From: Victivallis lenta
GTDB lineage: Bacteria > Verrucomicrobiota > Lentisphaeria > Victivallales > Victivallaceae
Reading direction: 5' to 3'
Length of the DNA: 64,000 bases
Assembly (NCBI RefSeq): GCF_009695545.1
Contig: NZ_VUNS01000012.1
Span: forward strand, 62,001 to 126,000
Numbering within the stretch: position 1 is the first letter of the stretch; each line of letters opens with the position of its first letter. Both the position numbers and the translations under genes were made by a program. A model generated the notes under the pieces. It ran no database searches and was not told where the DNA came from. It was given only the letters and a program-made list of their open reading frames with translations. Positions 1 to 64,000 of this stretch are shown in pieces.

Positions 1-616
1 TGTTTATGGTCGTGTCCTGGGTGGAAGTGAGCCGTTCGGGCCCGTAGGGATAGGCTGGGAACGCGGTGGCCGTCTGTTTGATTGTTTCGTCTGAGCAGGC
101 GCCGTGCTCAATGGGGCGCCCGTTTCCGTGTTCGATGGAAATTAAGAGTCTGCCGGCGGGAAACCGCCGGTGCGGTTGGTTATCGTTGCAATGTGTTCTG
201 CCGTCCGGAGAGATTGGGCCGTTCCGCAGTTGCTCCACTTCGCTGGGGAGGCGGATTCCGGCATTTCCTTCAGTGCGGCGTTCGCCGAGGAATTTTATAC
301 CGTTCCCGCTCATTGTTCCACCGGATACGGGAGGTTCGGAGCCGAGCAGACTCTGCAATGATTTCTGCAACTGGCTGTCCAGGTTTCGGACGCGATACGC
401 TGGCGTATTGACGAGATTCAGGTTTTCGCCTGTGGTTTCCGGATAGATCGTCGGTTTTCCTGCGGCGGGTGCATGCAGCCCGAGGAGAACATTGCCATGG
501 AATATACGGCACCGGATCGGATGGAATGGAGCGCAGCTTTCCTGGGCCCAAGGTCTGAGTCTGGGGAAGTTGAAAGATTCGCGGGTCAGCTGTCCCGCGC
601 GGTTGCGGTTATCCAT
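1..616 (-). CDS. Hypothetical protein, 3' part beyond left edge
   Basis: An open frame of 205 codons begins at an ATG at 616 and runs without a stop to the left edge, so only the N-terminal part is visible. It starts 8 bases after the stop of the GH87-like gene on the same strand, with a GGAAG-like ribosome site upstream, which fits a downstream operon gene. Codon third positions are moderately GC-rich, like the neighbouring gene. I see no signal peptide, membrane helix or recognisable domain. The N-terminal third is rich in Arg, Pro and Asn, so a later start is possible. No function is proposed; it could also be a long chance frame. Confidence 0.45.
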   Translation of the reverse strand, partial: MDNRNRAGQLTRESFNFPRLRPWAQESCAPFHPIRCRIFHGNVLLGLHAPAAGKPTIYPETTGENLNLVNTPAYRVRNLDSQLQKSLQSLLGSEPPVSGGTMSGNGIKFLGERRTEGNAGIRLPSEVEQLRNGPISPDGRTHCNDNQPHRRFPAGRLLISIEHGNGRPIEHGACSDETIKQTATAFPAYPYGPERLTSTQDTTIN

Positions 617-624
617 AGGATGTC

Positions 625-2325
625 TCACTTCCGGTTTTGGATTTGAAACGTTTGAGGAGAACGCTGACGCAGCGGCGCACCTCCCTTTAACTCGAAGGAA
701 CAGTTTTCCAGCAGGATTTCGCCGACAGCCTGTGGAAATACGTCTATACCAAAGTCGCCGACACCATCAAACTGGACATTCCGCAGTATGATGTTCTGAA
801 GACGGCTTTCGCCATTGCTGATGGAGATTCCGGCCGCCGAACTGTCCCGTACAGTGACATCCTCGAGGAGGATCGTACCGGAGATGTCCCGTTTGGCCGC
901 CTGAAAGAAAATTCCACCGTAGGGGCGATTGCCCCAGAACCAGCCGCCGCACCGCTCAAGAAGCAGGTTTTTCACAACGGTTGTTCCACCAAAAGGCCAG
1001 GCATCGAACTGTGAAGAGAGATTGAGGCCGCTGTCAGTCAGAGTGTCGCGTCCGAGGCAGTTTTCGATCCGGTTATCGACACCTCCGAAGATCGCGAAGC
1101 AGCGGGCGCGCCACGGCGCTTCCGCCATACAGTTGCGGTAGACGTTTCCAGTGCAGGGGCCGAGACCGTGCGGTGCGGACCAGATTGCAAAGGCATCGTC
1201 TCCGGTTCCCCGAGCATGACAATTTTCGACCACGGCATTCCGAGTTCCGGCACAGAGATTCACCGCGTCTGCGAATACGTTACGGAATCGACAGTTGCGT
1301 ACGGTTAGATTCTCCGAGACCGGCTCGTTGTCACGTCCGGACCAGAGGCCGACCTGAGTTTTCTCGATCCAGAGATTTTCGACGAGAGATCCGTTCCCCC
1401 AGGTTCCCCAGAGCGCAAACTCTTCATCTTTTCGGCAGGTGCCGTCGCCGAAAATCGAAAAATCCCGCAAAACGCTCGTTCCGAGCACACCGAATCCGAT
1501 GCCGGGACTCCTGACGGTAAGGTCGCTGCGGCGGTTGAGGATGGTTGAATACCACATCCCGGCTCCTTGAATCATGACGGATCTGACCCGAAACCCCCGG
1601 CTTGTCCGAAACTCGCCCGGCGGCAGATAAAGAGTTTTTCCCGTCGTTTCCGCCTGGGTCAGCGCGCGCTGGAATGCTTCCGTATCGTCCTGTATGCCAT
1701 CTCCTATTGCACCGAAGTCGTGAACTGAGAGTGATCCTGCGGGCTGAGGAAGCGGGGGGGGGACTTGTTCCAATTCAATCAGATCGATGATGTAGAAGAG
1801 CGCCGTGTCTTCTGAATCCTTCTGGAGCCGTATCTTTGCTCCGGCCGGAATTTCGCCGACCAGGGCGCGGGTTTCGTCGAAGAAGTGAAACGAAGTTCCG
1901 CCGGGGAATTTGAGTGCGGCCGGGTCGTTGACTGGTTCGGACTCCCTGCCGTAGAGCCAGGCATGGCGACTGGTCAACGAAAGATCCCGGCGGTGTTTGC
2001 CGTCGACATACAGACTCAACGTGCATTCGATCCCGCCGCCGCCGGGCGCGTCCGGAATTGCGTAGCGGATTACGATGGCATTTGTCTGCGCCGGCACAGT
2101 GAATTCGACATAATCTTCCGTCCGGTTCAGTTTTACGCCGCGACGTCCGACACATTCCGAAGCGAAGGTTCCGGCTTTTCGAGAGGGGCCGATCACTTTG
2201 GCGTTGGTTGTACCGTCCTCGGCCTGAAGGGTATACCAGGGAAAGGTTCCGTCGGGGATGGCGGCGGAAAGCTGCATGCCGATCATCGCAAAAACGGCAG
2301 GAAGAATCAAGTGGATCGGATTCAT
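625..2325 (-). CDS. Secreted CBM35 + right-handed beta-helix glycosidase, GH87 (alpha-1,3-glucanase/mycodextranase)-like
   Basis: Predicted exported polysaccharide hydrolase of 566 residues. Residues 1-22 form a signal peptide ending near LSAA. Residues about 30-190 resemble the CBM35-type carbohydrate-binding module found in GH87 enzymes (QAEDGTTNAKVIGPSR, then DYVEFTVPAQ). From about 200 a pectate-lyase-like right-handed beta-helix begins (VHDFGAIGDGIQDDTEAFQ). The GH87 acidic residues appear to be present: D353 in FADAVNL and the D376-D377 pair in GTGDDAFAIWS. Known GH87 enzymes cleave alpha-1,3-glucan; the actual substrate here is inferred. The ATG overlaps the end of the GntR-type regulator by 4 bases, so the two are translationally coupled. 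AAGGA lies 7 bases before the start. Another beta-helix glycosidase family remains possible. Confidence 0.75.
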   Translation of the reverse strand: MNPIHLILPAVFAMIGMQLSAAIPDGTFPWYTLQAEDGTTNAKVIGPSRKAGTFASECVGRRGVKLNRTEDYVEFTVPAQTNAIVIRYAIPDAPGGGGIECTLSLYVDGKHRRDLSLTSRHAWLYGRESEPVNDPAALKFPGGTSFHFFDETRALVGEIPAGAKIRLQKDSEDTALFYIIDLIELEQVPPPLPQPAGSLSVHDFGAIGDGIQDDTEAFQRALTQAETTGKTLYLPPGEFRTSRGFRVRSVMIQGAGMWYSTILNRRSDLTVRSPGIGFGVLGTSVLRDFSIFGDGTCRKDEEFALWGTWGNGSLVENLWIEKTQVGLWSGRDNEPVSENLTVRNCRFRNVFADAVNLCAGTRNAVVENCHARGTGDDAFAIWSAPHGLGPCTGNVYRNCMAEAPWRARCFAIFGGVDNRIENCLGRDTLTDSGLNLSSQFDAWPFGGTTVVKNLLLERCGGWFWGNRPYGGIFFQAAKRDISGTILLEDVTVRDSSAAGISISNGESRLQNIILRNVQFDGVGDFGIDVFPQAVGEILLENCSFELKGGAPLRQRSPQTFQIQNRK

Positions 2326-3440
2326 GAAACATCCTTTCCATTGAGATTGCGGATACTTTCACGTTCGATCAGCACCGGATCGATTCGGTATTCCCGCAGG
2401 GTCGGGGCGCCCCCCTCATAAATGATTTCCGTCACGGTCCGGCACAATTGGTCCACCGGGGTAATGAGGGTTGTGAGCTTTGGGCAGGTGTAACATTCGA
2501 TTCCGGCATGAGCGAGGGCGGTCACGATGCTGACATCGTCAGGGCAGTGCAGATTCAGTTCGTAAAGTGCGCGCAGTGTGCCGATTGCACCGGAAGTCGT
2601 GTCGACCACAAGCGCCGTCAGACGAGGATTTCTCCGCATGACTTCTAGGGTCTGGACATAGCCGCTTTCCATGGAGTCCTGCCAGTATTCGATTTTGCTG
2701 TCCGGCTGGATGATCGTGCGCCACGGCAGTTTGTAGTTGCGCGCGGCTTCCTTCAGTCCCCGGACGTTCTCCTGAAAGGCGAGGGTTGGCGGTTCGTTGT
2801 TGACGAGTCCGATACGGCGATGTCCGTTGCGCAATAATATTTCGAGTTTCTCGTAACCGGCGAGAAAGTGGTTGGCGTACACGCTGTGACAATTCCGGTA
2901 GAGTTCTACATGCTCGATTTTGCCGATGAACACAACCGGCAAGCCCAGACCGTTCAGGCGTTCGAGTATTGAGCGGCGCAGGGGAATACCGGCGATGAAG
3001 ATGACTGCCTGGATGTTGCTGTTTTGTTCTGTGAGTTTGAAGAGCAAGTCGAGTTCCGATTCCGGCTGAATCCGGAGGTGATTCAGCCGGAACCCCTGCT
3101 GCATTGCGATTCGCTCGAGGTGGTGGATCACGTTCCAGATTTCAAAGGAGAAGAAATCCGGATAGACCAGCAGAACTTCCCGCTGGGCTGTCGGCGTAAA
3201 GGCGGGGATCGCTACTGTATCGCGAGGCATCACGAACGTTCCACGGCCGACCTGCCGTGTGACGAGACCCTCCGTCTCAAGTTCCGCCAGAACTTTGCTC
3301 ATGGTAGCACGACTGAAGCCATATTGCTCGGCAAGTTTGCGTTCGGGAGGAAGCCGGGTCCCGACTTCAAGCGTCTGCAGATGCTTCCGCAGCGAAGCCT
3401 TCAATGCAACGGAAGATTGAGGTGAAAGCATCGATTCCAT
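2322..3440 (-). CDS. GntR-type regulator with LacI-like sugar-sensor domain
   Basis: A 372-residue transcription factor. Residues about 10-68 form a GntR winged helix (VGTRLPPERKLAEQYGFSRA, then MSKVLAELETEGLV). Residues about 85-370 resemble a periplasmic-binding-protein/LacI effector domain (FIAGIPLRRSIL, GHRRIGLVNNEPPTLAFQEN, ALVVDTTSGAIGTLRALYEL). It lies between the pseudopilin (18-base gap) and the GH87-like hydrolase (4-base overlap), so it probably senses a product of that enzyme and controls the operon. A palindrome at 4255-4268 upstream of the first operon gene is a candidate operator. The ligand cannot be read from the sequence. Confidence 0.85.
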   Translation of the reverse strand: MESMLSPQSSVALKASLRKHLQTLEVGTRLPPERKLAEQYGFSRATMSKVLAELETEGLVTRQVGRGTFVMPRDTVAIPAFTPTAQREVLLVYPDFFSFEIWNVIHHLERIAMQQGFRLNHLRIQPESELDLLFKLTEQNSNIQAVIFIAGIPLRRSILERLNGLGLPVVFIGKIEHVELYRNCHSVYANHFLAGYEKLEILLRNGHRRIGLVNNEPPTLAFQENVRGLKEAARNYKLPWRTIIQPDSKIEYWQDSMESGYVQTLEVMRRNPRLTALVVDTTSGAIGTLRALYELNLHCPDDVSIVTALAHAGIECYTCPKLTTLITPVDQLCRTVTEIIYEGGAPTLREYRIDPVLIERESIRNLNGKDVS

Positions 3441-3458
3441 ACTTCGGCCTCTTGAATT

Positions 3459-4211
3459 TTAATCTGCAAGTTCGATGGTAGTCCCGTTCGGATCACGGGC
3501 GCTATTGAACACCTTATATTTTCTCCGTCCGCTTTCTGCATGGCCGTCGTAAAAAAGCACATTCCCGCGCAGATTGTGATTCAGTCCGAAGCAGTCATAA
3601 GCCGCCATGAAATACTGGGTATAACCCTGATCACCCGTATACTGACAACTGTCGAAAGTTGTTACGAATTCCGATGCCGTGGTATTCTGAACGGTGTTGA
3701 GTTCGCTTTCCTGATCGCCTTCATTGGCGGCTTTGTAGCGGAAGGTGCCGGCATAGAACCAGTATGCGTTTTTGTTGTTGTTGTAGGCGGCCTCAATTCC
3801 GCGCTTGGCATAAGAGCGGGAGGAGTGATAGATTCCGTATGGATTGAGCGACGGACAACTGAGCATCCATTTTCGATTATCCTGCTGCTGAGGGAAATAC
3901 CCCAGATTGATCATCGCCAGCGTCCACGGCCCTTCCATAGTTCCAGTTCCCGGTTCCAGTGCGTTTAAGTCCGGGCCGTAGAGCCACCCGTCATAATCGT
4001 TGACGTATTGTGCATCGGCCAGGCCGATCTGCTTGAGATTGTTCAGGCAGGCGGTTGCATTCGCTCGGGCGCGCGCCTGGTTCAGCGCAGGCAGCAGTAT
4101 CGACGCGAGGATGGCAATTATCGCAATTACCACCAGCAATTCGATCAATGTAAATCTGCAGCCCTGGTTTCTTTCTGAATGGCAGGATCGTGGCGCAACG
4201 ATACATTTCAT
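3459..4211 (-). CDS. Type II secretion/type IV pilin-like pseudopilin with H-X9-DG C-terminus
   Basis: A 250-residue pseudopilin. A short leader (residues 1-19) precedes [18 protein letters not shown] and [12 protein letters not shown], the methylation-site and membrane helix of class III prepilins. Near the C-terminus the motif H-X9-DG is intact ([16 protein letters not shown]), a hallmark of the large PVC-bacterial family annotated DUF1559/H-X9-DG. The residue just before FTLIE is Arg, not the Gly normally required by prepilin peptidase; a Gly lies three residues before the Phe. AAGGAG stands before the ATG. It is the first gene of the pseudopilin-regulator-GH87 operon. The role is inferred as part of a secretion pseudopilus or surface fibre serving the downstream hydrolase. 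Confidence 0.88.
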
Positions 4212-4597
4212 GATTCGCGGCTCCTTCTGATTGAGTTCTGTTACCGGATTGTAATTGGTTCAATCCAATTGGCGTTATTTAATTTTTTTTAAATTGGACT
4301 ATTCCTTTGTTGCTATTAATTATGAATGAAATTTCAGAAAAAGTCAAGCGTCAAAACGTAAAAAATACAAAATTGATCTCTTCGACGGATTTTACCATAA
4401 CTCAGAATTTTTTTTACGCTTGAAATATCGGGAAGTTGCTGGATTCTCAATTCGAGGCATTCACGGCTGTGAAACCAATATGCCCGCATGGTCAGCCATG
4501 GGATCTTACCCATTGAAGGGCATGATATCGTTTATTGGCACACAACAGACAATATGCCTGATTTGTTGAAGAAGTCCTGTGCTGTTATATTTTTCTG
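4212..4597. other. AT-rich intergenic region upstream of pseudopilin 1
   Basis: This 386-base stretch is markedly AT-rich compared with the rest of the window and holds no convincing gene. It contains runs of T and A, the TTGG/CCAA palindrome cluster just upstream of the minus-strand pseudopilin, and towards 4580 the start of the ankyrin remnant. It most likely carries the promoter and operator of the 4211-625 operon; I could not fix a clear -35/-10 pair. Confidence 0.5.
4255..4272. promoter_or_regulatory. Candidate operator: TTGG/CCAA palindromes
   Basis: TTGGTTCAATCCAA (4255-4268) is a 14-base imperfect palindrome that runs into a second one, CCAATTGG (4265-4272). A further AATTGG half-site lies at about 4292. 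They sit 44-61 bases upstream of the pseudopilin start, in the leader of the operon that encodes a GntR-type regulator. Assignment to that regulator is inference. Confidence 0.35.
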
Positions 4598-4895
4598 ATG
4601 TTGCTGAAACATGGGGCCTCCGTCAATTCCAGAGATAAAAAGGGGAGCGGAGTTGATACTGGGCAGTGGCACCCGGATCGACGCCTGCGACATTCTCGGG
4701 CAGACCGCACTGATGTACGCGGCGAAGCGCGGCAACCTCGAACTGGTCAGGCTGCTGCTGGCCGCCGGGGCGGACGCCTCTTTGAAGGATGTTTTCGGAA
4801 AAGATGCCCTTGTGCATGCCGGCAGCGAGAAAATCCGGGAGGCGATTTCCGCCTCCCGCGCCGTCTCCCCGCCGCAGGCATCCGCCCGGAAATGA
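4598..4895 (+). pseudogene. Frameshifted remnant of an ankyrin-repeat gene
   Basis: Two reading frames carry pieces of one ankyrin-repeat protein. From 4598 the first frame reads MLLKHGASVNSRDKKG, the end of one repeat. After a shift near 4640 another frame gives AELILGSGTRIDACD and then a full repeat (LGQTALMYAAKRGNLELVRL, then LLAAGADASLKD), followed by FGKDALVHAGS and a stop at 4895. Normal spacing would need about 20 more residues between the two pieces, so a deletion with frameshift is the simplest reading. No obvious ribosome site or N-terminal part is present. A short functional protein from the ATG at 4611 (94 residues) cannot be excluded. Confidence 0.6.
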
Positions 4896-4921
4896 CGGCT
4901 GTTGCTGCGTCTTACCGGACT

Positions 4922-6247
4922 TCAGGGTTTTGACTTCAGGCAGGAGTGTGCGTATTTCGCGGCCCCGGCGGCGGCTTCCTCCTTCGTTTCGCGTATTTCG
5001 AGCGGCAGTTCAAGTTGTTCTTCGAGACGGGCGCGGAGCGAGGCGCAGAGACGAAGCGCGTTGCCGGAGCCGGCAATCCGCCGCCGGCTCCGCAGGAGTT
5101 CCGGCGGCATCGGTTCCGCCAGCTGCCGGACGATGCCGTCGGCAAGGGCGGCGGCGAGGTTCGGCAGCGTGAAGTTGTCGAGCGTGATTCCGCCGATGCT
5201 GCCGCGCCGCTCCGGCGTGGAGCGTTCCCCGAGGAAGGAGGGGGCAACCCGGATTCCGGATTCCGGCGCGGCTTCGGAGGCGAGCACGTCGAGCCGGTCG
5301 AGCAGCTCGTTTTCTGGGAAGAGCGGCAGTCCGAGCGCGGAGAGAAAACCGTTCACGCTTTTGCCGAGCCAGCTCCAGGCCCGGCCGCCGCAGAGCGGAG
5401 CCGTCACCGCCAGCAGCCGGTTCCCCGGATACGGCCGCAGTTCGACGCCGGGCGCGGCGGGCGCGGCGGCGGCTTCGGCAGCGGTCAGCACGATGGAGAG
5501 CTGCGCCCCGGTTCCGATGGTCACAAATACTTCCCGCTCCGGGTCTTCGGAGCTTCCGGCGATTGATGCCTGATTGTCGCCGAGCGGTGTGAACACCGGA
5601 ATCCCGTCCGGCAGCGGCGCGAAACCGGCCGTCCTGCCGACCAGAGTCCCGAAAGGACACGGTGCCGGAAGAAGCTGTTCCGGGATGCCGAGCGCGGCGA
5701 GTGCCGCCCGGTTCCAGCCGCTGCTGGTCCGGTCGTAAATTCCCCACGACGCCGCGAAACTCGGGTCGATTCCGGCGCGGCTTTTCCCGGTCAGCCGCAT
5801 GGCGAGAAAACCGGCCGGAGTCGCGGCGTGCCGCCACCGGGCGAGTTCGCCGCTCCGGCGCAGAAAGCCGAGCGTGGTTCCGCCGAAGCCGTCCGCGAGC
5901 GGGAGGCCGCTTGCCGTTTGGAGGAGTTTGAGTTCGCCCGCTTCGGAGGCGCGCCGGTCCTGCCAGGTGATGACCGGAGAACACTCCGTTTCGTTCCGGA
6001 GCAGGATCGAGTGCATCTGCCCGGTGAGCCCGACGGCTTCGACTCCGGCCAGCTTCGCCACGGAAAACCGGTTCAGGAGTTTACGCACCGATTCGACGAG
6101 CGTCTCCATATCCTGCTCGGCCCGGCCCGGCGCGGCCGGGAGCGCCGCATGGTGGACGGCGGATTCCGCCCGGCTCTCCGCCGGTGTTGCCGGGTCATAC
6201 AGTACGGCGGCGGTTTTGGTGGTTCCGAGGTCGATTCCGAGTATCAT
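4922..6247 (-). CDS. FGGY-family carbohydrate kinase (sedoheptulokinase/xylulokinase-like)
   Basis: ATP-dependent sugar kinase of 441 residues. It opens with the phosphate-binding MILGIDLGTTKTAAVLYDP. Further family signatures are GLTGQMHSILL, VITWQDRRASE, LGDNQASIAGSSE and VTIGTGAQLSIV, in the order expected for the two actin-like FGGY domains. The GQMHS motif resembles sedoheptulokinase and xylulokinase branches. The start at 6247 is preferred over in-frame ATGs upstream because it matches the conserved N-terminus and has AGGAA 9 bases upstream. It lies 4 bases after the activase stop and is the last gene of the GRE1 operon, which suggests that the GRE pathway yields or uses a ketose or polyol that is phosphorylated. 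The substrate is unknown. Confidence 0.85.
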   Translation of the reverse strand: MILGIDLGTTKTAAVLYDPATPAESRAESAVHHAALPAAPGRAEQDMETLVESVRKLLNRFSVAKLAGVEAVGLTGQMHSILLRNETECSPVITWQDRRASEAGELKLLQTASGLPLADGFGGTTLGFLRRSGELARWRHAATPAGFLAMRLTGKSRAGIDPSFAASWGIYDRTSSGWNRAALAALGIPEQLLPAPCPFGTLVGRTAGFAPLPDGIPVFTPLGDNQASIAGSSEDPEREVFVTIGTGAQLSIVLTAAEAAAAPAAPGVELRPYPGNRLLAVTAPLCGGRAWSWLGKSVNGFLSALGLPLFPENELLDRLDVLASEAAPESGIRVAPSFLGERSTPERRGSIGGITLDNFTLPNLAAALADGIVRQLAEPMPPELLRSRRRIAGSGNALRLCASLRARLEEQLELPLEIRETKEEAAAGAAKYAHSCLKSKP

Positions 6248-6251
6248 CCGG

Positions 6252-7148
6252 TCAGTTCCTTTCGATTTGCAGGCCGGTTCCGGCGAGTTCCCGCTCGAAG
6301 CCGGCGACGGTTTCAGGAGACGGCGGCGGCACATTTTCCATCGGGCAGGGTTTGCCGAGCGCGCGGTATTTGGGGTCGCCGAAATGGTGGAACGGCAGGA
6401 CTTCGACCGCGAGCGGTTCCCCTTTCGCCCTGCGGCGGCTCCGGTTCAGCGTGTCGAGGATTCCGGCCATTGCGGAACGTTCTTCCGGCGCATCATTGCA
6501 GCCCGGCACGAACGGGATGCGGAGCAGCAGCGCATCGGCCTCTTCCGCCGCGCGGGCGAGATTGGCGAGCAGCGTGCCGAAGTCGCCGCCGGTACAGGCC
6601 CGGAACGTCTCCGCCGTGCCGGATTTCAGGTCGGCGATGACGAGATCCGCCTCGGAAACCAGGAGCGGGAAGGCCGCAGTCGCTGCGTTCGATTCGAAGG
6701 CGGTGTGGATTCCGTTCCGGCGCAGCGTGCGGAGCAGAGGCGCGAGCTCGGCGGCCTGAAGCGACGGTTCGCCGCCGCCGAAGGTGACGCCGCCGAAATC
6801 CCCCCAGTTTCCGGCGAGCGCCGCAAGTTCGGCGGCCAGCGCCTCCGGCGTCGTGTCGATGCCGCACCACTCGAGCGCCGGGTGGCGCAGGCGGCGGCAC
6901 GCCGTGTCGGGGCAGCTGCGGCACCGGGTTCGGTCGAGGATTTGTCCGTCGATTGCTCCGTGCGGACAGAAGCCGCCGAGCGTTTCTCCGGCGGCCCGTT
7001 CGGGGCGGAACAGGAGTTCGCCGCTCCCGGCGATGCTCTCCGGCGACGCGCACCAGCGGCAGGCGAGGTTGCATCCCTTCAGATAATAGATCCGGCGGTG
7101 CCCCGGCCCGTCCCGGCGGTCGGACCATCCCCGTGCGAAGAGTCTCAT
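6252..7148 (-). CDS. Glycyl-radical enzyme activating enzyme (radical SAM, PflA-like)
   Basis: 298-residue radical SAM protein that should install the glycyl radical on a partner GRE. The SAM cluster motif CxxxCxxC is in KGCNLACRWCASPE (C26, C30, C33). An inserted Cys-rich segment follows (CPHGAIDG, then RCRSCPDTAC), like the accessory Fe-S region of GRE dehydratase activases. The SAM-binding GG motif is VTFGGGEPSLQ, and the GRE-activase style ending is EVLPFHHFGDPKYRALGK. Its start overlaps the upstream GntR gene by 4 bases. It is the only activase in the window, and GRE1 is two genes upstream, so GRE1 is its obvious partner. Confidence 0.92.
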   Translation of the reverse strand: MRLFARGWSDRRDGPGHRRIYYLKGCNLACRWCASPESIAGSGELLFRPERAAGETLGGFCPHGAIDGQILDRTRCRSCPDTACRRLRHPALEWCGIDTTPEALAAELAALAGNWGDFGGVTFGGGEPSLQAAELAPLLRTLRRNGIHTAFESNAATAAFPLLVSEADLVIADLKSGTAETFRACTGGDFGTLLANLARAAEEADALLLRIPFVPGCNDAPEERSAMAGILDTLNRSRRRAKGEPLAVEVLPFHHFGDPKYRALGKPCPMENVPPPSPETVAGFERELAGTGLQIERN

Positions 7149-8146
7149 ATCGTGACGAGCTCCCCCGCAAAGCGTCTGACTTGTCCCGGCTCGCGCCCCT
7201 TGCGCTGCCGGCGGAGCGAATCGACCGCTTCCCGCGCCATGGCGTCGATCGGCTGGCGATAGCCTGTGACCGGAGTTCCCGGCACGGAGGGAGGGCGGTC
7301 CACGCAGTAGAGCCGCACGCCGGGCAGCGGTGCGCGGAACACGCTCTGCAGCAGCGGCGCGTTGACGCAGATGCAGGCGGCCGGTGCTGCCGCCGGGAAC
7401 GGCGGTAACGCGCCGCCGGTGCGCGGCAGCCGCACGATGTCGAAGGAGGTTCCGATCTTCTGCATGATGTCGAGAAAAGCGGCTTCGCGCTCGGCATTCG
7501 TGTCGACGTTGAGGTCGGACCGGGTCAGGAAACGGAAGTGTGCGGCGCCGTCCGCCGCCGCCTGTCCGATCAGGGCTTCGAGGGCGGCCCGGTTGTCGAG
7601 CCCGACGTAATCCGCGAACGGACCCGGCACGACCTGGTCGAAGAAGGTCATGTTCGCGCCGAGAATCCGGAGGCGTTCGAAGACGCGGAAATCGAACGAC
7701 CGGTCGGCCCCCCAGATGATCAGGTCCTTCACGCCGCGCGCGGCCATCTTGACCGCGATGGCGAGCTGCTCCCCGCCGGTGTCCGGCTCCGGGATGCCGA
7801 GCACGAGCAGCGCGTCGGCGGCGCGGGCGTGGCGGCTGACCGCCTCGACGAACCGGCCCGAGAAGTCGTGCGGCAGCGTCGTGATGAGCCCGATGCTTTC
7901 GAGCGGACCCGGGTGCGCCCGGAACGAATCGGCCACCCGGGTGCCGCGCGGCCGGTTCCGCAGGATGATTCCGGCCGCTTCGAGCTGATCGTAGGCGCGC
8001 CGCACGGTCACCCGGCTCGCGCCGGATGACTCCGCGAGTTCGCGTTCAGACGGCAGCTTCGCGCCGGGTTCGAACTGCCCGGAGAGAATTTCCCCGACGA
8101 TGAAGAGCCGGAGCTGCTCAGTCCGGTTCGGCTCCTGCTCCTTCAT
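7145..8146 (-). CDS. GntR-type regulator with sugar-binding-like C-terminal domain
   Basis: 333-residue regulator. A GntR winged helix occupies residues about 5-70 (GAKLPSERELAESSGASRVT and VRRAYDQLEAAGI). A degenerate LacI/PBP-like effector domain follows (IGLITTLPHDFSGRFVEAVS, VKDLIIWGADRS). The ATG at 8146 is preferred over the one at 8152 because AGGAG is 8-9 bases upstream and it makes a 4-base overlap with the GRE stop. The gene is embedded between GRE1 and its activase, which points to local control of the cassette by a substrate or intermediate. Confidence 0.85.
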   Translation of the reverse strand: MKEQEPNRTEQLRLFIVGEILSGQFEPGAKLPSERELAESSGASRVTVRRAYDQLEAAGIILRNRPRGTRVADSFRAHPGPLESIGLITTLPHDFSGRFVEAVSRHARAADALLVLGIPEPDTGGEQLAIAVKMAARGVKDLIIWGADRSFDFRVFERLRILGANMTFFDQVVPGPFADYVGLDNRAALEALIGQAAADGAAHFRFLTRSDLNVDTNAEREAAFLDIMQKIGTSFDIVRLPRTGGALPPFPAAAPAACICVNAPLLQSVFRAPLPGVRLYCVDRPPSVPGTPVTGYRQPIDAMAREAVDSLRRQRKGREPGQVRRFAGELVTI

Positions 8147-10491
8147 GCGCATTCGCTCCTTTCCAGCCGCCGGACGATATCTTCCTGGATGGCGGGCGAC
8201 AGATCGAGGAAGTTCACGAACGTTCCGTGAATCCGCATGATGTAAATCCCGGACGGCACGAGCTTTTCCGGATCAGCCAGAATTCGGCGCAGGTGCGCGG
8301 CGCTGTCGATGTTGAAGTAGACGTAGTACGGCGCGGCGCCCTCCTTCCCGGCGGAGAAGAGCGGGCGGACGATCCGGTCGCGCAGGGCGATGCCCTTCGC
8401 CTCCGCATCGGGCGTGTCGGCGAATATGGCCGGAGAAAGCCCGATGTGCGAGGCGTAGCCGCCGGTCATCTGTCCGAACGGGAGTTTCCGTTCCGAAAGC
8501 AGCTGGTCGGTCAGCTCCGCGGAGACCGCCTCCGGCCGGGGATCGATGCCGTAGCCGAGCATGGTGCGCGCGTTCCGGCCGTCCGGCGTCGCGCCGACCC
8601 AGCAGCCGTAGAGCAGGTGCGTGCTCGGCGTCGAGAAGTCCGGCATGAAGGGGGCTCCGGAAGGGTTTCGCAATGCCGAGACCTTTTCGCAGACCCGCGC
8701 CGCGACCCGCACGGCGGTTTCGTCCGGCTCCTGCCGGTTGGCGCCGTATTTCGGGTAGCCGAGCAGCCGGGCGCGGAGGAGCTGCGCGCCGGCGAAGTCG
8801 CTGCGCAGCGCCGCGAGCAGCGTTTCGAAGCCGCCCGGCTCCTCGGCGAGAAAATGCTTCACCGCGACGATCGAATCCGCTGCGACGCTGAGCCCGTGGA
8901 TCAGGCAGCCGCTGCCGTTGCAGCGCGTGCCGGGGTGTTCGGCGTCGCGCATGTCCCGGCCGCTTTCGAGTCCCCCGAAAAGCAGCGAACCGAACGGGGT
9001 TGGACATCTGCCGATGGCGCGGGTGCAGCAGTTGGCCGCCTCCTCCATGCGCGGCAGGATGAAGTCGAGCTGGCGGAAGAAGGCGTTTTCCAGGTCGTGC
9101 GCGGCTTCCTCCGGCGACGTATAGCCGAGTTCGGCGGCGGAGAGGCCGATTTTCCGGCCGGTCAGCAGCGAACGGCCGTCGTTCAACGCGAGTTCGAGCA
9201 CCTTGCCGAGGTTCAGCCAGCTGTTCGTCGTGTTGCCGTTTTCCCTGCCCATGATGAGCGGTTCCTGACAGCCGGCCACGGCCCAGTCCGGGATGTCTTC
9301 CGGCGCGATTCCCTTCGCGGCCAGCAGCTCGAACATCATGTCGTCGTTGAAGAGCGACGGCGTCGAGTGACCCGGTATGAAGAAGAATTTTCCCATGGCG
9401 CGATAGAGGGAGTCGGGTGTGCCGCGGTGAATTTTGACCGACAGTGCGGGCTGCGGCAGGTTCGAGCGGCGGAACGCTTCGAGGATTACGCCGGTCATGG
9501 CGTTCGTGAGGTCGTTCCCGTCCATATCGCGCCCGCCGAGCAGGATATTCTGCGAGATGGCCCAGCCGCGCGCGCCGACCATGTAGAATGCGAGCAGGTG
9601 TTCGAAGAGCGCAACCGCCTCTTCGAACGGCGTTTCCCCGAGATACAGCGCGAAGACGCGGTCGAGGTTGCCGGCCGAGAATGCGTACGGGTTCGGCGCC
9701 TGTTCGAGGCACATGACCTGCCAGAGTAGCAGATAACTCTGCAGCGCCTCGTGCAGATTCCGGGCCCCGTATCGCGGCACGCGGCGGCAGAGTTCCGCAA
9801 TCCGGCCGAGCCGGGCCGCCTCGTCCGGATCGGCGGCGCGCTGCACGGCAAGCGTTTCGGCGAGTCCGGCATAACGCCGGGCCAGGATCAGCACGGCTTC
9901 TCCGGCCCGGCGCATGACCGGCGCATAGCCGCCCGGCGTGCCGCGTTTCAGGAACGCTTCGAGCCCGTCGGAGAGGATCGGCCGCATATCCGGGATCATG
10001 TGCCCGGTCACCGGCTCCATGAAGAAGGCGACTTCGGAAGTCAGCGTCTCGAACCTGCCGTATACGGCTTTGAGGTCGCGGACGAACGGCGTTTCGCGGT
10101 AGTAACCGCGCACCGCCTCGATCCGCTCCGGCGGAAGCTCCGGCGTCGGCTCGAGGTCGTCGTAGATCGCCAGCGGGTCGCAGTAGCCCGCGAACGACTG
10201 GACCCGGAACGCGGGGTTGATCAGCGCGTAGCTCGGCGAAAAGGCGTCGTCCTGCGTTCCGGCGAGAGCGCTGCCTTCCGGGATCGACAGCGTCATCTTC
10301 TCCGCAAGGCGGCAGAGCAGTTCGCCGGCAGCAGCCGGATCGTCCGGATCGGTTCCGCCGCGCCGCATCGTCTCGCGCTCGCGCATCCTGAGTTCCTGCA
10401 GGTAAAACCAGCCGTCCACCCGGAGCTGCCGCCGCTTGCCGTCGACGAGCTTCCGGAGTCCATCCTTCAGAATCGCATCCGCCGTATTCAT
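8143..10491 (-). CDS. Glycyl radical enzyme 1 (PFL/diol dehydratase-like) with atypical glycyl loop
   Basis: 782-residue glycyl radical enzyme. The thiyl cysteine loop is GCQEP (C408, with E410 at the place of the general base in the dehydratase-type GCxE motif), so pyruvate formate-lyase activity, which uses two adjacent cysteines, is unlikely. The C-terminal glycyl site reads MRIHGTFVNFLDLSPAIQ with G756. The usual RVxG[YFW]S is changed to RIHGTF, while the downstream LSPAIQEDIV matches the family. It is the first gene of the operon GRE-GntR-activase-FGGY kinase. A promoter is predicted at 10541-10570. It probably performs a radical dehydration or C-X bond cleavage in the cytoplasm; the substrate is unknown. 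Confidence 0.88.
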   Translation of the reverse strand: MNTADAILKDGLRKLVDGKRRQLRVDGWFYLQELRMRERETMRRGGTDPDDPAAAGELLCRLAEKMTLSIPEGSALAGTQDDAFSPSYALINPAFRVQSFAGYCDPLAIYDDLEPTPELPPERIEAVRGYYRETPFVRDLKAVYGRFETLTSEVAFFMEPVTGHMIPDMRPILSDGLEAFLKRGTPGGYAPVMRRAGEAVLILARRYAGLAETLAVQRAADPDEAARLGRIAELCRRVPRYGARNLHEALQSYLLLWQVMCLEQAPNPYAFSAGNLDRVFALYLGETPFEEAVALFEHLLAFYMVGARGWAISQNILLGGRDMDGNDLTNAMTGVILEAFRRSNLPQPALSVKIHRGTPDSLYRAMGKFFFIPGHSTPSLFNDDMMFELLAAKGIAPEDIPDWAVAGCQEPLIMGRENGNTTNSWLNLGKVLELALNDGRSLLTGRKIGLSAAELGYTSPEEAAHDLENAFFRQLDFILPRMEEAANCCTRAIGRCPTPFGSLLFGGLESGRDMRDAEHPGTRCNGSGCLIHGLSVAADSIVAVKHFLAEEPGGFETLLAALRSDFAGAQLLRARLLGYPKYGANRQEPDETAVRVAARVCEKVSALRNPSGAPFMPDFSTPSTHLLYGCWVGATPDGRNARTMLGYGIDPRPEAVSAELTDQLLSERKLPFGQMTGGYASHIGLSPAIFADTPDAEAKGIALRDRIVRPLFSAGKEGAAPYYVYFNIDSAAHLRRILADPEKLVPSGIYIMRIHGTFVNFLDLSPAIQEDIVRRLERSECA

Positions 10492-10516
10492 TTTTTCTCT
10501 TTCCGTTATGAAAGGC

Positions 10517-10545
10517 TTGCAGTTTGCTGTCTATGGTATTATAAT
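10517..10545 (+). promoter_or_regulatory. Sigma70-type promoter of the PMI-like gene
   Basis: TTGCAG (10517-10522), 17-base spacer and TATAAT (10540-10545), about 43 bases before the ATG at 10589. The -10 box overlaps that of the divergent GRE1 promoter. Confidence 0.75.
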
Positions 10546-10570
10546 ATAATGCCATTGGAAACGAATGCAA
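10541..10570 (-). promoter_or_regulatory. Divergent promoter of the GRE1 operon
   Basis: On the minus strand TTGCAT (10565-10570) is followed after 18 bases by TATTAT (10541-10546), about 50 bases before the GRE1 ATG. It overlaps the plus-strand promoter, so the two divergent units share one regulatory core. Confidence 0.55.
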
Positions 10571-10588
10571 GCGGAGGCGCGCGGGAAA

Positions 10589-11665
10589 ATGAAATTGATT
10601 CGATTTGCCCCGAACCGGGTCGGGAGGGTGTATGCGGGCGGCGCGGAGATCGACCGGCTGCAGGGAGTGGAAGCTCCGGCGGACGGCGGCTGCCCGGAGG
10701 AGTGGATCGCTTCGACGGTCGAAGCGCAGGGACCGCGCCGTCCCGGCGAGGGAGTGAGCCGGGTTCTGCTGCCGGACGGCGGCAGTGTGCCGTTCGACCG
10801 GCTGCTCGGGGAGGAGGCGGAGGAGATTCTCGGCCCCGCTCATGTCGCCCGGTTCGGAAAAGCGCCGGGTTTCCTGACCAAGCTGCTCGACTCGGCGATC
10901 CGGCTGCCGGTGCAGGCGCATCCGGACCGCGCCGCGGCGAAACGGCTGTTCGGTTCGGAGTACGGCAAGACCGAGGCGTGGATCGTCATCGGCGGCCGGA
11001 AGATCGACGGCGAGGAGCCGTATCTGCTGATGGGGTTCAACGAGTCGTTTGATTACGAGGTGTTCCGGCGGGAGGCGCTCGCGGGCGTCATGGAACGGAC
11101 GGTCGGCATGATGCACCGCTGCCCGGTCGTGCCGGGGGAGGTCTACCTGATCACGGGCGGGCTGCCGCATGCGATCGGCTCGGGCGTATTCGTTCAGGAG
11201 ATCATGGAGCCGACCGATTATGTCGTTCAGCCGGAGCTGCATTGCGGCGGAACCCGGCTGGATGAACGGGCGCGCTGGGGCGGGCTCGATCCGGAGAAGG
11301 CGCTCGGCGTGTTTCACTGCGAAGCGCTCCCGGAGGCGGAACTCCTGCGGCGGGTGCGGCGGACGCCCGTGGTGTTGTCGGAGTCGTCCGGCACGGTTCT
11401 CCGGCAGTTGCTGGACCGCGGGGAGACCGGCTTCTTCGGTTCGCTCGAGCTCCGGCTCGACGGCAGCTGGACGCGCCCGGAGGAGCTCGGCTGCTTCATG
11501 GCCGGGACCGTTCTCGGCGGGACGGCGGTCGTCGCGGCGGGCCGCGAGCGCCTTGCGCTTGCACCGGGGCAGACCTTCGCGCTCGCCGCTTCGGCGCGGC
11601 CGGTGTTCGAAGGGAAGGCGGAAATCCTGTTTGCGCTGCCTCCCGCCTTGCATTTGCGGGAATGA
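10589..11665 (+). CDS. Mannose-6-phosphate isomerase-like protein (class I, cupin)
   Basis: 358-residue type I phosphomannose isomerase homologue, expected to interconvert an aldose and a ketose phosphate. Visible signatures: PEEWIAST near residue 37, the metal-ligand motif VQAHPD (Q109, H111) and KTEAW, the second-cupin motif LITGGLPHAIGSGVFVQEI, and a C-terminal beta-rich domain. The ATG at 10589 is chosen over 10565 because GGAGG stands 11 bases before it and the protein then begins with the hydrophobic MKLIRFAP. It diverges from the GRE1 operon and overlaps the extended frame of the FAD oxidoreductase behind it. The exact sugar phosphate may differ from mannose. Confidence 0.82.
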   Translation: MKLIRFAPNRVGRVYAGGAEIDRLQGVEAPADGGCPEEWIASTVEAQGPRRPGEGVSRVLLPDGGSVPFDRLLGEEAEEILGPAHVARFGKAPGFLTKLLDSAIRLPVQAHPDRAAAKRLFGSEYGKTEAWIVIGGRKIDGEEPYLLMGFNESFDYEVFRREALAGVMERTVGMMHRCPVVPGEVYLITGGLPHAIGSGVFVQEIMEPTDYVVQPELHCGGTRLDERARWGGLDPEKALGVFHCEALPEAELLRRVRRTPVVLSESSGTVLRQLLDRGETGFFGSLELRLDGSWTRPEELGCFMAGTVLGGTAVVAAGRERLALAPGQTFALAASARPVFEGKAEILFALPPALHLRE

Positions 11666-11739
11666 CGGGATATGGTAAGCGTTGTCTGGATCAACCGTTT
11701 CCCGGAACCGCAAAACCGGGGATTACAGGAGAACATACG

Positions 11740-13044
11740 ATGGATATCGTGACATTGCCTTCCCGCTCCGTTCCGGTTCTGGCGGAGGCCGACATCTGCG
11801 TCGCCGGCGGCAGCTGCACCGGCGTCTTTGCCGCCGTCACCGCCGCCCGGCGCGGCGCGCGCGTCGCCGTGGTCGAGCCGCAGAACCGGTTCGGCGGAAC
11901 CGCGACCGCTTCGCAGGTCTGTTACTGGCACAGCATTTTCAATCTGGACTATTCCCGGCAGATCATCGCCGGCATGACCGACGAGATCCTGCACCGGCTC
12001 GACCGGCGCGGACAGGTCGATTATGCCGACGGGCCGGACCCGAGCTGGTATGCGCGGCTGAACACCGAGGAGCTCGCCATCGAGCTGGACGAACTGGTGG
12101 TCGAGGCGGGTGTGCTGCCGTTCCTGCACACCCGCGCGGTCGACGTCTGGCGGGATGCGGACGGCCGCCCGGCCGGACTCCTCGTCGCGGGCAAGGGCGG
12201 GCTCGGCGTCCTGAAGGCGAAGTATCTGGTCGATGCGACCGGCGACGGCGACATCTGTGCCGCCGCCGGGGCGGAAATGTGGCGGAATCCGTCGCTTCAG
12301 CCGCCGACCGCCTGCGCGAAGATGAGCCGCTGGCCGGAGCGGGAGGTCGGGATGTTCGAGCTCGGGAAGTGGATCCATGCGGAGGCGGAGCGCTATCGCA
12401 TGCCGGAGGGGATGATCTGGGGGTGTCCGACTCCCGGGAAAAACACCTTCATGCTGGCCGGAACCAAGATTCCGGACGCGGATTTATCGGACCCCGCCGA
12501 GTTGACCGCGGGCGAGATCGAGGGGCGCCGCCAGATCCGCGCGATTCAGGACATCGTGGCCGGGCACGGCCTGCCGCGGCCGGTGCTCGAGGCGCTGCCG
12601 TCGCTGATCGGCATCCGCGATACGCGGCATATCAGGTCGCTTTACCGGCTGACCACGGACGATGTCCTCTACGGCCGGGAGTTCCCCGACACGATTGCGC
12701 GCGGCACCTACCGGGTCGACGTTCACAGCCAGAACCCGCCCGGCACGCGCTTCCTTTATCTGGATGGAACCGAGGTGTTCATCAGCCCCGACCGGGAGAA
12801 CGAGGCGACCCGCTGGCGGCCGGAGGGACCGGCGCCGGAGTGCTACAACATTCCGCTGCGCAGCCTGATTCCGGCCGGATTTGACAACCTGATTTCGGCC
12901 GGGCGCATGATCGACGCCGAAACCGGCGCCTACGGCGCGGTCCGGGTCATGGTGACCATGAACCAGACCGGCGAGGCGGCCGGAAATGCCGCTTACGAGG
13001 CGCTCGACAAAGACACCGGCATCCCGGAGGCCGCCGGCCTGTGA
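11740..13044 (+). CDS. FAD-dependent oxidoreductase (FAD_oxidored family)
   Basis: 434-residue flavoprotein. A Rossmann ADP-binding motif occurs near the N-terminus (ADICVAGGSCTGVFAAVTAA), followed by VVEPQNRFGGTATAS, the internal YLVDATGDGDICAAAG, and the C-terminal LISAGRMIDAETGAYGAVRV that closes FAD binding in this family. The start at 11740 follows AGGAG and agrees with the family N-terminus. Homologues are common in polysaccharide and sugar-acid loci of Lentisphaerota and Planctomycetes; the substrate is not known. It follows the PMI-like gene after 74 bases. Pairing with the divergent GRE cassette suggests a redox step in the same sugar pathway, but that is inference. Confidence 0.85.
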   Translation: MDIVTLPSRSVPVLAEADICVAGGSCTGVFAAVTAARRGARVAVVEPQNRFGGTATASQVCYWHSIFNLDYSRQIIAGMTDEILHRLDRRGQVDYADGPDPSWYARLNTEELAIELDELVVEAGVLPFLHTRAVDVWRDADGRPAGLLVAGKGGLGVLKAKYLVDATGDGDICAAAGAEMWRNPSLQPPTACAKMSRWPEREVGMFELGKWIHAEAERYRMPEGMIWGCPTPGKNTFMLAGTKIPDADLSDPAELTAGEIEGRRQIRAIQDIVAGHGLPRPVLEALPSLIGIRDTRHIRSLYRLTTDDVLYGREFPDTIARGTYRVDVHSQNPPGTRFLYLDGTEVFISPDRENEATRWRPEGPAPECYNIPLRSLIPAGFDNLISAGRMIDAETGAYGAVRVMVTMNQTGEAAGNAAYEALDKDTGIPEAAGL

Positions 13045-13063
13045 CCGGGTTTCCGCCGCGGCG

Positions 13064-15160
13064 TCAACGGATGATTTCGTAGACGAGGACGGCTTCGCCG
13101 TTCAGACCGGCCGTGTCGGCGGTGAACTTCAGGAGGCCGTCGGCGAATGTCGATGCGACTTCACCGAGGCGCTCTCCCTTCAGGTTGACCGCATACACCT
13201 TCGGAGCGCCGCCTGCGCCGAGGTTGAGCGCGACCTCTCCGGCCGCCCGGCGGACCAGGTGCGGAATGTTGCCGTAGGAGTTCAGCAGCTCCATCGACTC
13301 GTCCCCGAAGGTCATGCCGGTGTGGGCGGCGTTGTTGAGGTGGAAAAACAGGATTTTCCGGGAATTCCGCAGCTCGTTCCCGTCCATCGAGGAGGCGAAG
13401 AACGTGCTGTACGGCGTGCGGTTTTCGACGGAGAGGACGTCTGCCTTGCCGGCGCCCGTCCCGACGAAGACCAGCGCTTCGCTGCGGGGGGCGGCGACCC
13501 GGAAGAGATTCTCTTTCCCGATCAGTTCCAGTTCTCCGGTGGAGCTGATGAAGTGGCAGTTCCGGGGATCAAACACTCCTTTGCCGCCGACCGGCGCGCC
13601 TTCAAGCTGTCTGACCAGTTTCTGTTCAGACGGTTTCGAGCCGAGGTGCCAGTAATAGCTTCCGTCGGCCGGAACCCGGGTGGAATTCCCGAGTTTTGCC
13701 ACCAGCATGAGTGCATTGCAAAGCCGCGGCAGCGCTTTCGCTTCCGGATCGATTCCGGCCGCATCTTTCGGCATAACGAGCGTTGCGGAAACTTTTGAGG
13801 CGGCAACATCTCCCCGCAGGAAAAGAAGATGGATCATCCGGTCCGACAGGTAGGAGATCGGGTCGCCGTAGAGGTCGAAATAACCGCCCCACGACTCCTT
13901 CATGTAATCCTTGCCGCCCCATGCCCACTGGAAGGTGTAGAGCGCATCCCAATCCTGAAACCCGGCCAGGGAACCGGAGATTGCCCCGCCTTCGCCGCGT
14001 GCTTTCAGCGGTTTGCACCATTTCAGCTCGGTCAGGGTGTAGGGGCGGCCGCAGATGCGCGATCCGCCGAGTTTGTTCGAATAGGCATCTTCTTCCTGAA
14101 ACAGCTCCACCCAGCCGGCCTGCCGGCATTTGACGGGCGGCCTCCAGTTGTCGCCTGTGATCTCCGGATGGCCGATATAGTAGTGCATGTCGATGTAGTC
14201 GTTGTTCAGGCGCGTCAGGTTCAGAAGCGGTTCGGGGCCGTTGTTCTGATCGGTCAGCGGCGTGCGGATGCCGATGGCGCGGAGCGCGGCGCGCATTTTC
14301 GCGGAATGTTTTTTCTGGAAATCCTGGAGGAAACGCTGGCGGAACCGGAGATCGGACTGCTTTTCCTTTGGAATGCCCGCTTTTTTGCACCATTCGACGA
14401 AAAGGCCTTCCCACTGCCAGCCGCGCGCGCCGTGGTTTTTCGGGTTCCAGTCTGCGAGAACGCGATTTTCATTGAGGGTGCTGATGAAGCAGAACACCGG
14501 GTCTTCCGCGTAAGTCAGGCCGGTATAGGGGTTTTTATGGGTCATGAAATTCTTCGCGAAGGCGAGAAAGTTTTCTCTGGCCGAATCCACAAGATAGACG
14601 GCGTTCTTGTAATTCCAGTGGCCGACCGGATGGAAGACTTCGGGCAGTTCCCTGTCCGAAACGATCCGGCTGCAATAAAGGTCGAGCGTCACATAGATGC
14701 CGCGGTCCTTGAACTGTTTGATCAGGTAGTCCATGCGGTCGATCTTTTCCGGGTCGAGTTCGGTGGTCGAGCCGCCGTCCTTCCTGACGATGAGGTTGTC
14801 GTAGTGGTGCAGCCGGACCGAGTTGTAGCCGGCGCGGGCGATCGACTCCGCCAGCAGCGCGGCGTCCTCTTTGGGCGGAATGCTGCTGGCTTCGCTCAGG
14901 TTGACGCCGAAGAAGCGCTGCTTTACGCCGGGCAGCTTCTCAAACTCGAAGTGATCCCCGACGACTTTCAGAAAGCCGTATTTTCCGGCGGGACGGTGGT
15001 GGTTCAGGGCCTTGCCGAAGTCGAGAATCGAGCCCTCCCTGATCTTCGTCACGTCGAAACGGATTTTCCTCCAGTCGTTCCCCTCCCTGACCACATACGG
15101 GCCGGCGGCGGCGGTCAGCAGAGAAAAGAGCGCAATGATACTCCAGAGCCAATGTTTCAT
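13064..15160 (-). CDS. Secreted GH5-like (cellulase-fold) glycoside hydrolase
   Basis: 698-residue protein with a signal peptide (residues 1-19, WLWSIIALFSLLTAAAG). The central part reads as a TIM-barrel glycosidase of clan A: RFFGVNLSEASSIP, GYNSVRLHHYDN, GIYVTLDLY, FISTLNEN with the N230-E231 pair as candidate acid/base, and YTLTELKW with E378 as candidate nucleophile. A beta-rich C-terminal part follows (about 520-698). The family number is not certain; it looks like the GH5/GH42-type barrels seen in PVC bacteria. It starts 27 bases after the pseudopilin stop at 15188, so both form one operon with the promoter at 16032-16060. Confidence 0.75.
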   Translation of the reverse strand: MKHWLWSIIALFSLLTAAAGPYVVREGNDWRKIRFDVTKIREGSILDFGKALNHHRPAGKYGFLKVVGDHFEFEKLPGVKQRFFGVNLSEASSIPPKEDAALLAESIARAGYNSVRLHHYDNLIVRKDGGSTTELDPEKIDRMDYLIKQFKDRGIYVTLDLYCSRIVSDRELPEVFHPVGHWNYKNAVYLVDSARENFLAFAKNFMTHKNPYTGLTYAEDPVFCFISTLNENRVLADWNPKNHGARGWQWEGLFVEWCKKAGIPKEKQSDLRFRQRFLQDFQKKHSAKMRAALRAIGIRTPLTDQNNGPEPLLNLTRLNNDYIDMHYYIGHPEITGDNWRPPVKCRQAGWVELFQEEDAYSNKLGGSRICGRPYTLTELKWCKPLKARGEGGAISGSLAGFQDWDALYTFQWAWGGKDYMKESWGGYFDLYGDPISYLSDRMIHLLFLRGDVAASKVSATLVMPKDAAGIDPEAKALPRLCNALMLVAKLGNSTRVPADGSYYWHLGSKPSEQKLVRQLEGAPVGGKGVFDPRNCHFISSTGELELIGKENLFRVAAPRSEALVFVGTGAGKADVLSVENRTPYSTFFASSMDGNELRNSRKILFFHLNNAAHTGMTFGDESMELLNSYGNIPHLVRRAAGEVALNLGAGGAPKVYAVNLKGERLGEVASTFADGLLKFTADTAGLNGEAVLVYEIIR

Positions 15161-15187
15161 CGGTGGTAGTTCTCCTGTATTGATTGA

Positions 15188-15958
15188 TCAGAAAGGAAGG
15201 TCGGCTTTATTCGCGTCGAAGATGCTCAAACTGCTGTTGACCGCATACGGGCGCAAATCATTGAATCCGGTGCTTGAAGCGTGGCCGTCACCGCACAGGA
15301 TATTCGCCCGTCCGGCATGGCGGAGAATGACTTTCTGGTTGTTTGTTCCCACCCAGAAAATCTGCTCGCTGCAAAGCTCGTCGCCGGGATTTCCAGTGGC
15401 GCTGTCGGCAATAATCATGACATTCGAAGGAGAGCCCTGCGGGCACCAGTCAAGCACGCCGGCGTTCGGAACTTTTCCGAGCCGGGTGATTTTTACGAAG
15501 AAGATCTGCGGGTTTGTGTTGTTCCAGTCCGCATAATTCCTCCATGCTCCGGTGAGGCACGCGTTCATGCCGTAGACTTCGAGCTGCGTATTGCGGTAAT
15601 TTTTGCTTTTCCCTTCCGGTACGGAGGGGCAGCGATAGGGTTTGTAGGCGTTGTAGGAAGCAGCGTCGTACCAGCCGCTCGCGGCGGCCGTCCCGCCGAG
15701 GTTCTGGGTGTCGCCCTGGCTTTTGCGCAGCAGCCGCGCCCAGGTTTCGTTCGCATACTGTACGGACGGCAGGTAATCGTGATTGGATATGGTGTACTGC
15801 ATGGTGAACAGCCCCACCTGCTTCAGGTTGGACATGCAGGAGGTGGTGCGCGCCCGTTCCCGGGCCTGCTGCAGGGCGGGCAGAAGCATCGAAGCGAGAA
15901 TGGCGATGATCGCAATAACCACCAGAAGTTCGATCAGCGTAAAATATCTGTCTCTCAT
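15188..15958 (-). CDS. Pseudopilin with H-X9-DG C-terminus
   Basis: 256-residue prepilin-like protein. It begins [20 protein letters not shown] and continues [17 protein letters not shown], with a leader of only five residues whose last residue before FTLIE is Tyr, not Gly. The C-terminal H-X9-DG motif is present ([17 protein letters not shown]). The start at 15958 has AGGAATGG just upstream and fits the promoter at 16032-16060; longer in-frame extensions would not start with a pilin leader. It precedes the secreted GH5-like gene by 27 bases. Expected location is the inner membrane or periplasm, as a minor or major subunit of a pseudopilus. Confidence 0.9.
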
Positions 15959-16031
15959 GTTCCATTCCTTTTTTTGCGGGTTCGTTCCGTCCGGCGCCGT
16001 CCGGATGCGAGCTGTTTTGAACTCTGTATTA

Positions 16032-16060
16032 ATTATACCCGGAACGGCTCCGATATGCAA
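16032..16060 (-). promoter_or_regulatory. Sigma70-type promoter of pseudopilin 2/GH5 operon
   Basis: Minus strand TTGCAT (16055-16060), 17-base spacer, TATAAT (16032-16037), about 74 bases before the start at 15958. Confidence 0.75.
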
Positions 16061-16201
16061 TAGACAATCTGTACGAAAAAGTGCCAACATCGCCAGGAAA
16101 AATTTATCGAAAAAAATGGTGTCCCGGGTTGATTTTTGCGGAGATGGCGATCAAATTACCGGGAAGGCGGATTGCCGGAATGACCGATCAGGGAAGGAGC
16201 G

Positions 16202-17086
16202 ATGCGACAGATGGACCTCTCTATGTATTACCGGTTCAACATCGATGAACTGCCGCCGGTGCCGCAGCCGTTCTATGCGTACGGGACCGGTATTTCGCGG
16301 CTTCTGCGCAGTCAGACGATGGTGAAGAAGGGAGGCGTGAATCCGTTTGTCGAAGTGCTCTGGGGCGTGGAGGGGGTCGGGGAACTGGTTCTTTTCGAGC
16401 AGGCGTTCCCGATCAAGCCGGGGGATGTGTTTTACTATCTGCCGGGGGAGACGCATGAATGCCGTTCACTTTGCGACTGCTGGAATTTGCGCTGGCTCTG
16501 CTTCGACGGGCCGCTGGCCGAGGCGGTCATGCTCTCCTACCGCTACCCGCGGCATCAGCATCCGAGTTCCGCGTATCCGGAGCGGCTTTTTACGGAGCTT
16601 GAGCGCAACATCGGGGACTCCGATCCGCTGCAGATCCGCCGGATGGCGGCGCTTGTCCTCGAGGCGCTGGCGCATGCCGGCGGCCGGGTTGCCGGCGGGC
16701 TGCGTTCGGAAGTGCTGACGCAGCGCTGCGTTGAGTTCATCGTGGCGAATCTGTCGAATCCGCAGCTCGGGGTCGGGATGCTCTGCGACGAGTTCAAGGT
16801 GGCGCGGTCGACGCTGACCAAGGTGTTTTCCGAACAGATGGGGTGCGCGCCGGGGCGCTACATCATGGATCACCGCATGGCGCACGGCATCGCGCTGCTG
16901 CGGGGGACGAGTCTGCCGGTCGGCGAGGTTGCGAAGCGGTGCGGCTTTGCCGAGACGCGCTCCTTCTCCCGCTTCATCCGGCGCGGCAATCAGGTTTCGC
17001 CGCTGGAAATGCGCAAACAGGGGGGCAGCAGCAGGCGGCCGGACCCGGTTTGCGGACAAACTGCCGATCCGGCGCGCGTCAAATGA
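16202..17086 (+). CDS. AraC-family transcriptional regulator
   Basis: 294-residue regulator. The N-terminal half is cupin-like (GVEGVGELVLFEQAFPIKPG, then DVFYYLPGETHECRS). The C-terminal half has two helix-turn-helix units of the AraC type (LSNPQLGVGMLCDEFKVARS; LPVGEVAKRCGFAETRSFSR), though the second ends FIRRGNQVSPLEMR rather than the textbook FKKxxGxTPxxYR. GGAAGGAG lies 5 bases before the ATG. It diverges from the pseudopilin 2/GH5 operon and converges on a GH78 gene, so it probably controls one or both in response to a sugar. Confidence 0.88.
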   Translation: MRQMDLSMYYRFNIDELPPVPQPFYAYGTGISRLLRSQTMVKKGGVNPFVEVLWGVEGVGELVLFEQAFPIKPGDVFYYLPGETHECRSLCDCWNLRWLCFDGPLAEAVMLSYRYPRHQHPSSAYPERLFTELERNIGDSDPLQIRRMAALVLEALAHAGGRVAGGLRSEVLTQRCVEFIVANLSNPQLGVGMLCDEFKVARSTLTKVFSEQMGCAPGRYIMDHRMAHGIALLRGTSLPVGEVAKRCGFAETRSFSRFIRRGNQVSPLEMRKQGGSSRRPDPVCGQTADPARVK

Positions 17087-17189
17087 ACAGAAAACGGACA
17101 TTTTGTCCGAAAGCGGGGCGCCGTCAGCCGGATTCAGGGCCGGATGGCCACGAATCCGGAGATGTTCCGGCTTCCCGGATCGGGGAGTT

Positions 17190-19433
17190 TTATTTGTTTG
17201 CGCCCGAAGGCAGGCCGCATTCGAAGCGGTTTTCTCCGGCCGCAAGCGTCCGGCTGCTGCCGTCCGGCAGCTCGACGCGGCCCGGCACGCCGTCGCCGAT
17301 CCGGGCGGTCAGCCGGAACTCGCCGCCGTCCCGCTCCCATTCGACTGAAATCTGTCCGGACGGCGCCCGGTGGGACGCCTTCACTCTGTCGACGCCGGCG
17401 GCCGGAAGCGGCCGGAGCGTGACTTCCGAAAATCCCGGATGCTTTTCGTCCGGCACGATTCCGGCCAGATACTGCATCATCCACGCCGCGATATCGCCGA
17501 ACATGATGTGGTTGCGCGACGCCTGCCCGTCCCAGTTCTCCCACAGCCCCGTCGCTCCGCGGGAGAGCCAGTGGACCCAGCCCGGGAAATCCGGCTGGGT
17601 CAGAATCCGGCAGGCCGTGTCGGCATAGCCGTTCGCGGCCAGCGCGCGCGGAACGAACTTTGCGCCGACAATGCCGAAATCGGCCCGGCAGCGGCGGTTT
17701 TCCATGTGTCCGGCCAGCTTCGCCGCGACTGCGGAGCGTTCTTTTTCCGGACAGAGGCCGAATTCAAGCGCGAGCGCGAGCGCGGTCGGTTCCCCCTTCG
17801 CATAGGTGCCGCCGCCGTGATAGAACGCTTTGTTGAAGGCCTCGCGGATTTCGGCCGCCAGCGCCCGCAGTTCGGCGGCGTCGCCGTCGCGGCCGAGCAG
17901 CTCGGCGCACTTGGCGACGGTGACCGTTTCGCAATAGCTGTAAGCAGTCGAAGTGACCTTCGTATCGACGATCCGCGAATGGTCGTAATGGCACCAGTCG
18001 CCGAGGCCGAATTCAATGATGCGGTTGTCCGCCAGCGTTTCGAGGAAACGGATGTACTGCCGCATCTGCCCGTAATTCCGTTCGATGATCGATCGGTCGC
18101 CGGTGTAGAGGTAGACGTTGTAGGGGATCAGGATGAATGCGCTGTCCCAGACCGGACCGGAACCCCAGTTGAAGCCCCAGCCGCCGGAGGGAATGATGCC
18201 GGGCAGCTGTCCGTTCGGGCGCTGCACGTCGGCGATGGTCTGAATCCACTCCGCATAGGACGACGCGAGGTCGAAATTGAAGAGCCCGGTTTCGGAGGCG
18301 AGCGATGCGTCGCCGGTCCAGCCGTTTTTTTCGCGGTGCGGACAGTCGGTCGGAATTCCGACGAAGTTCCCGACGAAGCTGCGGCGGGTGTATTCGAAGA
18401 GGGTGGTCAGCTCGCGGTTCGATGATTCGAAGGAGCCGATCGATGTGAAGCCGGTGCTGACGACTCTCGCCTCAAGCGCGACGATTTCGGCTGTCCCCTC
18501 TTCAACTGCAGCCTCGACGAAGTTGAAGCCGTGGTAGACGAAGCGCGGTTCCCACACCTCTTCATCGCCGCCCTTGAGGGTGTAGCGGTCGGTCTGGGTT
18601 TCGCCGCTCAGGATGAAGCTGCTGATGTTCGACTGGTCGATGTCGTCTTCGCCGTCGTTGATGAGTTCCGAATAACGGAGGCGGACGACGGCGCCGCGCT
18701 CCCCCCTGACCCGGATGCGCGCCCAGCCGGCGACCGGCTGGCCGATATCGTAAATTATGCCGCCGGAACGGCTTTTGAGTTCGCGCGCCGGTCTGAGAGT
18801 CCGTGTCACCCGGCAGGGAGGCATGACCTGTTCGGTGAGGACGCCGCCGGGACCCGGGATGATTTTCGCCTTCTCCCAGGCCGAGTCGTCGAAACTGTTT
18901 TCGGACCAGCCCGGAATCTCCTTCCGGGCATCGTAGAATTCGCCGTTGCGGAGCTGGGTGAACGTGATCGGCCCCGCTTCGCGCAGGCATTTCCAGCTCT
19001 CGTCGGTGCGGAGGGCGACTTTGCCGTCGATTTCGAGTTCGAGGATCAGCTTCGGATAGTCGTTCCACGACACTTTGTCGAAGTGCCAGACTTCGGAGGT
19101 CAGCAGGTTGTACCAGCCGGAGCCGAGAATGACGCCGAAGGTGTTCGCGCCTTTCCGGAGCCGGCTGCTGAGATCGTACTTTACATACCGGGCGCGGCGG
19201 TCGTACTGGGTGACGACGGGATCGAGCACATGGTCGCCGACCTTTTCGCCGTTCAGGTAAAGTTCATAATAGCCGAGTCCGCACAGATAGACGACGGCTT
19301 CGCCGCGGCCGTCCCATTCGAACGCCCGGCGGAAATACGGTGCGGGCCGGGCCGGAGCCTGCCAGTTGTTGAGACAGAAACCGGCGGAAATCCAATTCGA
19401 ACTCCATTTTCTCTCGATATCGCACGAAATCAT
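17190..19433 (-). CDS. Alpha-L-rhamnosidase, GH78 (cytoplasmic)
   Basis: 747-residue GH78 enzyme that should release terminal L-rhamnose. The N-terminal beta-sandwich lectin-like part (LGYYELYLNGEKVGDHVLDP) precedes an (alpha/alpha)6 barrel. The family acidic residues are in place: TDCPHREKNGWTGDA with D363, E368 and D375, and ATGLWENWDG with E632. No signal peptide is seen from the ATG at 19433, which is preferred to an upstream ATG because of GGGGAT before it and the promoter at 19469-19496. It probably acts on imported rhamnosides. Its neighbours are the convergent AraC gene and the upstream glycerol-1-phosphate dehydrogenase. Confidence 0.9.
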   Translation of the reverse strand: MISCDIERKWSSNWISAGFCLNNWQAPARPAPYFRRAFEWDGRGEAVVYLCGLGYYELYLNGEKVGDHVLDPVVTQYDRRARYVKYDLSSRLRKGANTFGVILGSGWYNLLTSEVWHFDKVSWNDYPKLILELEIDGKVALRTDESWKCLREAGPITFTQLRNGEFYDARKEIPGWSENSFDDSAWEKAKIIPGPGGVLTEQVMPPCRVTRTLRPARELKSRSGGIIYDIGQPVAGWARIRVRGERGAVVRLRYSELINDGEDDIDQSNISSFILSGETQTDRYTLKGGDEEVWEPRFVYHGFNFVEAAVEEGTAEIVALEARVVSTGFTSIGSFESSNRELTTLFEYTRRSFVGNFVGIPTDCPHREKNGWTGDASLASETGLFNFDLASSYAEWIQTIADVQRPNGQLPGIIPSGGWGFNWGSGPVWDSAFILIPYNVYLYTGDRSIIERNYGQMRQYIRFLETLADNRIIEFGLGDWCHYDHSRIVDTKVTSTAYSYCETVTVAKCAELLGRDGDAAELRALAAEIREAFNKAFYHGGGTYAKGEPTALALALEFGLCPEKERSAVAAKLAGHMENRRCRADFGIVGAKFVPRALAANGYADTACRILTQPDFPGWVHWLSRGATGLWENWDGQASRNHIMFGDIAAWMMQYLAGIVPDEKHPGFSEVTLRPLPAAGVDRVKASHRAPSGQISVEWERDGGEFRLTARIGDGVPGRVELPDGSSRTLAAGENRFECGLPSGANK

Positions 19434-19468
19434 GACAGCATCCCCGTGATTGAAGGTTGATTGAAGTA

Positions 19469-19496
19469 AAAATACCGTGCATTCGGGCATTTGCAA
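19469..19496 (-). promoter_or_regulatory. Promoter of the GH78 gene
   Basis: Minus strand TTGCAA (19491-19496), 16-base spacer, TATTTT (19469-19474), about 35 bases before the start at 19433. Confidence 0.5.
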
Positions 19497-19571
19497 GCCG
19501 GCGGGCGGAGAAATGAGGCGGAAAATAAAAGCGGAGCGCGGCAGGTCTGCCCATCCGTAAAGGCGGCGGGA

Positions 19572-19590
19572 AAGGGGCTCCGCGCCCCTT
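19572..19590 (-). terminator. GC-rich hairpin downstream of G1P dehydrogenase
   Basis: AAGGGGC and GCCCCTT form a 7-base-pair stem around a 5-base loop, 48 bases beyond the stop of the gene at 19638. On the minus strand the stem is followed by TTTCCCG, a weak T-rich tail. Its arm CCCTTGGAACCC recurs at 56092-56103, so it may be a dispersed repeat used as terminator. Confidence 0.45.
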
Positions 19591-19637
19591 GGAACCCTGT
19601 GGGGACCGGGCGGCCCCGAACCCGGTTGCTTTGTTTT

Positions 19638-20912
19638 CTACAGTGCGGCCAGCAGCGCTTTCGAGAGTCCGAGTTCGTAGACGAGGTCGAGGATCGTGTA
19701 GCGTTTGCGGATCAGCTGAGCCGCCGCGACGCCGTGAACGTATTGACCGCTCTCCAGCCCGATCTCCGCCGGCGACGCCGGACAGTGCGCCGCTTTCAGC
19801 ATCGCTTTGAGTTCCGCGAGCGGATAGAGCTGCTTTTGCGTCCGTTCCTTCAGCGCATTCCAGTTGCGGTAGATGAGTTCCCGCCGTTCCGCCAGCTTCT
19901 CCCCTTCGAGGAATTTGGACAGCGCGATCTCCTTCGCTTCGGCACCGTAGCAGCCGCGGATCAGCAGCGCGTCGATTTCCGCTTCGCGGGCCGCGCGCGG
20001 CAGTCCGGGTTCCGCATAGCGGCGCGCCTCTTTCTCCGTCAGCGAAAAGAGCGCTTCGTAGAGTGCGGTCGAGGCGACCGTGCCGACCGAAACTTTAAAC
20101 CCGTGCGAGACGGAGTCGCCGTTGAAAGTCAGGTTCTCCATCTCCCATATGTGGCTCATCAGGTGCTCCGCGCCGGAGGCCGGGCGGGAGTCGCGGTAGA
20201 GCTGCATGGAGTATCCGGTCGCCGCCAGCCCCATGAAAACGCGCCTGACATCCGCCGGATCGGATAAATTGTCGCGGAGCGGCGTCTGTACCAGCTCCCA
20301 GACGTCCGGCCGGACCGGCTCCATTCCGAGCTGGTCGACGACGATCCAGTCGGCTCCGGCCGGAATTTTCGCCATGAGGTCCGCATAACCGGCCGCGAAC
20401 ATTTCGGGCGGCGCGCTGTCGAGCACGGCGGTGTCCGCGACGATCGCCAGCGGCGCCGGACAGGGCAGCGTTTTCTTGAGTCCGTCGACGTTCAGCGCCG
20501 CGCCGTACGAGGTGTAACCGTCCACGGACGGAGCGGTCGGCACGCAGCAGTAACGGACCCCCTTCACCCCCGAGGCGCGTTTGACCAGATCGTTGACCGT
20601 CCCGCCGCCGACCGCGACCGGCACGCAGTTTTCCGGGAATGCGGCCAGCAGTTCGTCGACATGTTCGACCGTCGCGTGCAGGATCGGCCTGCCGGGGAAC
20701 AGATACGGCGCGCAGCGCCCGATTCCGGCTTCCTCGAAAATGGCGTTGAGCTTCTCTCCGGCGGCGGTCCAGGTGTTTTCGTCCGCGACGATCCACGCAT
20801 CCGGGCCGGCACCCCAGTGTTTGCGCAGGATTTCCGGCGCATGGCGCAAGGCGTCCGCTTCGAGCACGAAGCTCTCCGTTTCCAGTCCGGGCGGGATGGT
20901 GATCAGATTCAT
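19638..20912 (-). CDS. egsA: sn-Glycerol-1-phosphate dehydrogenase (AraM/EgsA-like)
   Basis: 424-residue member of the iron-containing-dehydrogenase fold, expected to reduce dihydroxyacetone phosphate to sn-glycerol-1-phosphate with NAD(P)H. Signatures: VAVGGGTVNDLVKRAS for dinucleotide binding, VPTAPSVDGYTSYGAALNVD, and metal-binding His candidates in SGAEHLMSHIWEM and SVSHGFKVSVG. Such enzymes start archaeal-type ether lipids in archaea; in bacteria AraM makes G1P for other lipids or glycans. GGAGG precedes the ATG and a good promoter is at 20948-20976. It is transcribed alone and diverges from aconitase. The physiological role here is open. Confidence 0.85.
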   Translation of the reverse strand: MNLITIPPGLETESFVLEADALRHAPEILRKHWGAGPDAWIVADENTWTAAGEKLNAIFEEAGIGRCAPYLFPGRPILHATVEHVDELLAAFPENCVPVAVGGGTVNDLVKRASGVKGVRYCCVPTAPSVDGYTSYGAALNVDGLKKTLPCPAPLAIVADTAVLDSAPPEMFAAGYADLMAKIPAGADWIVVDQLGMEPVRPDVWELVQTPLRDNLSDPADVRRVFMGLAATGYSMQLYRDSRPASGAEHLMSHIWEMENLTFNGDSVSHGFKVSVGTVASTALYEALFSLTEKEARRYAEPGLPRAAREAEIDALLIRGCYGAEAKEIALSKFLEGEKLAERRELIYRNWNALKERTQKQLYPLAELKAMLKAAHCPASPAEIGLESGQYVHGVAAAQLIRKRYTILDLVYELGLSKALLAAL

Positions 20913-20947
20913 GGCAATCCTCCAGCGGTTGATGTTTCGTTTTGTTT

Positions 20948-20976
20948 ATTATAGTACGAAACTTTGTGGAAAACAA
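20948..20976 (-). promoter_or_regulatory. Promoter of the G1P dehydrogenase gene
   Basis: Minus strand TTGTTT (20971-20976), 17-base spacer, TATAAT (20948-20953), 36 bases before the ATG at 20912. Confidence 0.65.
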
Positions 20977-21115
20977 GTGCGGAACCGATCTTTTTATCAC
21001 GGAAAAGAGTCCGGCTGTTTCCGACAGTCTCTTCCGGAAGAGTTCTGAGATATTTGCGCGCGGCATTCTTATAGTCAGACGATTTTATTTTTTTACGGGA
21101 AAAGCCGGCGGGAAT

Positions 21116-21144
21116 TTGCGAAAAAAACGATCCGGCGATATATT
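21116..21144 (+). promoter_or_regulatory. Promoter of the aconitase gene
   Basis: TTGCGA (21116-21121), 17-base spacer, TATATT (21139-21144), 51 bases before the start at 21196. Confidence 0.65.
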
Positions 21145-21195
21145 ACGGACTTGAGATTTTGCCCGTTACAATTTTTTCTCACAGGAGTTCATGCC

Positions 21196-23133
21196 ATGGC
21201 CAGAGGGACCGTTGTTCAGAAAATCATCGAAGCGCATTTTGTGGAAGGCAGCCGCGAAACCGGCAAGCCCGTCGCGATCCGGATCGACCAGACCCTGACT
21301 CAGGATGCGACCGGGACCATGGCCTACCTCGAACTCGAGGCCATGAATGTTCCCGGCGTCAAAACCGAGCTTTCGGTCTCCTACGTTGACCATAACATGA
21401 TGCAGAACGGCCCCGAAAACCGCAACGACCACCTGTATCTGCAGAGCGTCGCGGCTGCGAAGGGCGTCCGTTTCTCGCCTCCCGGCAACGGCATCTGCCA
21501 CCAGGTCCACCTCGAGCGCTTCGGCGTGCCGGGCAAGACGCTGATCGGGTCGGATTCCCACACCCCGACCGGCGGCGGCATCGGCATGATGGCGATCGGC
21601 GCGGGCGGGCTCGACGTCGCTCTTGCGATGGCCGGCAAGCCGTTCCGCATTCCGTACCCGAAGGTCATCGGCGTGAAGCTGACCGGGAAGCTTTCGCCGT
21701 GGTGCGCCGCGAAGGATGTGATCCTGAAGCTCCTGTCGATCCTGACCACCAAGGGGAACGTCGGCTCGGTCGTCGAGTACTTCGGCCCCGGCGTGGCGAC
21801 GCTGACCGTGCCGCAGCGCGCGACGATCACGAACATGGGCGCCGAACTCGGCGTCACGACGAGCCTCTTTCCGTCCGACGAATCGACCCGCGTTTTCCTG
21901 AAGGCGCAGGACCGCGAGAAGGATTTCGTTCCGCTCGCGGCCGATCCGGACGCCGAATACGACCAGGTCATCGAGATCCGGCTCGACGAGATCGAGCCGC
22001 TCGCGGCCTGCCCCTCCAGCCCGGACAACATCAAGTCGGTCCGCGAACTGGCCGGCACGAAGGTCGGACAGGTCCTCATCGGTTCCTGCACGAACTCGAG
22101 TTACCGCGATCTCGCCATGGTCGCCATGACGCTGAAGGGGCGCCGGGTTTCCGAATCGGTCACGCTCTCGATCGCGCCGGGCAGCCGCCAGGTGCTCGAG
22201 ATGCTGGCCCGCAACGGCATGCTGGCCGACATCATCGCCTCCGGCGCGCGCATTCTCGAAACCGGCTGCGGCCCGTGCATCGGGCAGGGACAGAGCCCGG
22301 CCGACGACACGGTCAGCGTCCGCACCTTCAACCGGAATTTCGCCGGGCGCACCGGCACGAAGGGCGATCAGGCTTACCTGGTCAGCCCCGAAACCGCCGT
22401 CGCCATCGCGCTCACCGGCGAGTTCACCGACCCCCGCACCGCCGGAATCGAATACCCGAACGTGGTTGAACCCGAAGTGTTCGAGATCAACGACAATATG
22501 ATTCAGCTGCCGGGCGGTTCCGGCGAGATCGTCCGCAAGCGCACCATCGGCGCGCCGCCGGTCAACCAGCCGCTGCCGGACGAGCTCGACGGCGTCGTGG
22601 TCATCAAGGTCGGCGACAAAATCACGACCGACCACATCATGCCGGCCGGCATCCATCTGAAGCACCGCAGCAATATTCCGGTCTATGCGAAGGTCGTCTT
22701 CGAGTGCTTCAACGAGGCGGGCAGGCCGACTTTCGCCGAACGGGCTTCGGCGGTCCGCGATTCCGGAAAAGCCGGGATTATCGTCGGCCGCGACAGCTAC
22801 GGGCAGGGGTCGAGCCGCGAACATGCGGCGATCTGCCCGATGTATCTCGGCGTGAAGGTCGTCGCCGCGCTGGCGATTGAACGGATTCACAGCGCGAACC
22901 TCGTGAATTTCGGCATCGTTCCGCTGGTCTTTGCGAATCCGGCCGACTACGATTCGATCGGGGAGAACGATTCGCTGGTTTTCCACAGCCTGCGCGGGCA
23001 GCTCAGGCCGGGCGAACCGGTCCGGGGAGAGCTCACGAAGGCCGACGGCACAAAGAAGGAGATCGTCTTCAACCATCGCCTGTCGGCGGAGGACATCCGG
23101 ATCATCCTCGCCGGCGGCATGCTGAATCTGTAA
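21196..23133 (+). CDS. acnA: Aconitate hydratase
   Basis: 645-residue single-chain aconitase interconverting citrate and isocitrate. The three [4Fe-4S] cysteines are visible: C298 in LIGSCTNSSYRDL and C358/C361 in ETGCGPCIGQG. Other family signatures are SDSHTPTGGGIGMMAIGAGG and the swivel-domain VGRDSYGQGSSREHAA. Length is that of the shorter anaerobe-type aconitases rather than the ~890-residue AcnA. The ATG at 21196 is chosen because AGGAG is 8 bases upstream; the ATG at 21191 would be too close. It is the first gene of a plus-strand run with ung and a GH78 gene. Within the wider homoaconitase/isopropylmalate family the citrate-specific role is likely, not proven. Confidence 0.9.
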   Translation: MARGTVVQKIIEAHFVEGSRETGKPVAIRIDQTLTQDATGTMAYLELEAMNVPGVKTELSVSYVDHNMMQNGPENRNDHLYLQSVAAAKGVRFSPPGNGICHQVHLERFGVPGKTLIGSDSHTPTGGGIGMMAIGAGGLDVALAMAGKPFRIPYPKVIGVKLTGKLSPWCAAKDVILKLLSILTTKGNVGSVVEYFGPGVATLTVPQRATITNMGAELGVTTSLFPSDESTRVFLKAQDREKDFVPLAADPDAEYDQVIEIRLDEIEPLAACPSSPDNIKSVRELAGTKVGQVLIGSCTNSSYRDLAMVAMTLKGRRVSESVTLSIAPGSRQVLEMLARNGMLADIIASGARILETGCGPCIGQGQSPADDTVSVRTFNRNFAGRTGTKGDQAYLVSPETAVAIALTGEFTDPRTAGIEYPNVVEPEVFEINDNMIQLPGGSGEIVRKRTIGAPPVNQPLPDELDGVVVIKVGDKITTDHIMPAGIHLKHRSNIPVYAKVVFECFNEAGRPTFAERASAVRDSGKAGIIVGRDSYGQGSSREHAAICPMYLGVKVVAALAIERIHSANLVNFGIVPLVFANPADYDSIGENDSLVFHSLRGQLRPGEPVRGELTKADGTKKEIVFNHRLSAEDIRIILAGGMLNL

Positions 23134-23143
23134 GGAGGCTGCC

Positions 23144-23800
23144 GTGGAAGCTCTGCCGTGCGCATGGCGTGAATTCCTGGGCGGTGAGCTCGATTCCGCC
23201 GGATTCGACGCGACCCTCGAACGGGTTGCCGCGGAGCGCGCGGCCGGGCTGCAGGTGTTTCCGCCGGAAGGGCAGCTGTTCACCGCGCTGCGCCTCACGC
23301 CGCCCGAAGCGGTCCGCGTGGTTCTGCTCGGGCAGGACCCGTATCATGACGACGGGCAGGCCGAGGGGCTGGCGTTTTCGGTGGCGCCGGGCGTGAAGTT
23401 TCCGCCGAGTCTGCGCAATATCTTCAAGGAGTATGCGTCGGACCTCGGGCGGGAGATTCCGCTCTCCGGATCATTGCGGAACTGGGCGGCGAACGGTGTG
23501 CTGCTGCTGAACAGCGTGTTGTCGGTCCGCGCGCACGAGGCCGGCAGCCACCGGAAATTCGGATGGGAGCGTTTTACCGACTCGGTCATCCGCTCGCTGA
23601 ACCGGCGGGCGGAGCCGGTTGTCTTTCTGCTCTGGGGGAATTTCGCGATAGCGAAGCGGCCGCTGATCGACGAGTCGCGCCACCGGGTGTTCGAGAACGT
23701 GCATCCGTCGCCGCTGTCGGCGCATCGCGGTTTTTTCGGCAGCCGCCCGTTTTCGCAGGCGGAACAGGCGTTGGACGGCTGGAAATGGCCGGAACTTTGA
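23144..23800 (+). CDS. ung: Uracil-DNA glycosylase, family 1
   Basis: 218-residue DNA repair enzyme that removes uracil from DNA. Motif A is VLLGQDPYHDDGQAEGLAFS with catalytic D65 and Y68. Further family sequences are LLLNSVLSVRAHEAGSH and the DNA-intercalation loop HPSPLSAHRGFFGSRPFS. Translation most likely starts at GTG 23144, because TAAGGAGG lies 6 bases upstream; the next ATG would remove only a few residues. It lies 10 bases after aconitase and 8 bases before the second GH78 gene, so it is probably cotranscribed with them. Confidence 0.95.
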   Translation: MEALPCAWREFLGGELDSAGFDATLERVAAERAAGLQVFPPEGQLFTALRLTPPEAVRVVLLGQDPYHDDGQAEGLAFSVAPGVKFPPSLRNIFKEYASDLGREIPLSGSLRNWAANGVLLLNSVLSVRAHEAGSHRKFGWERFTDSVIRSLNRRAEPVVFLLWGNFAIAKRPLIDESRHRVFENVHPSPLSAHRGFFGSRPFSQAEQALDGWKWPEL

Positions 23801-23808
23801 GGATGTAA

Positions 23809-25929
23809 ATGAATTTTGAACCGGTGAAGTGGCTCGGCGCGGCGGAACAGGGCGGCGCTCCGTATTTCCGTTGCGAATTCGATGCGGAGACGGTCGCCGG
23901 CGCGACGCTGGCGATCTGCGGTCTCGGCTGGTACGAGGTCTGCCTGAACGGCCGGAAGGTCGGCGACCATGTGCTCGATCCGATCGTGACGAATTATGAT
24001 CTCCGCGCCCGTTATGTCGTCTACGATGTCGCGGCGTACCTGAAGCCGGGGCGCAACACCGTCGGCGTCGTGCTCGGCACCGGCTGGTATGACCATGTCG
24101 ACGCCGATGTCTGGAATTTCGATCATGCGGCCTGGCGCGACCGGTGCAAATTCGCGCTGCATCTGCGGTGCGGCGGCGCGGAGCTCGTCTCCGGCGAACC
24201 CGCCGGCTGGAGGTGTACGACGGCCGGGCCGATCACCTTCAACTCCCTGCGGAACGGCGAATATTACGACGCGCGGCTCGAAATGGCGGGCTGGGCGGAG
24301 AACGGCTTCGACGATTCGACATGGCAGGTCCCGGTTCCGCTCGCGCCTCCGGGCGGTGTGCTCGAGGAGCAGACTTCGCCGCCCTGCCGGGTCATGCGGG
24401 TCATCCGGCCGGTTGCGCTGAAGCGGCTCTCCCCGACGCGGGCGGTGGCCGATTTCGGCGTGAACCTCTCCGGCTGGTGCCGCATCCGCGTCCGGGGCAA
24501 GGCCGGAGACACGGTCGAACTGCGCTACGGCGAACGGCTGTTTCCGGACGGGCGCGTCGACAAGGAGCACATCGGCAAATTCGTGCTCTCCGGAGAAAAC
24601 CAGTGCGACCGTTACACGCTGCGCGGCGACGGCGTTGAGGAGTGGGCGCCGCGTTTCACGTTCCACGGCTTTCAATACTGCCAGATCGACGGGGAGCCCG
24701 AGCTGGAGTCCGTTACGGCGGAGTTCGTCCACACCTCGTTTGCGGACGCCGGGAATTTCGAGTCTCCGGATGCGGAACTCAATGCGCTGCAGCGCGCCGT
24801 GCAGGAGAGCTACCGCGGCAATTTCGTCGGGATTCCGTTCGACTGCCCGCACCGCGAAAAGAACGGCTGGACCGGCGATACGCAGCTTGCCGCCGAAACC
24901 GGGCTCTGCAACTTCGACGCCGCTTCGAGCCTCGAGCAGTGGCTCGATACGCTGGCTGACTGCCAGCGCCCGTCCGGCCAGCTGCCCGGCATCGCCCCGG
25001 CCTGCGGCTGGGGGTACAACTGGGGTTCCGGCCCGGCCTGGGATGCGGCGTTTTTCGTGATTCCGGAGCTGATTTACCGGTATACCGGCAGCGGGCGCAC
25101 CTATGAAAAGCATTTCGACGGCATGCTGCGCTATCTCGATTACGCCGCATCGCGCGCCTCCGGCGACCTCGTGGCGTTCGGGCTCGGCGACTGGAACCAT
25201 GTCGACAATGCGAAGATCGCCCCGGTCGAATTCACTTCGAGCGCCTACCTCATGCACTGCAACCGGCTGGCCGCGAAGTTCGCGCGGCGGCTCGGGCGCG
25301 GGGAGGGCGCGATGCTCGACGCGCGGGCGGAGTGCATGCGCGCTGCGCTGAATGCGAGGTACAACAACGGCGGCGGCAGCTTCGCGCATGACGAAATGAC
25401 CGCCCTCGGCATGGCGCTCGTGTTCGACATCGCGCCGGAGGGGGAACGCGCCGCGGCGGCGGAGCGGCTGGCCCGGATCGTCCGCGACAACGGATACAAG
25501 CCGTATTTCGGCATTCTCGGCAGCCGCGCCGTTCCGCGCGCGCTGGCCGATGCCGGGTTCGTCGAAACCGCTTTCCGCCTCTTCATGCAGCCGGAGTATC
25601 CGGGGTGGATTCACTGGCTGCGGCAGGGGGCGACGACGCTCTGGGGCAACTGGCACGGCGAGGCGTCGCGGAACCACATCATGTTCGGCGACGTGAGCGC
25701 CTGGTGCTTCCGCTACCTCGGCGGCCTGGTGCCGGACGAGGCGCACCCGGGATTTTCGTCGGTGACGCTGCGGCCGCACCCGGTTCCGCAGCTCGACTGG
25801 TTCCGCATGTTCCACGACACGCCGCACGGCCGGATCTCGGTCGGCTGGCGCCGGGAGGGCGGAACGTATCAGTTCAACGTCTCGGTTCCGGACGGAATCG
25901 AGCATCATCTGGAGCCTGAAGTCGAATGA
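23809..25929 (+). CDS. GH78 alpha-L-rhamnosidase-like protein, atypical active site
   Basis: 706-residue GH78 homologue without a signal peptide. The N-terminal beta-sandwich (GLGWYEVCLNGRKVGDHVLD) is followed by the barrel signature FDCPHREKNGWTGDTQ with D345, E350 and D357 intact. In the other conserved block, where the rhamnosidase at 17190 has LWENW, this one reads TTLWGNWHGEASRNHIMF, so the Glu thought to be the catalytic base in GH78 is Gly613. It may be inactive, use another residue or act on another sugar. Its stop overlaps the start of the hisA-like gene by 4 bases. The start follows GAGGATGTAA. Confidence 0.82.
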   Translation: MNFEPVKWLGAAEQGGAPYFRCEFDAETVAGATLAICGLGWYEVCLNGRKVGDHVLDPIVTNYDLRARYVVYDVAAYLKPGRNTVGVVLGTGWYDHVDADVWNFDHAAWRDRCKFALHLRCGGAELVSGEPAGWRCTTAGPITFNSLRNGEYYDARLEMAGWAENGFDDSTWQVPVPLAPPGGVLEEQTSPPCRVMRVIRPVALKRLSPTRAVADFGVNLSGWCRIRVRGKAGDTVELRYGERLFPDGRVDKEHIGKFVLSGENQCDRYTLRGDGVEEWAPRFTFHGFQYCQIDGEPELESVTAEFVHTSFADAGNFESPDAELNALQRAVQESYRGNFVGIPFDCPHREKNGWTGDTQLAAETGLCNFDAASSLEQWLDTLADCQRPSGQLPGIAPACGWGYNWGSGPAWDAAFFVIPELIYRYTGSGRTYEKHFDGMLRYLDYAASRASGDLVAFGLGDWNHVDNAKIAPVEFTSSAYLMHCNRLAAKFARRLGRGEGAMLDARAECMRAALNARYNNGGGSFAHDEMTALGMALVFDIAPEGERAAAAERLARIVRDNGYKPYFGILGSRAVPRALADAGFVETAFRLFMQPEYPGWIHWLRQGATTLWGNWHGEASRNHIMFGDVSAWCFRYLGGLVPDEAHPGFSSVTLRPHPVPQLDWFRMFHDTPHGRISVGWRREGGTYQFNVSVPDGIEHHLEPEVE

Positions 25930-26693
25930 GTCTTTTCCGCCCCTGCATCGACCTGCACAACGGACAGGTCAAACAGATCGTCGGCTCCACGCTGACCGAT
26001 TCCGGTTCGTCGCCCCGGACCAATTTCGTGGCGGAGCACGACTCCGCCTGGTACGCCGAGCTCTACCGGAGCGACAACCTGACCGGCGGGCATGTCATCA
26101 AGCTCGGCCCCGGCAACGACGAGGCCGCGAAGCGCGCGCTGGCGGCCTGGCCGGGCGGCCTGCAGCTCGGCGGCGGCGTGAATTGCGATAATGCGGCGGA
26201 GTGGCTCGAGGCGGGCGCCTCGCAGCTGATCGTGACGAGTTTCATTTTCTCCGACGGAGAACTGCGGATCGACCGGCTCGAGCAATTGTTCGACATCACC
26301 GGCCGGGAGCGGCTTGTGCTGGACCTCTCCTGCCGCCGCCGCGAAGACGGGAAATATTATATCGTGACCGACCGCTGGCAGAAATTCACTTCGACCGCGA
26401 TCCATGCGGATACGCTGGCCTTTCTCGGCGATTTCGCCTGCGAGTTCCTGATTCACGCCGTTGACGTCGAAGGCAAGCAGGCCGGCATCGACGAGGAGCT
26501 GCTTTCGCTGCTTGCGGCGGAGAGCCCGATTCCGTGCGTCTATGCAGGCGGCATTGCGAACTTCGGCGACATCGGCAAGATCGAGCGGGCCGGAAAGGGG
26601 CGGATCGCCTACACGGTCGGTTCGGCGCTCGATATCTTCGGCGGTCCGCTGTCGTACTGCGAACTTGCTGCTTACGCGGGCCGGAAGTCCTGA
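25926..26693 (+). CDS. hisA: ProFAR isomerase HisA, eukaryotic (His6) type
   Basis: 255-residue TIM barrel of the yeast His6 branch, catalysing the Amadori isomerisation of ProFAR in histidine synthesis. Sequence typical of this branch: PCIDLHNGQVKQIVGSTLTD, TNFVAEHDSAWYAELY, HVIKLGPGNDEAAKRAL, QLGGGVNCDNAAEWLEAGA, VLDLSCRRREDGKYYI, EFLIHAVDVEGKQAGIDEEL and TVGSALDIFGG. Bacterial HisA proteins usually begin differently and lack the TNF/IKLGPGND blocks. The start overlaps the GH78 gene by 4 bases (ATGA). No other histidine gene is nearby. The branch assignment is from recognised sequence blocks, without an alignment. Confidence 0.88.
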   Translation: MSLFRPCIDLHNGQVKQIVGSTLTDSGSSPRTNFVAEHDSAWYAELYRSDNLTGGHVIKLGPGNDEAAKRALAAWPGGLQLGGGVNCDNAAEWLEAGASQLIVTSFIFSDGELRIDRLEQLFDITGRERLVLDLSCRRREDGKYYIVTDRWQKFTSTAIHADTLAFLGDFACEFLIHAVDVEGKQAGIDEELLSLLAAESPIPCVYAGGIANFGDIGKIERAGKGRIAYTVGSALDIFGGPLSYCELAAYAGRKS

Positions 26694-26934
26694 CCTGCCG
26701 GCCCGCGCAGGAGCGGCTTTCCGAAAGGCGGAAGGCTCCGGGAGCGGGCCGGGTAACCGCATGTACTCCAGCCGCTTGGCCGCGCGAAGGCGCGCGCGGG
26801 CGCAAAAAATGCAGATATTCCTTTGCAAATCAAGGCGGAACGCTTGTCAAAACGGGTGTGCCGCTGTATATTACTCCATTTGATGCCGATGACGTGATTG
26901 CAACGAATTTCATATATGGAAGCAGGAAGAAGTT
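26694..26934 (+). other. Intergenic region before gyrA with hairpin
   Basis: 241 bases with no gene. The first 70 bases hold a GC-rich inverted repeat (GGAGC...GCTCC around 26710-26740) that could end the aconitase-hisA unit; there is no clear T-run. The second half carries the gyrA promoter. Confidence 0.45.
26844..26872 (+). promoter_or_regulatory. Promoter of gyrA
   Basis: TTGTCA (26844-26849), 17-base spacer, TATATT (26867-26872), 62 bases before the gyrA ATG. Confidence 0.7.
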
Positions 26935-29616
26935 ATGAGCGATTTCGAGACCAGGGACATTCCCGTCAATATTGAAGACATCATGCATACTGCATATCTG
27001 CAGTATTCGCTGAGCGTCAACGTCGGGCGGGCGATCCCGGATGTGCGCGACGGCCTGAAGCCGGTGAACCGGCGCATTCTCTACGCGATGAAAATGCTGA
27101 ACCTCGGCAAGTCTCACGCGACCGTCAAGTGCGCGCGCGTGGTCGGCGAGGTCATGGGTAAATACCACCCGCACGGCGATTCCGCGATTTACGACGCGCT
27201 GGTCCGCCTCGCGCAGGATTTCTCGATGCGCGCTCCGCTCATCGAGGGGCAGGGCAATTTCGGCAATATCGACGGCGATCCGGCGGCGGCCAGCCGCTAC
27301 ACCGAGTGCCGCATGGAGCGCCTCGCCGAAGAGATGCTTTTCGACATCGAAAAAGACACCGTCAACATGATCCCGAACTTCGACGAGTCGGAAAAGGAGC
27401 CCGAGGTGCTTCCGGCCAGCTTCCCGCAGCTTCTGGTCAACGGCACGACCGGCATCGGCGTCGGCATGGCGACCAGCATCCCGCCGCACAACCTCGGCGA
27501 AGTCATCGACGCGACGGTCTGTCTGCTCGACAATCCGAAGGCGACGGTCGACGAGCTCATGGAGTACCTGCCCGGCCCGGATTTTCCGACCGGCGCGATC
27601 ATTCGCGGCCGCTATTCGATGCGCCAGTTCTACCAGACCGGACGCGGCAGCGTAAAGCTGCGCGCGAAGGCCGACATCATCGAGAAGGACGGCGTCGAGC
27701 AGATCATCATCACCGAGATTCCGTACGCGATCAACAAGGGGCAGCTCGTCGAGAAGATCGCCGAACTCGTGAAGGATAAGCGCATCACCGGCATCTCTTC
27801 GATCACCGACGTGTCGAGCAAGCGCGTCGGTCTCCGCATCGAGATCGGCGTCAAGCGCGGCGCGATGGGCAGCGTGATCCTGAACCAGCTTTACAGCCAG
27901 ACCCAGCTCGAAACCGTGATCGGCTGCACGATGCTCGTGGTTGACCACAACCGGCCTCGCACGATGAACCTCGCGCAGGTGCTGCAGGCTTACATCGACC
28001 ACCGGCTCGAAGTCGTGCTCCGCCGCGCGATTTTCGATCTGAACAAGGCCGAAGCGCGTTCCCACATCCTCGAAGGGTTGCTGAAGGCGCTGGCGAACAT
28101 CGACGAAGTCGTGCAGATCATCCGTGAGTCGCGCAACCGGCAGGAGGCGCAGACGAACCTGATCGCCCGCTTCGCGTTCACGCAGATTCAGGCCGACGCG
28201 ATCCTCGACATGCGGCTGCACCAGCTGACCGGTCTGGCCGTCGAAGTGGTTCAGGCCGAGTTCGACGAGCTTCAGGTCAAGATCGATTATCTGCGCAAGC
28301 TCGTGGCCAGCCGCGACATGCGGCTCGGCGTGATCCGCGAGGAGCTGATCGAGATCAAGAACAAGTACAGCGACCCGCGCCGTTCCGAAATCACGGTCGA
28401 CGACTCCGACCTGAACATCGCGGACCTGATTCCGCGCCACAGCTGCGTGATCACCGTGTCGAATACCGGCTATATCAAGCGGGTTCCGAGCGACACCTAC
28501 CGCACGCAGCACCGCGGCGGCAAGGGCATCATCGGCATGGAGACCAAGGAGGAGGATTACGTCGAGCACCTGTTCAATGCGGACAGCCACGATCTGATCT
28601 TCTTCTTCACGGACCGCGGTTTCATGTACTGGCTGAACGTCTATGAGATTCCGGAGGGTTCGCGGACCGGCAAGGGCAAGGCGATCGTGAACATGATCAA
28701 GGTCGAGCCCGGCGAGAAGATCTGCGCGATGCTGACCGTCTCTCCGGACGAGTTCGACGACCCGAACAAATACATCGTCATGGCCTCGCGCAGGGGCTAC
28801 ATCAAGAAGAGCGAGCTTGCGCTGTTCAAGAACCTGCGCCGCGTGGGGCTGCGCGCGCTCGTCATCGAAGAGGACGACGACCTGATCGGCGCCGGCATCA
28901 GCGAGAACGGCAACGAGATTCTGCTCTCTACCCGGCTCGGCATGGCGTGCCTCTTCGACCAGGACGACGAGCAGATCCGCCCGATGGGCCGCACGGCCCG
29001 CGGCGTGACCGGCATGCGCTTCAAGATCGACGGCGACTCCGTGGTCAGCATGGAGGTCATCCGCGAGCATGTCTATACCGAAGCCGAAATGACCGGTGAG
29101 GAAGGCGAAACCGAAACGGAAGTCGAAGTCGAAGTCGAGACGGACGAGGAAGGTCCGGTCTTCGGCAGCGGTCCCGAGGTGCTGGTCGTCACCGACGGCG
29201 GCATGGGCAAGCGCTCGTTCGTCAGCACCTACCGCAAGACGAACCGCGGAGCGAAGGGGGTCGTGAACATCAAGCTGCGCGAGGGTGAGCATGTGCTTGC
29301 CGTCGTGCAGGTGACCGACGACGACGAGATTCTGCTGACCACCGAGCGCGGACAGCTCGTCCGCATTCCGGCCAGCGAGATCCGCACGGTCGGCCGTGCG
29401 TCGAAGGGGGTCCGGATCATGAACCTCAATAACGGCGACCGGATCACCGGCGTCGCGAAACTGGTCAAGGTTGAAATCGAAAAGACGGCCGTCACGGTTG
29501 ACGGCGAAATCGAAAACAAGGCCGACAATGTGTTGGCGGAAGCGGCAGCGATGCCGGAAGAACCGGCAGTTCCGGGCGAAGACGTTCCGGAGCAGCCGGG
29601 AGAAAGCGAGGAGTAA
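26935..29616 (+). CDS. gyrA: DNA gyrase subunit A
   Basis: 893-residue type IIA topoisomerase subunit that cuts and rejoins DNA with GyrB. The catalytic tyrosine is Y122 in ASRYTECRM, exactly at the E. coli position. The quinolone-resistance region is wild type (S83 and D87 in [11 protein letters not shown]). The C-terminal beta-pinwheel carries the GyrA box in the variant QHRGGKG (normally QRRGGKG). A highly acidic insertion lies near residue 720-745 ([20 protein letters not shown]), and an acidic Pro/Ala/Glu tail ends the protein. AGGAAGAAG precedes the ATG. Its stop overlaps the folP start (TAATG). gyrB is not in the window. Confidence 0.95.
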
Positions 29617-30446
29617 TGCCCCGTCTCGATGAAATTATGCATGAACGTACGCGTCCGCTGCTGATGGGAATCGTCAATGTGACCGGCGATTCGTTCAGCG
29701 AGGGAGGCGCTTCTTCGCCGGCGACGGCGGTGGACCGGGCGCTGGCCCTTCTGGACGAGGGGGCCGACCTGCTCGACATCGGCGGGGAATCGACCCGCCC
29801 CGGCGCGGCGGTGATTCCGGCGGACGAGGAGTCGCTGCGGGTTGTTCCGGTGCTCCGCGAGCTCCGGAAGCTGCGCCCGTCGGCGATTCTGTCGGTCGAT
29901 ACGCGCAAGGCCGGGGTCGCCCGGGCGGCGCTGGATTGCGGCGTCGACATGATCAACGACGTTTCGATGCTGCGTTTTTCGCCGGATATGGCGGACGTGG
30001 TCGCGGCGTCCGATGCGGCGCTGATCATCGCGCATTCGCGCGGAACGCCGCAGAATATGAGGAATTCCGAGTTCCACGACTACGGCGACGATCCGGTCGC
30101 GGCTGTCGTCGCGGAGCTGGCCGGGGCGAAAGCGAAGGCGTTGGCCGCCGGCGTGGCCGATGAGAAGATCTATGTCGATCCCGACTTCGGATTTGCGAAG
30201 ACGCCGGAGCAGGATTGGGAGATCCTGCGCCGGATCGACGAGCTGCACCAGCTCGGCCCCGTGGTTGCCGGCATGTCCCGCAAATCGTTTCTCGGGAATT
30301 TCCTCGAGCAGCCGGACCCGATGCAGCGGCTCGGCGGAACCGTGGCCGCGGCGCTCTACCTGGCGGACCGCGAGGTCGAAATCCTGCGGGTGCACGATGT
30401 CCGGCAGGTGAGCGACGCTTTGAGTGTCTGGGATAAGCTCCGTTGA
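29616..30446 (+). CDS. folP: Dihydropteroate synthase
   Basis: 276-residue TIM-barrel enzyme joining p-aminobenzoate to pterin pyrophosphate in folate synthesis; the sulfonamide target. Signatures: LLMGIVNVTGDSFSEGG, DIGGESTRPGA, ILSVDTRKAGVARAAL and CGVDMINDVS. The VTGDSFS sequence replaces the more common VTPDSFS. It overlaps gyrA by one base (TAATG) with GAGGAG as ribosome site in the gyrA end, so the two are translationally coupled. The cyclase gene cdaA follows after 41 bases, a folP-cdaA neighbourhood also known from other bacterial phyla. Confidence 0.95.
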   Translation: MPRLDEIMHERTRPLLMGIVNVTGDSFSEGGASSPATAVDRALALLDEGADLLDIGGESTRPGAAVIPADEESLRVVPVLRELRKLRPSAILSVDTRKAGVARAALDCGVDMINDVSMLRFSPDMADVVAASDAALIIAHSRGTPQNMRNSEFHDYGDDPVAAVVAELAGAKAKALAAGVADEKIYVDPDFGFAKTPEQDWEILRRIDELHQLGPVVAGMSRKSFLGNFLEQPDPMQRLGGTVAAALYLADREVEILRVHDVRQVSDALSVWDKLR

Positions 30447-30487
30447 ACGGAGATGCGATATCGTTATAAGAGGTGAAGACGGGTATC

Positions 30488-31345
30488 ATGCTGGATACGC
30501 TCGTTTCAGTGCCGAATGCGGTAATCATCGATTACCTTAAAATGTTTCTTGAGATCTTCATCCTGACGGTGGTGATCTACAAGACGCTGCATTATCTGCG
30601 CGGTGCGCGCGGCGCGTCGGTGCTGGCCGGAATCACGATTCTGCTGCTGGTGCTGACGCTGCTGTCGAAGAAGCTGAATCTCGACGTGCTGAACTGGCTG
30701 CTGACCGGCATCTGGGGGACGCTCGGCGCGGCGGTCGTCATCATCTTCCAGCCCGAGCTGCGCCGGGCGTTCGCGCAGCTCGGCAGTTTCAGCTTCTTTC
30801 AGGGCAAGCGGCGGCGTGAGATCATCACCGAAATCGTGAATGCCGCAGTCAACATGTCGCGCCGGAAATGCGGCGCGCTGATGGTGATCGAGCGGCGGAT
30901 CGGGCTGCAGAATCTGGTGGACGACTCGGTCCGGCTCGATATCAAGGTCAATGCGATGGTGCTCGAGTCGATCTTTTACCCGAATTCGCCGCTGCACGAC
31001 GGGGCGGTCATCATCCGTGACGACCGGATCGTCGCCGCGCGGGCGATTCTGCCGCTGACGCGGGCGGAGAATATCTCGATCCGGCTCGGCACGCGCCACC
31101 GCGCCTCGCTGGGGGTGTCGGAGGAGACCGACGCCGTCACCGTGGTGGTGTCGGAGGAAACCGGCGCGATCAGCGTCGCCTGCCGCGGCGTTCTTCACCG
31201 CGACCTGACCGGCGAAGAACTGGCGAATTATCTCGAAAAGCTCATCATTCTCGAACAGGACGACACGGATCTGGCCGAAACCGTCCAGATGCTCGAGGAA
31301 CAGGCCGACCGGCGGGACAAGACCCCCGGCAAGGGAGGTGCGTGA
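30488..31345 (+). CDS. cdaA: Diadenylate cyclase CdaA
   Basis: 285-residue membrane enzyme that makes cyclic di-AMP from two ATP. Three N-terminal membrane helices (about residues 12-85) precede the DAC domain, which has both active-site motifs: LHDGAVIIRDD (DGA) and LGTRHRASLGVSEETDA (RHR). The ATG at 30488 is preferred to the GTG at 30473 because GAGGTGA lies about 12 bases before it and nothing suitable precedes the GTG. It overlaps the next gene, a YbbR-domain protein, just as cdaA and cdaR are paired in Firmicutes. It implies c-di-AMP signalling in envelope or osmotic control. Confidence 0.93.
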   Translation: MLDTLVSVPNAVIIDYLKMFLEIFILTVVIYKTLHYLRGARGASVLAGITILLLVLTLLSKKLNLDVLNWLLTGIWGTLGAAVVIIFQPELRRAFAQLGSFSFFQGKRRREIITEIVNAAVNMSRRKCGALMVIERRIGLQNLVDDSVRLDIKVNAMVLESIFYPNSPLHDGAVIIRDDRIVAARAILPLTRAENISIRLGTRHRASLGVSEETDAVTVVVSEETGAISVACRGVLHRDLTGEELANYLEKLIILEQDDTDLAETVQMLEEQADRRDKTPGKGGA

Positions 31346-32310
31346 TGGACAAACGCCGCCGCCGTTCCGTTTTCAACTGGCTTTACATGCTCGTCCGCCG
31401 CGATTTCTGGCGGAAGCTCATCGCGCTCTTTTTTGCGCTGCTGCTCTATTTTTACGTTTACAACGAGATCCGGGCGCCGCAGAAGGTCGACAATGTGCCG
31501 GTCGACATCATTCTGCCGCCGGAGTTGATGGATGTGGATCCGAAGCCGCATTTTGTGACGCTTGAAGTCAAGAGCACCCGCAATTCCGGGGTGTCGCCTT
31601 CCGCGTTGCGCGGGCGCGCGCAGGTCGACTATAACCGCTATATTCCGGGCAAGCCGTATATCCTGACGCTGAAGCCGGAGGAGTTCGACTCTCCGCTCGG
31701 CGTCCGGGTCATTCAGGCCGACCCGCGGGAGATCACGCTGAATCTGCAGCAGCGCATGACGCGCGACGTCCCGGTGCGGGTCACGTTTTCGAACCGGCTT
31801 TCGAACGATTACAAGAGTTCGCTGGCCAGCTGCATTCCGTCGACGGTCCGGGTGACCGGGCCGGAGCAGCTGATCCGCGACCTGAAATCGGTGTCGACCC
31901 GCCCGGTTCCGCTTTCGGAAGCGGTGACGGAGGGATTCGAGTATGTTGCGACGCTCGAACCGCCGGCCGGGACTTCCATCTCTCCGGAGAAGGTCACCTG
32001 CCAGATCGACATCAGCCGGAATTACGAGCAGCGGACGTTCCAGTCGCTGCCGGTTGTGTTGCTGACCCAGCCGGGCGGCAAGCCGTTCAAGACCGAATTT
32101 CCGGGGCCGTCGCGGGTTGAAGTCACCGTGCGCGGCCTGGCCGGGTCGGTTTCGACGCTGCTTCCGGGCGAGGTCCGCCCCTATCTCGACATTTCGCATA
32201 TCGACAAGCCGGGAATCTACGAGGTCTCGGCAGGTTGTTTCCTGAAGGGCGACGGGCTGGATGTGAAGGAGATCCGCCCGGCTCAGATGAAAATAAAAAT
32301 CACGGAATAA
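31345..32310 (+). CDS. cdaR: YbbR-domain protein, CdaR-like regulator of CdaA
   Basis: 321-residue membrane-anchored protein. One N-terminal helix (KLIALFFALLLYFYVYN, near residues 25-42) is followed by tandem YbbR-type beta domains outside the membrane (VKSTRNSGVSPSALRGRAQV, EEFDSPLGVRVIQADPREIT and two more). In Firmicutes CdaR binds and modulates CdaA. Here the gene directly follows cdaA, with TGATG overlap at 31345 and GGAGG 6 bases upstream, which supports the same role. The GTG three bases earlier is a possible alternative start. Confidence 0.82.
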   Translation: MDKRRRRSVFNWLYMLVRRDFWRKLIALFFALLLYFYVYNEIRAPQKVDNVPVDIILPPELMDVDPKPHFVTLEVKSTRNSGVSPSALRGRAQVDYNRYIPGKPYILTLKPEEFDSPLGVRVIQADPREITLNLQQRMTRDVPVRVTFSNRLSNDYKSSLASCIPSTVRVTGPEQLIRDLKSVSTRPVPLSEAVTEGFEYVATLEPPAGTSISPEKVTCQIDISRNYEQRTFQSLPVVLLTQPGGKPFKTEFPGPSRVEVTVRGLAGSVSTLLPGEVRPYLDISHIDKPGIYEVSAGCFLKGDGLDVKEIRPAQMKIKITE

Positions 32311-32349
32311 ATTCGTTCATTTTAAACCAAGAGAAGGATGGCCCCGAAG

Positions 32350-33981
32350 ATGATTATCAAAAAGCTCAACACCATGTTTCACAAGCACAGCCGCTGGCTG
32401 TTCGGCGGATTTACGATTGTGATCATCATTTCGTTCATGGGGTTCCTGACGCCCGGCCAGTTCGGCTGTGACGGCTTCGGTTCGGGCAGCGGCATGACGG
32501 TGGGTACGGCGTTCGGAGAGAAGGTCACCCTCGGGGATCTCGAACAGATCAGGCGCGAAAACGATGTTCTGGCGCGGGCCGGAATGAGCATGGGCCGGGA
32601 TATGGATTACTCCGAGGCGTTCCAGCGCTATTGTCTGGAGGTCGCGGCGCGGCGGCAGGGACTGGCCGTCGGCGATGCGGAGGTGATCGATTTCGTGAAG
32701 AAATTCCCGGTTTTCCAGGAAAACGGACAGTACAGCCCGGCGCGTTACAAGGAGTTCAAGGAAAATCTGGTCCGTGCCGGCGGCAGTGATGAGCTGTTCG
32801 TCGAGGCGCTTCGCGGCGTTCTCCTGTCGGCGAAGCTGCAGAACCAGCTCGGCTATAACCGGGTGGTCACGGACGGCGAGCTTGAGGCGTTCTACCGCCG
32901 CGACAACGTCAAGTACGACGTGAAAACGGCAATTTTCAGCACTGACGCTTACCTGAAGGATGTGAAGAACGATCCGGCCGCGATGAAGGCCTATTTCGAC
33001 GAGCACGCCGGGAACTACCGGATCTCCGGCAAGGTCGCCGCGTTTCTGGTGGAGTTCCCGAATGCGCGCTATCTGAAAGAGGCCGAGGCGAAGGCGACCG
33101 ATGCCGAAGTGAAGAAATTTTTCGATACCCGCCCGCAGCTTTTCGTGAAGCTCGCCAAGGACGGCAAGATGCCGGAGTTCGAGGCCTGCAGAAAGGAGGC
33201 GAAAGCCGAGTTCATCAAGGCCGCCTGCCGCGATCTTGCGATGCGGCATGCGTATGAGTTTGCTGCGGCCGCGTACGATGCGGTCAGCGAAGCCGGCGAC
33301 GGCCGGGCCGAGGTGTTCCGGAAGCTCGCCGCGAAGGAGAAAGCCGAGGTGGTCGATACCGGTCTCGTCGACTTCAATGCGCCGGCAATCGGCAAGATCA
33401 GCTCCCCCGAGCTGTTGCAGAATCTGATCGCCGCGTTCGATAACCACTGGGTGACCAACCCGGTGGCGGCCGGTGAGAGCGTGTTCGTCGGTCTGGCCCG
33501 GGAGCGGATTCCGGAGAAGGCGGCGACGTTCAACGAGGTTTCCGCGCAGGTTGCCGCCGATTACCGCAATGCCGAAGCGACCCGGCTTGCGACTGAGGCG
33601 GCCGCGAAGGCTGAGGAATCGCTCGCCGCGATCGAGGACGGCACTGCCCGTCTGAAGGCGTTCAATGAGCTCAAGGGCTGCACGATCAGGGAGTTTCGTT
33701 TCTCCCCGGCCGGGGAGTTTCCGCCGATGGAGCTTTTTCCGTCCGCCGGCGCCGCGATGCGGCTGAATGTGGACGAGGTGTCGAAGGTGCTTCCGGCCGA
33801 AGGCGGCCCGCAGCTTGCGATCCTGCTGAAGCGCACGCCGGCCGACATGAAGGATTTCGAGTCGAAGAAGGAGCAGCTGCGTTCGAGCCTGGGCAATATG
33901 AAGCGCGAGCTCTCCATCGGTGTTTTCGAAGAGGAGTTCATGACCCAGTGCCAGCTTGATCCCAAACTGGTCCAGCGTTGA
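32350..33981 (+). CDS. PpiD/SurA-N-like membrane-anchored chaperone
   Basis: 543-residue protein. One membrane helix (LFGGFTIVIIISFMGFL, about residues 17-34) anchors a periplasmic part that starts like the SurA/PpiD N-terminal chaperone domain (VGTAFGEKVTLGDLEQIRRE, EVIDFVKKFPVFQENGQYSP, ARYKEFKENLVRAGGS). A recognisable parvulin catalytic domain with its usual motifs is not evident; the C-terminal half is helical and Ala/Lys/Glu-rich. It probably assists folding of exported proteins, without clear isomerase activity. The start at 32350 is taken because AGAGAAGGA lies 11 bases upstream. It follows cdaR by 39 bases. Confidence 0.65.
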   Translation: MIIKKLNTMFHKHSRWLFGGFTIVIIISFMGFLTPGQFGCDGFGSGSGMTVGTAFGEKVTLGDLEQIRRENDVLARAGMSMGRDMDYSEAFQRYCLEVAARRQGLAVGDAEVIDFVKKFPVFQENGQYSPARYKEFKENLVRAGGSDELFVEALRGVLLSAKLQNQLGYNRVVTDGELEAFYRRDNVKYDVKTAIFSTDAYLKDVKNDPAAMKAYFDEHAGNYRISGKVAAFLVEFPNARYLKEAEAKATDAEVKKFFDTRPQLFVKLAKDGKMPEFEACRKEAKAEFIKAACRDLAMRHAYEFAAAAYDAVSEAGDGRAEVFRKLAAKEKAEVVDTGLVDFNAPAIGKISSPELLQNLIAAFDNHWVTNPVAAGESVFVGLARERIPEKAATFNEVSAQVAADYRNAEATRLATEAAAKAEESLAAIEDGTARLKAFNELKGCTIREFRFSPAGEFPPMELFPSAGAAMRLNVDEVSKVLPAEGGPQLAILLKRTPADMKDFESKKEQLRSSLGNMKRELSIGVFEEEFMTQCQLDPKLVQR

Positions 33982-34003
33982 CCGCCGGAGGGTGTGAGAG
34001 GAA

Positions 34004-34834
34004 ATGGCTGACAACACATCGATAGAGGAGCGGTGTCCGGGGACGTGCTGCGAGGGCGGTTTCGCCCTGGGACGTCACATGACGGTTGAGTTTTACGATT
34101 GCGATCCGAAGGCGCTGGCCGATGCGGAGCTGGTCAAGACGGTTTTCCTGCGTGCGGCGGAGAAGTCCGGCGCGACGGTGATCGACGCGAACTTTCACGA
34201 GTTCGAGCCGCAGGGAGTCAGCGGGGTCGTGGTGATTTCGGAATCGCATTTCGCGGTTCACGCCTGGCCGGAGCACGATTACGCCGCGGTGGATCTGTTC
34301 ACCTGCGGCGACAAGGTCGATTTCGAGGTGGCGATCGACGTCATTGCGAAAGGGATCAAATCCGCGCAGTGGATCGTCTCGAGCGTCATGAACCGCGGCA
34401 TCGTCGGGAATAACGGCGTCGAGCGGCTCGTTCCGGTCATCGAGGGGCGGAACTGCCGTTTCTCGCTGTCGTGGGAGGAGCGGTTCCTGTCGAGCCGGGC
34501 GCATGCGCTGTCGGCGTCGATCGACATCTACGAATGCCGGGCGCCGTGGATCGGCAGTTCGGAGGCGCTGCGGAAATTCGCGCTTGATTTTGCGGAGAAG
34601 CTCGGGCTCGAGCCGCGCGGCGAGTGGCGGGTGAACCCGTCCGAGGCCGGATTTTTCGCCTGGGTGCTGCCGTTGAAGGACGGCGGCCTTTCGGGCCGGA
34701 TCGACCTGGCCCGCAAGGCTGCCTACCTCGATCTTTTCGTCGCCGGATTCTTCGATCCGCGCAAGGCGGCGGAGTTCGCAACCTTCGAACTCGGCGGAAA
34801 TTATTACAGGATGCAGCCGCACGTGCGGCAGTAA
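34004..34834 (+). CDS. speD: S-adenosylmethionine decarboxylase, tandem-domain SpeD
   Basis: 276-residue pyruvoyl enzyme for polyamine synthesis. Domain 1 (about 15-150) is a bacterial SpeD: GRHMTVEFYDCD, then VVISESHFAVHAWPEHDYAA, then VDLFTCG. Cleavage is expected between E80 and S81, and H86 and C101 match catalytic positions. Residues about 165-265 resemble a second copy (ALSASIDIYECRAPWIG; AAYLDLFVAGFFDPRKAAEF) that lacks the ESH processing site. Ordinary class 1 SpeD is about 115-140 residues, so this is roughly double. SpeD homologues have also been reported with ornithine or arginine decarboxylase activity, so specificity is not certain. No spermidine synthase is adjacent. Confidence 0.82.
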   Translation: MADNTSIEERCPGTCCEGGFALGRHMTVEFYDCDPKALADAELVKTVFLRAAEKSGATVIDANFHEFEPQGVSGVVVISESHFAVHAWPEHDYAAVDLFTCGDKVDFEVAIDVIAKGIKSAQWIVSSVMNRGIVGNNGVERLVPVIEGRNCRFSLSWEERFLSSRAHALSASIDIYECRAPWIGSSEALRKFALDFAEKLGLEPRGEWRVNPSEAGFFAWVLPLKDGGLSGRIDLARKAAYLDLFVAGFFDPRKAAEFATFELGGNYYRMQPHVRQ

Positions 34835-34876
34835 CGAATACAGTGCGCCGGTGCGGCGCTGAAAGGATACGGATTT

Positions 34877-35977
34877 ATGCCATTTGAACGCGGTAGTGTG
34901 ACTTTTTCAATGTTTGAACTCAGCGGGGAGCTGCCGGAGGATCTGCTCGGGCTGTTCGCCGCGAAAAAGGCCGGTCCGCTCGATTCGGTCGATTCGGAGC
35001 CGCAGTTCGGCTGGGTGACCGGTCATCACCTGCTCGATACGACGATCGACGAAGCGTCGGCGCAGCTCGGCGGCTGCTACTTCCTGACGCTGCGCCAGGC
35101 GGTCCGCAAGATGCCGGGGGCGCTGCTGAACGCGATCTGCAAGCGCGAGGAACAGGCCTACATGAGGGCCAACGAGCTCGAATATGTGTCGGCCAAGATG
35201 AAGAAGCAGATCCGTGAGGAGGCGCTTGAGAAGCATATCCAGAAGATGCCGCCGGCGCTTTCCGGGATTCCGATGGTGCTCGATCCGAATGAGAAACTGC
35301 TTTTCGTCGGCGCCACGAGCCGGACCCAGATCGATCTTTTCATCGACAACTTTTTTCAGGCGACGAAGCTCGAGCCTCTGCAACTGACGCCGGGGCTCAT
35401 GCTGGAACGGGCGTTCCAGATCACCGAGGCGACTTTCCCCGTACTGAATATCGCGAATTTGCCCGGGAGCGGCGCGGAGCCGGCGATCGGCCGCGATTTC
35501 CTGATGTGGCTCTGGTTTTACAGCGAGACGATCGGCAAGCTCCAGCATCCGCAGTACGGCGAATTCGACATCCTGATCGAAGGACCGCTGACCTTTGCGG
35601 ACGAGGGCGAGGCGAAGGGCGCCGGCGAAACCACGGTCAAGAAGGGCGACTCCCCGCTTCGCAGCGCCGAGGCGAAGGCCGCGGTTGCGGTCGGCAAGAA
35701 GCTCAAGAAGGCGAAGCTGAGCCTGACCCGCGAGAAGCAGGTCTGGAGCGGCACCTTTGATGCGGACCAGTTCGCGTTCGGCTCGTTCAAGCTGCCGGAA
35801 GGCGATGCGCTGACCAACGAGGATGAGATCTTTGCCGAGCGCGTGCAGAACCTCATTGTGTTCCGCGAAGCGATGACGCTCTATTTCAGGAAGTTCGCCG
35901 AGACCATGATGGGGCTCGAATTCCCGAAGTTTGAAAATGAAATCCGTGAATGGGCGAAGAACCGTGATGCCATCTGA
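34877..35977 (+). CDS. RdgC-like protein (putative recombination-associated)
   Basis: 366-residue soluble protein that resembles the RdgC family in layout: an N-terminal beta-rich part (RGSVTFSMFELSGELPEDLL), a charged helix (VSAKMKKQIREEALEKHIQK) followed by a segment like the RdgC core (LDPNEKLLFVGATSRTQIDL), and a C-terminal helical part. RdgC binds DNA as a ring and restrains RecA in Proteobacteria. The match is by pattern only and moderate. AAAGGA lies 9 bases before the ATG. It follows speD by 42 bases and overlaps trmB by 11. If not RdgC, it is a conserved protein of unknown function. Confidence 0.5.
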   Translation: MPFERGSVTFSMFELSGELPEDLLGLFAAKKAGPLDSVDSEPQFGWVTGHHLLDTTIDEASAQLGGCYFLTLRQAVRKMPGALLNAICKREEQAYMRANELEYVSAKMKKQIREEALEKHIQKMPPALSGIPMVLDPNEKLLFVGATSRTQIDLFIDNFFQATKLEPLQLTPGLMLERAFQITEATFPVLNIANLPGSGAEPAIGRDFLMWLWFYSETIGKLQHPQYGEFDILIEGPLTFADEGEAKGAGETTVKKGDSPLRSAEAKAAVAVGKKLKKAKLSLTREKQVWSGTFDADQFAFGSFKLPEGDALTNEDEIFAERVQNLIVFREAMTLYFRKFAETMMGLEFPKFENEIREWAKNRDAI

Positions 35978-36608
35978 CCGGATCGGAAACCACCCCGAAG
36001 ATGCGGAGATCCGCTTTTTCACCGGAACCTGGGAGCTGTATCCGGCGGAGGAGCTCGCCGCCGCGGCGGTTGTCGAACTCGACCTCGGCTGCGGAGTCGG
36101 CTCCTACACGGCCGAACTTGCGAAGCGTTATCCGGAGCGGAAGATCCTGGCGGCCGACGTCATGGTCGGGCGGCTGCGCAAGCTTGTGAAGCGCTGCCGC
36201 CGCATGGGAATCGGAAACATGACCATATTGCGGACCGAGGCGCGCCATCTGGTTGCTTTCATGCTGCCGGATGAATCGGTCGACCGGCTGCATCTGCTCT
36301 GCCCGGACCCGTGGCCGAAGGGGCGGCACAGCGGCCACCGGCTGCTGACCAGCGATTTTGTTTCGCAGTTGCATAGGGTGTTGAAAAAGGACGGGATTTT
36401 TCACTTTTCGAGCGATGACGAACCGTATTACACGGCCGTGCGCGGCGTCCTGGCCTCTTCGGGGCTTTTCGTCGAAGCGCCGGAGGCGATCGCCGACCTG
36501 GCCGGAATCCGGAGCGATTTCGAGCAGCGATGGAATGACGAAGGCAAGCCGGTGCATCATATCGCCTGCCGGCGCATTCCGCGCCTGGCGCACACGATCG
36601 GCCATTGA
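35967..36608 (+). CDS. trmB: tRNA (guanine-N7-)-methyltransferase
   Basis: 213-residue SAM-dependent enzyme that forms m7G46 in tRNA variable loops. The SAM site is VVELDLGCGVGSYTAELAKR. The family signature is LHLLCPDPWPKGRHSGHRLL, followed by FVSQLHRVLKKDGIFHFSSD. The start at 35967 is chosen because it overlaps the upstream stop by only 11 bases; an ATG at 35931 would add 12 residues and is possible, as neither has a strong ribosome site. It is probably the last gene of the gyrA run, followed by a hairpin at 36613-36641. Confidence 0.9.
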   Translation: MPSDRIGNHPEDAEIRFFTGTWELYPAEELAAAAVVELDLGCGVGSYTAELAKRYPERKILAADVMVGRLRKLVKRCRRMGIGNMTILRTEARHLVAFMLPDESVDRLHLLCPDPWPKGRHSGHRLLTSDFVSQLHRVLKKDGIFHFSSDDEPYYTAVRGVLASSGLFVEAPEAIADLAGIRSDFEQRWNDEGKPVHHIACRRIPRLAHTIGH

Positions 36609-36612
36609 CGGC

Positions 36613-36641
36613 GGCGGGCGGCGAGGAGGCTTTTTCCCGCC
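36613..36641 (+). terminator. Possible terminator after trmB
   Basis: GGCGGG (36613-36618) can pair with CCCGCC (36636-36641) across a 17-base loop, followed by TTTCTT. It lies between the trmB stop and the tyrS promoter. Confidence 0.35.
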
Positions 36642-36659
36642 TTTCTTGCCCCCCGGCTG

Positions 36660-36687
36660 TTGCACTTTGGCGAGAATGGGTTATAGT
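36660..36687 (+). promoter_or_regulatory. Promoter of tyrS
   Basis: TTGCAC (36660-36665), 16-base spacer, TATAGT (36682-36687), 48 bases before the ATG at 36736. Confidence 0.65.
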
Positions 36688-36735
36688 AAAGTCCTTATCC
36701 CCGTCCGGCGTCGGGGCAACGTTTAACGGAAATAG

Positions 36736-38031
36736 ATGGATACGATGAACATTTTTCAGGAACTGAAGGCACGCGGTTTCTGCTACCAGCAGACCGACGA
36801 AGAAGCGATCGAGAAACTTCTGAGCACCGAGCGGGTCAAGTTCTATGTGGGGTTCGATCCGACCGGGAACAGTCTTCATGTCGGCCATCTGCTGCCGGTC
36901 ATGGCCATGCGCCTCATGCAGAAGGCCGGGCATATTCCGATCGTGCTGGTCGGCGGCGCGACCGCCCGTATCGGGGACCCCTCCGGCAAGAAGACTGCGC
37001 GACCGATGATGACGCTCGAAACCATCGCCGAAAATGTCGCCTGTCTGCAGAAGCAGCTTTCGCGTTTCATCAGAACCGAGAACGGTGAAGCGCATTTCGT
37101 GAACAATGCGGACTGGCTCTGCAAGATCGGCTATATCGATATGCTGCGCGAGGTCGGAACCATTTTCAGCGTGAACCGCATGATGGCGCAGGAATCGGTC
37201 AAGTCGCGCCTTGAGGACGGGCTGACCTTCCTCGAATTCAACTACTCGATTCTGCAGGCGTACGACTTCATGGTGCTGAACCGCGATTTCGGCTGCAAGC
37301 TCGAGATGGGCGGCCAGGACCAGTGGGGCAATATGGTTGCGGGGACGGAGCTGATCCGGCGCAAACTCGGCCGGGAGGTTCACTGCATGACCATTCCGCT
37401 GCTGATGGACAGCAACGGCGAGAAGTTCGGCAAGACCGCCGGCGGAAACAACGTCTGGCTCGACGTGAATCGCACGAGCGTGTTCGACTACTACCAGTTC
37501 TGGCGGAATTCCGACGATTCGCAGGTCGAGAAGCTCATGCTTTACTTCAGCCCGCTTCCGGTCGACGAGATCAGGCGGATCTGCGATCCGGCCGGCAACA
37601 TCAACCGCGCGAAGGAGATTCTCGCGTATGAGGCGACCTGCCTCGCCCACGGCGAAGAGGCGGCGCGCGAGGCGTTTGTGACCGCCGGCACCCGCTTCGG
37701 TTTCGCGGACCCCGAATGCAGAGTTCAGACGACGAGCGGCATTGCGAAGGTCGACCGCAGTTCGGTGCAGGCCGAGCTGCCGACCGCGGCGGTGACGGCG
37801 GCGGAGCTCGACGACCCGGCCGGGCTTTCGATCCCGAAGCTTCTGGTGCTGGCGGGACTGTGCAAAACCAACAGCGACGGCCGCCGTCTGATTCAGGGCG
37901 GTGCGGTCAGCATTGACGATGTGAAGGTGACCGATGTGAATGCGAAGATCACGCGGGAGAATTTTGCGGACGGTTCGTTCGTTCTGCGGGCCGGCAAAAA
38001 GAATTTCCGCCGGGTGGTTCTCGAACAGTAA
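36736..38031 (+). CDS. tyrS: Tyrosyl-tRNA synthetase
   Basis: 431-residue class I aminoacyl-tRNA synthetase charging tRNA-Tyr. The HIGH-type motif is SLHVGHLLPV, and tyrosine/ATP site sequences include GGATARIGDPSGKK and LEMGGQDQWGN. The KMSKS counterpart is EKFGKTAGG. A C-terminal S4 RNA-binding domain starts near residue 365 (LSIPKLLVLAGLCKTNSDGR, LIQGGAVSIDD). The upstream region carries its own promoter. ACGGAAATAG precedes the ATG; an internal ATG three codons later is an alternative. Confidence 0.95.
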   Translation: MDTMNIFQELKARGFCYQQTDEEAIEKLLSTERVKFYVGFDPTGNSLHVGHLLPVMAMRLMQKAGHIPIVLVGGATARIGDPSGKKTARPMMTLETIAENVACLQKQLSRFIRTENGEAHFVNNADWLCKIGYIDMLREVGTIFSVNRMMAQESVKSRLEDGLTFLEFNYSILQAYDFMVLNRDFGCKLEMGGQDQWGNMVAGTELIRRKLGREVHCMTIPLLMDSNGEKFGKTAGGNNVWLDVNRTSVFDYYQFWRNSDDSQVEKLMLYFSPLPVDEIRRICDPAGNINRAKEILAYEATCLAHGEEAAREAFVTAGTRFGFADPECRVQTTSGIAKVDRSSVQAELPTAAVTAAELDDPAGLSIPKLLVLAGLCKTNSDGRRLIQGGAVSIDDVKVTDVNAKITRENFADGSFVLRAGKKNFRRVVLEQ

Positions 38032-38117
38032 GGTATGCGGCAGAGAGGCGGCGCCGGCCGGTTTCCCGTTCCCGCCGTTCTCTTTGTCCGGGCTTGAAAC
38101 GGGGAAGGAGTACCGAA

Positions 38118-39143
38118 ATGACGCCGCAGTTTTATATCGCAGCAATGTCGGAGAAGCCGGAAGGCGGAATCTACCGTTACCGGATGCGGGAGAATGCCGT
38201 TCCGGAACAGGTCGGCTTCACGCCGATGCCGGGGGTGAACTATCTGGCTTTTTCGCCGGACCGTAAATTCATGTTTTCGACCTGCATCATCGACGGGCAG
38301 GGCGGCGTCGCGTCGTATGCGGTCGGCGAGGACGGCGCGCTCACGTTTCTGAGCAGCATGGCTTCGGGCGGGAAATCCGCCTGCTACGTCATCACCGATC
38401 CGGCCGGGGAGTTCCTGTACTGCGCGAACTATTCGACCGGGGACTTTTCGGAATTCCGGCTCGACGGGGACGGCCGGATCGTCGAACGGACGCAGCTGGT
38501 CCGCCACGAGGGCCGCGGGCCGAACGTCTCGCGGCAGGAGGGGCCGCACACCCATTTCACGAATATGACGCCGGACGGGAAGTATCTTGTGGTTATCGAC
38601 CTCGGCGTCGATGCGCTGTATGCGTACCGGCTCGACCCCGGTCGGGGAATCGACGCCGCAAACCCGAAGGTGTCGAAAATGACGCCCGGCGACGGGCCGC
38701 GCCATCTGGTCTTCGACCGGTCCGGACGGATCGCCTATCTGGCCAATGAGCTCGGCAACAGCGTGACTTCGCTGACCTATGACGACGGGGTTTTCACGGT
38801 CATCGGCAAGGTCACCACGCTGCCGCGCTTTCAGGAAGGGGCGACGAAGGTCGCCGCCATCCGGCTTTCGCAGGACGAGCGGTTTCTCTTCGTTTCGAAC
38901 CGCGGCTACGATTCGATTGCGGTTTACGAGCTCGACGGAAAGGGCGGCATGAAGCCGTTCGATCTGGTGCTTTCGGGCGGCTCGAGTCCGCGCGACATCA
39001 ACTTCCTGCCCGGCTGCCGGTGGTTCGGCGCGGCGAACGAATTCTCCGATACTGTGTTTTTCTTCGACTGCGACGGCCGCGGCAGGCTGACGCCGAACGG
39101 GTGTGTGCTGCGGCTGCCCCGTCCGCTCCACATCTTCTGGTGA
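38118..39143 (+). CDS. Lactonase-family beta-propeller (6-phosphogluconolactonase-like)
   Basis: 341-residue seven-bladed propeller of the YbhE/Pgl lactonase family, which hydrolyses 6-phosphogluconolactone or other sugar lactones. Repeated blade sequences are VNYLAFSPDRKFMFSTC, GEFLYCANYSTGDFSEFRLD, GPHTHFTNMTPDGKYLVVID, RHLVFDRSGRIAYLANELGN and DERFLFVSNRGYDSIAVYEL. No signal peptide, so cytoplasmic. The ATG at 38118 has AAGGAG 8 bases upstream. It follows tyrS by 86 bases. Which lactone it uses is not shown. Confidence 0.82.
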   Translation: MTPQFYIAAMSEKPEGGIYRYRMRENAVPEQVGFTPMPGVNYLAFSPDRKFMFSTCIIDGQGGVASYAVGEDGALTFLSSMASGGKSACYVITDPAGEFLYCANYSTGDFSEFRLDGDGRIVERTQLVRHEGRGPNVSRQEGPHTHFTNMTPDGKYLVVIDLGVDALYAYRLDPGRGIDAANPKVSKMTPGDGPRHLVFDRSGRIAYLANELGNSVTSLTYDDGVFTVIGKVTTLPRFQEGATKVAAIRLSQDERFLFVSNRGYDSIAVYELDGKGGMKPFDLVLSGGSSPRDINFLPGCRWFGAANEFSDTVFFFDCDGRGRLTPNGCVLRLPRPLHIFW

Positions 39144-39174
39144 AGCGCGGCGACGCGGCACGAACTGTCTGATT

Positions 39175-39205
39175 TCCGCCCGGCCTCTTATCCGTGCCGG
39201 GCGGA
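39175..39205. terminator. Strong hairpin between convergent genes
   Basis: TCCGCCCGGC and GCCGGGCGGA form a perfect 10-base-pair stem around an 11-base loop, in the 158-base gap between the lactonase gene (plus) and the thioesterase gene (minus). No T-run follows on either side, so termination is plausible but not typical. Confidence 0.45.
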
Positions 39206-39301
39206 CAGCGTCAGGCCGGTCCGGCGCCCTGTGCCCGGGGACAGAGGGCGGGTGCCCTTTCCGGTTCCTGCGGCGTGTTCGGTTGATTCGTCGGCAGATT
39301 C

Positions 39302-39703
39302 TTAAAATTTTTCTTCGGTGATGAAGCCGGTTGAGCTGCCGTGGGCGACGATTTTGCCGTCATCATTGAAGACCTCGACGCGGTAGACGCAGGTGCGGCG
39401 GCCGCGGCTGACCTCCGTCGCCTTGGCGCGCAGTTGCCTGCCCACGCCGGGACGGATGAAGTTGATGTTCGAATTCAAACCGACGGTACGGAAGCCGTGC
39501 GAATTGGCCGCCCCGGCAAACGCGAGGTCGGCGAGGGTGAAGATCGAGCCTCCCTGCGCAATGCCGAGGCCGTTCAGGGAATTTTCGGTGATGTCCATCA
39601 CCGCCTCCGCATATCCGAGGCGCAGGACGTCGATCCGCATGCCGTTGTAGCGGCAGAATCGGTCGTCGTTGTTGAGCAGAGCCTTCAGAGCATCCATTTC
39701 CAT
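39302..39703 (-). CDS. PaaI-type hotdog thioesterase
   Basis: 133-residue hotdog-fold acyl-CoA thioesterase. The signature is ENSLNGLGIAQGGSIFTLAD followed by LAFAGAANSHG, then VGLNSNINFIRPGVGRQLRA, typical of the PaaI subfamily. It could hydrolyse phenylacetyl-CoA-like or other aberrant acyl-CoA esters. The ATG at 39703 follows AGGAGGAGG at 7 bases, far better than upstream in-frame codons. Promoter at 39738-39766. It diverges from the Na+-dependent transporter. Confidence 0.85.
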   Translation of the reverse strand: MEMDALKALLNNDDRFCRYNGMRIDVLRLGYAEAVMDITENSLNGLGIAQGGSIFTLADLAFAGAANSHGFRTVGLNSNINFIRPGVGRQLRAKATEVSRGRRTCVYRVEVFNDDGKIVAHGSSTGFITEEKF

Positions 39704-39737
39704 ATCAGAGTCCTCCTCCTGAGTTGACTGTCCGCTT

Positions 39738-39766
39738 ACTATACACCGCGGCGGAACTATCTGCAA
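39738..39766 (-). promoter_or_regulatory. Promoter of the thioesterase gene
   Basis: Minus strand TTGCAG (39761-39766), 17-base spacer, TATAGT (39738-39743), 35 bases before the start. Confidence 0.7.
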
Positions 39767-39784
39767 AAAAGATTCGGAGAAAAT

Positions 39785-39813
39785 TGAAAAGCGCCGCCGC
39801 CGGTGGTATAGTA
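39785..39813 (+). promoter_or_regulatory. Promoter of the Na+-dependent transporter gene
   Basis: TTGAAA (39785-39790), 17-base spacer, TATAGT (39808-39813), 45 bases before the ATG at 39858. Confidence 0.7.
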
Positions 39814-39857
39814 TCGGGATTTTTATTGTTGAACCCATAACTCAGGAAAGCGACGCA

Positions 39858-41441
39858 ATGGATACGGAGACGCGCGAAAGTTGGAGCGGCAAACTCGGTT
39901 TCGTTCTCGCCGCCGCCGGGTCCGCCATCGGACTCGGCAACATCTGGAAGTTTCCGTATATCACGGGCATGAACGGGGGAGGCGCGTTCGTGCTGGTTTA
40001 TCTCGGCTGCATCCTGCTCTTCGGGCTGCCGCTGATGCTCTGTGAGATTGCGATCGGGCGCAAGACCGGGCGCAATCCGTACGGGGCGTTCAAAGCCCTT
40101 CAGGTCAAGCGTTCCCGGATGGCGGACGCCATTGCGGTCCTGCTGCTGCTCGGGTCGCTGTCGCTGGCGGGGGCGGGACATTACGGCTTCGCGGCGGTTC
40201 TCTTCGGCGCCGCGCTGCTTTTCCTGTGGCTCGGTTTCGCGGCGGTCGGGCTGCTGTCGCTCATCACGGCGATGATCATTCTGTCGTATTACGCGGTGGT
40301 CGGCGCCTGGATCGTCGATTACGTCTATCGTTCCTTTTCCGGCGGACTCCATTTCACGCAGGTTTCCGAGGCGGCGGAGGTGTTCCGCAATTACCAGGAT
40401 ACGGAGCCGGGCCGCATCGCTCTTGAACTGGTCATCTTCATGACCATGACTGCCGGCATGATCATCTTCGGCATCCGGAAGGGGATCGAACGCTGCTCGA
40501 AGGTGCTTATGCCGCTTCTGCTCTTCCTGCTGCTTGCCGTGATCGTGCGCGGCGTGACGCTGCCCGGCGCGCGGGAGGGCATCCGCTTCTTCCTGAATCC
40601 GGATTTCTCGAAACTCAGTACGGCGGGTGTCCTGGAAGCGCTCGGCCACGCTTTCTACTCGCTGAGCCTGGCCATGGGCATCACCATCACCTACGGCAGC
40701 TATCTGCGCAAGGATGAGAACATCTTCTCCACGGCGGTCTGGGTCGTCGCGCTCGACACTGCGGCCGCGCTGCTCGGAGGGCTCGCGATTTTTCCGGCCG
40801 TCTTCGCCATGCAGCTCGCACCGGATGCCGGGCCGGGGCTGATTTTCAACGTGCTGCCGGCCACTTTCTACCGGATTCCGGGCGGCATGGGCTGGGTCTG
40901 GGCCGGACTCTTCTTCCTCATGATGACCATTGCGGCACTGACCAGCGCGGCGGCGCTGCTCGAAAGCGGCGTGACTTTCCTGATGGACCAGTTCAAGTTC
41001 CGGCGCGTGCCGACCGTGCTCTGCACCTACGCCGGCATCACGCTGCTCGGGTTCCTGACCTGTTACAGCACGAACCACTGGGACAATCTGCCCGGCGTGG
41101 ACCGGTTCGTCCGGAACGTGTTCAACGTCCGGACCGGCTCCTGGTTCGACCTGCTCGACAAGCTGACCTCCAACTGGATGCTGCCGCTGCTCGGGCTGCT
41201 GACCGTGATTTTCGTCGGCTGGATCTGGGGCGCGCGCAAGGCGGGCCGCGAGCTTCGCGAGGGAACGCACGGGTTTGCGGACGAGAACCTCATCACGCTG
41301 CTCTCCGGTTTCCGCGGCGAGCCGCGGTATATGGACTCCGCCAATTCCGGTCTGACCGTCCTGACGCTCTGGGGGCTCCTCGTCCGTTACGTCGCGCCGG
41401 TCATCATGGCGACCATCTTCATTCAGGTCATCACTGCGTAA
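39858..41441 (+). CDS. Neurotransmitter:sodium symporter-family (NSS/SNF) transporter
   Basis: 527-residue inner-membrane protein with about twelve helices, coupling Na+ to uptake of an amino acid or related amine. The family start is clear: SGKLGFVLAAAGSAIGLGNI followed by WKFPYITGMNGGGAFVLVYL, which includes the unwound TM1 binding site. The region FGLPLMLCEIAIGRKTG also fits LeuT-like bacterial members. Its own promoter is at 39785-39813. The substrate cannot be told from the sequence. Confidence 0.93.
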   Translation: MDTETRESWSGKLGFVLAAAGSAIGLGNIWKFPYITGMNGGGAFVLVYLGCILLFGLPLMLCEIAIGRKTGRNPYGAFKALQVKRSRMADAIAVLLLLGSLSLAGAGHYGFAAVLFGAALLFLWLGFAAVGLLSLITAMIILSYYAVVGAWIVDYVYRSFSGGLHFTQVSEAAEVFRNYQDTEPGRIALELVIFMTMTAGMIIFGIRKGIERCSKVLMPLLLFLLLAVIVRGVTLPGAREGIRFFLNPDFSKLSTAGVLEALGHAFYSLSLAMGITITYGSYLRKDENIFSTAVWVVALDTAAALLGGLAIFPAVFAMQLAPDAGPGLIFNVLPATFYRIPGGMGWVWAGLFFLMMTIAALTSAAALLESGVTFLMDQFKFRRVPTVLCTYAGITLLGFLTCYSTNHWDNLPGVDRFVRNVFNVRTGSWFDLLDKLTSNWMLPLLGLLTVIFVGWIWGARKAGRELREGTHGFADENLITLLSGFRGEPRYMDSANSGLTVLTLWGLLVRYVAPVIMATIFIQVITA

Positions 41442-41490
41442 CGAAGCCGGGCGGCCGGCTGTTCCGCACCGGGGAAGGGCGACAGGTTCT

Positions 41491-41610
41491 TCCGTCCCCC
41501 GGATCGGCCTTCACTTCTCCCATGCCGCGGTTCCGCCCCATCCGGAGCTGGTGAACCGTTTCGGGGGCCGTCTGGTCATCGCCTGTGACGGGATGCTGCT
41601 GGAGCTGTAA
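41491..41610 (+). pseudogene. Possible C-terminal gene remnant
   Basis: In the 190-base convergent gap a plus-strand frame ending at TAA 41608-41610 reads GLHFSHAAVPPHPELVNRFG then GRLVIACDGMLLEL, with protein-like composition and strong GC3. There is no start codon or ribosome site upstream. It looks like the tail of a lost gene; chance is possible. Confidence 0.25.
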
Positions 41611-41631
41611 ACGGTGCTGCGTATGCGGATT

Positions 41632-42459
41632 TCAGCGCGGCCGGGCCGCTTCGGCCCGGACCGCTTCGAAGAGCCCGTTGCCGGAGAGCGCACAGTTCGG
41701 GTTGTGTTTCCGGTAGTTTTCGAGCGCATTGCGCAACTCCTCGTCGGGGAGTTCGAGATCGCGGAAGAACATAGCGAGGTCTTTCACCATATATTTCCTG
41801 AACACACAGCCCGGAACCGACAGAAAACGGCAACTGGCGACGTCGATCCAGACGATGTCGATTTTTCCGTCCCCGAGCGGTTTCCAGAGGAAGTTGAACA
41901 CCCGGACCGCCTTGTGGAAGCAGTGAATCGAATGGAGCCCCGCGACGTAGACCAGATTCCGGTCGATGAACTCCTTCTGTTCGGGCGTTCCGCGCAGGCT
42001 GCCGCCGGGCAGGAACTCCCGTCCGTCGACGTAGCCCTCCGCGAACCGGGTGGCGAGAAACGAACGGTTCAGGCGGAAATTCCTTCGGTCATCTCCTGCG
42101 AAAAGCAGCGTTGCCATCGGGATGCCGAGCGCGGTGAAGGCCCGGTAGTTCGCCGCTTCGAGCGCGGTTTTCGAACAGCGCAGCGCATAGCGCAGCGGCT
42201 TGATGCCGGCGTAGTCCTTGAAGGCCAGCGTGATGCCGCCGTATTCGGCCGGGAGCGTAACTTTGCGGACCGCTTTGTTGCGGGTTTTCCAGATCACCTC
42301 GCCGCCGGCGAACAGCTCCGGCGCCTCGAAAAACGCTTTTTTCACCGCCTGAAATCCGGGCTCCGAGTGAAACCAGCTCGAACCGAAACGGATGTGCATT
42401 TCGGAGAGAGCCCGGCGTTTCAACTGCCCGGGATTGAGGTTGCCTGACTCTCGAATCAT
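41632..42459 (-). CDS. WaaP/Kdo-kinase-fold protein, probable pseudokinase
   Basis: 275-residue protein of the lipopolysaccharide-kinase (Kdo/WaaP) fold. Visible parts: glycine-poor ATP loop then LAFKDY with candidate Lys81, FLATRFAEGY hinge, and the catalytic loop at 182-189. There the expected HRD-x4-N reads HKAVRVFN, so the catalytic Asp is Ala184 while Asn189 and the metal-binding Asp206 (IVWIDVASC) remain. The downstream RKYMVKDLAMFFRDL matches the RxxxKDLAxL block of WaaP-like kinases. It may be a sugar-kinase relative of low or no activity, or a scaffold in envelope glycolipid synthesis. The gene stands alone, diverging from the polysaccharide deacetylase gene. Confidence 0.65.
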   Translation of the reverse strand: MIRESGNLNPGQLKRRALSEMHIRFGSSWFHSEPGFQAVKKAFFEAPELFAGGEVIWKTRNKAVRKVTLPAEYGGITLAFKDYAGIKPLRYALRCSKTALEAANYRAFTALGIPMATLLFAGDDRRNFRLNRSFLATRFAEGYVDGREFLPGGSLRGTPEQKEFIDRNLVYVAGLHSIHCFHKAVRVFNFLWKPLGDGKIDIVWIDVASCRFLSVPGCVFRKYMVKDLAMFFRDLELPDEELRNALENYRKHNPNCALSGNGLFEAVRAEAARPR

Positions 42460-42587
42460 GCGATCCCTTTCTGATCCCGCCTGAAAATTAATTATTGTTC
42501 ATCTGAATTTAATCGAATTTTCATAAAAATCAAGTCGGGGACGCTGTTTGAGCGGACAATTTCCCGGATTCCGGCCGAAAAACGCTC

Positions 42588-42616
42588 TTGCAATTCCGCC
42601 GGGGTCACGGTATACT
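42588..42616 (+). promoter_or_regulatory. Promoter of the deacetylase gene
   Basis: TTGCAA (42588-42593), 17-base spacer, TATACT (42611-42616), 38 bases before the ATG at 42654. Confidence 0.72.
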
Positions 42617-42653
42617 AAGGAGTGCGCAATTCCGCAAACAGAAAGGCAGAGAA

Positions 42654-43445
42654 ATGGGAATTCGTTTTTTGTATCCGGAGGGAAAGCTTAAGGCGCTCAC
42701 CATGAGCTATGACGACGGCGTCGTACAGGACCGCCGCCTGATCGGACTCTTCAATACGAACGGAATCAGGGGAACGTTCCATATCAACTCGGGTATTCTC
42801 GACTCCGGCAACCGCGTCGCTTCGTCCGAAGTGAAGACGCTTTACGCCGGCCACGAGGTGTCGTGCCACACCGTGAGCCATCCGTTCCTCGAACGGCTGC
42901 CGCGCACCGAAGTCGCCCGCGAGATTTACGAGGACCGCCGGCGGCTCGAGGAGCTCTGCGGCTATCCGGTCATCGGCATGTCGTATCCGTTCGGCACCTG
43001 GAACAGTGAAGTCATCGACATTGCGAAGAGCTGCGGGATCGTCTACTCGCGTTCGACGCGGACCAGCGGCGGCTTCGGCATCCCGCAGGAGTTCATGGCC
43101 TGGGATGCGACCTGCCACCACCGCGAAATGCTCGAGAAGGGGGACGCCTTCCGCCAGAACGACCGTTATCCGCTCGCGCTCCTGTACATCTGGGGACACG
43201 CCTACGAGTTCGACAACGACAACAACTGGTGCGACATCGAAGAGTTCTGCCGCATGATGGCGAATCTTCCGAACGTCTGGTACGCGACGAATATCGAGGT
43301 CTGGCGCTACCTTACGGCGATCCGGAGCCTCGTCACCTCCGCCGACGGGCGCATGGTTTTGAACCCGTCCGCCACGGCCGTCTGGTACACCTGCGACGGA
43401 AAGGACGGCGTGATCCGTCCCGGCGAGACGCTGACGCTCGGCTGA
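42654..43445 (+). CDS. Polysaccharide deacetylase (CE4, NodB domain)
   Basis: 263-residue carbohydrate esterase 4 protein that removes N- or O-acetyl groups from a glycan. The NodB motifs are present: LTMSYDDGVVQD (D20-D21) and the metal-binding HxxxH in SCHTVSHP (H72, H76), followed by YPFGTWN and LLYIWGHAYEFDND. No signal peptide is seen from the ATG at 42654, so it probably acts inside the cell. AAAGG lies about 10 bases upstream. It converges with the GRE2 gene after 6 bases. Confidence 0.88.
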   Translation: MGIRFLYPEGKLKALTMSYDDGVVQDRRLIGLFNTNGIRGTFHINSGILDSGNRVASSEVKTLYAGHEVSCHTVSHPFLERLPRTEVAREIYEDRRRLEELCGYPVIGMSYPFGTWNSEVIDIAKSCGIVYSRSTRTSGGFGIPQEFMAWDATCHHREMLEKGDAFRQNDRYPLALLYIWGHAYEFDNDNNWCDIEEFCRMMANLPNVWYATNIEVWRYLTAIRSLVTSADGRMVLNPSATAVWYTCDGKDGVIRPGETLTLG

Positions 43446-43451
43446 TCTCCG

Positions 43452-45722
43452 TCAGGCGCGGTGCTTGGTGCGGGCGATCAGGTGGTCCTGGATCTCGGGC
43501 GGAATCAGCCTGAACAGCTGGGAGTAGCCCGCGACCCGGACCGGGATGTTGCCGTAATGCTCCGGGTCCCGCTTCGCCTGTTCGAGCCGTTCGGCCGAGA
43601 CGACGTTCCACTGCATCTGCCCGACGCCCATGGCCAGCGCGCTTCTGAGCAGCGCGATGAAGCGCCCGGCACCGTTTGAACCCTCGAACAGGCTCGGGTG
43701 CAGGTCGATGATCGCGGCCGATGCGCCGCCGGCTTCGCGGTGCGGCTGCTTCGCGAGCGACCGCAGCAGCATGGTGACCCCTTCCCGGTCGCGTCCCTGA
43801 TGCGGCGAAAGCGAGTAGGCGAGCGGTTCCCCCGCCCGCCGCCCGTCCGGCATGGCGCCGACGGCTTCGCCGAAATAGACGTTGTTGTAGAAGCTGAACA
43901 GATGCACGAAAAGACGGTTCCCCTTTTCGCTCCAGCGGTCCATGAGCGCGATGAAGCTGCGCGACAGCTCCGCGGCGATCCGGTCGGTTTCGTCGTCGCC
44001 GTTGCCGTACTTCGGCGTTCCGGCCAGCAGCTGGCCGCGCAGGGCTTCACCGCCGGAGAAATCGTGTTTCAGGGCATCGAGCAGGACTTCGGCCGGAAGC
44101 TGCCGCGATTCGAACACCTGCCGCTTCAGGACGGCCAGGCTGTCGGCCGTGTCCGGCACGCCGAGCAGGCAGATGGAGTGCCAGTTGTATTCCGCGCCGC
44201 CGTCGGTGATGTCGCGCCCGCGTTCGAGGCAGGACGGGGTCAGCAGCGAAAAGGCCGGCAGCGAGCCGAAGAGGCGCTGGTTCCGCTCCTCGCGCCGGCA
44301 GTGGTAGACCATGCGTGACGCCATATATTCGATGTTTTGTTCAAGCCTGCGCATCAGCTCGTCCCAGGAGCCGATGCCGGCCAGGTCCGGCGACTCCGGC
44401 AGCAGCCGTTCCCCGGTCCGGGGATCGCAGCCTCCGAAGAGGGTCAGTTCGAGAACGCGGAGCAGGTTGAACCAACCAGAAACCGCATGGCTGTTCGCTT
44501 TGCCCGGAATGGTCAGTTCGACGCAGCCGATCGGCGCGTAATTGCGGGCGTCCTCCGGCGCGACGCCGCGGTTCGCAAGCGCCGGGATAAAGCAGTCGTC
44601 GTTGAAGAAGAACGGGATGCCGCCGCCCTTCAGCACGAGTTTCGCACACTGCATGAGAAAATCGTCCGGCGTTTGTGAGGTGATCCGGACCGACAGGTCG
44701 CGGATTTCCCCGAACCGTTCGGTCGCTTCGAGGATGATCCGGCTCATTTCGCAGAGCGCCGGCTTCCCGTCTGCATCGACTCCGCCGAGCGTGATCGCCT
44801 GTACGTCGTAGGGCAGGTAGAGCCTGACGGCGAGTTCGATCATCCAGCCGACCGCCTCCTCCCGCGTGATGAGGTTTTGCGCCCGGTCATGTTCGTAATA
44901 GGGCTGGAGCAGCCGGTCGAGCCGCCCGATCGAGTTCGCGTTGATGCCGTCGTCCGCGCAGGCGATCAGGTGGCCGAGCCAGAGCAGCTGGACCGCCTGC
45001 GGAAAGCTTTTTGCGCCGGTTTCGACCGCGAGGCAGTTCCGGGCGGTTTCGGCAGCTCCGGCCTGGCGGGCAAGCTCGGCGTGGCGACGTCCGAACAGGA
45101 GTCCCGCGTCGCAGACCGCCAGGGCGGCACGCAGGAAGTTCTCGCGGCGGACATAGTCGCAATTGTGGAGCGGAAAACGTTCGAGCTGCCGTTCGGCCAG
45201 GCGCCGGAGCCCGCCGAAACCATGCTTGAGCAGGAAGCCGTAGTCGCGGACCGAGTGGTTTTCGACCCAGCCGACTGCGGTGAAGACCGGCGCTGCTCCG
45301 CCGGTTCCGGCGGGGAGGGCGGGCCAGCCGCCGGCCATGCCGGTCCGGCTTCCCGGTGTGCTTTCGCCGGGGGAGACGGCGGAACGGCAGCTTCGCAGCT
45401 GCCGGGCGGTTTCGCGGAGCTCCGCGAGCCGGAAGTCGCCGAGTTCATCCAGTTGCCGCTGCTTCTCCTCGTCGCCGCCGTCCCGGTCGTCTCCGAAGAA
45501 GTGGTTGAAGTGCTCGCCCGCCAGCAGGGAATCCGGGTCGAAGGCGAGCGGCATAAGTTTTGCCGATTCGTATATGGTCATGGCGCGAATCTGGCTGAGC
45601 GAACGCTCCGGCGTGAAGGCGAGAAAGCGTGCCGCGTCGCGGAGCATCGGATTGGGCGCGGACGGGAAGGAGCCGTTTCTCTCTTTGATTTTCCGGAGAA
45701 GAAGCTGTTGACGCGGATTCAT
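43452..45722 (-). CDS. Glycyl radical enzyme 2 (dehydratase-type)
   Basis: 756-residue glycyl radical enzyme. The thiyl loop is YAPIGCVELTIPG with C400 and E402, the GCVE form of diol dehydratases, choline lyase and relatives. The radical glycine is G732 in a standard IPVRVAGYSQLFRLIPPEIQ. The start at 45722 follows GGAGG closely. There is no adjacent activase, so radical installation must come from elsewhere, perhaps the activase at 6252. An AraC regulator lies 90 bases upstream on the same strand and is the likely controller. The substrate is unknown. Confidence 0.9.
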   Translation of the reverse strand: MNPRQQLLLRKIKERNGSFPSAPNPMLRDAARFLAFTPERSLSQIRAMTIYESAKLMPLAFDPDSLLAGEHFNHFFGDDRDGGDEEKQRQLDELGDFRLAELRETARQLRSCRSAVSPGESTPGSRTGMAGGWPALPAGTGGAAPVFTAVGWVENHSVRDYGFLLKHGFGGLRRLAERQLERFPLHNCDYVRRENFLRAALAVCDAGLLFGRRHAELARQAGAAETARNCLAVETGAKSFPQAVQLLWLGHLIACADDGINANSIGRLDRLLQPYYEHDRAQNLITREEAVGWMIELAVRLYLPYDVQAITLGGVDADGKPALCEMSRIILEATERFGEIRDLSVRITSQTPDDFLMQCAKLVLKGGGIPFFFNDDCFIPALANRGVAPEDARNYAPIGCVELTIPGKANSHAVSGWFNLLRVLELTLFGGCDPRTGERLLPESPDLAGIGSWDELMRRLEQNIEYMASRMVYHCRREERNQRLFGSLPAFSLLTPSCLERGRDITDGGAEYNWHSICLLGVPDTADSLAVLKRQVFESRQLPAEVLLDALKHDFSGGEALRGQLLAGTPKYGNGDDETDRIAAELSRSFIALMDRWSEKGNRLFVHLFSFYNNVYFGEAVGAMPDGRRAGEPLAYSLSPHQGRDREGVTMLLRSLAKQPHREAGGASAAIIDLHPSLFEGSNGAGRFIALLRSALAMGVGQMQWNVVSAERLEQAKRDPEHYGNIPVRVAGYSQLFRLIPPEIQDHLIARTKHRA

Positions 45723-45812
45723 TGCAACCTCCATGGTTTTGTGTGCAATGATAGAATACCGCGGCAACCTGGAAATTTCTTTGGCGAAAATGCCAGATTC
45801 TTGTCTGTTCGT

Positions 45813-46685
45813 CTATTTTTTGCGAATCTGGCCCGGTGTCGTTCCGGTGATCTGGCGGAAGCGGCGTGTGAAGTGGGGAACATCCGCAAAGCCGTATTTC
45901 GCGGCGATCTCCTTGATTTCGAGCCGGGAGTAAAGCAGGTCGGATTTCGCCGCCTGAAGCTTCCGCTCGACGAAATAGCGCTGAATGCTCTCCCCGGTCG
46001 CTTCGCGGAAGATGCGGCAGAGCAGGGCGCGGCTGACGCCGACCCGCGAAGCGAGTTCGCTGATGCGGAGATTTCCGGACAGATGTTTCGACAGCTCTGC
46101 GATGGCAGCTTCGACCGCCCGGCGGTGGAATTCGCCGGTCGCCCGCCCCGGCGACAGAGACAGGTTGCGGTGCAGGACGGCGAAGAGCTTCAGCAGTTCC
46201 GACTTCCGTTCGAGTTCGGCTTCGACGCCGATTCGTGAAGCCGCATCAAGCAGCCGCAGGAAGCACTGCTCGTAGGCCGGACGGTTGGCGAGCTGCTGGT
46301 ACGGCGGCAGTGTTTCGGGGTACTTCTCCTGATTGCGGCACGCTTCGGGAGGCACCGGAAAGGGACGGTACGACCGTTCGTTTTCCCGCAGGTCGAAATG
46401 CAGGTTGTACATCCGCACCCGCACGCCGGGGTCGAGCGTAAAGCGGTAACCTTCGCCGGGGCGTACGAAAAAGAGCATTCCGGGCCGGATCGGAACGGTT
46501 TCGCCGCGCAGTTCATAGCTGCCGGAGCCCTCCCGGAAATAGTGCAGCGCATGGTCGCCGAGGCAGGGCTGCGCAAAGAGCCGAACCGAATCCTCCACGG
46601 GGAAATCGTGGGCGAGCCGCAGCCACGGGGAACAGGGCTGCGGCGCGGCCGGAACCGGAGTGGAAATGAATCGCTGCCCGTTCAC
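45813..46685 (-). CDS. AraC-family transcriptional regulator
   Basis: 290-residue regulator with an N-terminal cupin sensor (HALHYFREGSGSYELRGETV, then PIRPGMLFFVRPGEGYRFTL) and a C-terminal AraC DNA-binding domain (LRISELASRVGVSRALLCRI; IKEIAAKYGFADVPHFTRRF; ITGTTPGQIRK). The start is GTG at 46685, with AAGGAG 5 bases upstream. The same frame stays open much further upstream, but that part is antisense-frame noise over the phosphoesterase gene. It stands before GRE2 and probably activates it in response to its substrate. Confidence 0.9.
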   Translation of the reverse strand: MNGQRFISTPVPAAPQPCSPWLRLAHDFPVEDSVRLFAQPCLGDHALHYFREGSGSYELRGETVPIRPGMLFFVRPGEGYRFTLDPGVRVRMYNLHFDLRENERSYRPFPVPPEACRNQEKYPETLPPYQQLANRPAYEQCFLRLLDAASRIGVEAELERKSELLKLFAVLHRNLSLSPGRATGEFHRRAVEAAIAELSKHLSGNLRISELASRVGVSRALLCRIFREATGESIQRYFVERKLQAAKSDLLYSRLEIKEIAAKYGFADVPHFTRRFRQITGTTPGQIRKK

Positions 46686-46717
46686 GTTTCTCCTTCTCCT
46701 CCGGTTGGGGACGGTGG

Positions 46718-47797
46718 TCAGTAGGCGGCGGAAAAATCTTCTCCCGCGCCGCGGCGGAACACCTTGATCCGGCGCGCTGCGCGGTCGATCGAAACCATGC
46801 TCCAGGCGTCTTCGCTCTCCGTCCCGAATTCGCGCTTCGGGGCGAAGGTTTCGTTCTGGTAACAGAGCGAGGAGAGGAAGCTGATCTCCGTAAAGCCGCG
46901 CCCGGTCCGGACCTCGTCGAAATGTTCGTGTCCGTACAGGTGCGCGATGAAGTCGCGCGGCCCCTGCCGGGTGAAGTCCGCTTCGACCGTATGGACGAGG
47001 TCGGCCGGATCGGCCGGCGACGGGAAGCACGGATGGCGGTCGAATCGGAACGGACACTCCTTCACGTCCGCGGCGGAGGAGCGATAACTCCGTCCGGTCC
47101 GGAACGCATTCAGCAGTTTCACCATGATTTCGCCGTTCGGCAGGAAGCCGAGGCTCATATGACTGACCGCCAGCAGCCCCCAGCCGGGCAGTTCCGAAAA
47201 GTCCAGCGCCGTATGTGCGACGAATTCGAGTTGCGCCTTCGAAAAACCGTGGTCGTTGATCGTGTAGTATTTGAGCGTTCCGTCCGGCCGCGGCGAAAAC
47301 GGCAGGTCGACCGTGTTCAGCATCAGCAGCCGGATCTTCTGTGCCGGGAAGTCGACGTAAAAACAGTTGCTGACACCGGGCGCCGCGACGGTTCCGGCCG
47401 GGAAGCCGTCCGGATAGACGAGGCCCTGCCACTCCGCGCCGCTGAAGCCGTTCGATGCATCGGCCGGTTCGGCCTTGCAGTAATAGGTGTTGTCATCGTG
47501 GTTCCCGAGCGCGAACCAGACCGGCAGCCCGCCGGAGCGCATCGCTTCGGCGGAGAGCGTGATTTCACGCTGCGTCTGCTTTCTCGGCCGGTTGCCGTTG
47601 CTCATGTCGCCCGCATTGATCAGGAATGCGGCACCGCATTCCCGCCCTGCCGCGGCGAAGTTCCGCATATGGGCGAGGGAGTTCGCGCCGTAGCCGCGAA
47701 GGTCGCTGTTCTCTTCGAAGTGCGTATCGGTGATGAAACCGAACAGAAGATCGTTTGCTCCGGTGTTTTCCCGGACGTGCCGACAGAATTGTTTCAT
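46718..47797 (-). CDS. Calcineurin-type metallophosphoesterase
   Basis: 359-residue protein with the metal-binding motifs of the calcineurin-like superfamily: FGFITDTHFEEN (DxH), INAGDMSNG (GD), FALGNHDDNTYY (GNHD) and LYGHEHFDEV (GHxH). No signal peptide. The substrate could be a phosphodiester or nucleotide; the family does not tell. Its ATG lies 5 bases after the stop of the upstream unknown gene, with no clear ribosome site, suggesting coupled translation. It is followed by the AraC gene after 32 bases. Confidence 0.85.
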   Translation of the reverse strand: MKQFCRHVRENTGANDLLFGFITDTHFEENSDLRGYGANSLAHMRNFAAAGRECGAAFLINAGDMSNGNRPRKQTQREITLSAEAMRSGGLPVWFALGNHDDNTYYCKAEPADASNGFSGAEWQGLVYPDGFPAGTVAAPGVSNCFYVDFPAQKIRLLMLNTVDLPFSPRPDGTLKYYTINDHGFSKAQLEFVAHTALDFSELPGWGLLAVSHMSLGFLPNGEIMVKLLNAFRTGRSYRSSAADVKECPFRFDRHPCFPSPADPADLVHTVEADFTRQGPRDFIAHLYGHEHFDEVRTGRGFTEISFLSSLCYQNETFAPKREFGTESEDAWSMVSIDRAARRIKVFRRGAGEDFSAAY

Positions 47798-47802
47798 GAA
47801 AA

Positions 47803-48630
47803 TCAAGCCAGTTTTCCGCCGCTGTGGGCGCGGGTTGCTTCGTCGTGGAACAGGATTACGGGATCGCTGACGTTGGCGTTTCCGTTCAGGGTTTCGATGT
47901 AGCGGCAGACCGCGTAAGGTTCGGACTTCCGCCGGTAGGCGGCGAGCCACTCCGCCGTCTCCTCTTCGTGTTCGGGCGGGCGCGGCCAGATGAATTTGCG
48001 GCCGTGATGGCGGATGCGGTACGGCTTCGGCGTCAGCCGCGCCCGGAAGCACTTCTGGGCGTCGCAGAGCGTTGCATAGAGGTAGTCTGCGCCGAACCGG
48101 CGCATGAGCTTCCGTGTTTCCGGCGAACCCGGCGTAAAGCCCTTCCCCTGTACGATCAGCCGGAAGCCGGCGCAGGTCCGGTAGACCCGGATCAGGCAGG
48201 AGGCGTACTCGGGACGCGCCGCGGCTTTCCGGATCAGGCCGAGCGCCCACTCCTCCGGCGCCGGACGCCGCCTGCCGGCCAGCAGAAGGCCGAGCCCGGC
48301 CAGCAGCGGCACCGGCCGGAAACCGTCGATGTCGACGAAGACCAGATTCTCCGAATTCAGCACTTCTGCGCCGTACCGGTTCCGCGTGACGATGTTCTGC
48401 GGCGACAGCTCCCGCACGATCTCTTCGCGGATCGGCTTGGAGTCGTACTCCCAGTCGACCCGGCCGCCGTCGATCCGTTTCTGCACGTCGGCGAGAAGCC
48501 GGTCCGCCAGCCGTCCGGCCTCTTCCGGCGACTCGTTCGAATAGCCGTACACCCGGGTCGGCTGCGGCACGCCGCCGTTCGGCATCCGGATCTCTCCGTA
48601 TTTTTCGACCCAGTAGCGGTAGATTCTCAT
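47803..48630 (-). CDS. Conserved protein of unknown function (RVYRT/FRARLTPKP motifs)
   Basis: 275-residue soluble protein that I recognise only as a conserved bacterial hypothetical. The conserved core is VFVDIDGF, a central helical insertion, CLIRVYRTCAGFRLIVQGKG, FGADYLYATLCDAQKCFRAR and LTPKPYRI, with many Arg, Tyr and Cys that suggest nucleotide or RNA binding. The arrangement is faintly reminiscent of archaeo-eukaryotic primase-type small domains, but no metal motif can be shown. It sits between prfB (17-base gap) and a metallophosphoesterase (5-base gap). Function unknown. Confidence 0.7.
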   Translation of the reverse strand: MRIYRYWVEKYGEIRMPNGGVPQPTRVYGYSNESPEEAGRLADRLLADVQKRIDGGRVDWEYDSKPIREEIVRELSPQNIVTRNRYGAEVLNSENLVFVDIDGFRPVPLLAGLGLLLAGRRRPAPEEWALGLIRKAAARPEYASCLIRVYRTCAGFRLIVQGKGFTPGSPETRKLMRRFGADYLYATLCDAQKCFRARLTPKPYRIRHHGRKFIWPRPPEHEEETAEWLAAYRRKSEPYAVCRYIETLNGNANVSDPVILFHDEATRAHSGGKLA

Positions 48631-48647
48631 TCCGGCCCAGCGCTCCC

Positions 48648-49742
48648 TTACTTTTTCGCTTTCAGGAAGGCTTCGATGAATTCGTCGATCTCTCCGTCGA
48701 GCACGCCGGCCGTGTTGCTGGTTTCGACCTCGGTACGGAGGTCCTTCACCATCTGGTAGGGCTGCAGCACGTAACTGCGGATCTGGCTGCCCCAGCCGTT
48801 CTCCATCTTTTCGCCGCGGATCGCGTCGGCTTCGCTGCGGCGCTTCTCCTCTTCGTATTCGTAGAGTTTGGCTTTCAGCATCTTCATCGCGGTGGCGCGG
48901 TTCTTATGCTGAGAACGCTCGTTCTGGCAGCAGACCACGATGCCGGTCGGCAGGTGGGTGATGCGGATGGCCGAGTCGGTCGTGTTCACGTGCTGGCCGC
49001 CCGCGCCGCTCGAACGGTAGGTGTCGATCCGCAGCTGGGTTTCATCGATCTCGATATCGATGTCGTCGTCGAGCTCCGGGAAGACGTCGACCGAGACGAA
49101 ACTCGTGTGGCGCCGCGCGTTGCTGTCGAACGGGGAGATGCGGACCAGCCGGTGCACGCCCTTTTCCCCCTTCATATAGCCGTAGGCGAATTCCCCCGTC
49201 ACATGCAGCGTCGCGCTTTTGACGCCGGCCTCTTCGCCGGGCTGAAGGTCGATGACTTCGTCCTTCCAGCCGCGCCGTTCGAAGAAGCGGCGGTACATGC
49301 GCAGCAGCATGCTGGCCCAGTCGCATGACTCGGTGCCGCCGGCACCGGCATGCACCGAGAAGTAGAGGTTGTTCCGGTCGAACTTGCCGGAGAGAAAGCT
49401 CATGATCTCCATCCGGTCCAGCGACTTCAGCAGTCTCCGGTAGGCGATTTCGGTCTCCTTGAGGAACTCTTCGTCCTCGCCGGCCAGCTCGAGGGCGACC
49501 GAGTAATCTTCGATCTCCGACTCGAGCTTGCGGAACGGCTCGAGCAAATTCCGGCAGGCGGAGAGCTGGGAGACCGTGTTCTGCGCGGACTCCTTGTCGT
49601 TCCAGAAATCCGGCGCGGACATTTTCGCTTCAAGTTCCGCCATCTCGGCTTTGCGGTCGTCGATGTGCAGGAACTCGTGCAGATGCTCGATCCGGCTCTT
49701 GAGCTCGCCTTCCGCCTGACGCAATTCGTCGATGCTCATCAT
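48648..49742 (-). CDS. prfB: Peptide chain release factor 2, no programmed frameshift
   Basis: 364-residue RF2 that ends translation at UGA and UAA. The stop-codon recognition motif is SPF ([15 protein letters not shown]) and the catalytic GGQ is in [18 protein letters not shown]. The whole coding region is one frame: where E. coli has the in-frame UGA after about codon 25, this gene reads [13 protein letters not shown] without a stop or CTTTGA site. The first ATG of an ATGATG pair at 49742 lies 10 bases after GGAGG and overlaps the nifU stop. Confidence 0.94.
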
Positions 49743-50329
49743 TTCTTGGCTGCCTCCAGTTTCCACATATCGTCCAGCAGGTGCTGGATGTCGTCGAGAC
49801 ACGCGCCGCAGGCGCCGCCCGCCTTGCAGTAGTGGGTCACGTCCTCGGCCTTGTGGAGATTGTTCTCCTTCGCAACCTTCAGGATCTTCACGTCGGTCAC
49901 GCCGAAGCAGTTGCAGACGATGCGCCCCTCGTGCTCGTGGTCATCCTCGAACGGACTGGCCTCGCCCTTGTAGTTGCTGATCGCCTTCTGCAGCGCTTCC
50001 ATGCCCATGACCGAGCAGTGCATCTTCGCTTCGGGCAGGCCGCCGAGCATTTCGGCGATCTCCTGATTCGTCACTTTCGCTGCTTCGTCGAGCGTCTTGC
50101 CCTTCACGAGTTCGGTCAGCGCCGAGCTCGACGCGATCGCGCTCGCACAGCCGAAAGTCTTGAATTTCACGTCCGCGATACGGCCCTGGTCATCGAGCTT
50201 GAATGTGAGTTTCAAGGCGTCGCCGCAGGCCGCGTTGCCGACCTCGCCGACCCCGTCCGGATTCTCGATCTCCCCGACATTGCGGGGATGCAGAAAATGA
50301 TCCATTACTTTATCGGTATAATTCCACAT
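49739..50329 (-). CDS. nifU: NifU-like Fe-S scaffold (IscU domain + Bfd-like [2Fe-2S] domain)
   Basis: 196-residue Fe-S cluster assembly scaffold. Residues 1-125 are an IscU domain with C35 (ACGD), C61 (GCAS) and C105 (MHCSVM). Residues about 135-180 form a Bfd-like [2Fe-2S] site with C139 and C141 (VCNCFGVTD) and C168, C174 and C177 (HYCKAGGACGAC). The C-terminal Nfu domain of nitrogen-fixer NifU is absent, as in short NifU forms of some anaerobes. No cysteine desulfurase gene is in the window. It overlaps prfB and follows proS by 21 bases. Confidence 0.92.
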   Translation of the reverse strand: MWNYTDKVMDHFLHPRNVGEIENPDGVGEVGNAACGDALKLTFKLDDQGRIADVKFKTFGCASAIASSSALTELVKGKTLDEAAKVTNQEIAEMLGGLPEAKMHCSVMGMEALQKAISNYKGEASPFEDDHEHEGRIVCNCFGVTDVKILKVAKENNLHKAEDVTHYCKAGGACGACLDDIQHLLDDMWKLEAAKK

Positions 50330-50350
50330 GCTGCCACCCTCCTCTTTTCT

Positions 50351-52084
50351 TCAGAGATACTTTGCGTTCTCTGCTTCGATTTTCCGTTTCAGCAGGGGGA
50401 TCGCCTCCTCGACTGCGATCCGCTCCGCATCGCGGCTGCCGCGGAGTTTGAACTCCGCCTGCCCGTCCGCCAGCGTTTTCGGCGAGACGACCAGCCGGAA
50501 CGGGATTCCGAGCAGGTCCGCGTCGCTGAACATCGAGCCGGCCTTTTCGCCGCGGTCATCATACAATACTTCAATTCCGGCCGCTTGCAAGTCGGCATAA
50601 AGTTTTTCGCACACTTCTCCGACGTTGTCTTTGCCCGGATTCACGGCGCAGATCTGCACCTGGTACGGCGCGATCGACAGCGGCCAGATCGGGCCGTATT
50701 CGTCGCTCGACTGCTCGATCACCGCCGCCATCGCGCGGCCGACGCCGATGCCGTAGCAGCCCATGACCATCGGCCGCGCCTTGCCGTCGCGGTCGAGGTA
50801 TTCGCAGTGCATCGATTCGGTGTATTTCGTGCCGAGCTGGAAGATGTTGCCGACTTCGATGCCGCGCGAGAACACCAGCGGTTCGCCGGTCAGCGGGCAG
50901 GGGTCGCCTTCCCGCACGGTCGCGATGTCGGCGACCAGGCACTCGGCTCCGGCCATGTCCCGGTCGAAGTTGAAATTCTTATAGTGGTAACCGGTCTCGT
51001 TCGCGCCGACCACGAGGTTGCCGGATTCGGCGGCGGAGCGGTCGATCACGATTCGGACCTTCTTCCCGTCGATGCCGACCGGACTGGCAAAGCCCGGAAC
51101 CGCGCCGGCCGCGAGAATCGCCGCGTCGTCCGCGAACTTCAGCTCCGGAATCCTCACCGCGTTGCCGAGTTTGGTTTCGTTCACTTCGAAGTCGCCGCGG
51201 ATCAGCACGAAGACGAGTTCTCCGGTGCGGGCGTCCTGATAGAAGACCGCCTTGCCGGTGTTCTCCGCTTTCACACCGAGAAAATCCGCCACCTCCTCGA
51301 TGGTTTTGGCGCCGGGCGTATGGACCTTTTCGAGCGGCAGGGGTTCGCCCTTGTCGAACTTCCACGCCGCGACCGCGATTTCGCGGTTCGCGCGGTACGA
51401 ATGGTCGGAGTTCGTGATGACCGTATCCTCGCCGCAATCGCAGATCGCCATGAATTCGTGCGACACCTTGCCGCCCATCATGCCGGAGTTCGCCTCGATC
51501 GACAGCACGTTCTTCATGCCGAGCCGGCGGAAGATCCGCACATAAGCTTCGTGGCAGCGGACATAGTACTTCTCAAGATCCGCCTGGTCGGTGTGGAAGC
51601 TGTAGGCGTCCTTCATCGTGAATTCACGGACCCGGATCAGCCCGGCGCGCGGACGCGCCTCGTCGCGGTATTTGGTCTGGATCTGGTAAAGCATGACCGG
51701 CAGCTGCTTGTAACTGTTGATCTCGGTGCGGACAAGATGGGTGATGCCCTCTTCATGGGTCATCGCAAGCAGCATCGGCTTGTCGTTGCGGTCCTTGAAA
51801 CGCAGCAGCTCCGAACCGACCGATTCATAGCGGCCCGACTCCTGCCAGAGCTCGGCGGGCAGCACGACCGGCATCAGGACCTCCTGGCCGTCGACGCGGT
51901 TCATCTCTTCGCGGATGATCTTCTCGATCTTCGCGACGATCCGCTTGCCGACCGGCAGCAGCGAATAGATCCCGGCGGAGACCGGGCGGACATAGCCGCC
52001 GCGGATCAGGAATTTGTGACTGACCGTCTTGGCGTCTTTCGGATCTTCCTTGATCCGGCGCCCCACCAGTTGACTCATTCTCAT
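50351..52084 (-). CDS. proS: Prolyl-tRNA synthetase, bacterial type with editing domain
   Basis: 577-residue class II synthetase charging tRNA-Pro. Motif 2 region: YRDEARPRAGLIRVREFTMK followed by DAYSFH; motif 3 region: MGCYGIGVGRAMAAVIEQ. An INS/YbaK-like editing domain lies between them (about residues 225-390; EEVADFLGVKAENTGKAVFY), where mis-charged alanine is removed. The anticodon-binding domain is C-terminal. AAGGA is 9 bases before the ATG at 52084. It is in a minus-strand run between zupT and nifU. Confidence 0.95.
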   Translation of the reverse strand: MRMSQLVGRRIKEDPKDAKTVSHKFLIRGGYVRPVSAGIYSLLPVGKRIVAKIEKIIREEMNRVDGQEVLMPVVLPAELWQESGRYESVGSELLRFKDRNDKPMLLAMTHEEGITHLVRTEINSYKQLPVMLYQIQTKYRDEARPRAGLIRVREFTMKDAYSFHTDQADLEKYYVRCHEAYVRIFRRLGMKNVLSIEANSGMMGGKVSHEFMAICDCGEDTVITNSDHSYRANREIAVAAWKFDKGEPLPLEKVHTPGAKTIEEVADFLGVKAENTGKAVFYQDARTGELVFVLIRGDFEVNETKLGNAVRIPELKFADDAAILAAGAVPGFASPVGIDGKKVRIVIDRSAAESGNLVVGANETGYHYKNFNFDRDMAGAECLVADIATVREGDPCPLTGEPLVFSRGIEVGNIFQLGTKYTESMHCEYLDRDGKARPMVMGCYGIGVGRAMAAVIEQSSDEYGPIWPLSIAPYQVQICAVNPGKDNVGEVCEKLYADLQAAGIEVLYDDRGEKAGSMFSDADLLGIPFRLVVSPKTLADGQAEFKLRGSRDAERIAVEEAIPLLKRKIEAENAKYL

Positions 52085-52118
52085 ATTGTCTTATCCTTCA
52101 GAAAGGTTGTTTCTTTTC

Positions 52119-52931
52119 TCACACCACCGCGAGCCCGAGCGCCATCAGGAACATTCCGGCGACGAGCCCGTACAGCGACCAATGCTCTTCCCCGTACTTG
52201 TGCGCCATCGGCAGCAGGCCGTCGAAGGTCACGAAAACCATGATTCCGGCCACTGCCGCGTAGATGATCTCCAGCACCGCCGAGGTCAGGAACGGTGCGA
52301 GCACCAGATAGCCGAGCAGCGCCCCGGCCGGGTCGGCCAGGCCGGTCAGACTCGCGTACCAGAACGCCTTGGCCCGGCTGCCGGTCGCGTAATAGACCGG
52401 CACCGACACAGCGATTCCCTCCGGGATATTGTGCAGCGCCATGGCGAGCGCAACCGGAATGCCGAGCTCAAGCCCGCTCAGGCTCGCCGCGAAAACGGCC
52501 AGCCCTTCCGGGAACTTGTGAATTGCGATCGCGGCCGCAAAACGGATTCCGGCGCGGTGCAGCTTCGCGTAGTCGGGCGGATTCTGTTTGTCCATCTCCT
52601 CGACGGACTTGGTTTCGTGCGGGTTCGCCGGTTCCGGCACAAGCCGGTCGATGATGCCGGCCAGAAGCATGCCGCCGAAAAACGCCCCCATCGACAGAAA
52701 GGCGCCGGTTTTGCCGCCGAACTCCTCCCGCAGCGAAAGGTTCGCCCCGGCCAGGAGCTCGACGAACGAAATGTAGACCATGACGCCGCCCGAGAGGCCG
52801 AGCGCCACGGAAAGCATGCGGGTGTTGGTCCGCCGGGTGAAAAAGGCCGCCGCCGCCCCTGCCGCCGTGGCCAGCCCGGCCAGCGTGGTCAGAAGAAATG
52901 CGCCCCATACCGATCCGGCGAAGATTTCCAT
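52119..52931 (-). CDS. zupT: ZIP-family metal transporter ZupT
   Basis: 270-residue inner-membrane importer for zinc and other divalent metals, with about eight helices. The two metal-site motifs are FAAAIAIHKFPEGLAVF and ALAMALHNIPEGIAVSVP in consecutive helices. The loop between helices III and IV holds an acidic/polar stretch (HETKSVEEMDK). It lies 12 bases after lysC and 34 bases before proS on the same strand. Length and motifs match ZupT well. Confidence 0.93.
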   Translation of the reverse strand: MEIFAGSVWGAFLLTTLAGLATAAGAAAAFFTRRTNTRMLSVALGLSGGVMVYISFVELLAGANLSLREEFGGKTGAFLSMGAFFGGMLLAGIIDRLVPEPANPHETKSVEEMDKQNPPDYAKLHRAGIRFAAAIAIHKFPEGLAVFAASLSGLELGIPVALAMALHNIPEGIAVSVPVYYATGSRAKAFWYASLTGLADPAGALLGYLVLAPFLTSAVLEIIYAAVAGIMVFVTFDGLLPMAHKYGEEHWSLYGLVAGMFLMALGLAVV

Positions 52932-52943
52932 TGCCCGCTCTCC

Positions 52944-54353
52944 TTATATCTGTTCGTGCTCCACGAGTTCGCGGTGAAGCGCCTTCTGCGCCGTCTCGAA
53001 GTCTTCCCGGTCGATGATGAACTGCATGTTGACCTGCCGGATGCACTGGTCGAGCGCGAGGACGTTGATCTTCGACTCGGCCAGCGCCTTCGCGGCGCGA
53101 TGCAGGAACCCCGGCAGCTTCATGTTCGTGCCGATCACACTGACGATCGCAACCTCGCGTGTCGAAATCTGCGCTCCGTGAAAATGCTCCTTCAGCTCCT
53201 TCAGGCACTTGTCGAGGTTCTTCGACTTCTCGGACACGAAGTGCGTGATGGTGTTCGCGTTCGTGTTCTTGGCGATATAGCTGATCTTGTTCTTTGCGAA
53301 ACTCGCGAGGACGTTGTAGTCGTAGCCGGGTTCGCCGACCATTTCGGGGTCGAACACTTCGATCGCGAGCACGTCGCGGCGGCCGCAGATCATATCGACG
53401 CGCGGTGTCGGCGCGACGTAATCGCGCGAAATCAGGGTCCCCGGATTACCCGGATCGAACGCATTCGCAACCCGGATCGGAATTCCGGCCAGCTCCATCG
53501 CCTTCGATGCTTTCGGATGAATTGCCTCCATCGCCATGTCGGCGAGCTGGTCGGCGATATCGTAGTTCGTATGGCCGATCGTGCGGACCTTGTCCGCCCC
53601 GATCAGCTTCGGGTCGCCGGTCGAAAGGTGGAACTCCTTGTGGATGATCCCCTCCCGCGCTCCGGTCACGACTGCGAGCTTGCTGAAGGTGATCTCACTG
53701 TAACCGCGGTCGAATTTGGCCATGACTCCTTCCTTGCACTTCGCATAGCCGGTCACGATCGGCATGCAGCTTGCGAAGTCGAGACCGGCGAGATGGCCGG
53801 AAATGGTCTCCTCCATCGAGTCGGTGTCCTGGTCGCGCCAGCCGGAAAGATCGACGAAGACCGCGTTCACGCCGCGTTCGCGCAGGATCAGCGTGGAGTT
53901 GAACGCGCTGTGCGCTTCGCCGATCGAACTCAGGAGTTCGCGCGCCGCCGGGAGGTAGTCCTCGCGGTGGAAGTGGCCGAAGCTGCGCAGCTGCATCAGG
54001 TGACGCAGGCAGTTCTTGACGCCGTCCATGCGCTCGTTGACGAAGTCGTCCGCCGCTGTCTGATCGAGCCCGAGTTCTTCGAACGAGCGGTTCAGCCGGA
54101 TCATTTCGTTGCGGGTCTCTTCGAGCTTGTTCTCCCAGATCCGGTCGCCGGCCGCGAAACTCGCATAGATGCCCGGCTCGGCGGTCTTCTTGTTTTCAAG
54201 CAGAAGGTTCGTGATGCCGCCATAGGCGGAAACCACGAAGATGCGGTTGTAGAGCTCCGCTCCCCTGCGGCTGCCGATGAGGATATTCTCCATCAGCTCG
54301 CCGAAGCGGGTCATCGAGGTCCCGCCGATTTTTTCTACGGTATGCTGTCCCAT
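52944..54353 (-). CDS. lysC: Aspartate kinase
   Basis: 469-residue aspartokinase for the first step to lysine, threonine and methionine. Catalytic domain signatures: HTVEKIGGTSMTRF, FDRGYSEITFSKLAV, and EAIHPKASKAMELAGIPIRV. Two C-terminal ACT domains (about 320-469; VAIVSVIGTNMKLPGFLHRA) bind feedback inhibitors. The KIGGTSM start rather than KFGGTSV recalls the branch found in ectoine clusters, but no ectoine gene is here. It follows hom by 21 bases, so the two consecutive pathway enzymes are cotranscribed. Confidence 0.93.
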   Translation of the reverse strand: MGQHTVEKIGGTSMTRFGELMENILIGSRRGAELYNRIFVVSAYGGITNLLLENKKTAEPGIYASFAAGDRIWENKLEETRNEMIRLNRSFEELGLDQTAADDFVNERMDGVKNCLRHLMQLRSFGHFHREDYLPAARELLSSIGEAHSAFNSTLILRERGVNAVFVDLSGWRDQDTDSMEETISGHLAGLDFASCMPIVTGYAKCKEGVMAKFDRGYSEITFSKLAVVTGAREGIIHKEFHLSTGDPKLIGADKVRTIGHTNYDIADQLADMAMEAIHPKASKAMELAGIPIRVANAFDPGNPGTLISRDYVAPTPRVDMICGRRDVLAIEVFDPEMVGEPGYDYNVLASFAKNKISYIAKNTNANTITHFVSEKSKNLDKCLKELKEHFHGAQISTREVAIVSVIGTNMKLPGFLHRAAKALAESKINVLALDQCIRQVNMQFIIDREDFETAQKALHRELVEHEQI

Positions 54354-54374
54354 CGTCTGTGGATATCCTGTTGC

Positions 54375-55667
54375 TTAAATGTCTTCGATCCGCATGAGCT
54401 TGACCGGAGACTGGTTGATCGAGAGCGTATCGATTTCGCCGAGCGCGTTCCTGACTTCCCGCTCGTTGGCCTTGTGGGTCAGGATGACGAGCGGAACCGC
54501 GCCGTCGGCGCCGTAGCGTTCGTGCTGGATCAGGCTCGAGATGCTGATGCCGCGGTCCGCGAGGATCTGCGTGATCGACGCGAGCACGCCCGGGCAGTCC
54601 TTGACCATGAAACGCAGGTAGTAGCGCGACGAGATGTCGTCGATCGCGGCAACCTGCTCGAACTGTTCGCCGGGGCGGAAGGCCGGAATCCGGCGGACCG
54701 AACCGGCCGCGATGTTGAGCGCCACGTCGGTGATGTCGGCGACGACGGCGCTCGCCGTCGCGCTGCGACCGGCGCCGCGCCCGTAGAAGAGCGTCTGGCC
54801 GACGGCGTCGCCTTCGACCATCACGCCGTTGAACACGTCTGAAATATTCGCCAGCAGCGTGCTTTTCGGGATCAGCGTCGGGTGGACGCGCATCTGGACC
54901 TTGCCGTTGTTCGACTTGATGATCGCAAGCAGCTTGATCCGGTAACCGAGTTCGTCCGCATAGCGCAAGTCGTCCAGCGCGAGATCGCGGATGCCTTCGA
55001 CGAAGACCGGGTCCATGCCGAACCAGCGGCCGAAGGCCAGAGACGCGAGGATCGAGGTTTTGTGCGCCGTGTCGAATCCGTCGATGTCGAGCGACGGATT
55101 CGCTTCGGCATAACCGAGCTTCTGCGCGTCGGCCAGCACGGTATGGAAGTCGGCCCCCTCGTTTTCCATTCGGGTCAGGATGTAGTTGCAGGTGCCGTTC
55201 ATGATGCCGTAAATCCGGCTGATGCGGTTCGAGACCAGGCCCTCGCGAAGCGCCTTGATGATCGGGATTCCGCCCGCGACGCTCGCTTCGTAGCAGACGT
55301 CGACGCCGGCTTTTTCGGCCGCGTCGAAGATCTCTTTGCCGTGCAGCGCGAGCAGCGCCTTATTGGCGGTCACGACATGCTTGCCGGCGCTGATCGCCTC
55401 GAGAATGAATTTTTTCGCAATGGTCGTGCCGCCGACGAGTTCGACGACGATGTCGGACTCCCGGATCGCCACGGCGGCATCGGTGGTCAGAAGTTCCCGC
55501 GGCACCGCGACACCCCGGTCGGTGGTGATGTCGAGATCGGCGATACGGGTCAGAACGAGTTTGACGCCGGTGCGCTTGGCAACGACTTCACTGTTCTTGA
55601 GAATGTTTTCCGCGACTCCGGCACCGACCGTGCCGAATCCGATAATTCCGACTTTTACTTCTTTCAC
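54375..55667 (-). CDS. hom: Homoserine dehydrogenase
   Basis: 430-residue NAD(P)-dependent enzyme converting aspartate semialdehyde to homoserine. The nucleotide-binding N-terminus is VKVGIIGFGTVGAGVAENIL. Family sequences are VTANKALLALHGKEIFDAAE, YEASVAGGIPIIKALREGL, GIMNGTCNYILTRMENEGAD and DIDGFDTAHKTSILASLAFG. A C-terminal ACT domain (about 350-430) suggests threonine feedback. It leads a long minus-strand run, with a good promoter at 55723-55751. Confidence 0.95.
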   Translation of the reverse strand: MKEVKVGIIGFGTVGAGVAENILKNSEVVAKRTGVKLVLTRIADLDITTDRGVAVPRELLTTDAAVAIRESDIVVELVGGTTIAKKFILEAISAGKHVVTANKALLALHGKEIFDAAEKAGVDVCYEASVAGGIPIIKALREGLVSNRISRIYGIMNGTCNYILTRMENEGADFHTVLADAQKLGYAEANPSLDIDGFDTAHKTSILASLAFGRWFGMDPVFVEGIRDLALDDLRYADELGYRIKLLAIIKSNNGKVQMRVHPTLIPKSTLLANISDVFNGVMVEGDAVGQTLFYGRGAGRSATASAVVADITDVALNIAAGSVRRIPAFRPGEQFEQVAAIDDISSRYYLRFMVKDCPGVLASITQILADRGISISSLIQHERYGADGAVPLVILTHKANEREVRNALGEIDTLSINQSPVKLMRIEDI

Positions 55668-55722
55668 GTTCTGTTTCCCCGTTTCCCATCAGATGTTTAT
55701 AGAGAACTTTCGTCAAAATGAC

Positions 55723-55751
55723 AATATAGCACTCCGAAGCCGTTTTGTAAA
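55723..55751 (-). promoter_or_regulatory. Promoter of hom-lysC run
   Basis: Minus strand TTTACA (55746-55751), 17-base spacer, TATATT (55723-55728), 56 bases before the start at 55667. Confidence 0.65.
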
Positions 55752-55826
55752 TATGCGCTTCTCTCTTTTTGACGAAAATCAGTGGATTTCCGACCGGGAA
55801 CGCAGCCCGGCGGAAAAAAGTGCGGC

Positions 55827-55863
55827 AGGCGCCGGTGCCGGCGGCGGCTTCGCCGCCTTGACG
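55827..55863. repeat. 37-base direct repeat, copy 1
   Basis: This segment (starts AGGCGCCGGTGCC) is repeated in the same orientation at 56112-56148 with one mismatch. Its 3' half contains the perfect hairpin GGCGGC-TTC-GCCGCC. Confidence 0.85.
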
Positions 55864-56078
55864 TGTGTGGAGAGACGGGGCCCTCTCTGTCCAATTGCAT
55901 CAGGGGACCGCTTACTGTGTCGGAATGCGCTCCGGCAGCGCCATGGCTTTGGGGATGCACGCCCCTTGCGGGGCGCGGTCTTTTTGCGCATACGCGCAAC
56001 AGACCGTGTACGCTGCGCGGCAAAATTTCATTTTGCTGATGCAGCTGTTTCGCTTCGCGTACAGATCGCCTCCGGCGG

Positions 56079-56098
56079 CCAAGGCGCTTCGCCCTTGG
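56079..56098. repeat. CCAAGG/CCTTGG hairpin
   Basis: CCAAGG and CCTTGG flank a short centre (56079-56098); the right arm extends to GGAACCC. The same CCCTTGGAACCC string occurs in the hairpin after the gene at 19638, which suggests a dispersed element. Confidence 0.45.
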
Positions 56099-56111
56099 AA
56101 CCCGACCGGCG

Positions 56112-56148
56112 AGGCGCCGGTGCCGGCGGCGGCTTTGCCGCCTTGACG
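56112..56148. repeat. 37-base direct repeat, copy 2
   Basis: Second copy of the 55827-55863 repeat, with the loop base C changed to T (hairpin GGCGGC-TTT-GCCGCC). It ends 27 bases beyond the stop of the Asp-box gene and may act as its terminator. Confidence 0.85.
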
Positions 56149-56174
56149 CGTCTGACGGACAATGTCTTGTGTCT

Positions 56175-57245
56175 TTACAGCAGGTCCGAATACGGAACCT
56201 TGAGGAAGAAAAATTTCCGGACCGAATCGATCGCCAGGTACAGTTTCTCCTCCCCGTCATCAGCAAAGCCGTGCGGATAGGCCGCCTGAGGCAACGCCTC
56301 ACCGCCGTCCCAGAAGCCGTCCCATGTGTTCGGATTCTCTTTGTTCAGCCGGGCCAGCGGCAGCTTCTTCGACCAGTTCGCGCAATTGTCGTTGCTGATC
56401 CACAACTCCAGCACGTCGCGTTCCCTCCGCTCAGGCGTGCAGACATTGTTGACAAGCACGTGGCGGCCGCGGATTTTGTAAATCACGAATTTTGTGCCGG
56501 GATTCGGAATCGCGGAAGGCCGCGCGGTGCTCCAGCTTCGTCCGTAGTCGAAACTGTCACTCTCCCAGAGGACGGCATCCGCGTGTTCGTAGCGGACGAA
56601 CATTTTCAGGTGTCCCGGCTCAAGCTCGGTCACTTCCGGTTCCCACGCATGGCCGGGAGTGGCGACCGCGCCGTGCAGGGAAAACGTTTTTCCGCCGTCG
56701 GTCGAACGGATTACTCCGGAGGTATAGAACGCATCGGGCGCGTTACAGGCTGTCCAATCCGACCGCTGTTCGAGCCAGTAAACCGGAAAGAGCCAGCTGC
56801 CGTCGCTCAGGACCTTCCCCTGCCGGACCGAGAAATTCGGCGGTACTCCCGGTATTGAAACCGGATTCGTCCAGCTTTTTCCGTTGTCGTCCGTGAAGGT
56901 CATGAAGGCGCGCAGTTCGGCGTAGGTCGTTTCATGGCAGAAGGTCTGGAAGACCGCGAACGGCCGGGAGGTTTCCGTGAAAAGTTCGGTCCCCCAGGTG
57001 CAGCGGAACGGATGTTTGAACAGGAGTTCCGGTTTCGACCAGCTCGCGCCGTCGTCAGTGCTGCGGATCACGGCCGCCACGTTGTCCGGATGCGGCTCCT
57101 TCGTGCCGCCTGTGTAGACGAGCGAGACGATCGAACCGTCCGGCATGCGGCGCGGCGTCGGTTCGCGGCCGAACAGAAAACGATCGTCGGCTTTGAACAT
57201 GAGCGTGGCGGGGTAGGCGAATTCGATCCGGTCGGTGTGTTCCAT
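56175..57245 (-). CDS. Asp-box (BNR) sialidase-fold protein
   Basis: 356-residue six-bladed propeller without a signal peptide. Five Asp-box-like turns are visible: STDDGASWS, TDDNGKSWT, STDGGKTFS, SFDYGRSWS and the degenerate SNDNCANWS. An RxP-type start (FGREPTPRRMPDGSIVSL) and WGTELFTETSRP resemble exo-sialidase-fold hydrolases of PVC bacteria; sialidase activity itself is not assured. The start at 57245 has AGGAG 7-8 bases upstream and a strong promoter at 57287-57315. It diverges from an AraC gene, its likely regulator. Confidence 0.82.
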   Translation of the reverse strand: MEHTDRIEFAYPATLMFKADDRFLFGREPTPRRMPDGSIVSLVYTGGTKEPHPDNVAAVIRSTDDGASWSKPELLFKHPFRCTWGTELFTETSRPFAVFQTFCHETTYAELRAFMTFTDDNGKSWTNPVSIPGVPPNFSVRQGKVLSDGSWLFPVYWLEQRSDWTACNAPDAFYTSGVIRSTDGGKTFSLHGAVATPGHAWEPEVTELEPGHLKMFVRYEHADAVLWESDSFDYGRSWSTARPSAIPNPGTKFVIYKIRGRHVLVNNVCTPERRERDVLELWISNDNCANWSKKLPLARLNKENPNTWDGFWDGGEALPQAAYPHGFADDGEEKLYLAIDSVRKFFFLKVPYSDLL

Positions 57246-57286
57246 TTTTTTCTCCTGATTTCGATTTCCGGGTTGCATTCTTCTTA

Positions 57287-57315
57287 ATTATACGCTATTT
57301 TCCAACAGGAAGCAA
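57287..57315 (-). promoter_or_regulatory. Promoter of the Asp-box gene
   Basis: Minus strand TTGCTT (57310-57315), 17-base spacer, TATAAT (57287-57292), 42 bases before the start. Confidence 0.7.
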
Positions 57316-57353
57316 TTGCAGAAAACCAACCGTTTCTTTCGAATTTCGACACT

Positions 57354-58229
57354 ATGAATGAATTCGGCGACGAACGCAAGCTGAAGCTCGAAGGGCTGCT
57401 TGATCCGGAGACGGCGGAGACGGCCGCGCGGATCATTCTCGATGCGGAACCGATCGTGCTCGGCATCACCTTCTGGAACTGTTTCCGGCCGTGGGACGTT
57501 CCGGAGAGGCGGATCTGCGACAACTTTTTCTTCCTGACCGTTTCGGGGGAGGAACGCGTGACGGTGAACGGAGAGGAACGGATTCTGCGCCGCGGGGATG
57601 CGATGATCGTGCCTGAATTCATCCCGCACTCATTCGGACTTGCCGACGGCTGCGGCGCGTCGCAGCATTTCATCGCCCACGCGCTGACCGGGGATGTCGC
57701 CGGGGCGAATCCGTTCGGCTGTTTCGCTTCGCCCTTCCTGCATCCGGAGCACACGGAGGCCGTGCTGACGCGGCTGGAAACGATCGTCGCCGTACGCAAC
57801 ACATCGCCCGATGCCGCGCAAAGCGCGATGAAACAGCTGTTCAAGGAACTGATGCTCGAGGAGGCGCGGGCGGGACGCTTCCGCTTTTCGGTTCCGCGGC
57901 GGAACGACGGGCGCATTGCGTTGGCCCTTGCGTACATCAACGCGAATTTCGCAGGCAGCATCGCGGTTGCCGACATCGCGGCGCATGTCCGGCTCGGCGA
58001 AGTGCAGTTCCGCAAACTTTTCCGGCGCGAAGTCGGCATGAGCCCGGCCGCCTGCCTGCAGCGGACCCGGCTGGTTCACGCCGCCCGGCTGCTGGCACGG
58101 TACGACCTGCCGCTCGCCGAGGTGGCGGAACAGTCCGGATTCTCGAACGAGTGCTACTTTTCGACTGCTTTCCGCGCCGCCTTTGCACGCACGCCCGGGC
58201 AGTATCGCCGCTATATCCGCGGCCGCTGA
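57354..58229 (+). CDS. AraC-family transcriptional regulator
   Basis: 291-residue regulator. A cupin-like sensor (CDNFFFLTVSGEERVTVNGE, then ERILRRGDAMIVPEFIPHSF) is followed by an AraC DNA-binding domain (AGSIAVADIAAHVRLGEVQF; LPLAEVAEQSGFSNECYFST; FARTPGQYRRYI). No clear ribosome site precedes the ATG, so expression may be low. It diverges from the Asp-box gene and ends 12 bases from the convergent GRE3 stop. Confidence 0.88.
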   Translation: MNEFGDERKLKLEGLLDPETAETAARIILDAEPIVLGITFWNCFRPWDVPERRICDNFFFLTVSGEERVTVNGEERILRRGDAMIVPEFIPHSFGLADGCGASQHFIAHALTGDVAGANPFGCFASPFLHPEHTEAVLTRLETIVAVRNTSPDAAQSAMKQLFKELMLEEARAGRFRFSVPRRNDGRIALALAYINANFAGSIAVADIAAHVRLGEVQFRKLFRREVGMSPAACLQRTRLVHAARLLARYDLPLAEVAEQSGFSNECYFSTAFRAAFARTPGQYRRYIRGR

Positions 58230-58241
58230 CCGGATGTCGTT

Positions 58242-60470
58242 TCAGACGCAGTGGCGGTGCCGGTTGATGATCTCATCCTGCAGCTGCGGGTCGAGCGCAG
58301 TGAACTTCGCGGAAAAGCCGCCCACCCGGACGATCAGGTGCCGGTAGGACTCCGGATCGCGCCGCGCTGCGCGGAGCTCCTCGACGCTCGTAGTGTTTCC
58401 CTGGAAAATCTGCCCGCCGGTGGCGATGAAGCTGCGCAGCAGCCCCTGCAGCACGTCGAGCCGGGTCAATCCGCCGGAGAGATCCCACATCGAGGCGACA
58501 CCGCCCGGGGCCGCGCCGAGGTCGAGCCGGTTGGCCGACTGCATGGCCGTGCCGATGCCGCGGGTCATCGAACTCGAATGCGGCGTCATGCCCTGCGCGA
58601 CCGGGACGCCGGCCTTATGGCCGTTGGCCGAGGCGCCGAGCGCATTGCCGGCGATCGGGCTGAAAACGAAGCTCATCAGCATCGGCTTGACCTTGCCGCC
58701 GAAGCGGTTGGAAAAACCGTCGTAAATGGCGCAGACGTCGCGGAACAGCCGGGCGGCCATCCCGTCGGCCTCCGGGTCGCCCTGGCCGAATTTCGGCAGT
58801 TTGAGCAGCCGGAGGCGCAGGAGCTCATCCGATGCGAAATTGCTTTGCAGCGCGGCGAGCAGACCGGCCTTGCCCGCGATTCCGTTTTCGAACACGGCGT
58901 GTTTCAGGGCATACAGACTGTCGGCGGCATCCGGCAGGCCGATCGGAGTCGAGCCGTAGTCGTTGTAGCGTGCGCCGCCGTCGTTGAGATTCCGGGCACG
59001 CTCGATGCAGTCGGAAACCTGCGCGGAGAGCAGGAAGGCCGGACGCAGCCGCGCCGCCTCTTCGCTGAACAGATCCATGCAGCGGAAGGTGAAGCCGAGC
59101 GTGGTTTTCAGATTGCCGAGGAAGGCGCCGTAAAGCTCTTCGAAGCTGTCGAACTCCTCGAGGGTGCGCCGGTATCCGGACAGCATCCGGCAGCCGGTAT
59201 TCAGGCAGATGCCGCCGTTCAGCGTGAGCTCGAGGATTTTCGGGACGTTGAAGAAGCCGGTGAACAGCAGATCGCAGTTCATCCCCTGCGGAGAAAGTTC
59301 CATGCAGCCTCCGCACATATACATGGCCGCGTCCTCCGGCGCGACGCCGCCGCGGACCAGCGCCGGGACGATCGAGCGGTCGCTCAGGATCTGCGCCATG
59401 TTGTGCCCGTCCTTCAGGTACTCCGCCGCGAGTTCGAGCAGGGCCGGAGGCGGATTTTCCGGAATGCGGATGTAGACGTGCGGCGTGGTGACCGCGAGCT
59501 TCATGATGACGCGCACCATGATTTCGGAGAGCGGGTTGAACGCGCTTGAGCCGTCCGGACGGCTGCCGGCGACCATGATGGTTTCGATCCCCATATCCTT
59601 GCAGTAGTTCCGCTCATGCATGCGCAGAAAAAGCTCGGCGACCTTTTCCGTCGCCGATTCGACGGTCTCCCGCCCTGCGGCGAGGTCGCGTTCGAGGTAC
59701 GGCCAGAGAAAATAGTCGAGCCGCCCCGGGCCGTTGCCGCCGTAGGGATTCTCGAACATGGTTGCAAGGTAGGAGAAATGGAACGCCTGAAGTGCTTCAT
59801 GGAAGGTCCGGGCCCCGTACCGCGGCACCCGGCGGACCAGCGCAAGCTTGGCGCGGAGCTCCCGGCGGCGGACTTCGGTGCGGCAGCTCCGCAGCGCCTT
59901 TTCGAGCTTCTTTGCGTGCAGGTCGTTCCAGGCAAGCATCGCTTCGAGCAGAATGCGGCAGCCCTCCAGAAATTCCCGCCCTTCGGCGTCGGCTTTGCGG
60001 TACGATCTTCCGATTCGCCGCAGCAGCCCGGTGACGCCGGATTCGAGAATCCATTCGTAGCGCCAGCCGACATGGCCGGGCGCGCAGGACGCATAGGTGA
60101 CCCACGACGGGTTTTTTCCGTCCCGGTCGGCGCCGGTCAGTTCGGCCAGGCCCGGAATTTCGCGCCGGGCGCGTTGTTCGGCGACGTAATTGCAGTCGAA
60201 ATCCCGCCAGCGCGGATCGAAATCGCTGCCGCCGAGGTCACCGCAGTATTCGGTGTAAAGCTGTCCGGCCAGATAAGGGCCGCCGCCGGTGCGCACCGGC
60301 GTGTGCAGTAGCGCATATGCGAGCGAACGCGCCTGCCGCTCGCGCAGCGGCAGGCCGGCGAAACGCCCGAAAAACGCCTCGGTAATGCGGGCGCGCTTGC
60401 GTTGTTCGGGGGGACGGGCGGCGCGGCGCTCGGCCGCCCGGAGCTGTTTGATCGGGTCGAATTGATTCAT
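58242..60470 (-). CDS. Glycyl radical enzyme 3 (dehydratase-type)
   Basis: 742-residue glycyl radical enzyme. The thiyl loop is YMCGGCMELSPQG with C389 and E391 (GCxE), preceded by an extra Cys386. The radical glycine is G718 in LIVRVGGFSAKFTALDPQLQ. The N-terminal region differs strongly from GRE1 and GRE2, so it is a separate subfamily. It starts 10 bases after the stop of the large secreted glycoside hydrolase and is probably expressed with it, linking extracellular glycan cleavage to a cytoplasmic radical step. No activase is next to it. The substrate is unknown. Confidence 0.9.
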   Translation of the reverse strand: MNQFDPIKQLRAAERRAARPPEQRKRARITEAFFGRFAGLPLRERQARSLAYALLHTPVRTGGGPYLAGQLYTEYCGDLGGSDFDPRWRDFDCNYVAEQRARREIPGLAELTGADRDGKNPSWVTYASCAPGHVGWRYEWILESGVTGLLRRIGRSYRKADAEGREFLEGCRILLEAMLAWNDLHAKKLEKALRSCRTEVRRRELRAKLALVRRVPRYGARTFHEALQAFHFSYLATMFENPYGGNGPGRLDYFLWPYLERDLAAGRETVESATEKVAELFLRMHERNYCKDMGIETIMVAGSRPDGSSAFNPLSEIMVRVIMKLAVTTPHVYIRIPENPPPALLELAAEYLKDGHNMAQILSDRSIVPALVRGGVAPEDAAMYMCGGCMELSPQGMNCDLLFTGFFNVPKILELTLNGGICLNTGCRMLSGYRRTLEEFDSFEELYGAFLGNLKTTLGFTFRCMDLFSEEAARLRPAFLLSAQVSDCIERARNLNDGGARYNDYGSTPIGLPDAADSLYALKHAVFENGIAGKAGLLAALQSNFASDELLRLRLLKLPKFGQGDPEADGMAARLFRDVCAIYDGFSNRFGGKVKPMLMSFVFSPIAGNALGASANGHKAGVPVAQGMTPHSSSMTRGIGTAMQSANRLDLGAAPGGVASMWDLSGGLTRLDVLQGLLRSFIATGGQIFQGNTTSVEELRAARRDPESYRHLIVRVGGFSAKFTALDPQLQDEIINRHRHCV

Positions 60471-60480
60471 GATTCCAGAT

Positions 60481-63400
60481 TCACCATAAGATCAGGGTTC
60501 CGAATTGGCGCGGGTCCTTGCGGGGACCGATTCCGCTGGTCCATTGCAGGAAGCCTTTGCGCACGGCTCCGTCGTTGTCGTTGACGAGGAATGAGAAGCC
60601 GAGCTTCATTCCGCGCTTCGGCTTCACGCCGAGAGCGCTCCACGGCAATTCGATGTCGTAACGGGTAATTTCACCTTCACGGACCGCCTTGAACACGGCC
60701 TGTTTTTTCAGTCTTTCCGCCATGCCTCCCGGCGCGGCGAAAACGGAGAATTCCGGGCCGTTGCGGGTCAGGCCGAAGCACAGCTCGTAGTCGTCGTTGT
60801 CGTAGTTGACCGACCGGTTGCACAAGGTGTCGATGCCGATCTGGACCGAGTCGCCGTCGAACAGCGGGCCGTCCGCCTTGAACGGCTGGTGGTGGACGTC
60901 GTCCGTCACTTCGAGCGACAGCCGGAGCGAAGTGTCGTTCCATGCGGCGGTGAGCCGTCCTGAAAGATCCTTCGGGCCGCCCCAGCGGGCGTCGGAGATG
61001 ACGGGGTAATACTGTTCGGCGCTGTTGAGTGCGGCTCCGGGGGGCGCGGTTTCGCCGTCGCGGGCGCACAGCAGGAAATCGACCGGGCGTTCAAGCTCAA
61101 AGGCTTCGCCGCCGGAGAGCGTTCCGTTCAGCCGGAGCCGGTTATGGTTGGAGAGCGGTTCCCGCGCGGAGAGCCGGAACCGGAACTGCGCGCTCTCTCC
61201 GGGAGCGACTCCGGAGAAGTCCGCCTTCTCCGGCTGGAACGTACCGGGGAAGTCGGCTGAAACCCGGAGTGTGCCGCTGCGCGGTTTTCTCGACAGGTTG
61301 GCGATGCCGGCGGCCAGTTCCAGCGAACCGTCGGCGCTGAGGCCGGCGGGCTCGATGCTGAGCCGGACCGGCGCTCCCGCCGTCGCTTCGAGTTCCGCCG
61401 AGGCTTTGAAGAAGCCGCGGTTGAAATCGGCGGAGGCGAGGAGCCGCAGCGGTTTGGCCGGGGCCGTTTTAAGTTCGACTTCGACCGGAATTTCGGCCGT
61501 TGCTCCGGCGGCCAGCTCGATTCGCCGGTTCCCGGATTTCGCCGTGCTGCCCGGCGGAGCCCAGACGTTCAGCTCGACCGTGCAGGCGTGCTTGAACGGG
61601 TTGACGATCCGGAGCGGCACGCTCCGGGCTTCTCCCGGCAGCAGCGTCACCGGATTCTCCGGGAAGGTCAGGCTCTGCTGGCGGCCCGGAATTTCCGGGG
61701 CAAGCCCCGCGATGAAAATCGGGTCGGGCCCGACGGCGAGCTCCGTGAAGCCGTCCGCCACGCTCATCTCCGGCGCGGCGCCGTCGATCCGGGTCACGGT
61801 GAATGCGTCGCCGAGATTCAGCTTGAGCTTTTCATCCCGGTCGCTCCAGAGCACGATGACCGCCTCGCGGCCGTCGGAGAAGGCGAACGCCCGGGCGTAC
61901 TGCCCGTATTTGAAGGCATTCTGGAACTTTTTCCCGTAAAGCATGCGCACAGTCAGGTTGAAGGCTGCCCCCGCCGGCAGGATCCCGCCCTTTTCATCGA
62001 GCAGCCCCCAGTTTTCATAGTCGTACCGGCTGCCGACCCGGCTGGCCTGGTAGACGAAGATCTTCTCGACGCCTTCGGCGAGGAGCCCGACCATCTGGCG
62101 CACGACTTCGCGGGCCTGCTGCCGAAGCGCATTCCGCCAGCGGGCCTCTTCGGCTTCCGGTGTTTCGTTTTCACGTTTTTCGATCGTGGTGTTGCAGCCG
62201 GTTTCGGTGACCCAGATCGGTTTGACGCAGTTGTATTTGGCCAGCAGGTTCCTGACTGCCGCAAGCCGCGCCTGGAGCTCGACCCCCGAAACGTAGGTAT
62301 GGTCCGAATAGATATCGAAATAGGCGCCGCCTCCGGCCGCGAGGACGGCGTCGAGGAACGGGGCGAAGCCGCCGTCAAGCGCCATCGCGGCGACCTTCGC
62401 TTCCGGATCGGCGGCTTTGATCGCCTCGTAAATGGTCTTCATGACCCGGACGAAGTCGGCGTGGCTCCCGTTCCACGCATACGGAAGATCCGGCTCGTTC
62501 CAGATTTCCCAGTATTTGATGTAATCCTTATAGCGGTTCACGACGGCGGTTACATAAGCATGCAGCGCTTTGTGGTCGCGCGGCGCGTAGGAGTAGTAAT
62601 CCGCCGCGTCCGGCCGGGGCGAATTCCATTTCGCCGTGCTGCTGATGAGCCCGAGGATGCGGATATCCTGCGCTTTGGCTTCGGAGACGATCCGGTCGGT
62701 GCGTTCCCAGTCGAACCGGCCCTGTTCCGGCTCGATCAGTTGATGCGCGAACTCCCAGCGCAGATATTTGGCGCCGAGCTCCCGCTCCATTTCCGGGAAC
62801 TGGAAACAGTTGATGCCGAAAGGCGAGTCGTCGCCCTGTTCCACCGGCACGACGGCCGGCAGCGCGGCGGCGCCCGGTTCGGCAGCCGTTTTTCCGGCTG
62901 GAGGAGCCAGGGCCGCTTCGCGTTTTTCGGCCAGGCCGATCCCGGCTTTGTCGCCATAGGTGTAGTAGAGCTTCAGCCCGTCGCCGTCGATGAGCACGGA
63001 CGGGTTGTCGCCGGGGAACAGCTCCGTGCCGGAGCGTTTCCAGTCAAAGCCGTTTTCGGAGGCGGCTTCGCCGATGCGGCACTGCCGGTCCGCGCCGATC
63101 ACGCCGTACCACATGCGGTAGCCGGTCCCGTTTTTCCGCACGCAAAGCGAAGTCAGGATATCGCCGCCGAAAGCCGGGCTGCCCTCCATGACCGGCGCGG
63201 GGCGGCGCGTCCACTCGGAGCCGTCGTCGGATTCCGCGTAACAGACGCGCGGTTTCCAGCCGCCTTTTTCGGTGGCGAGATACCACATCTTGAACCGCCC
63301 GTCCTCAAGAAGCACGGAGGGCGACGCGACCGCGCCGCCGTCCGTCGCGGCGAGTACCGCGTTGCCCGGATATTTGCTGAAGGTGACGCCGTCCGGCGAC

Positions 63401-63792
63401 GAGGCGTAGCCGATCGCGGCCGGAGTGTTCCAGTCGGGCGCCCCGGCGAACCAGATGTGATAGATGCCGTTCTCCTTGAGGACGCTCGGAGAACCGATCA
63501 CGTTCCAGGAGCCCGGCTGCCCTTCCGGGTCGCGCGGGACGGCCGGGGATTTCTCCGGCGTGAAAGCGGTTCCGTCGGCGCTCCGGGCCCGGAAGATCTC
63601 CAGCGCCCCCCAGTAGCCGGAGAAGAACAGCGTGTACTGCCCGTCCTCCGCCAGTATCGCCGGCGAGTGGATGTTCAGGAACGAGCCTCTGGAGAGGACC
63701 GGATTCCCGGCGGCCGGTTTCCATGCATCGGCCCCGTGGACGGCGGCTGCGGCAAGAAACATCATTGCGGTTGCAAAGTTTCTGAAATTCAT
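60481..63792 (-). CDS. Secreted multidomain glycoside hydrolase: propeller + GH39/GH5-like barrel + CBM9-like
   Basis: 1103-residue exported protein. Residues 1-21 are a signal peptide (FATAMMFLAAAAVHGADA). Residues about 24-290 are a five-bladed propeller like GH43/GH130/GH32 clans (HSPAILAEDGQYTLFFSGYW; GSPSVLKENGIYHIWFAG; SPSVLLEDGRFKMWYLA). Residues about 320-620 are a clan A barrel with KYWEIWNEPDLPY (acid/base E433) and PIWVTETGCN (nucleophile E530). Two beta-sandwich domains follow (about 700-940). From about 950 a CBM9-like module begins (PVISDARWGGPKDLSGRLTA to DSVQIGIDTL). A propeller joined to a GH39/GH5-like barrel is uncommon. It follows the pseudopilin by 28 bases and precedes GRE3 by 10 bases. 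Confidence 0.82.
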   Translation of the reverse strand: MNFRNFATAMMFLAAAAVHGADAWKPAAGNPVLSRGSFLNIHSPAILAEDGQYTLFFSGYWGALEIFRARSADGTAFTPEKSPAVPRDPEGQPGSWNVIGSPSVLKENGIYHIWFAGAPDWNTPAAIGYASSPDGVTFSKYPGNAVLAATDGGAVASPSVLLEDGRFKMWYLATEKGGWKPRVCYAESDDGSEWTRRPAPVMEGSPAFGGDILTSLCVRKNGTGYRMWYGVIGADRQCRIGEAASENGFDWKRSGTELFPGDNPSVLIDGDGLKLYYTYGDKAGIGLAEKREAALAPPAGKTAAEPGAAALPAVVPVEQGDDSPFGINCFQFPEMERELGAKYLRWEFAHQLIEPEQGRFDWERTDRIVSEAKAQDIRILGLISSTAKWNSPRPDAADYYSYAPRDHKALHAYVTAVVNRYKDYIKYWEIWNEPDLPYAWNGSHADFVRVMKTIYEAIKAADPEAKVAAMALDGGFAPFLDAVLAAGGGAYFDIYSDHTYVSGVELQARLAAVRNLLAKYNCVKPIWVTETGCNTTIEKRENETPEAEEARWRNALRQQAREVVRQMVGLLAEGVEKIFVYQASRVGSRYDYENWGLLDEKGGILPAGAAFNLTVRMLYGKKFQNAFKYGQYARAFAFSDGREAVIVLWSDRDEKLKLNLGDAFTVTRIDGAAPEMSVADGFTELAVGPDPIFIAGLAPEIPGRQQSLTFPENPVTLLPGEARSVPLRIVNPFKHACTVELNVWAPPGSTAKSGNRRIELAAGATAEIPVEVELKTAPAKPLRLLASADFNRGFFKASAELEATAGAPVRLSIEPAGLSADGSLELAAGIANLSRKPRSGTLRVSADFPGTFQPEKADFSGVAPGESAQFRFRLSAREPLSNHNRLRLNGTLSGGEAFELERPVDFLLCARDGETAPPGAALNSAEQYYPVISDARWGGPKDLSGRLTAAWNDTSLRLSLEVTDDVHHQPFKADGPLFDGDSVQIGIDTLCNRSVNYDNDDYELCFGLTRNGPEFSVFAAPGGMAERLKKQAVFKAVREGEITRYDIELPWSALGVKPKRGMKLGFSFLVNDNDGAVRKGFLQWTSGIGPRKDPRQFGTLILW

Positions 63793-63820
63793 CTTGTGTC
63801 GGATTCCTGCTTGAATTGAT

Positions 63821-64000
63821 TTAAAATTCCACCCACCAGCGCATGGCCGGGTATTCGCGCTCCGCGAGCGCCTGCGGGCCGCGAGATGCGACGTGACCGT
63901 CGAGGAACAGGATGTTGCCGCGGCCTGAATGCCTGGCGAACTCGTTGACCCGGGCTGTCGGCTCGGCGGTGTAGAAGAACCAGAAGTCCTTCATCGGCCA
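63821..64000 (-). CDS. Pseudopilin C-terminus with H-X9-DG motif, 5' part beyond right edge
   Basis: Fifty-nine codons and a TAA stop at 63821-63823 remain open to the right edge. The translation contains FFYTAEPTARVNEFARHSGR then GNILFLDGHVASRG, i.e. the H-X9-DG ending of the PVC pseudopilin family, and finishes MRWWVEF. The other two pseudopilins in the window have the same motif ([24 protein letters not shown]). It lies 28 bases before the secreted multidomain hydrolase, repeating the pseudopilin-hydrolase order. The FTLIEL leader lies outside the window. Confidence 0.85.
   Translation of the reverse strand, partial: WPMKDFWFFYTAEPTARVNEFARHSGRGNILFLDGHVASRGPQALAEREYPAMRWWVEF

Follow-up and report, generated by a model that had tools for sequence, protein, structure and literature searches.

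A member of an uncharacterised glycyl radical enzyme clade closes a regulator–glycosidase gene run in Victivallis lenta

Glycyl radical enzymes (GREs) catalyse many reactions that are central to anaerobes of gut and sediment, and to our knowledge many of their clades are still without a known substrate. In the B12-independent glycerol dehydratase, one of the described members, the diol is held by residues that we take to be His281, Ser282, Asp447 and Tyr640. Larger substrates are on record as well, since the E. coli enzymes YbiW and PflD are described as GREs acting on 1,5-anhydroglucitol-6-phosphate and 1,5-anhydromannitol-6-phosphate (PMC12441222). Here we analyse GRE3, one of three GREs encoded in the window, i.e. 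the whole stretch of 64,000 nucleotides of V. lenta DNA under study (G000:C12:62001-126000); the other two lie at 8143-10491 and 43452-45767. Based on residue conservation, a modelled fold and comparison of gene neighbourhoods, we propose, with slightly less confidence than doubt, that GRE3 is a competent enzyme of an uncharacterised clade, that it operates as an eliminase on a perhaps sugar-sized substrate, and that it is the last gene of its run, with a link to the adjacent hydrolase that is particular to this lineage.

The GRE3 gene (58242..60470, minus strand; 742 aa from an ATG start in the ORF list, with the Pfam domains PFL-like and Gly_radical) follows that of a large exported hydrolase (60481..63792, minus strand; 1103 aa, likewise from an ATG start), which combines a glycosidase core with a CBM9 domain. 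The original prediction had GRE3 starting 10 bases past the stop of the exported hydrolase, and this is exact: on the shared strand the junction reads TGA, 10 nt (60471..60480, minus strand), ATG. The gene types it named hold as well, with Pfam matches over the cut-offs for the glycosidase-like protein and for the GRE, and with a signal-like N-terminus of the former, MNFRNFATAMMFLAAAAVHGADAW, as judged by eye from the sequence. At a distance of 28 nt on the upstream side of the hydrolase lies a pseudopilin-like gene (63821..64000, minus strand, cut by the window end; L016:821-1468 in the gene call), for which N_methyl scores 21.0 bits, slightly under the cut-off of 21.2. A further 43 nt upstream, beyond the window end and on the same strand, a LacI-type regulator was called (L016:1512-2594; LacI and Peripla_BP_3 over their cut-offs). 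Because these two genes precede hydrolase and GRE3 on a shared strand, it is plausible, as a prediction from gene layout, that hydrolase and GRE3 belong to one operon. A cupin-AraC regulator (57354..58229, plus strand; HTH_18 and Cupin_2) is convergent with GRE3. Matches to a promoter-like consensus numbered none on both strands of 57200-64000 (0.7 expected from shuffles) and one on the same strand upstream of the LacI gene (0.5 expected), i.e. chance level. The GC3 values of GRE3 (82.5) and hydrolase (81.4) are inside the range of the window (mean 80.6, sd 5.5, 44 genes), which led us to reject recent acquisition from a distant GC background.

GRE3 belongs to the glycyl radical enzyme superfamily: PFL-like scores 357 bits (cut-off 24.3) and Gly_radical 48.3 bits (cut-off 22.2), and the active-site Cys and radical Gly are conserved. 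It passes no NCBIfam equivalog among HypD, HpsG, HpfG, CutC, IAD, HPAD and PFL, and reaches 304 bits for the PFL2-3 subfamily, the cut-off of which is 678. We collected 27 GRE3 loci in 26 genomes of Lentisphaerota, Armatimonadota and one Hydrogenedentota, hence from at least three phyla, and in a quick IQ-TREE analysis of 57 rows they form a single clade (SH-aLRT 100) on a stem of 0.98 changes per column. An earlier tree of 46 rows gave the same clade for the first 11 members; the position of the clade among the other GREs was not settled by the tree. Close relatives (at least 44% identity) were found in 9 of 197 class genomes, a count that includes the genome of the window, with up to five candidates scored per genome. 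An even draw across the phylum gave matches in 4 of 387 genomes, every one within the class, and the phyla of the Armatimonadota and Hydrogenedentota records gave 16 of 291 and 1 of 68, respectively. The scan of named contigs returned six loci, of which four coincide with class-genome records. All 27 clade members, compared to none of 38 other GREs, carry motifs of the type GGNxPG, GGCMEx8D and GxxxM[WFI]D, and R[VI]GG[FYW] is found in 26 of 27 versus 2 of 38. A search of open-licence papers returned nothing naming the clade. Judging from its sequence, GRE3 is a member of an uncharacterised GRE clade.

The putative catalytic residues are the thiyl Cys389 (59304-59306) and Glu391 (59298-59300), conserved in 27 of 27 members, and the radical Gly718 (58317-58319), conserved in the 26 of 26 members that reach this site, all encoded on the minus strand. 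Invariant throughout the 27 members are C389, M390, E391, D400, G244, G245 and N246, along with P248, G249, D252, M661 and D663, and both G717 and G718 are identical in the 26 that extend that far. An AlphaFold2 model built from 35 sequences (pLDDT 92.3, pTM 0.93) matches whole GREs, with 1r8w as top match by Foldseek and 2f3o by VIA-align (Z 47.2, rmsd 2.2, 716 residues aligned). We note that a model from 10 sequences had a pLDDT of 72.4 and poor active-site loops; the 35-sequence model was used instead. Together, the conserved Cys389, Glu391 and Gly718 and the modelled fold predict a catalytically competent enzyme, and the fold, as modelled, is silent on substrate. In the alignment to glycerol dehydratase, GRE3 retains counterparts of His164, Cys433 and Glu435 and lacks the four presumed diol-binding residues, His281 and Ser282 being replaced by the invariant Gly244 and Gly245, Asp447 by Phe403 and Tyr640 by a variable residue at position 606; GRE3 is in these respects no glycerol/propanediol dehydratase. 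Replacing diol-binding side chains by two glycines would create extra room, which fits a hexose-sized substrate. From sequence and by analogy, GRE3 is perhaps a thiyl-radical eliminase of a hydroxylated, perhaps hexose-sized compound.

The best solved match of the hydrolase is PslG (E 1.8e-7). Alignment to PslG delimits a glycosidase barrel at residues 337-681 (61750..62784, minus strand) and suggests Glu433 in WNEP (62494-62496, minus strand) as candidate acid/base and Glu530 in VTET (62203-62205, minus strand) as candidate nucleophile. Barrel and two Glu motifs are common to PslG and the GH39, GH10 and GH5 glycosidases of clan A, from which the hydrolase differs by an extra GH130-like region at the N-terminus and a CBM9 at the C-terminus. 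Glyco_hydro_cc (32.7 bits, Pfam cut-off 21), Glyco_hydro_10 (27.4 bits, cut-off 22.1) and, slightly, GH5 are over their cut-offs and GH39 is under (20 bits, cut-off 26); as these family scores are weak, the hydrolase is given no CAZy family. The CBM9-like domain spans residues 934-1102 (60487..60993, minus strand; PF06452, E 2.9e-15), CBM9_1 scoring 57.1 bits against a cut-off of 23.4. The N-terminal region (62833..63723, minus strand) is weakly GH130-like by phmmer, with E 0.002 to a 1,2-beta-oligomannan phosphorylase; the NCBIfam model of beta-1,2-mannobiose phosphorylase gives 22.3 bits for the hydrolase (cut-off 450), and a Pfam search of the region returned no family. We infer from the sequence that it may form a five-bladed propeller.

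The original prediction also regarded hydrolase and GRE as a functional unit, and here comparison across genomes speaks against it: none of the genes called at the other 26 GRE3 loci is homologous to the window hydrolase (phmmer E <= 1e-6). Hydrolase relatives, roughly 25 to 42% identical over parts, are found in at least 101 of the 197 class genomes (three candidates scored per genome), and among the matches listed none is on a GRE3 contig except the window's own. Among the 26 GRE3 genes with a visible upstream gene (the 27th is without one), 2 (the window and L029) are preceded, at no more than 30 nt, by a gene for an exported-looking protein of 600 aa or more, versus 4 of 302 other genes. 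The difference is not significant (Fisher p = 0.074, or 0.33 with the window excluded) and depends on a home-made hydrophobicity rule, which also flags membrane proteins in the background. A conserved hydrolase-GRE pair as a rule was rejected on these grounds. At L029, from Armatimonadota, the protein encoded 7 nt upstream of GRE3 is 1011 aa long, exported-looking and matches GH42 (25.8 bits, cut-off 21), and is unrelated to the window hydrolase by BLASTP; this parallel suggests that a glycosidase and a GRE may have become associated more than once. A glycosidase-like neighbour at L031 (1024-3066; 25% identity to the window barrel over 169 aa, E 1e-6) was left uncounted, as it is below the phmmer limit, lacks a Pfam match to a glycosidase and does not directly adjoin GRE3. 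The exported-looking product of L030:2931-4244, divergent from GRE3, has no Pfam match.

These observations bear on whether the two genes are neighbours by chance, GRE3 having come to lie behind one of many secreted glycosidase genes, sharing a promoter at most and acting on a substrate unrelated to the glycan. The absence of the hydrolase from other GRE3 loci and the non-significant enrichment are as such an origin would have it, and so are the 102 first-look hydrolase candidates in the window's genome (three scored) and the lack of GRE3 in all 8 other genomes of the genus. Nevertheless, we consider it rather unlikely, given that an unrelated glycosidase-like gene stands 7 nt from GRE3 at L029 and that the run includes a regulator of the sugar (LacI) type.

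The same regulator, the 10-nt spacing and the Armatimonadota parallel would also suit another situation, in which an unusual sugar is released by the hydrolase and serves, itself or as its first derivative, as the substrate of GRE3. It is possible that a deoxy, branched or sulfonated sugar, as originally suggested, is the GRE3 substrate or its precursor. However, the pair is not conserved, no importer or kinase was recognised in the run by family scans of the two upstream genes and the nearest neighbours, and nothing indicative of a deoxy, branched or sulfonated sugar was found at GRE3, which makes such a direct metabolic link distinctly improbable. With the sulfopropanediol, choline and hydroxyproline models, GRE3 is far under cut-off. 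In the wider neighbourhood of GRE3, GH36, GH4, xylose-isomerase-like, Gfo/Idh and BNR genes are frequent, as a raw tally in phyla that are rich in carbohydrate genes generally, and their presence at several loci speaks for the explanation that we propose. Other neighbours include TPP enzymes, E1 dehydrogenase, aldehyde dehydrogenase, amidohydrolases, MTTB and URO-D. Of these, the MTTB, URO-D, TPP enzyme and amidohydrolase genes, seen at some loci, are of a non-sugar kind and count against that explanation, as do the missing hydrolase at the other loci and the lack of an activase near GRE3 in the window's genome. From the loci compared, the hydrolase is attached to GRE3 in this lineage in particular, rather than as part of a conserved two-enzyme system, and its link with GRE3 in the window's genome is probably regulatory.

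The window's genome encodes 13 GREs (the search gave 11 of them as single matches and split the other two) and has 8 activase-like loci, of which 6 score over the cut-off. An activase is located within ~7 kb of 10 of the 13, and within this distance none was found for GRE2, GRE3 and the GRE at C2:139410. Likewise, none of 10 other GRE3 genomes tested has an activase on the GRE3 contig, and G001 (84% complete) has none in the genome at E <= 1e-20. At L138 an activase is encoded 74 nt downstream of GRE3 (319.6 bits, cut-off 174), so that at least 1 of 27 loci (L138 only) has one beside GRE3, a lower bound because several contigs end near GRE3. GRE3 would hence be activated in trans, as far as gene content tells.

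GRE2 (43452..45767, minus strand; assigned by homology and tree) is separated from GRE3 by 12.5 kb in the window. At 4 of the 27 loci (L066, L127, L128 and L129), spanning two phyla, a GRE2-clade GRE adjoins GRE3 co-directionally, the two being separated by 148, 51, 153 and 61 nt, respectively; at L127 the contig breaks off within the GRE2-type gene. If 13 GREs per 3000 genes are assumed, the 50 visible neighbouring genes should include 0.22 GREs by chance and P(>=4) is 8e-5, a figure from a crude null that overstates the specificity for GRE2 and GRE3, since GRE tandems exist among other GREs as well (G000:C22, G631:C125). The adjacency and the shared lack of a nearby activase in the window would agree with GRE2 and GRE3 catalysing successive radical steps of a single pathway, the hydrolase being incidental. 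Against this stand, besides the other tandems, the inconstant order (GRE2 twice upstream, twice downstream of GRE3), the 23 of 27 loci without adjacent GRE2, some on short contigs, and GRE2 without GRE3 in this genus (G191, G193), and we regard the partnership as improbable. An extended version is more doubtful still, namely that the two are halves of a radical carbohydrate pathway of Lentisphaerota and Armatimonadota, with a shared remote activase and consecutive eliminations on a hexose-sized compound, where GRE3 has been hooked onto an inducible glycan operon in the window's genome.

Returning to the lineage-particular eliminase that we propose, the following mechanism is conceivable. The glycyl radical on GRE3 would be made by an activase encoded elsewhere and would give rise to a thiyl radical at Cys389, which may abstract a hydrogen from a substrate that bears hydroxyl groups and is perhaps of sugar size. 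Elimination, assisted by Glu391, would then yield an aldehyde or a ketone that feeds into ordinary carbohydrate catabolism. GRE3 comes last in the run, after the LacI-type regulator, the pseudopilin and the secreted glycosidase. These genes are probably on one transcript, and because of this probable co-transcription GRE3 is probably made during use of the glycan concerned. With crisp motifs, 27 members in at least three phyla, informative neighbours and the L138 activase, the GRE3 reaction may be within reach of a few experiments. If sugar-sized substrates prove true, radical chemistry in anaerobic glycan breakdown would be widened beyond anhydrohexitol phosphates.

In comparison to known systems, the best structural match of GRE3 is the Archaeoglobus fulgidus GRE 'PFL2' (PDB 2f3o), which has the C-x-E motif in common with it but is 26% identical and lacks GGNxPG and GGCMEx8D in the alignment. 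The glycerol and 1,2-propanediol dehydratases (PDB 1r8w, 5i2g) are alike in fold (Z ~43) and share the glycyl loop. HypD, the trans-4-hydroxy-L-proline dehydratase, belongs to the same superfamily, whereas GRE3 scores 263.5 bits against its cut-off of 1100, with similar shortfalls for the other NCBIfam GRE equivalogs. YbiW and PflD (PDB 8id7, 8id0) have the GRE fold seen in GRE3 and set a precedent for sugar-sized substrates (PMC12441222). They differ from GRE3 in sequence (26-27% identity), in an adjacent activase gene and in their branch, which is apart from the GRE3 clade in the tree; despite this separation, it is possible that GRE3 shares their anhydrohexitol-phosphate activity.

In four loci, from Lentisphaerota and Armatimonadota, a GRE3 gene and a gene for a GRE2-type glycyl radical enzyme (GRE) adjoin on the same strand (L066:12299-17090, L127:6125-9619, L128:7916-12457 and L129:4045-8404, each locus in its own coordinates). 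At a further locus, L027, a radical SAM protein (L027:9721-10689) starts 15 nt downstream of the GRE3 orthologue; it gave no match to any of three activase queries and appears not to be a GRE activase.

Twice in the window's genome (window 4922-10491 and L018:1632-7015), a GRE gene is grouped with genes for a GntR-like regulator, a putative FGGY-type kinase and an activase-like protein, the last of which falls below the TIGR02494 cut-off in both places. On contig G000:C22 of the same genome, behind a run of three GRE genes come a gene for a dehydrogenase-like protein and one for an activase (L022:7494-15466).

Pseudopilin-like genes are likewise repeated (window 3459-4211 and 15188-16090, L016:821-1468 and L022:1343-1981), some of them adjoining sugar-type regulators and secreted proteins, and this recurring arrangement may represent a standard cassette of the genome. 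A 918-aa open frame on the forward strand (window 52086-54842), by which a simple gene caller was misled, was rejected as a high-GC artefact lying antisense to several real genes.

The HisA encoded at window 25926-26693 lies far below the cut-off of NCBI's bacterial model and exceeds that of the NCBI eukaryotic-type model TIGR02129 (344.6 versus 229.3 bits).
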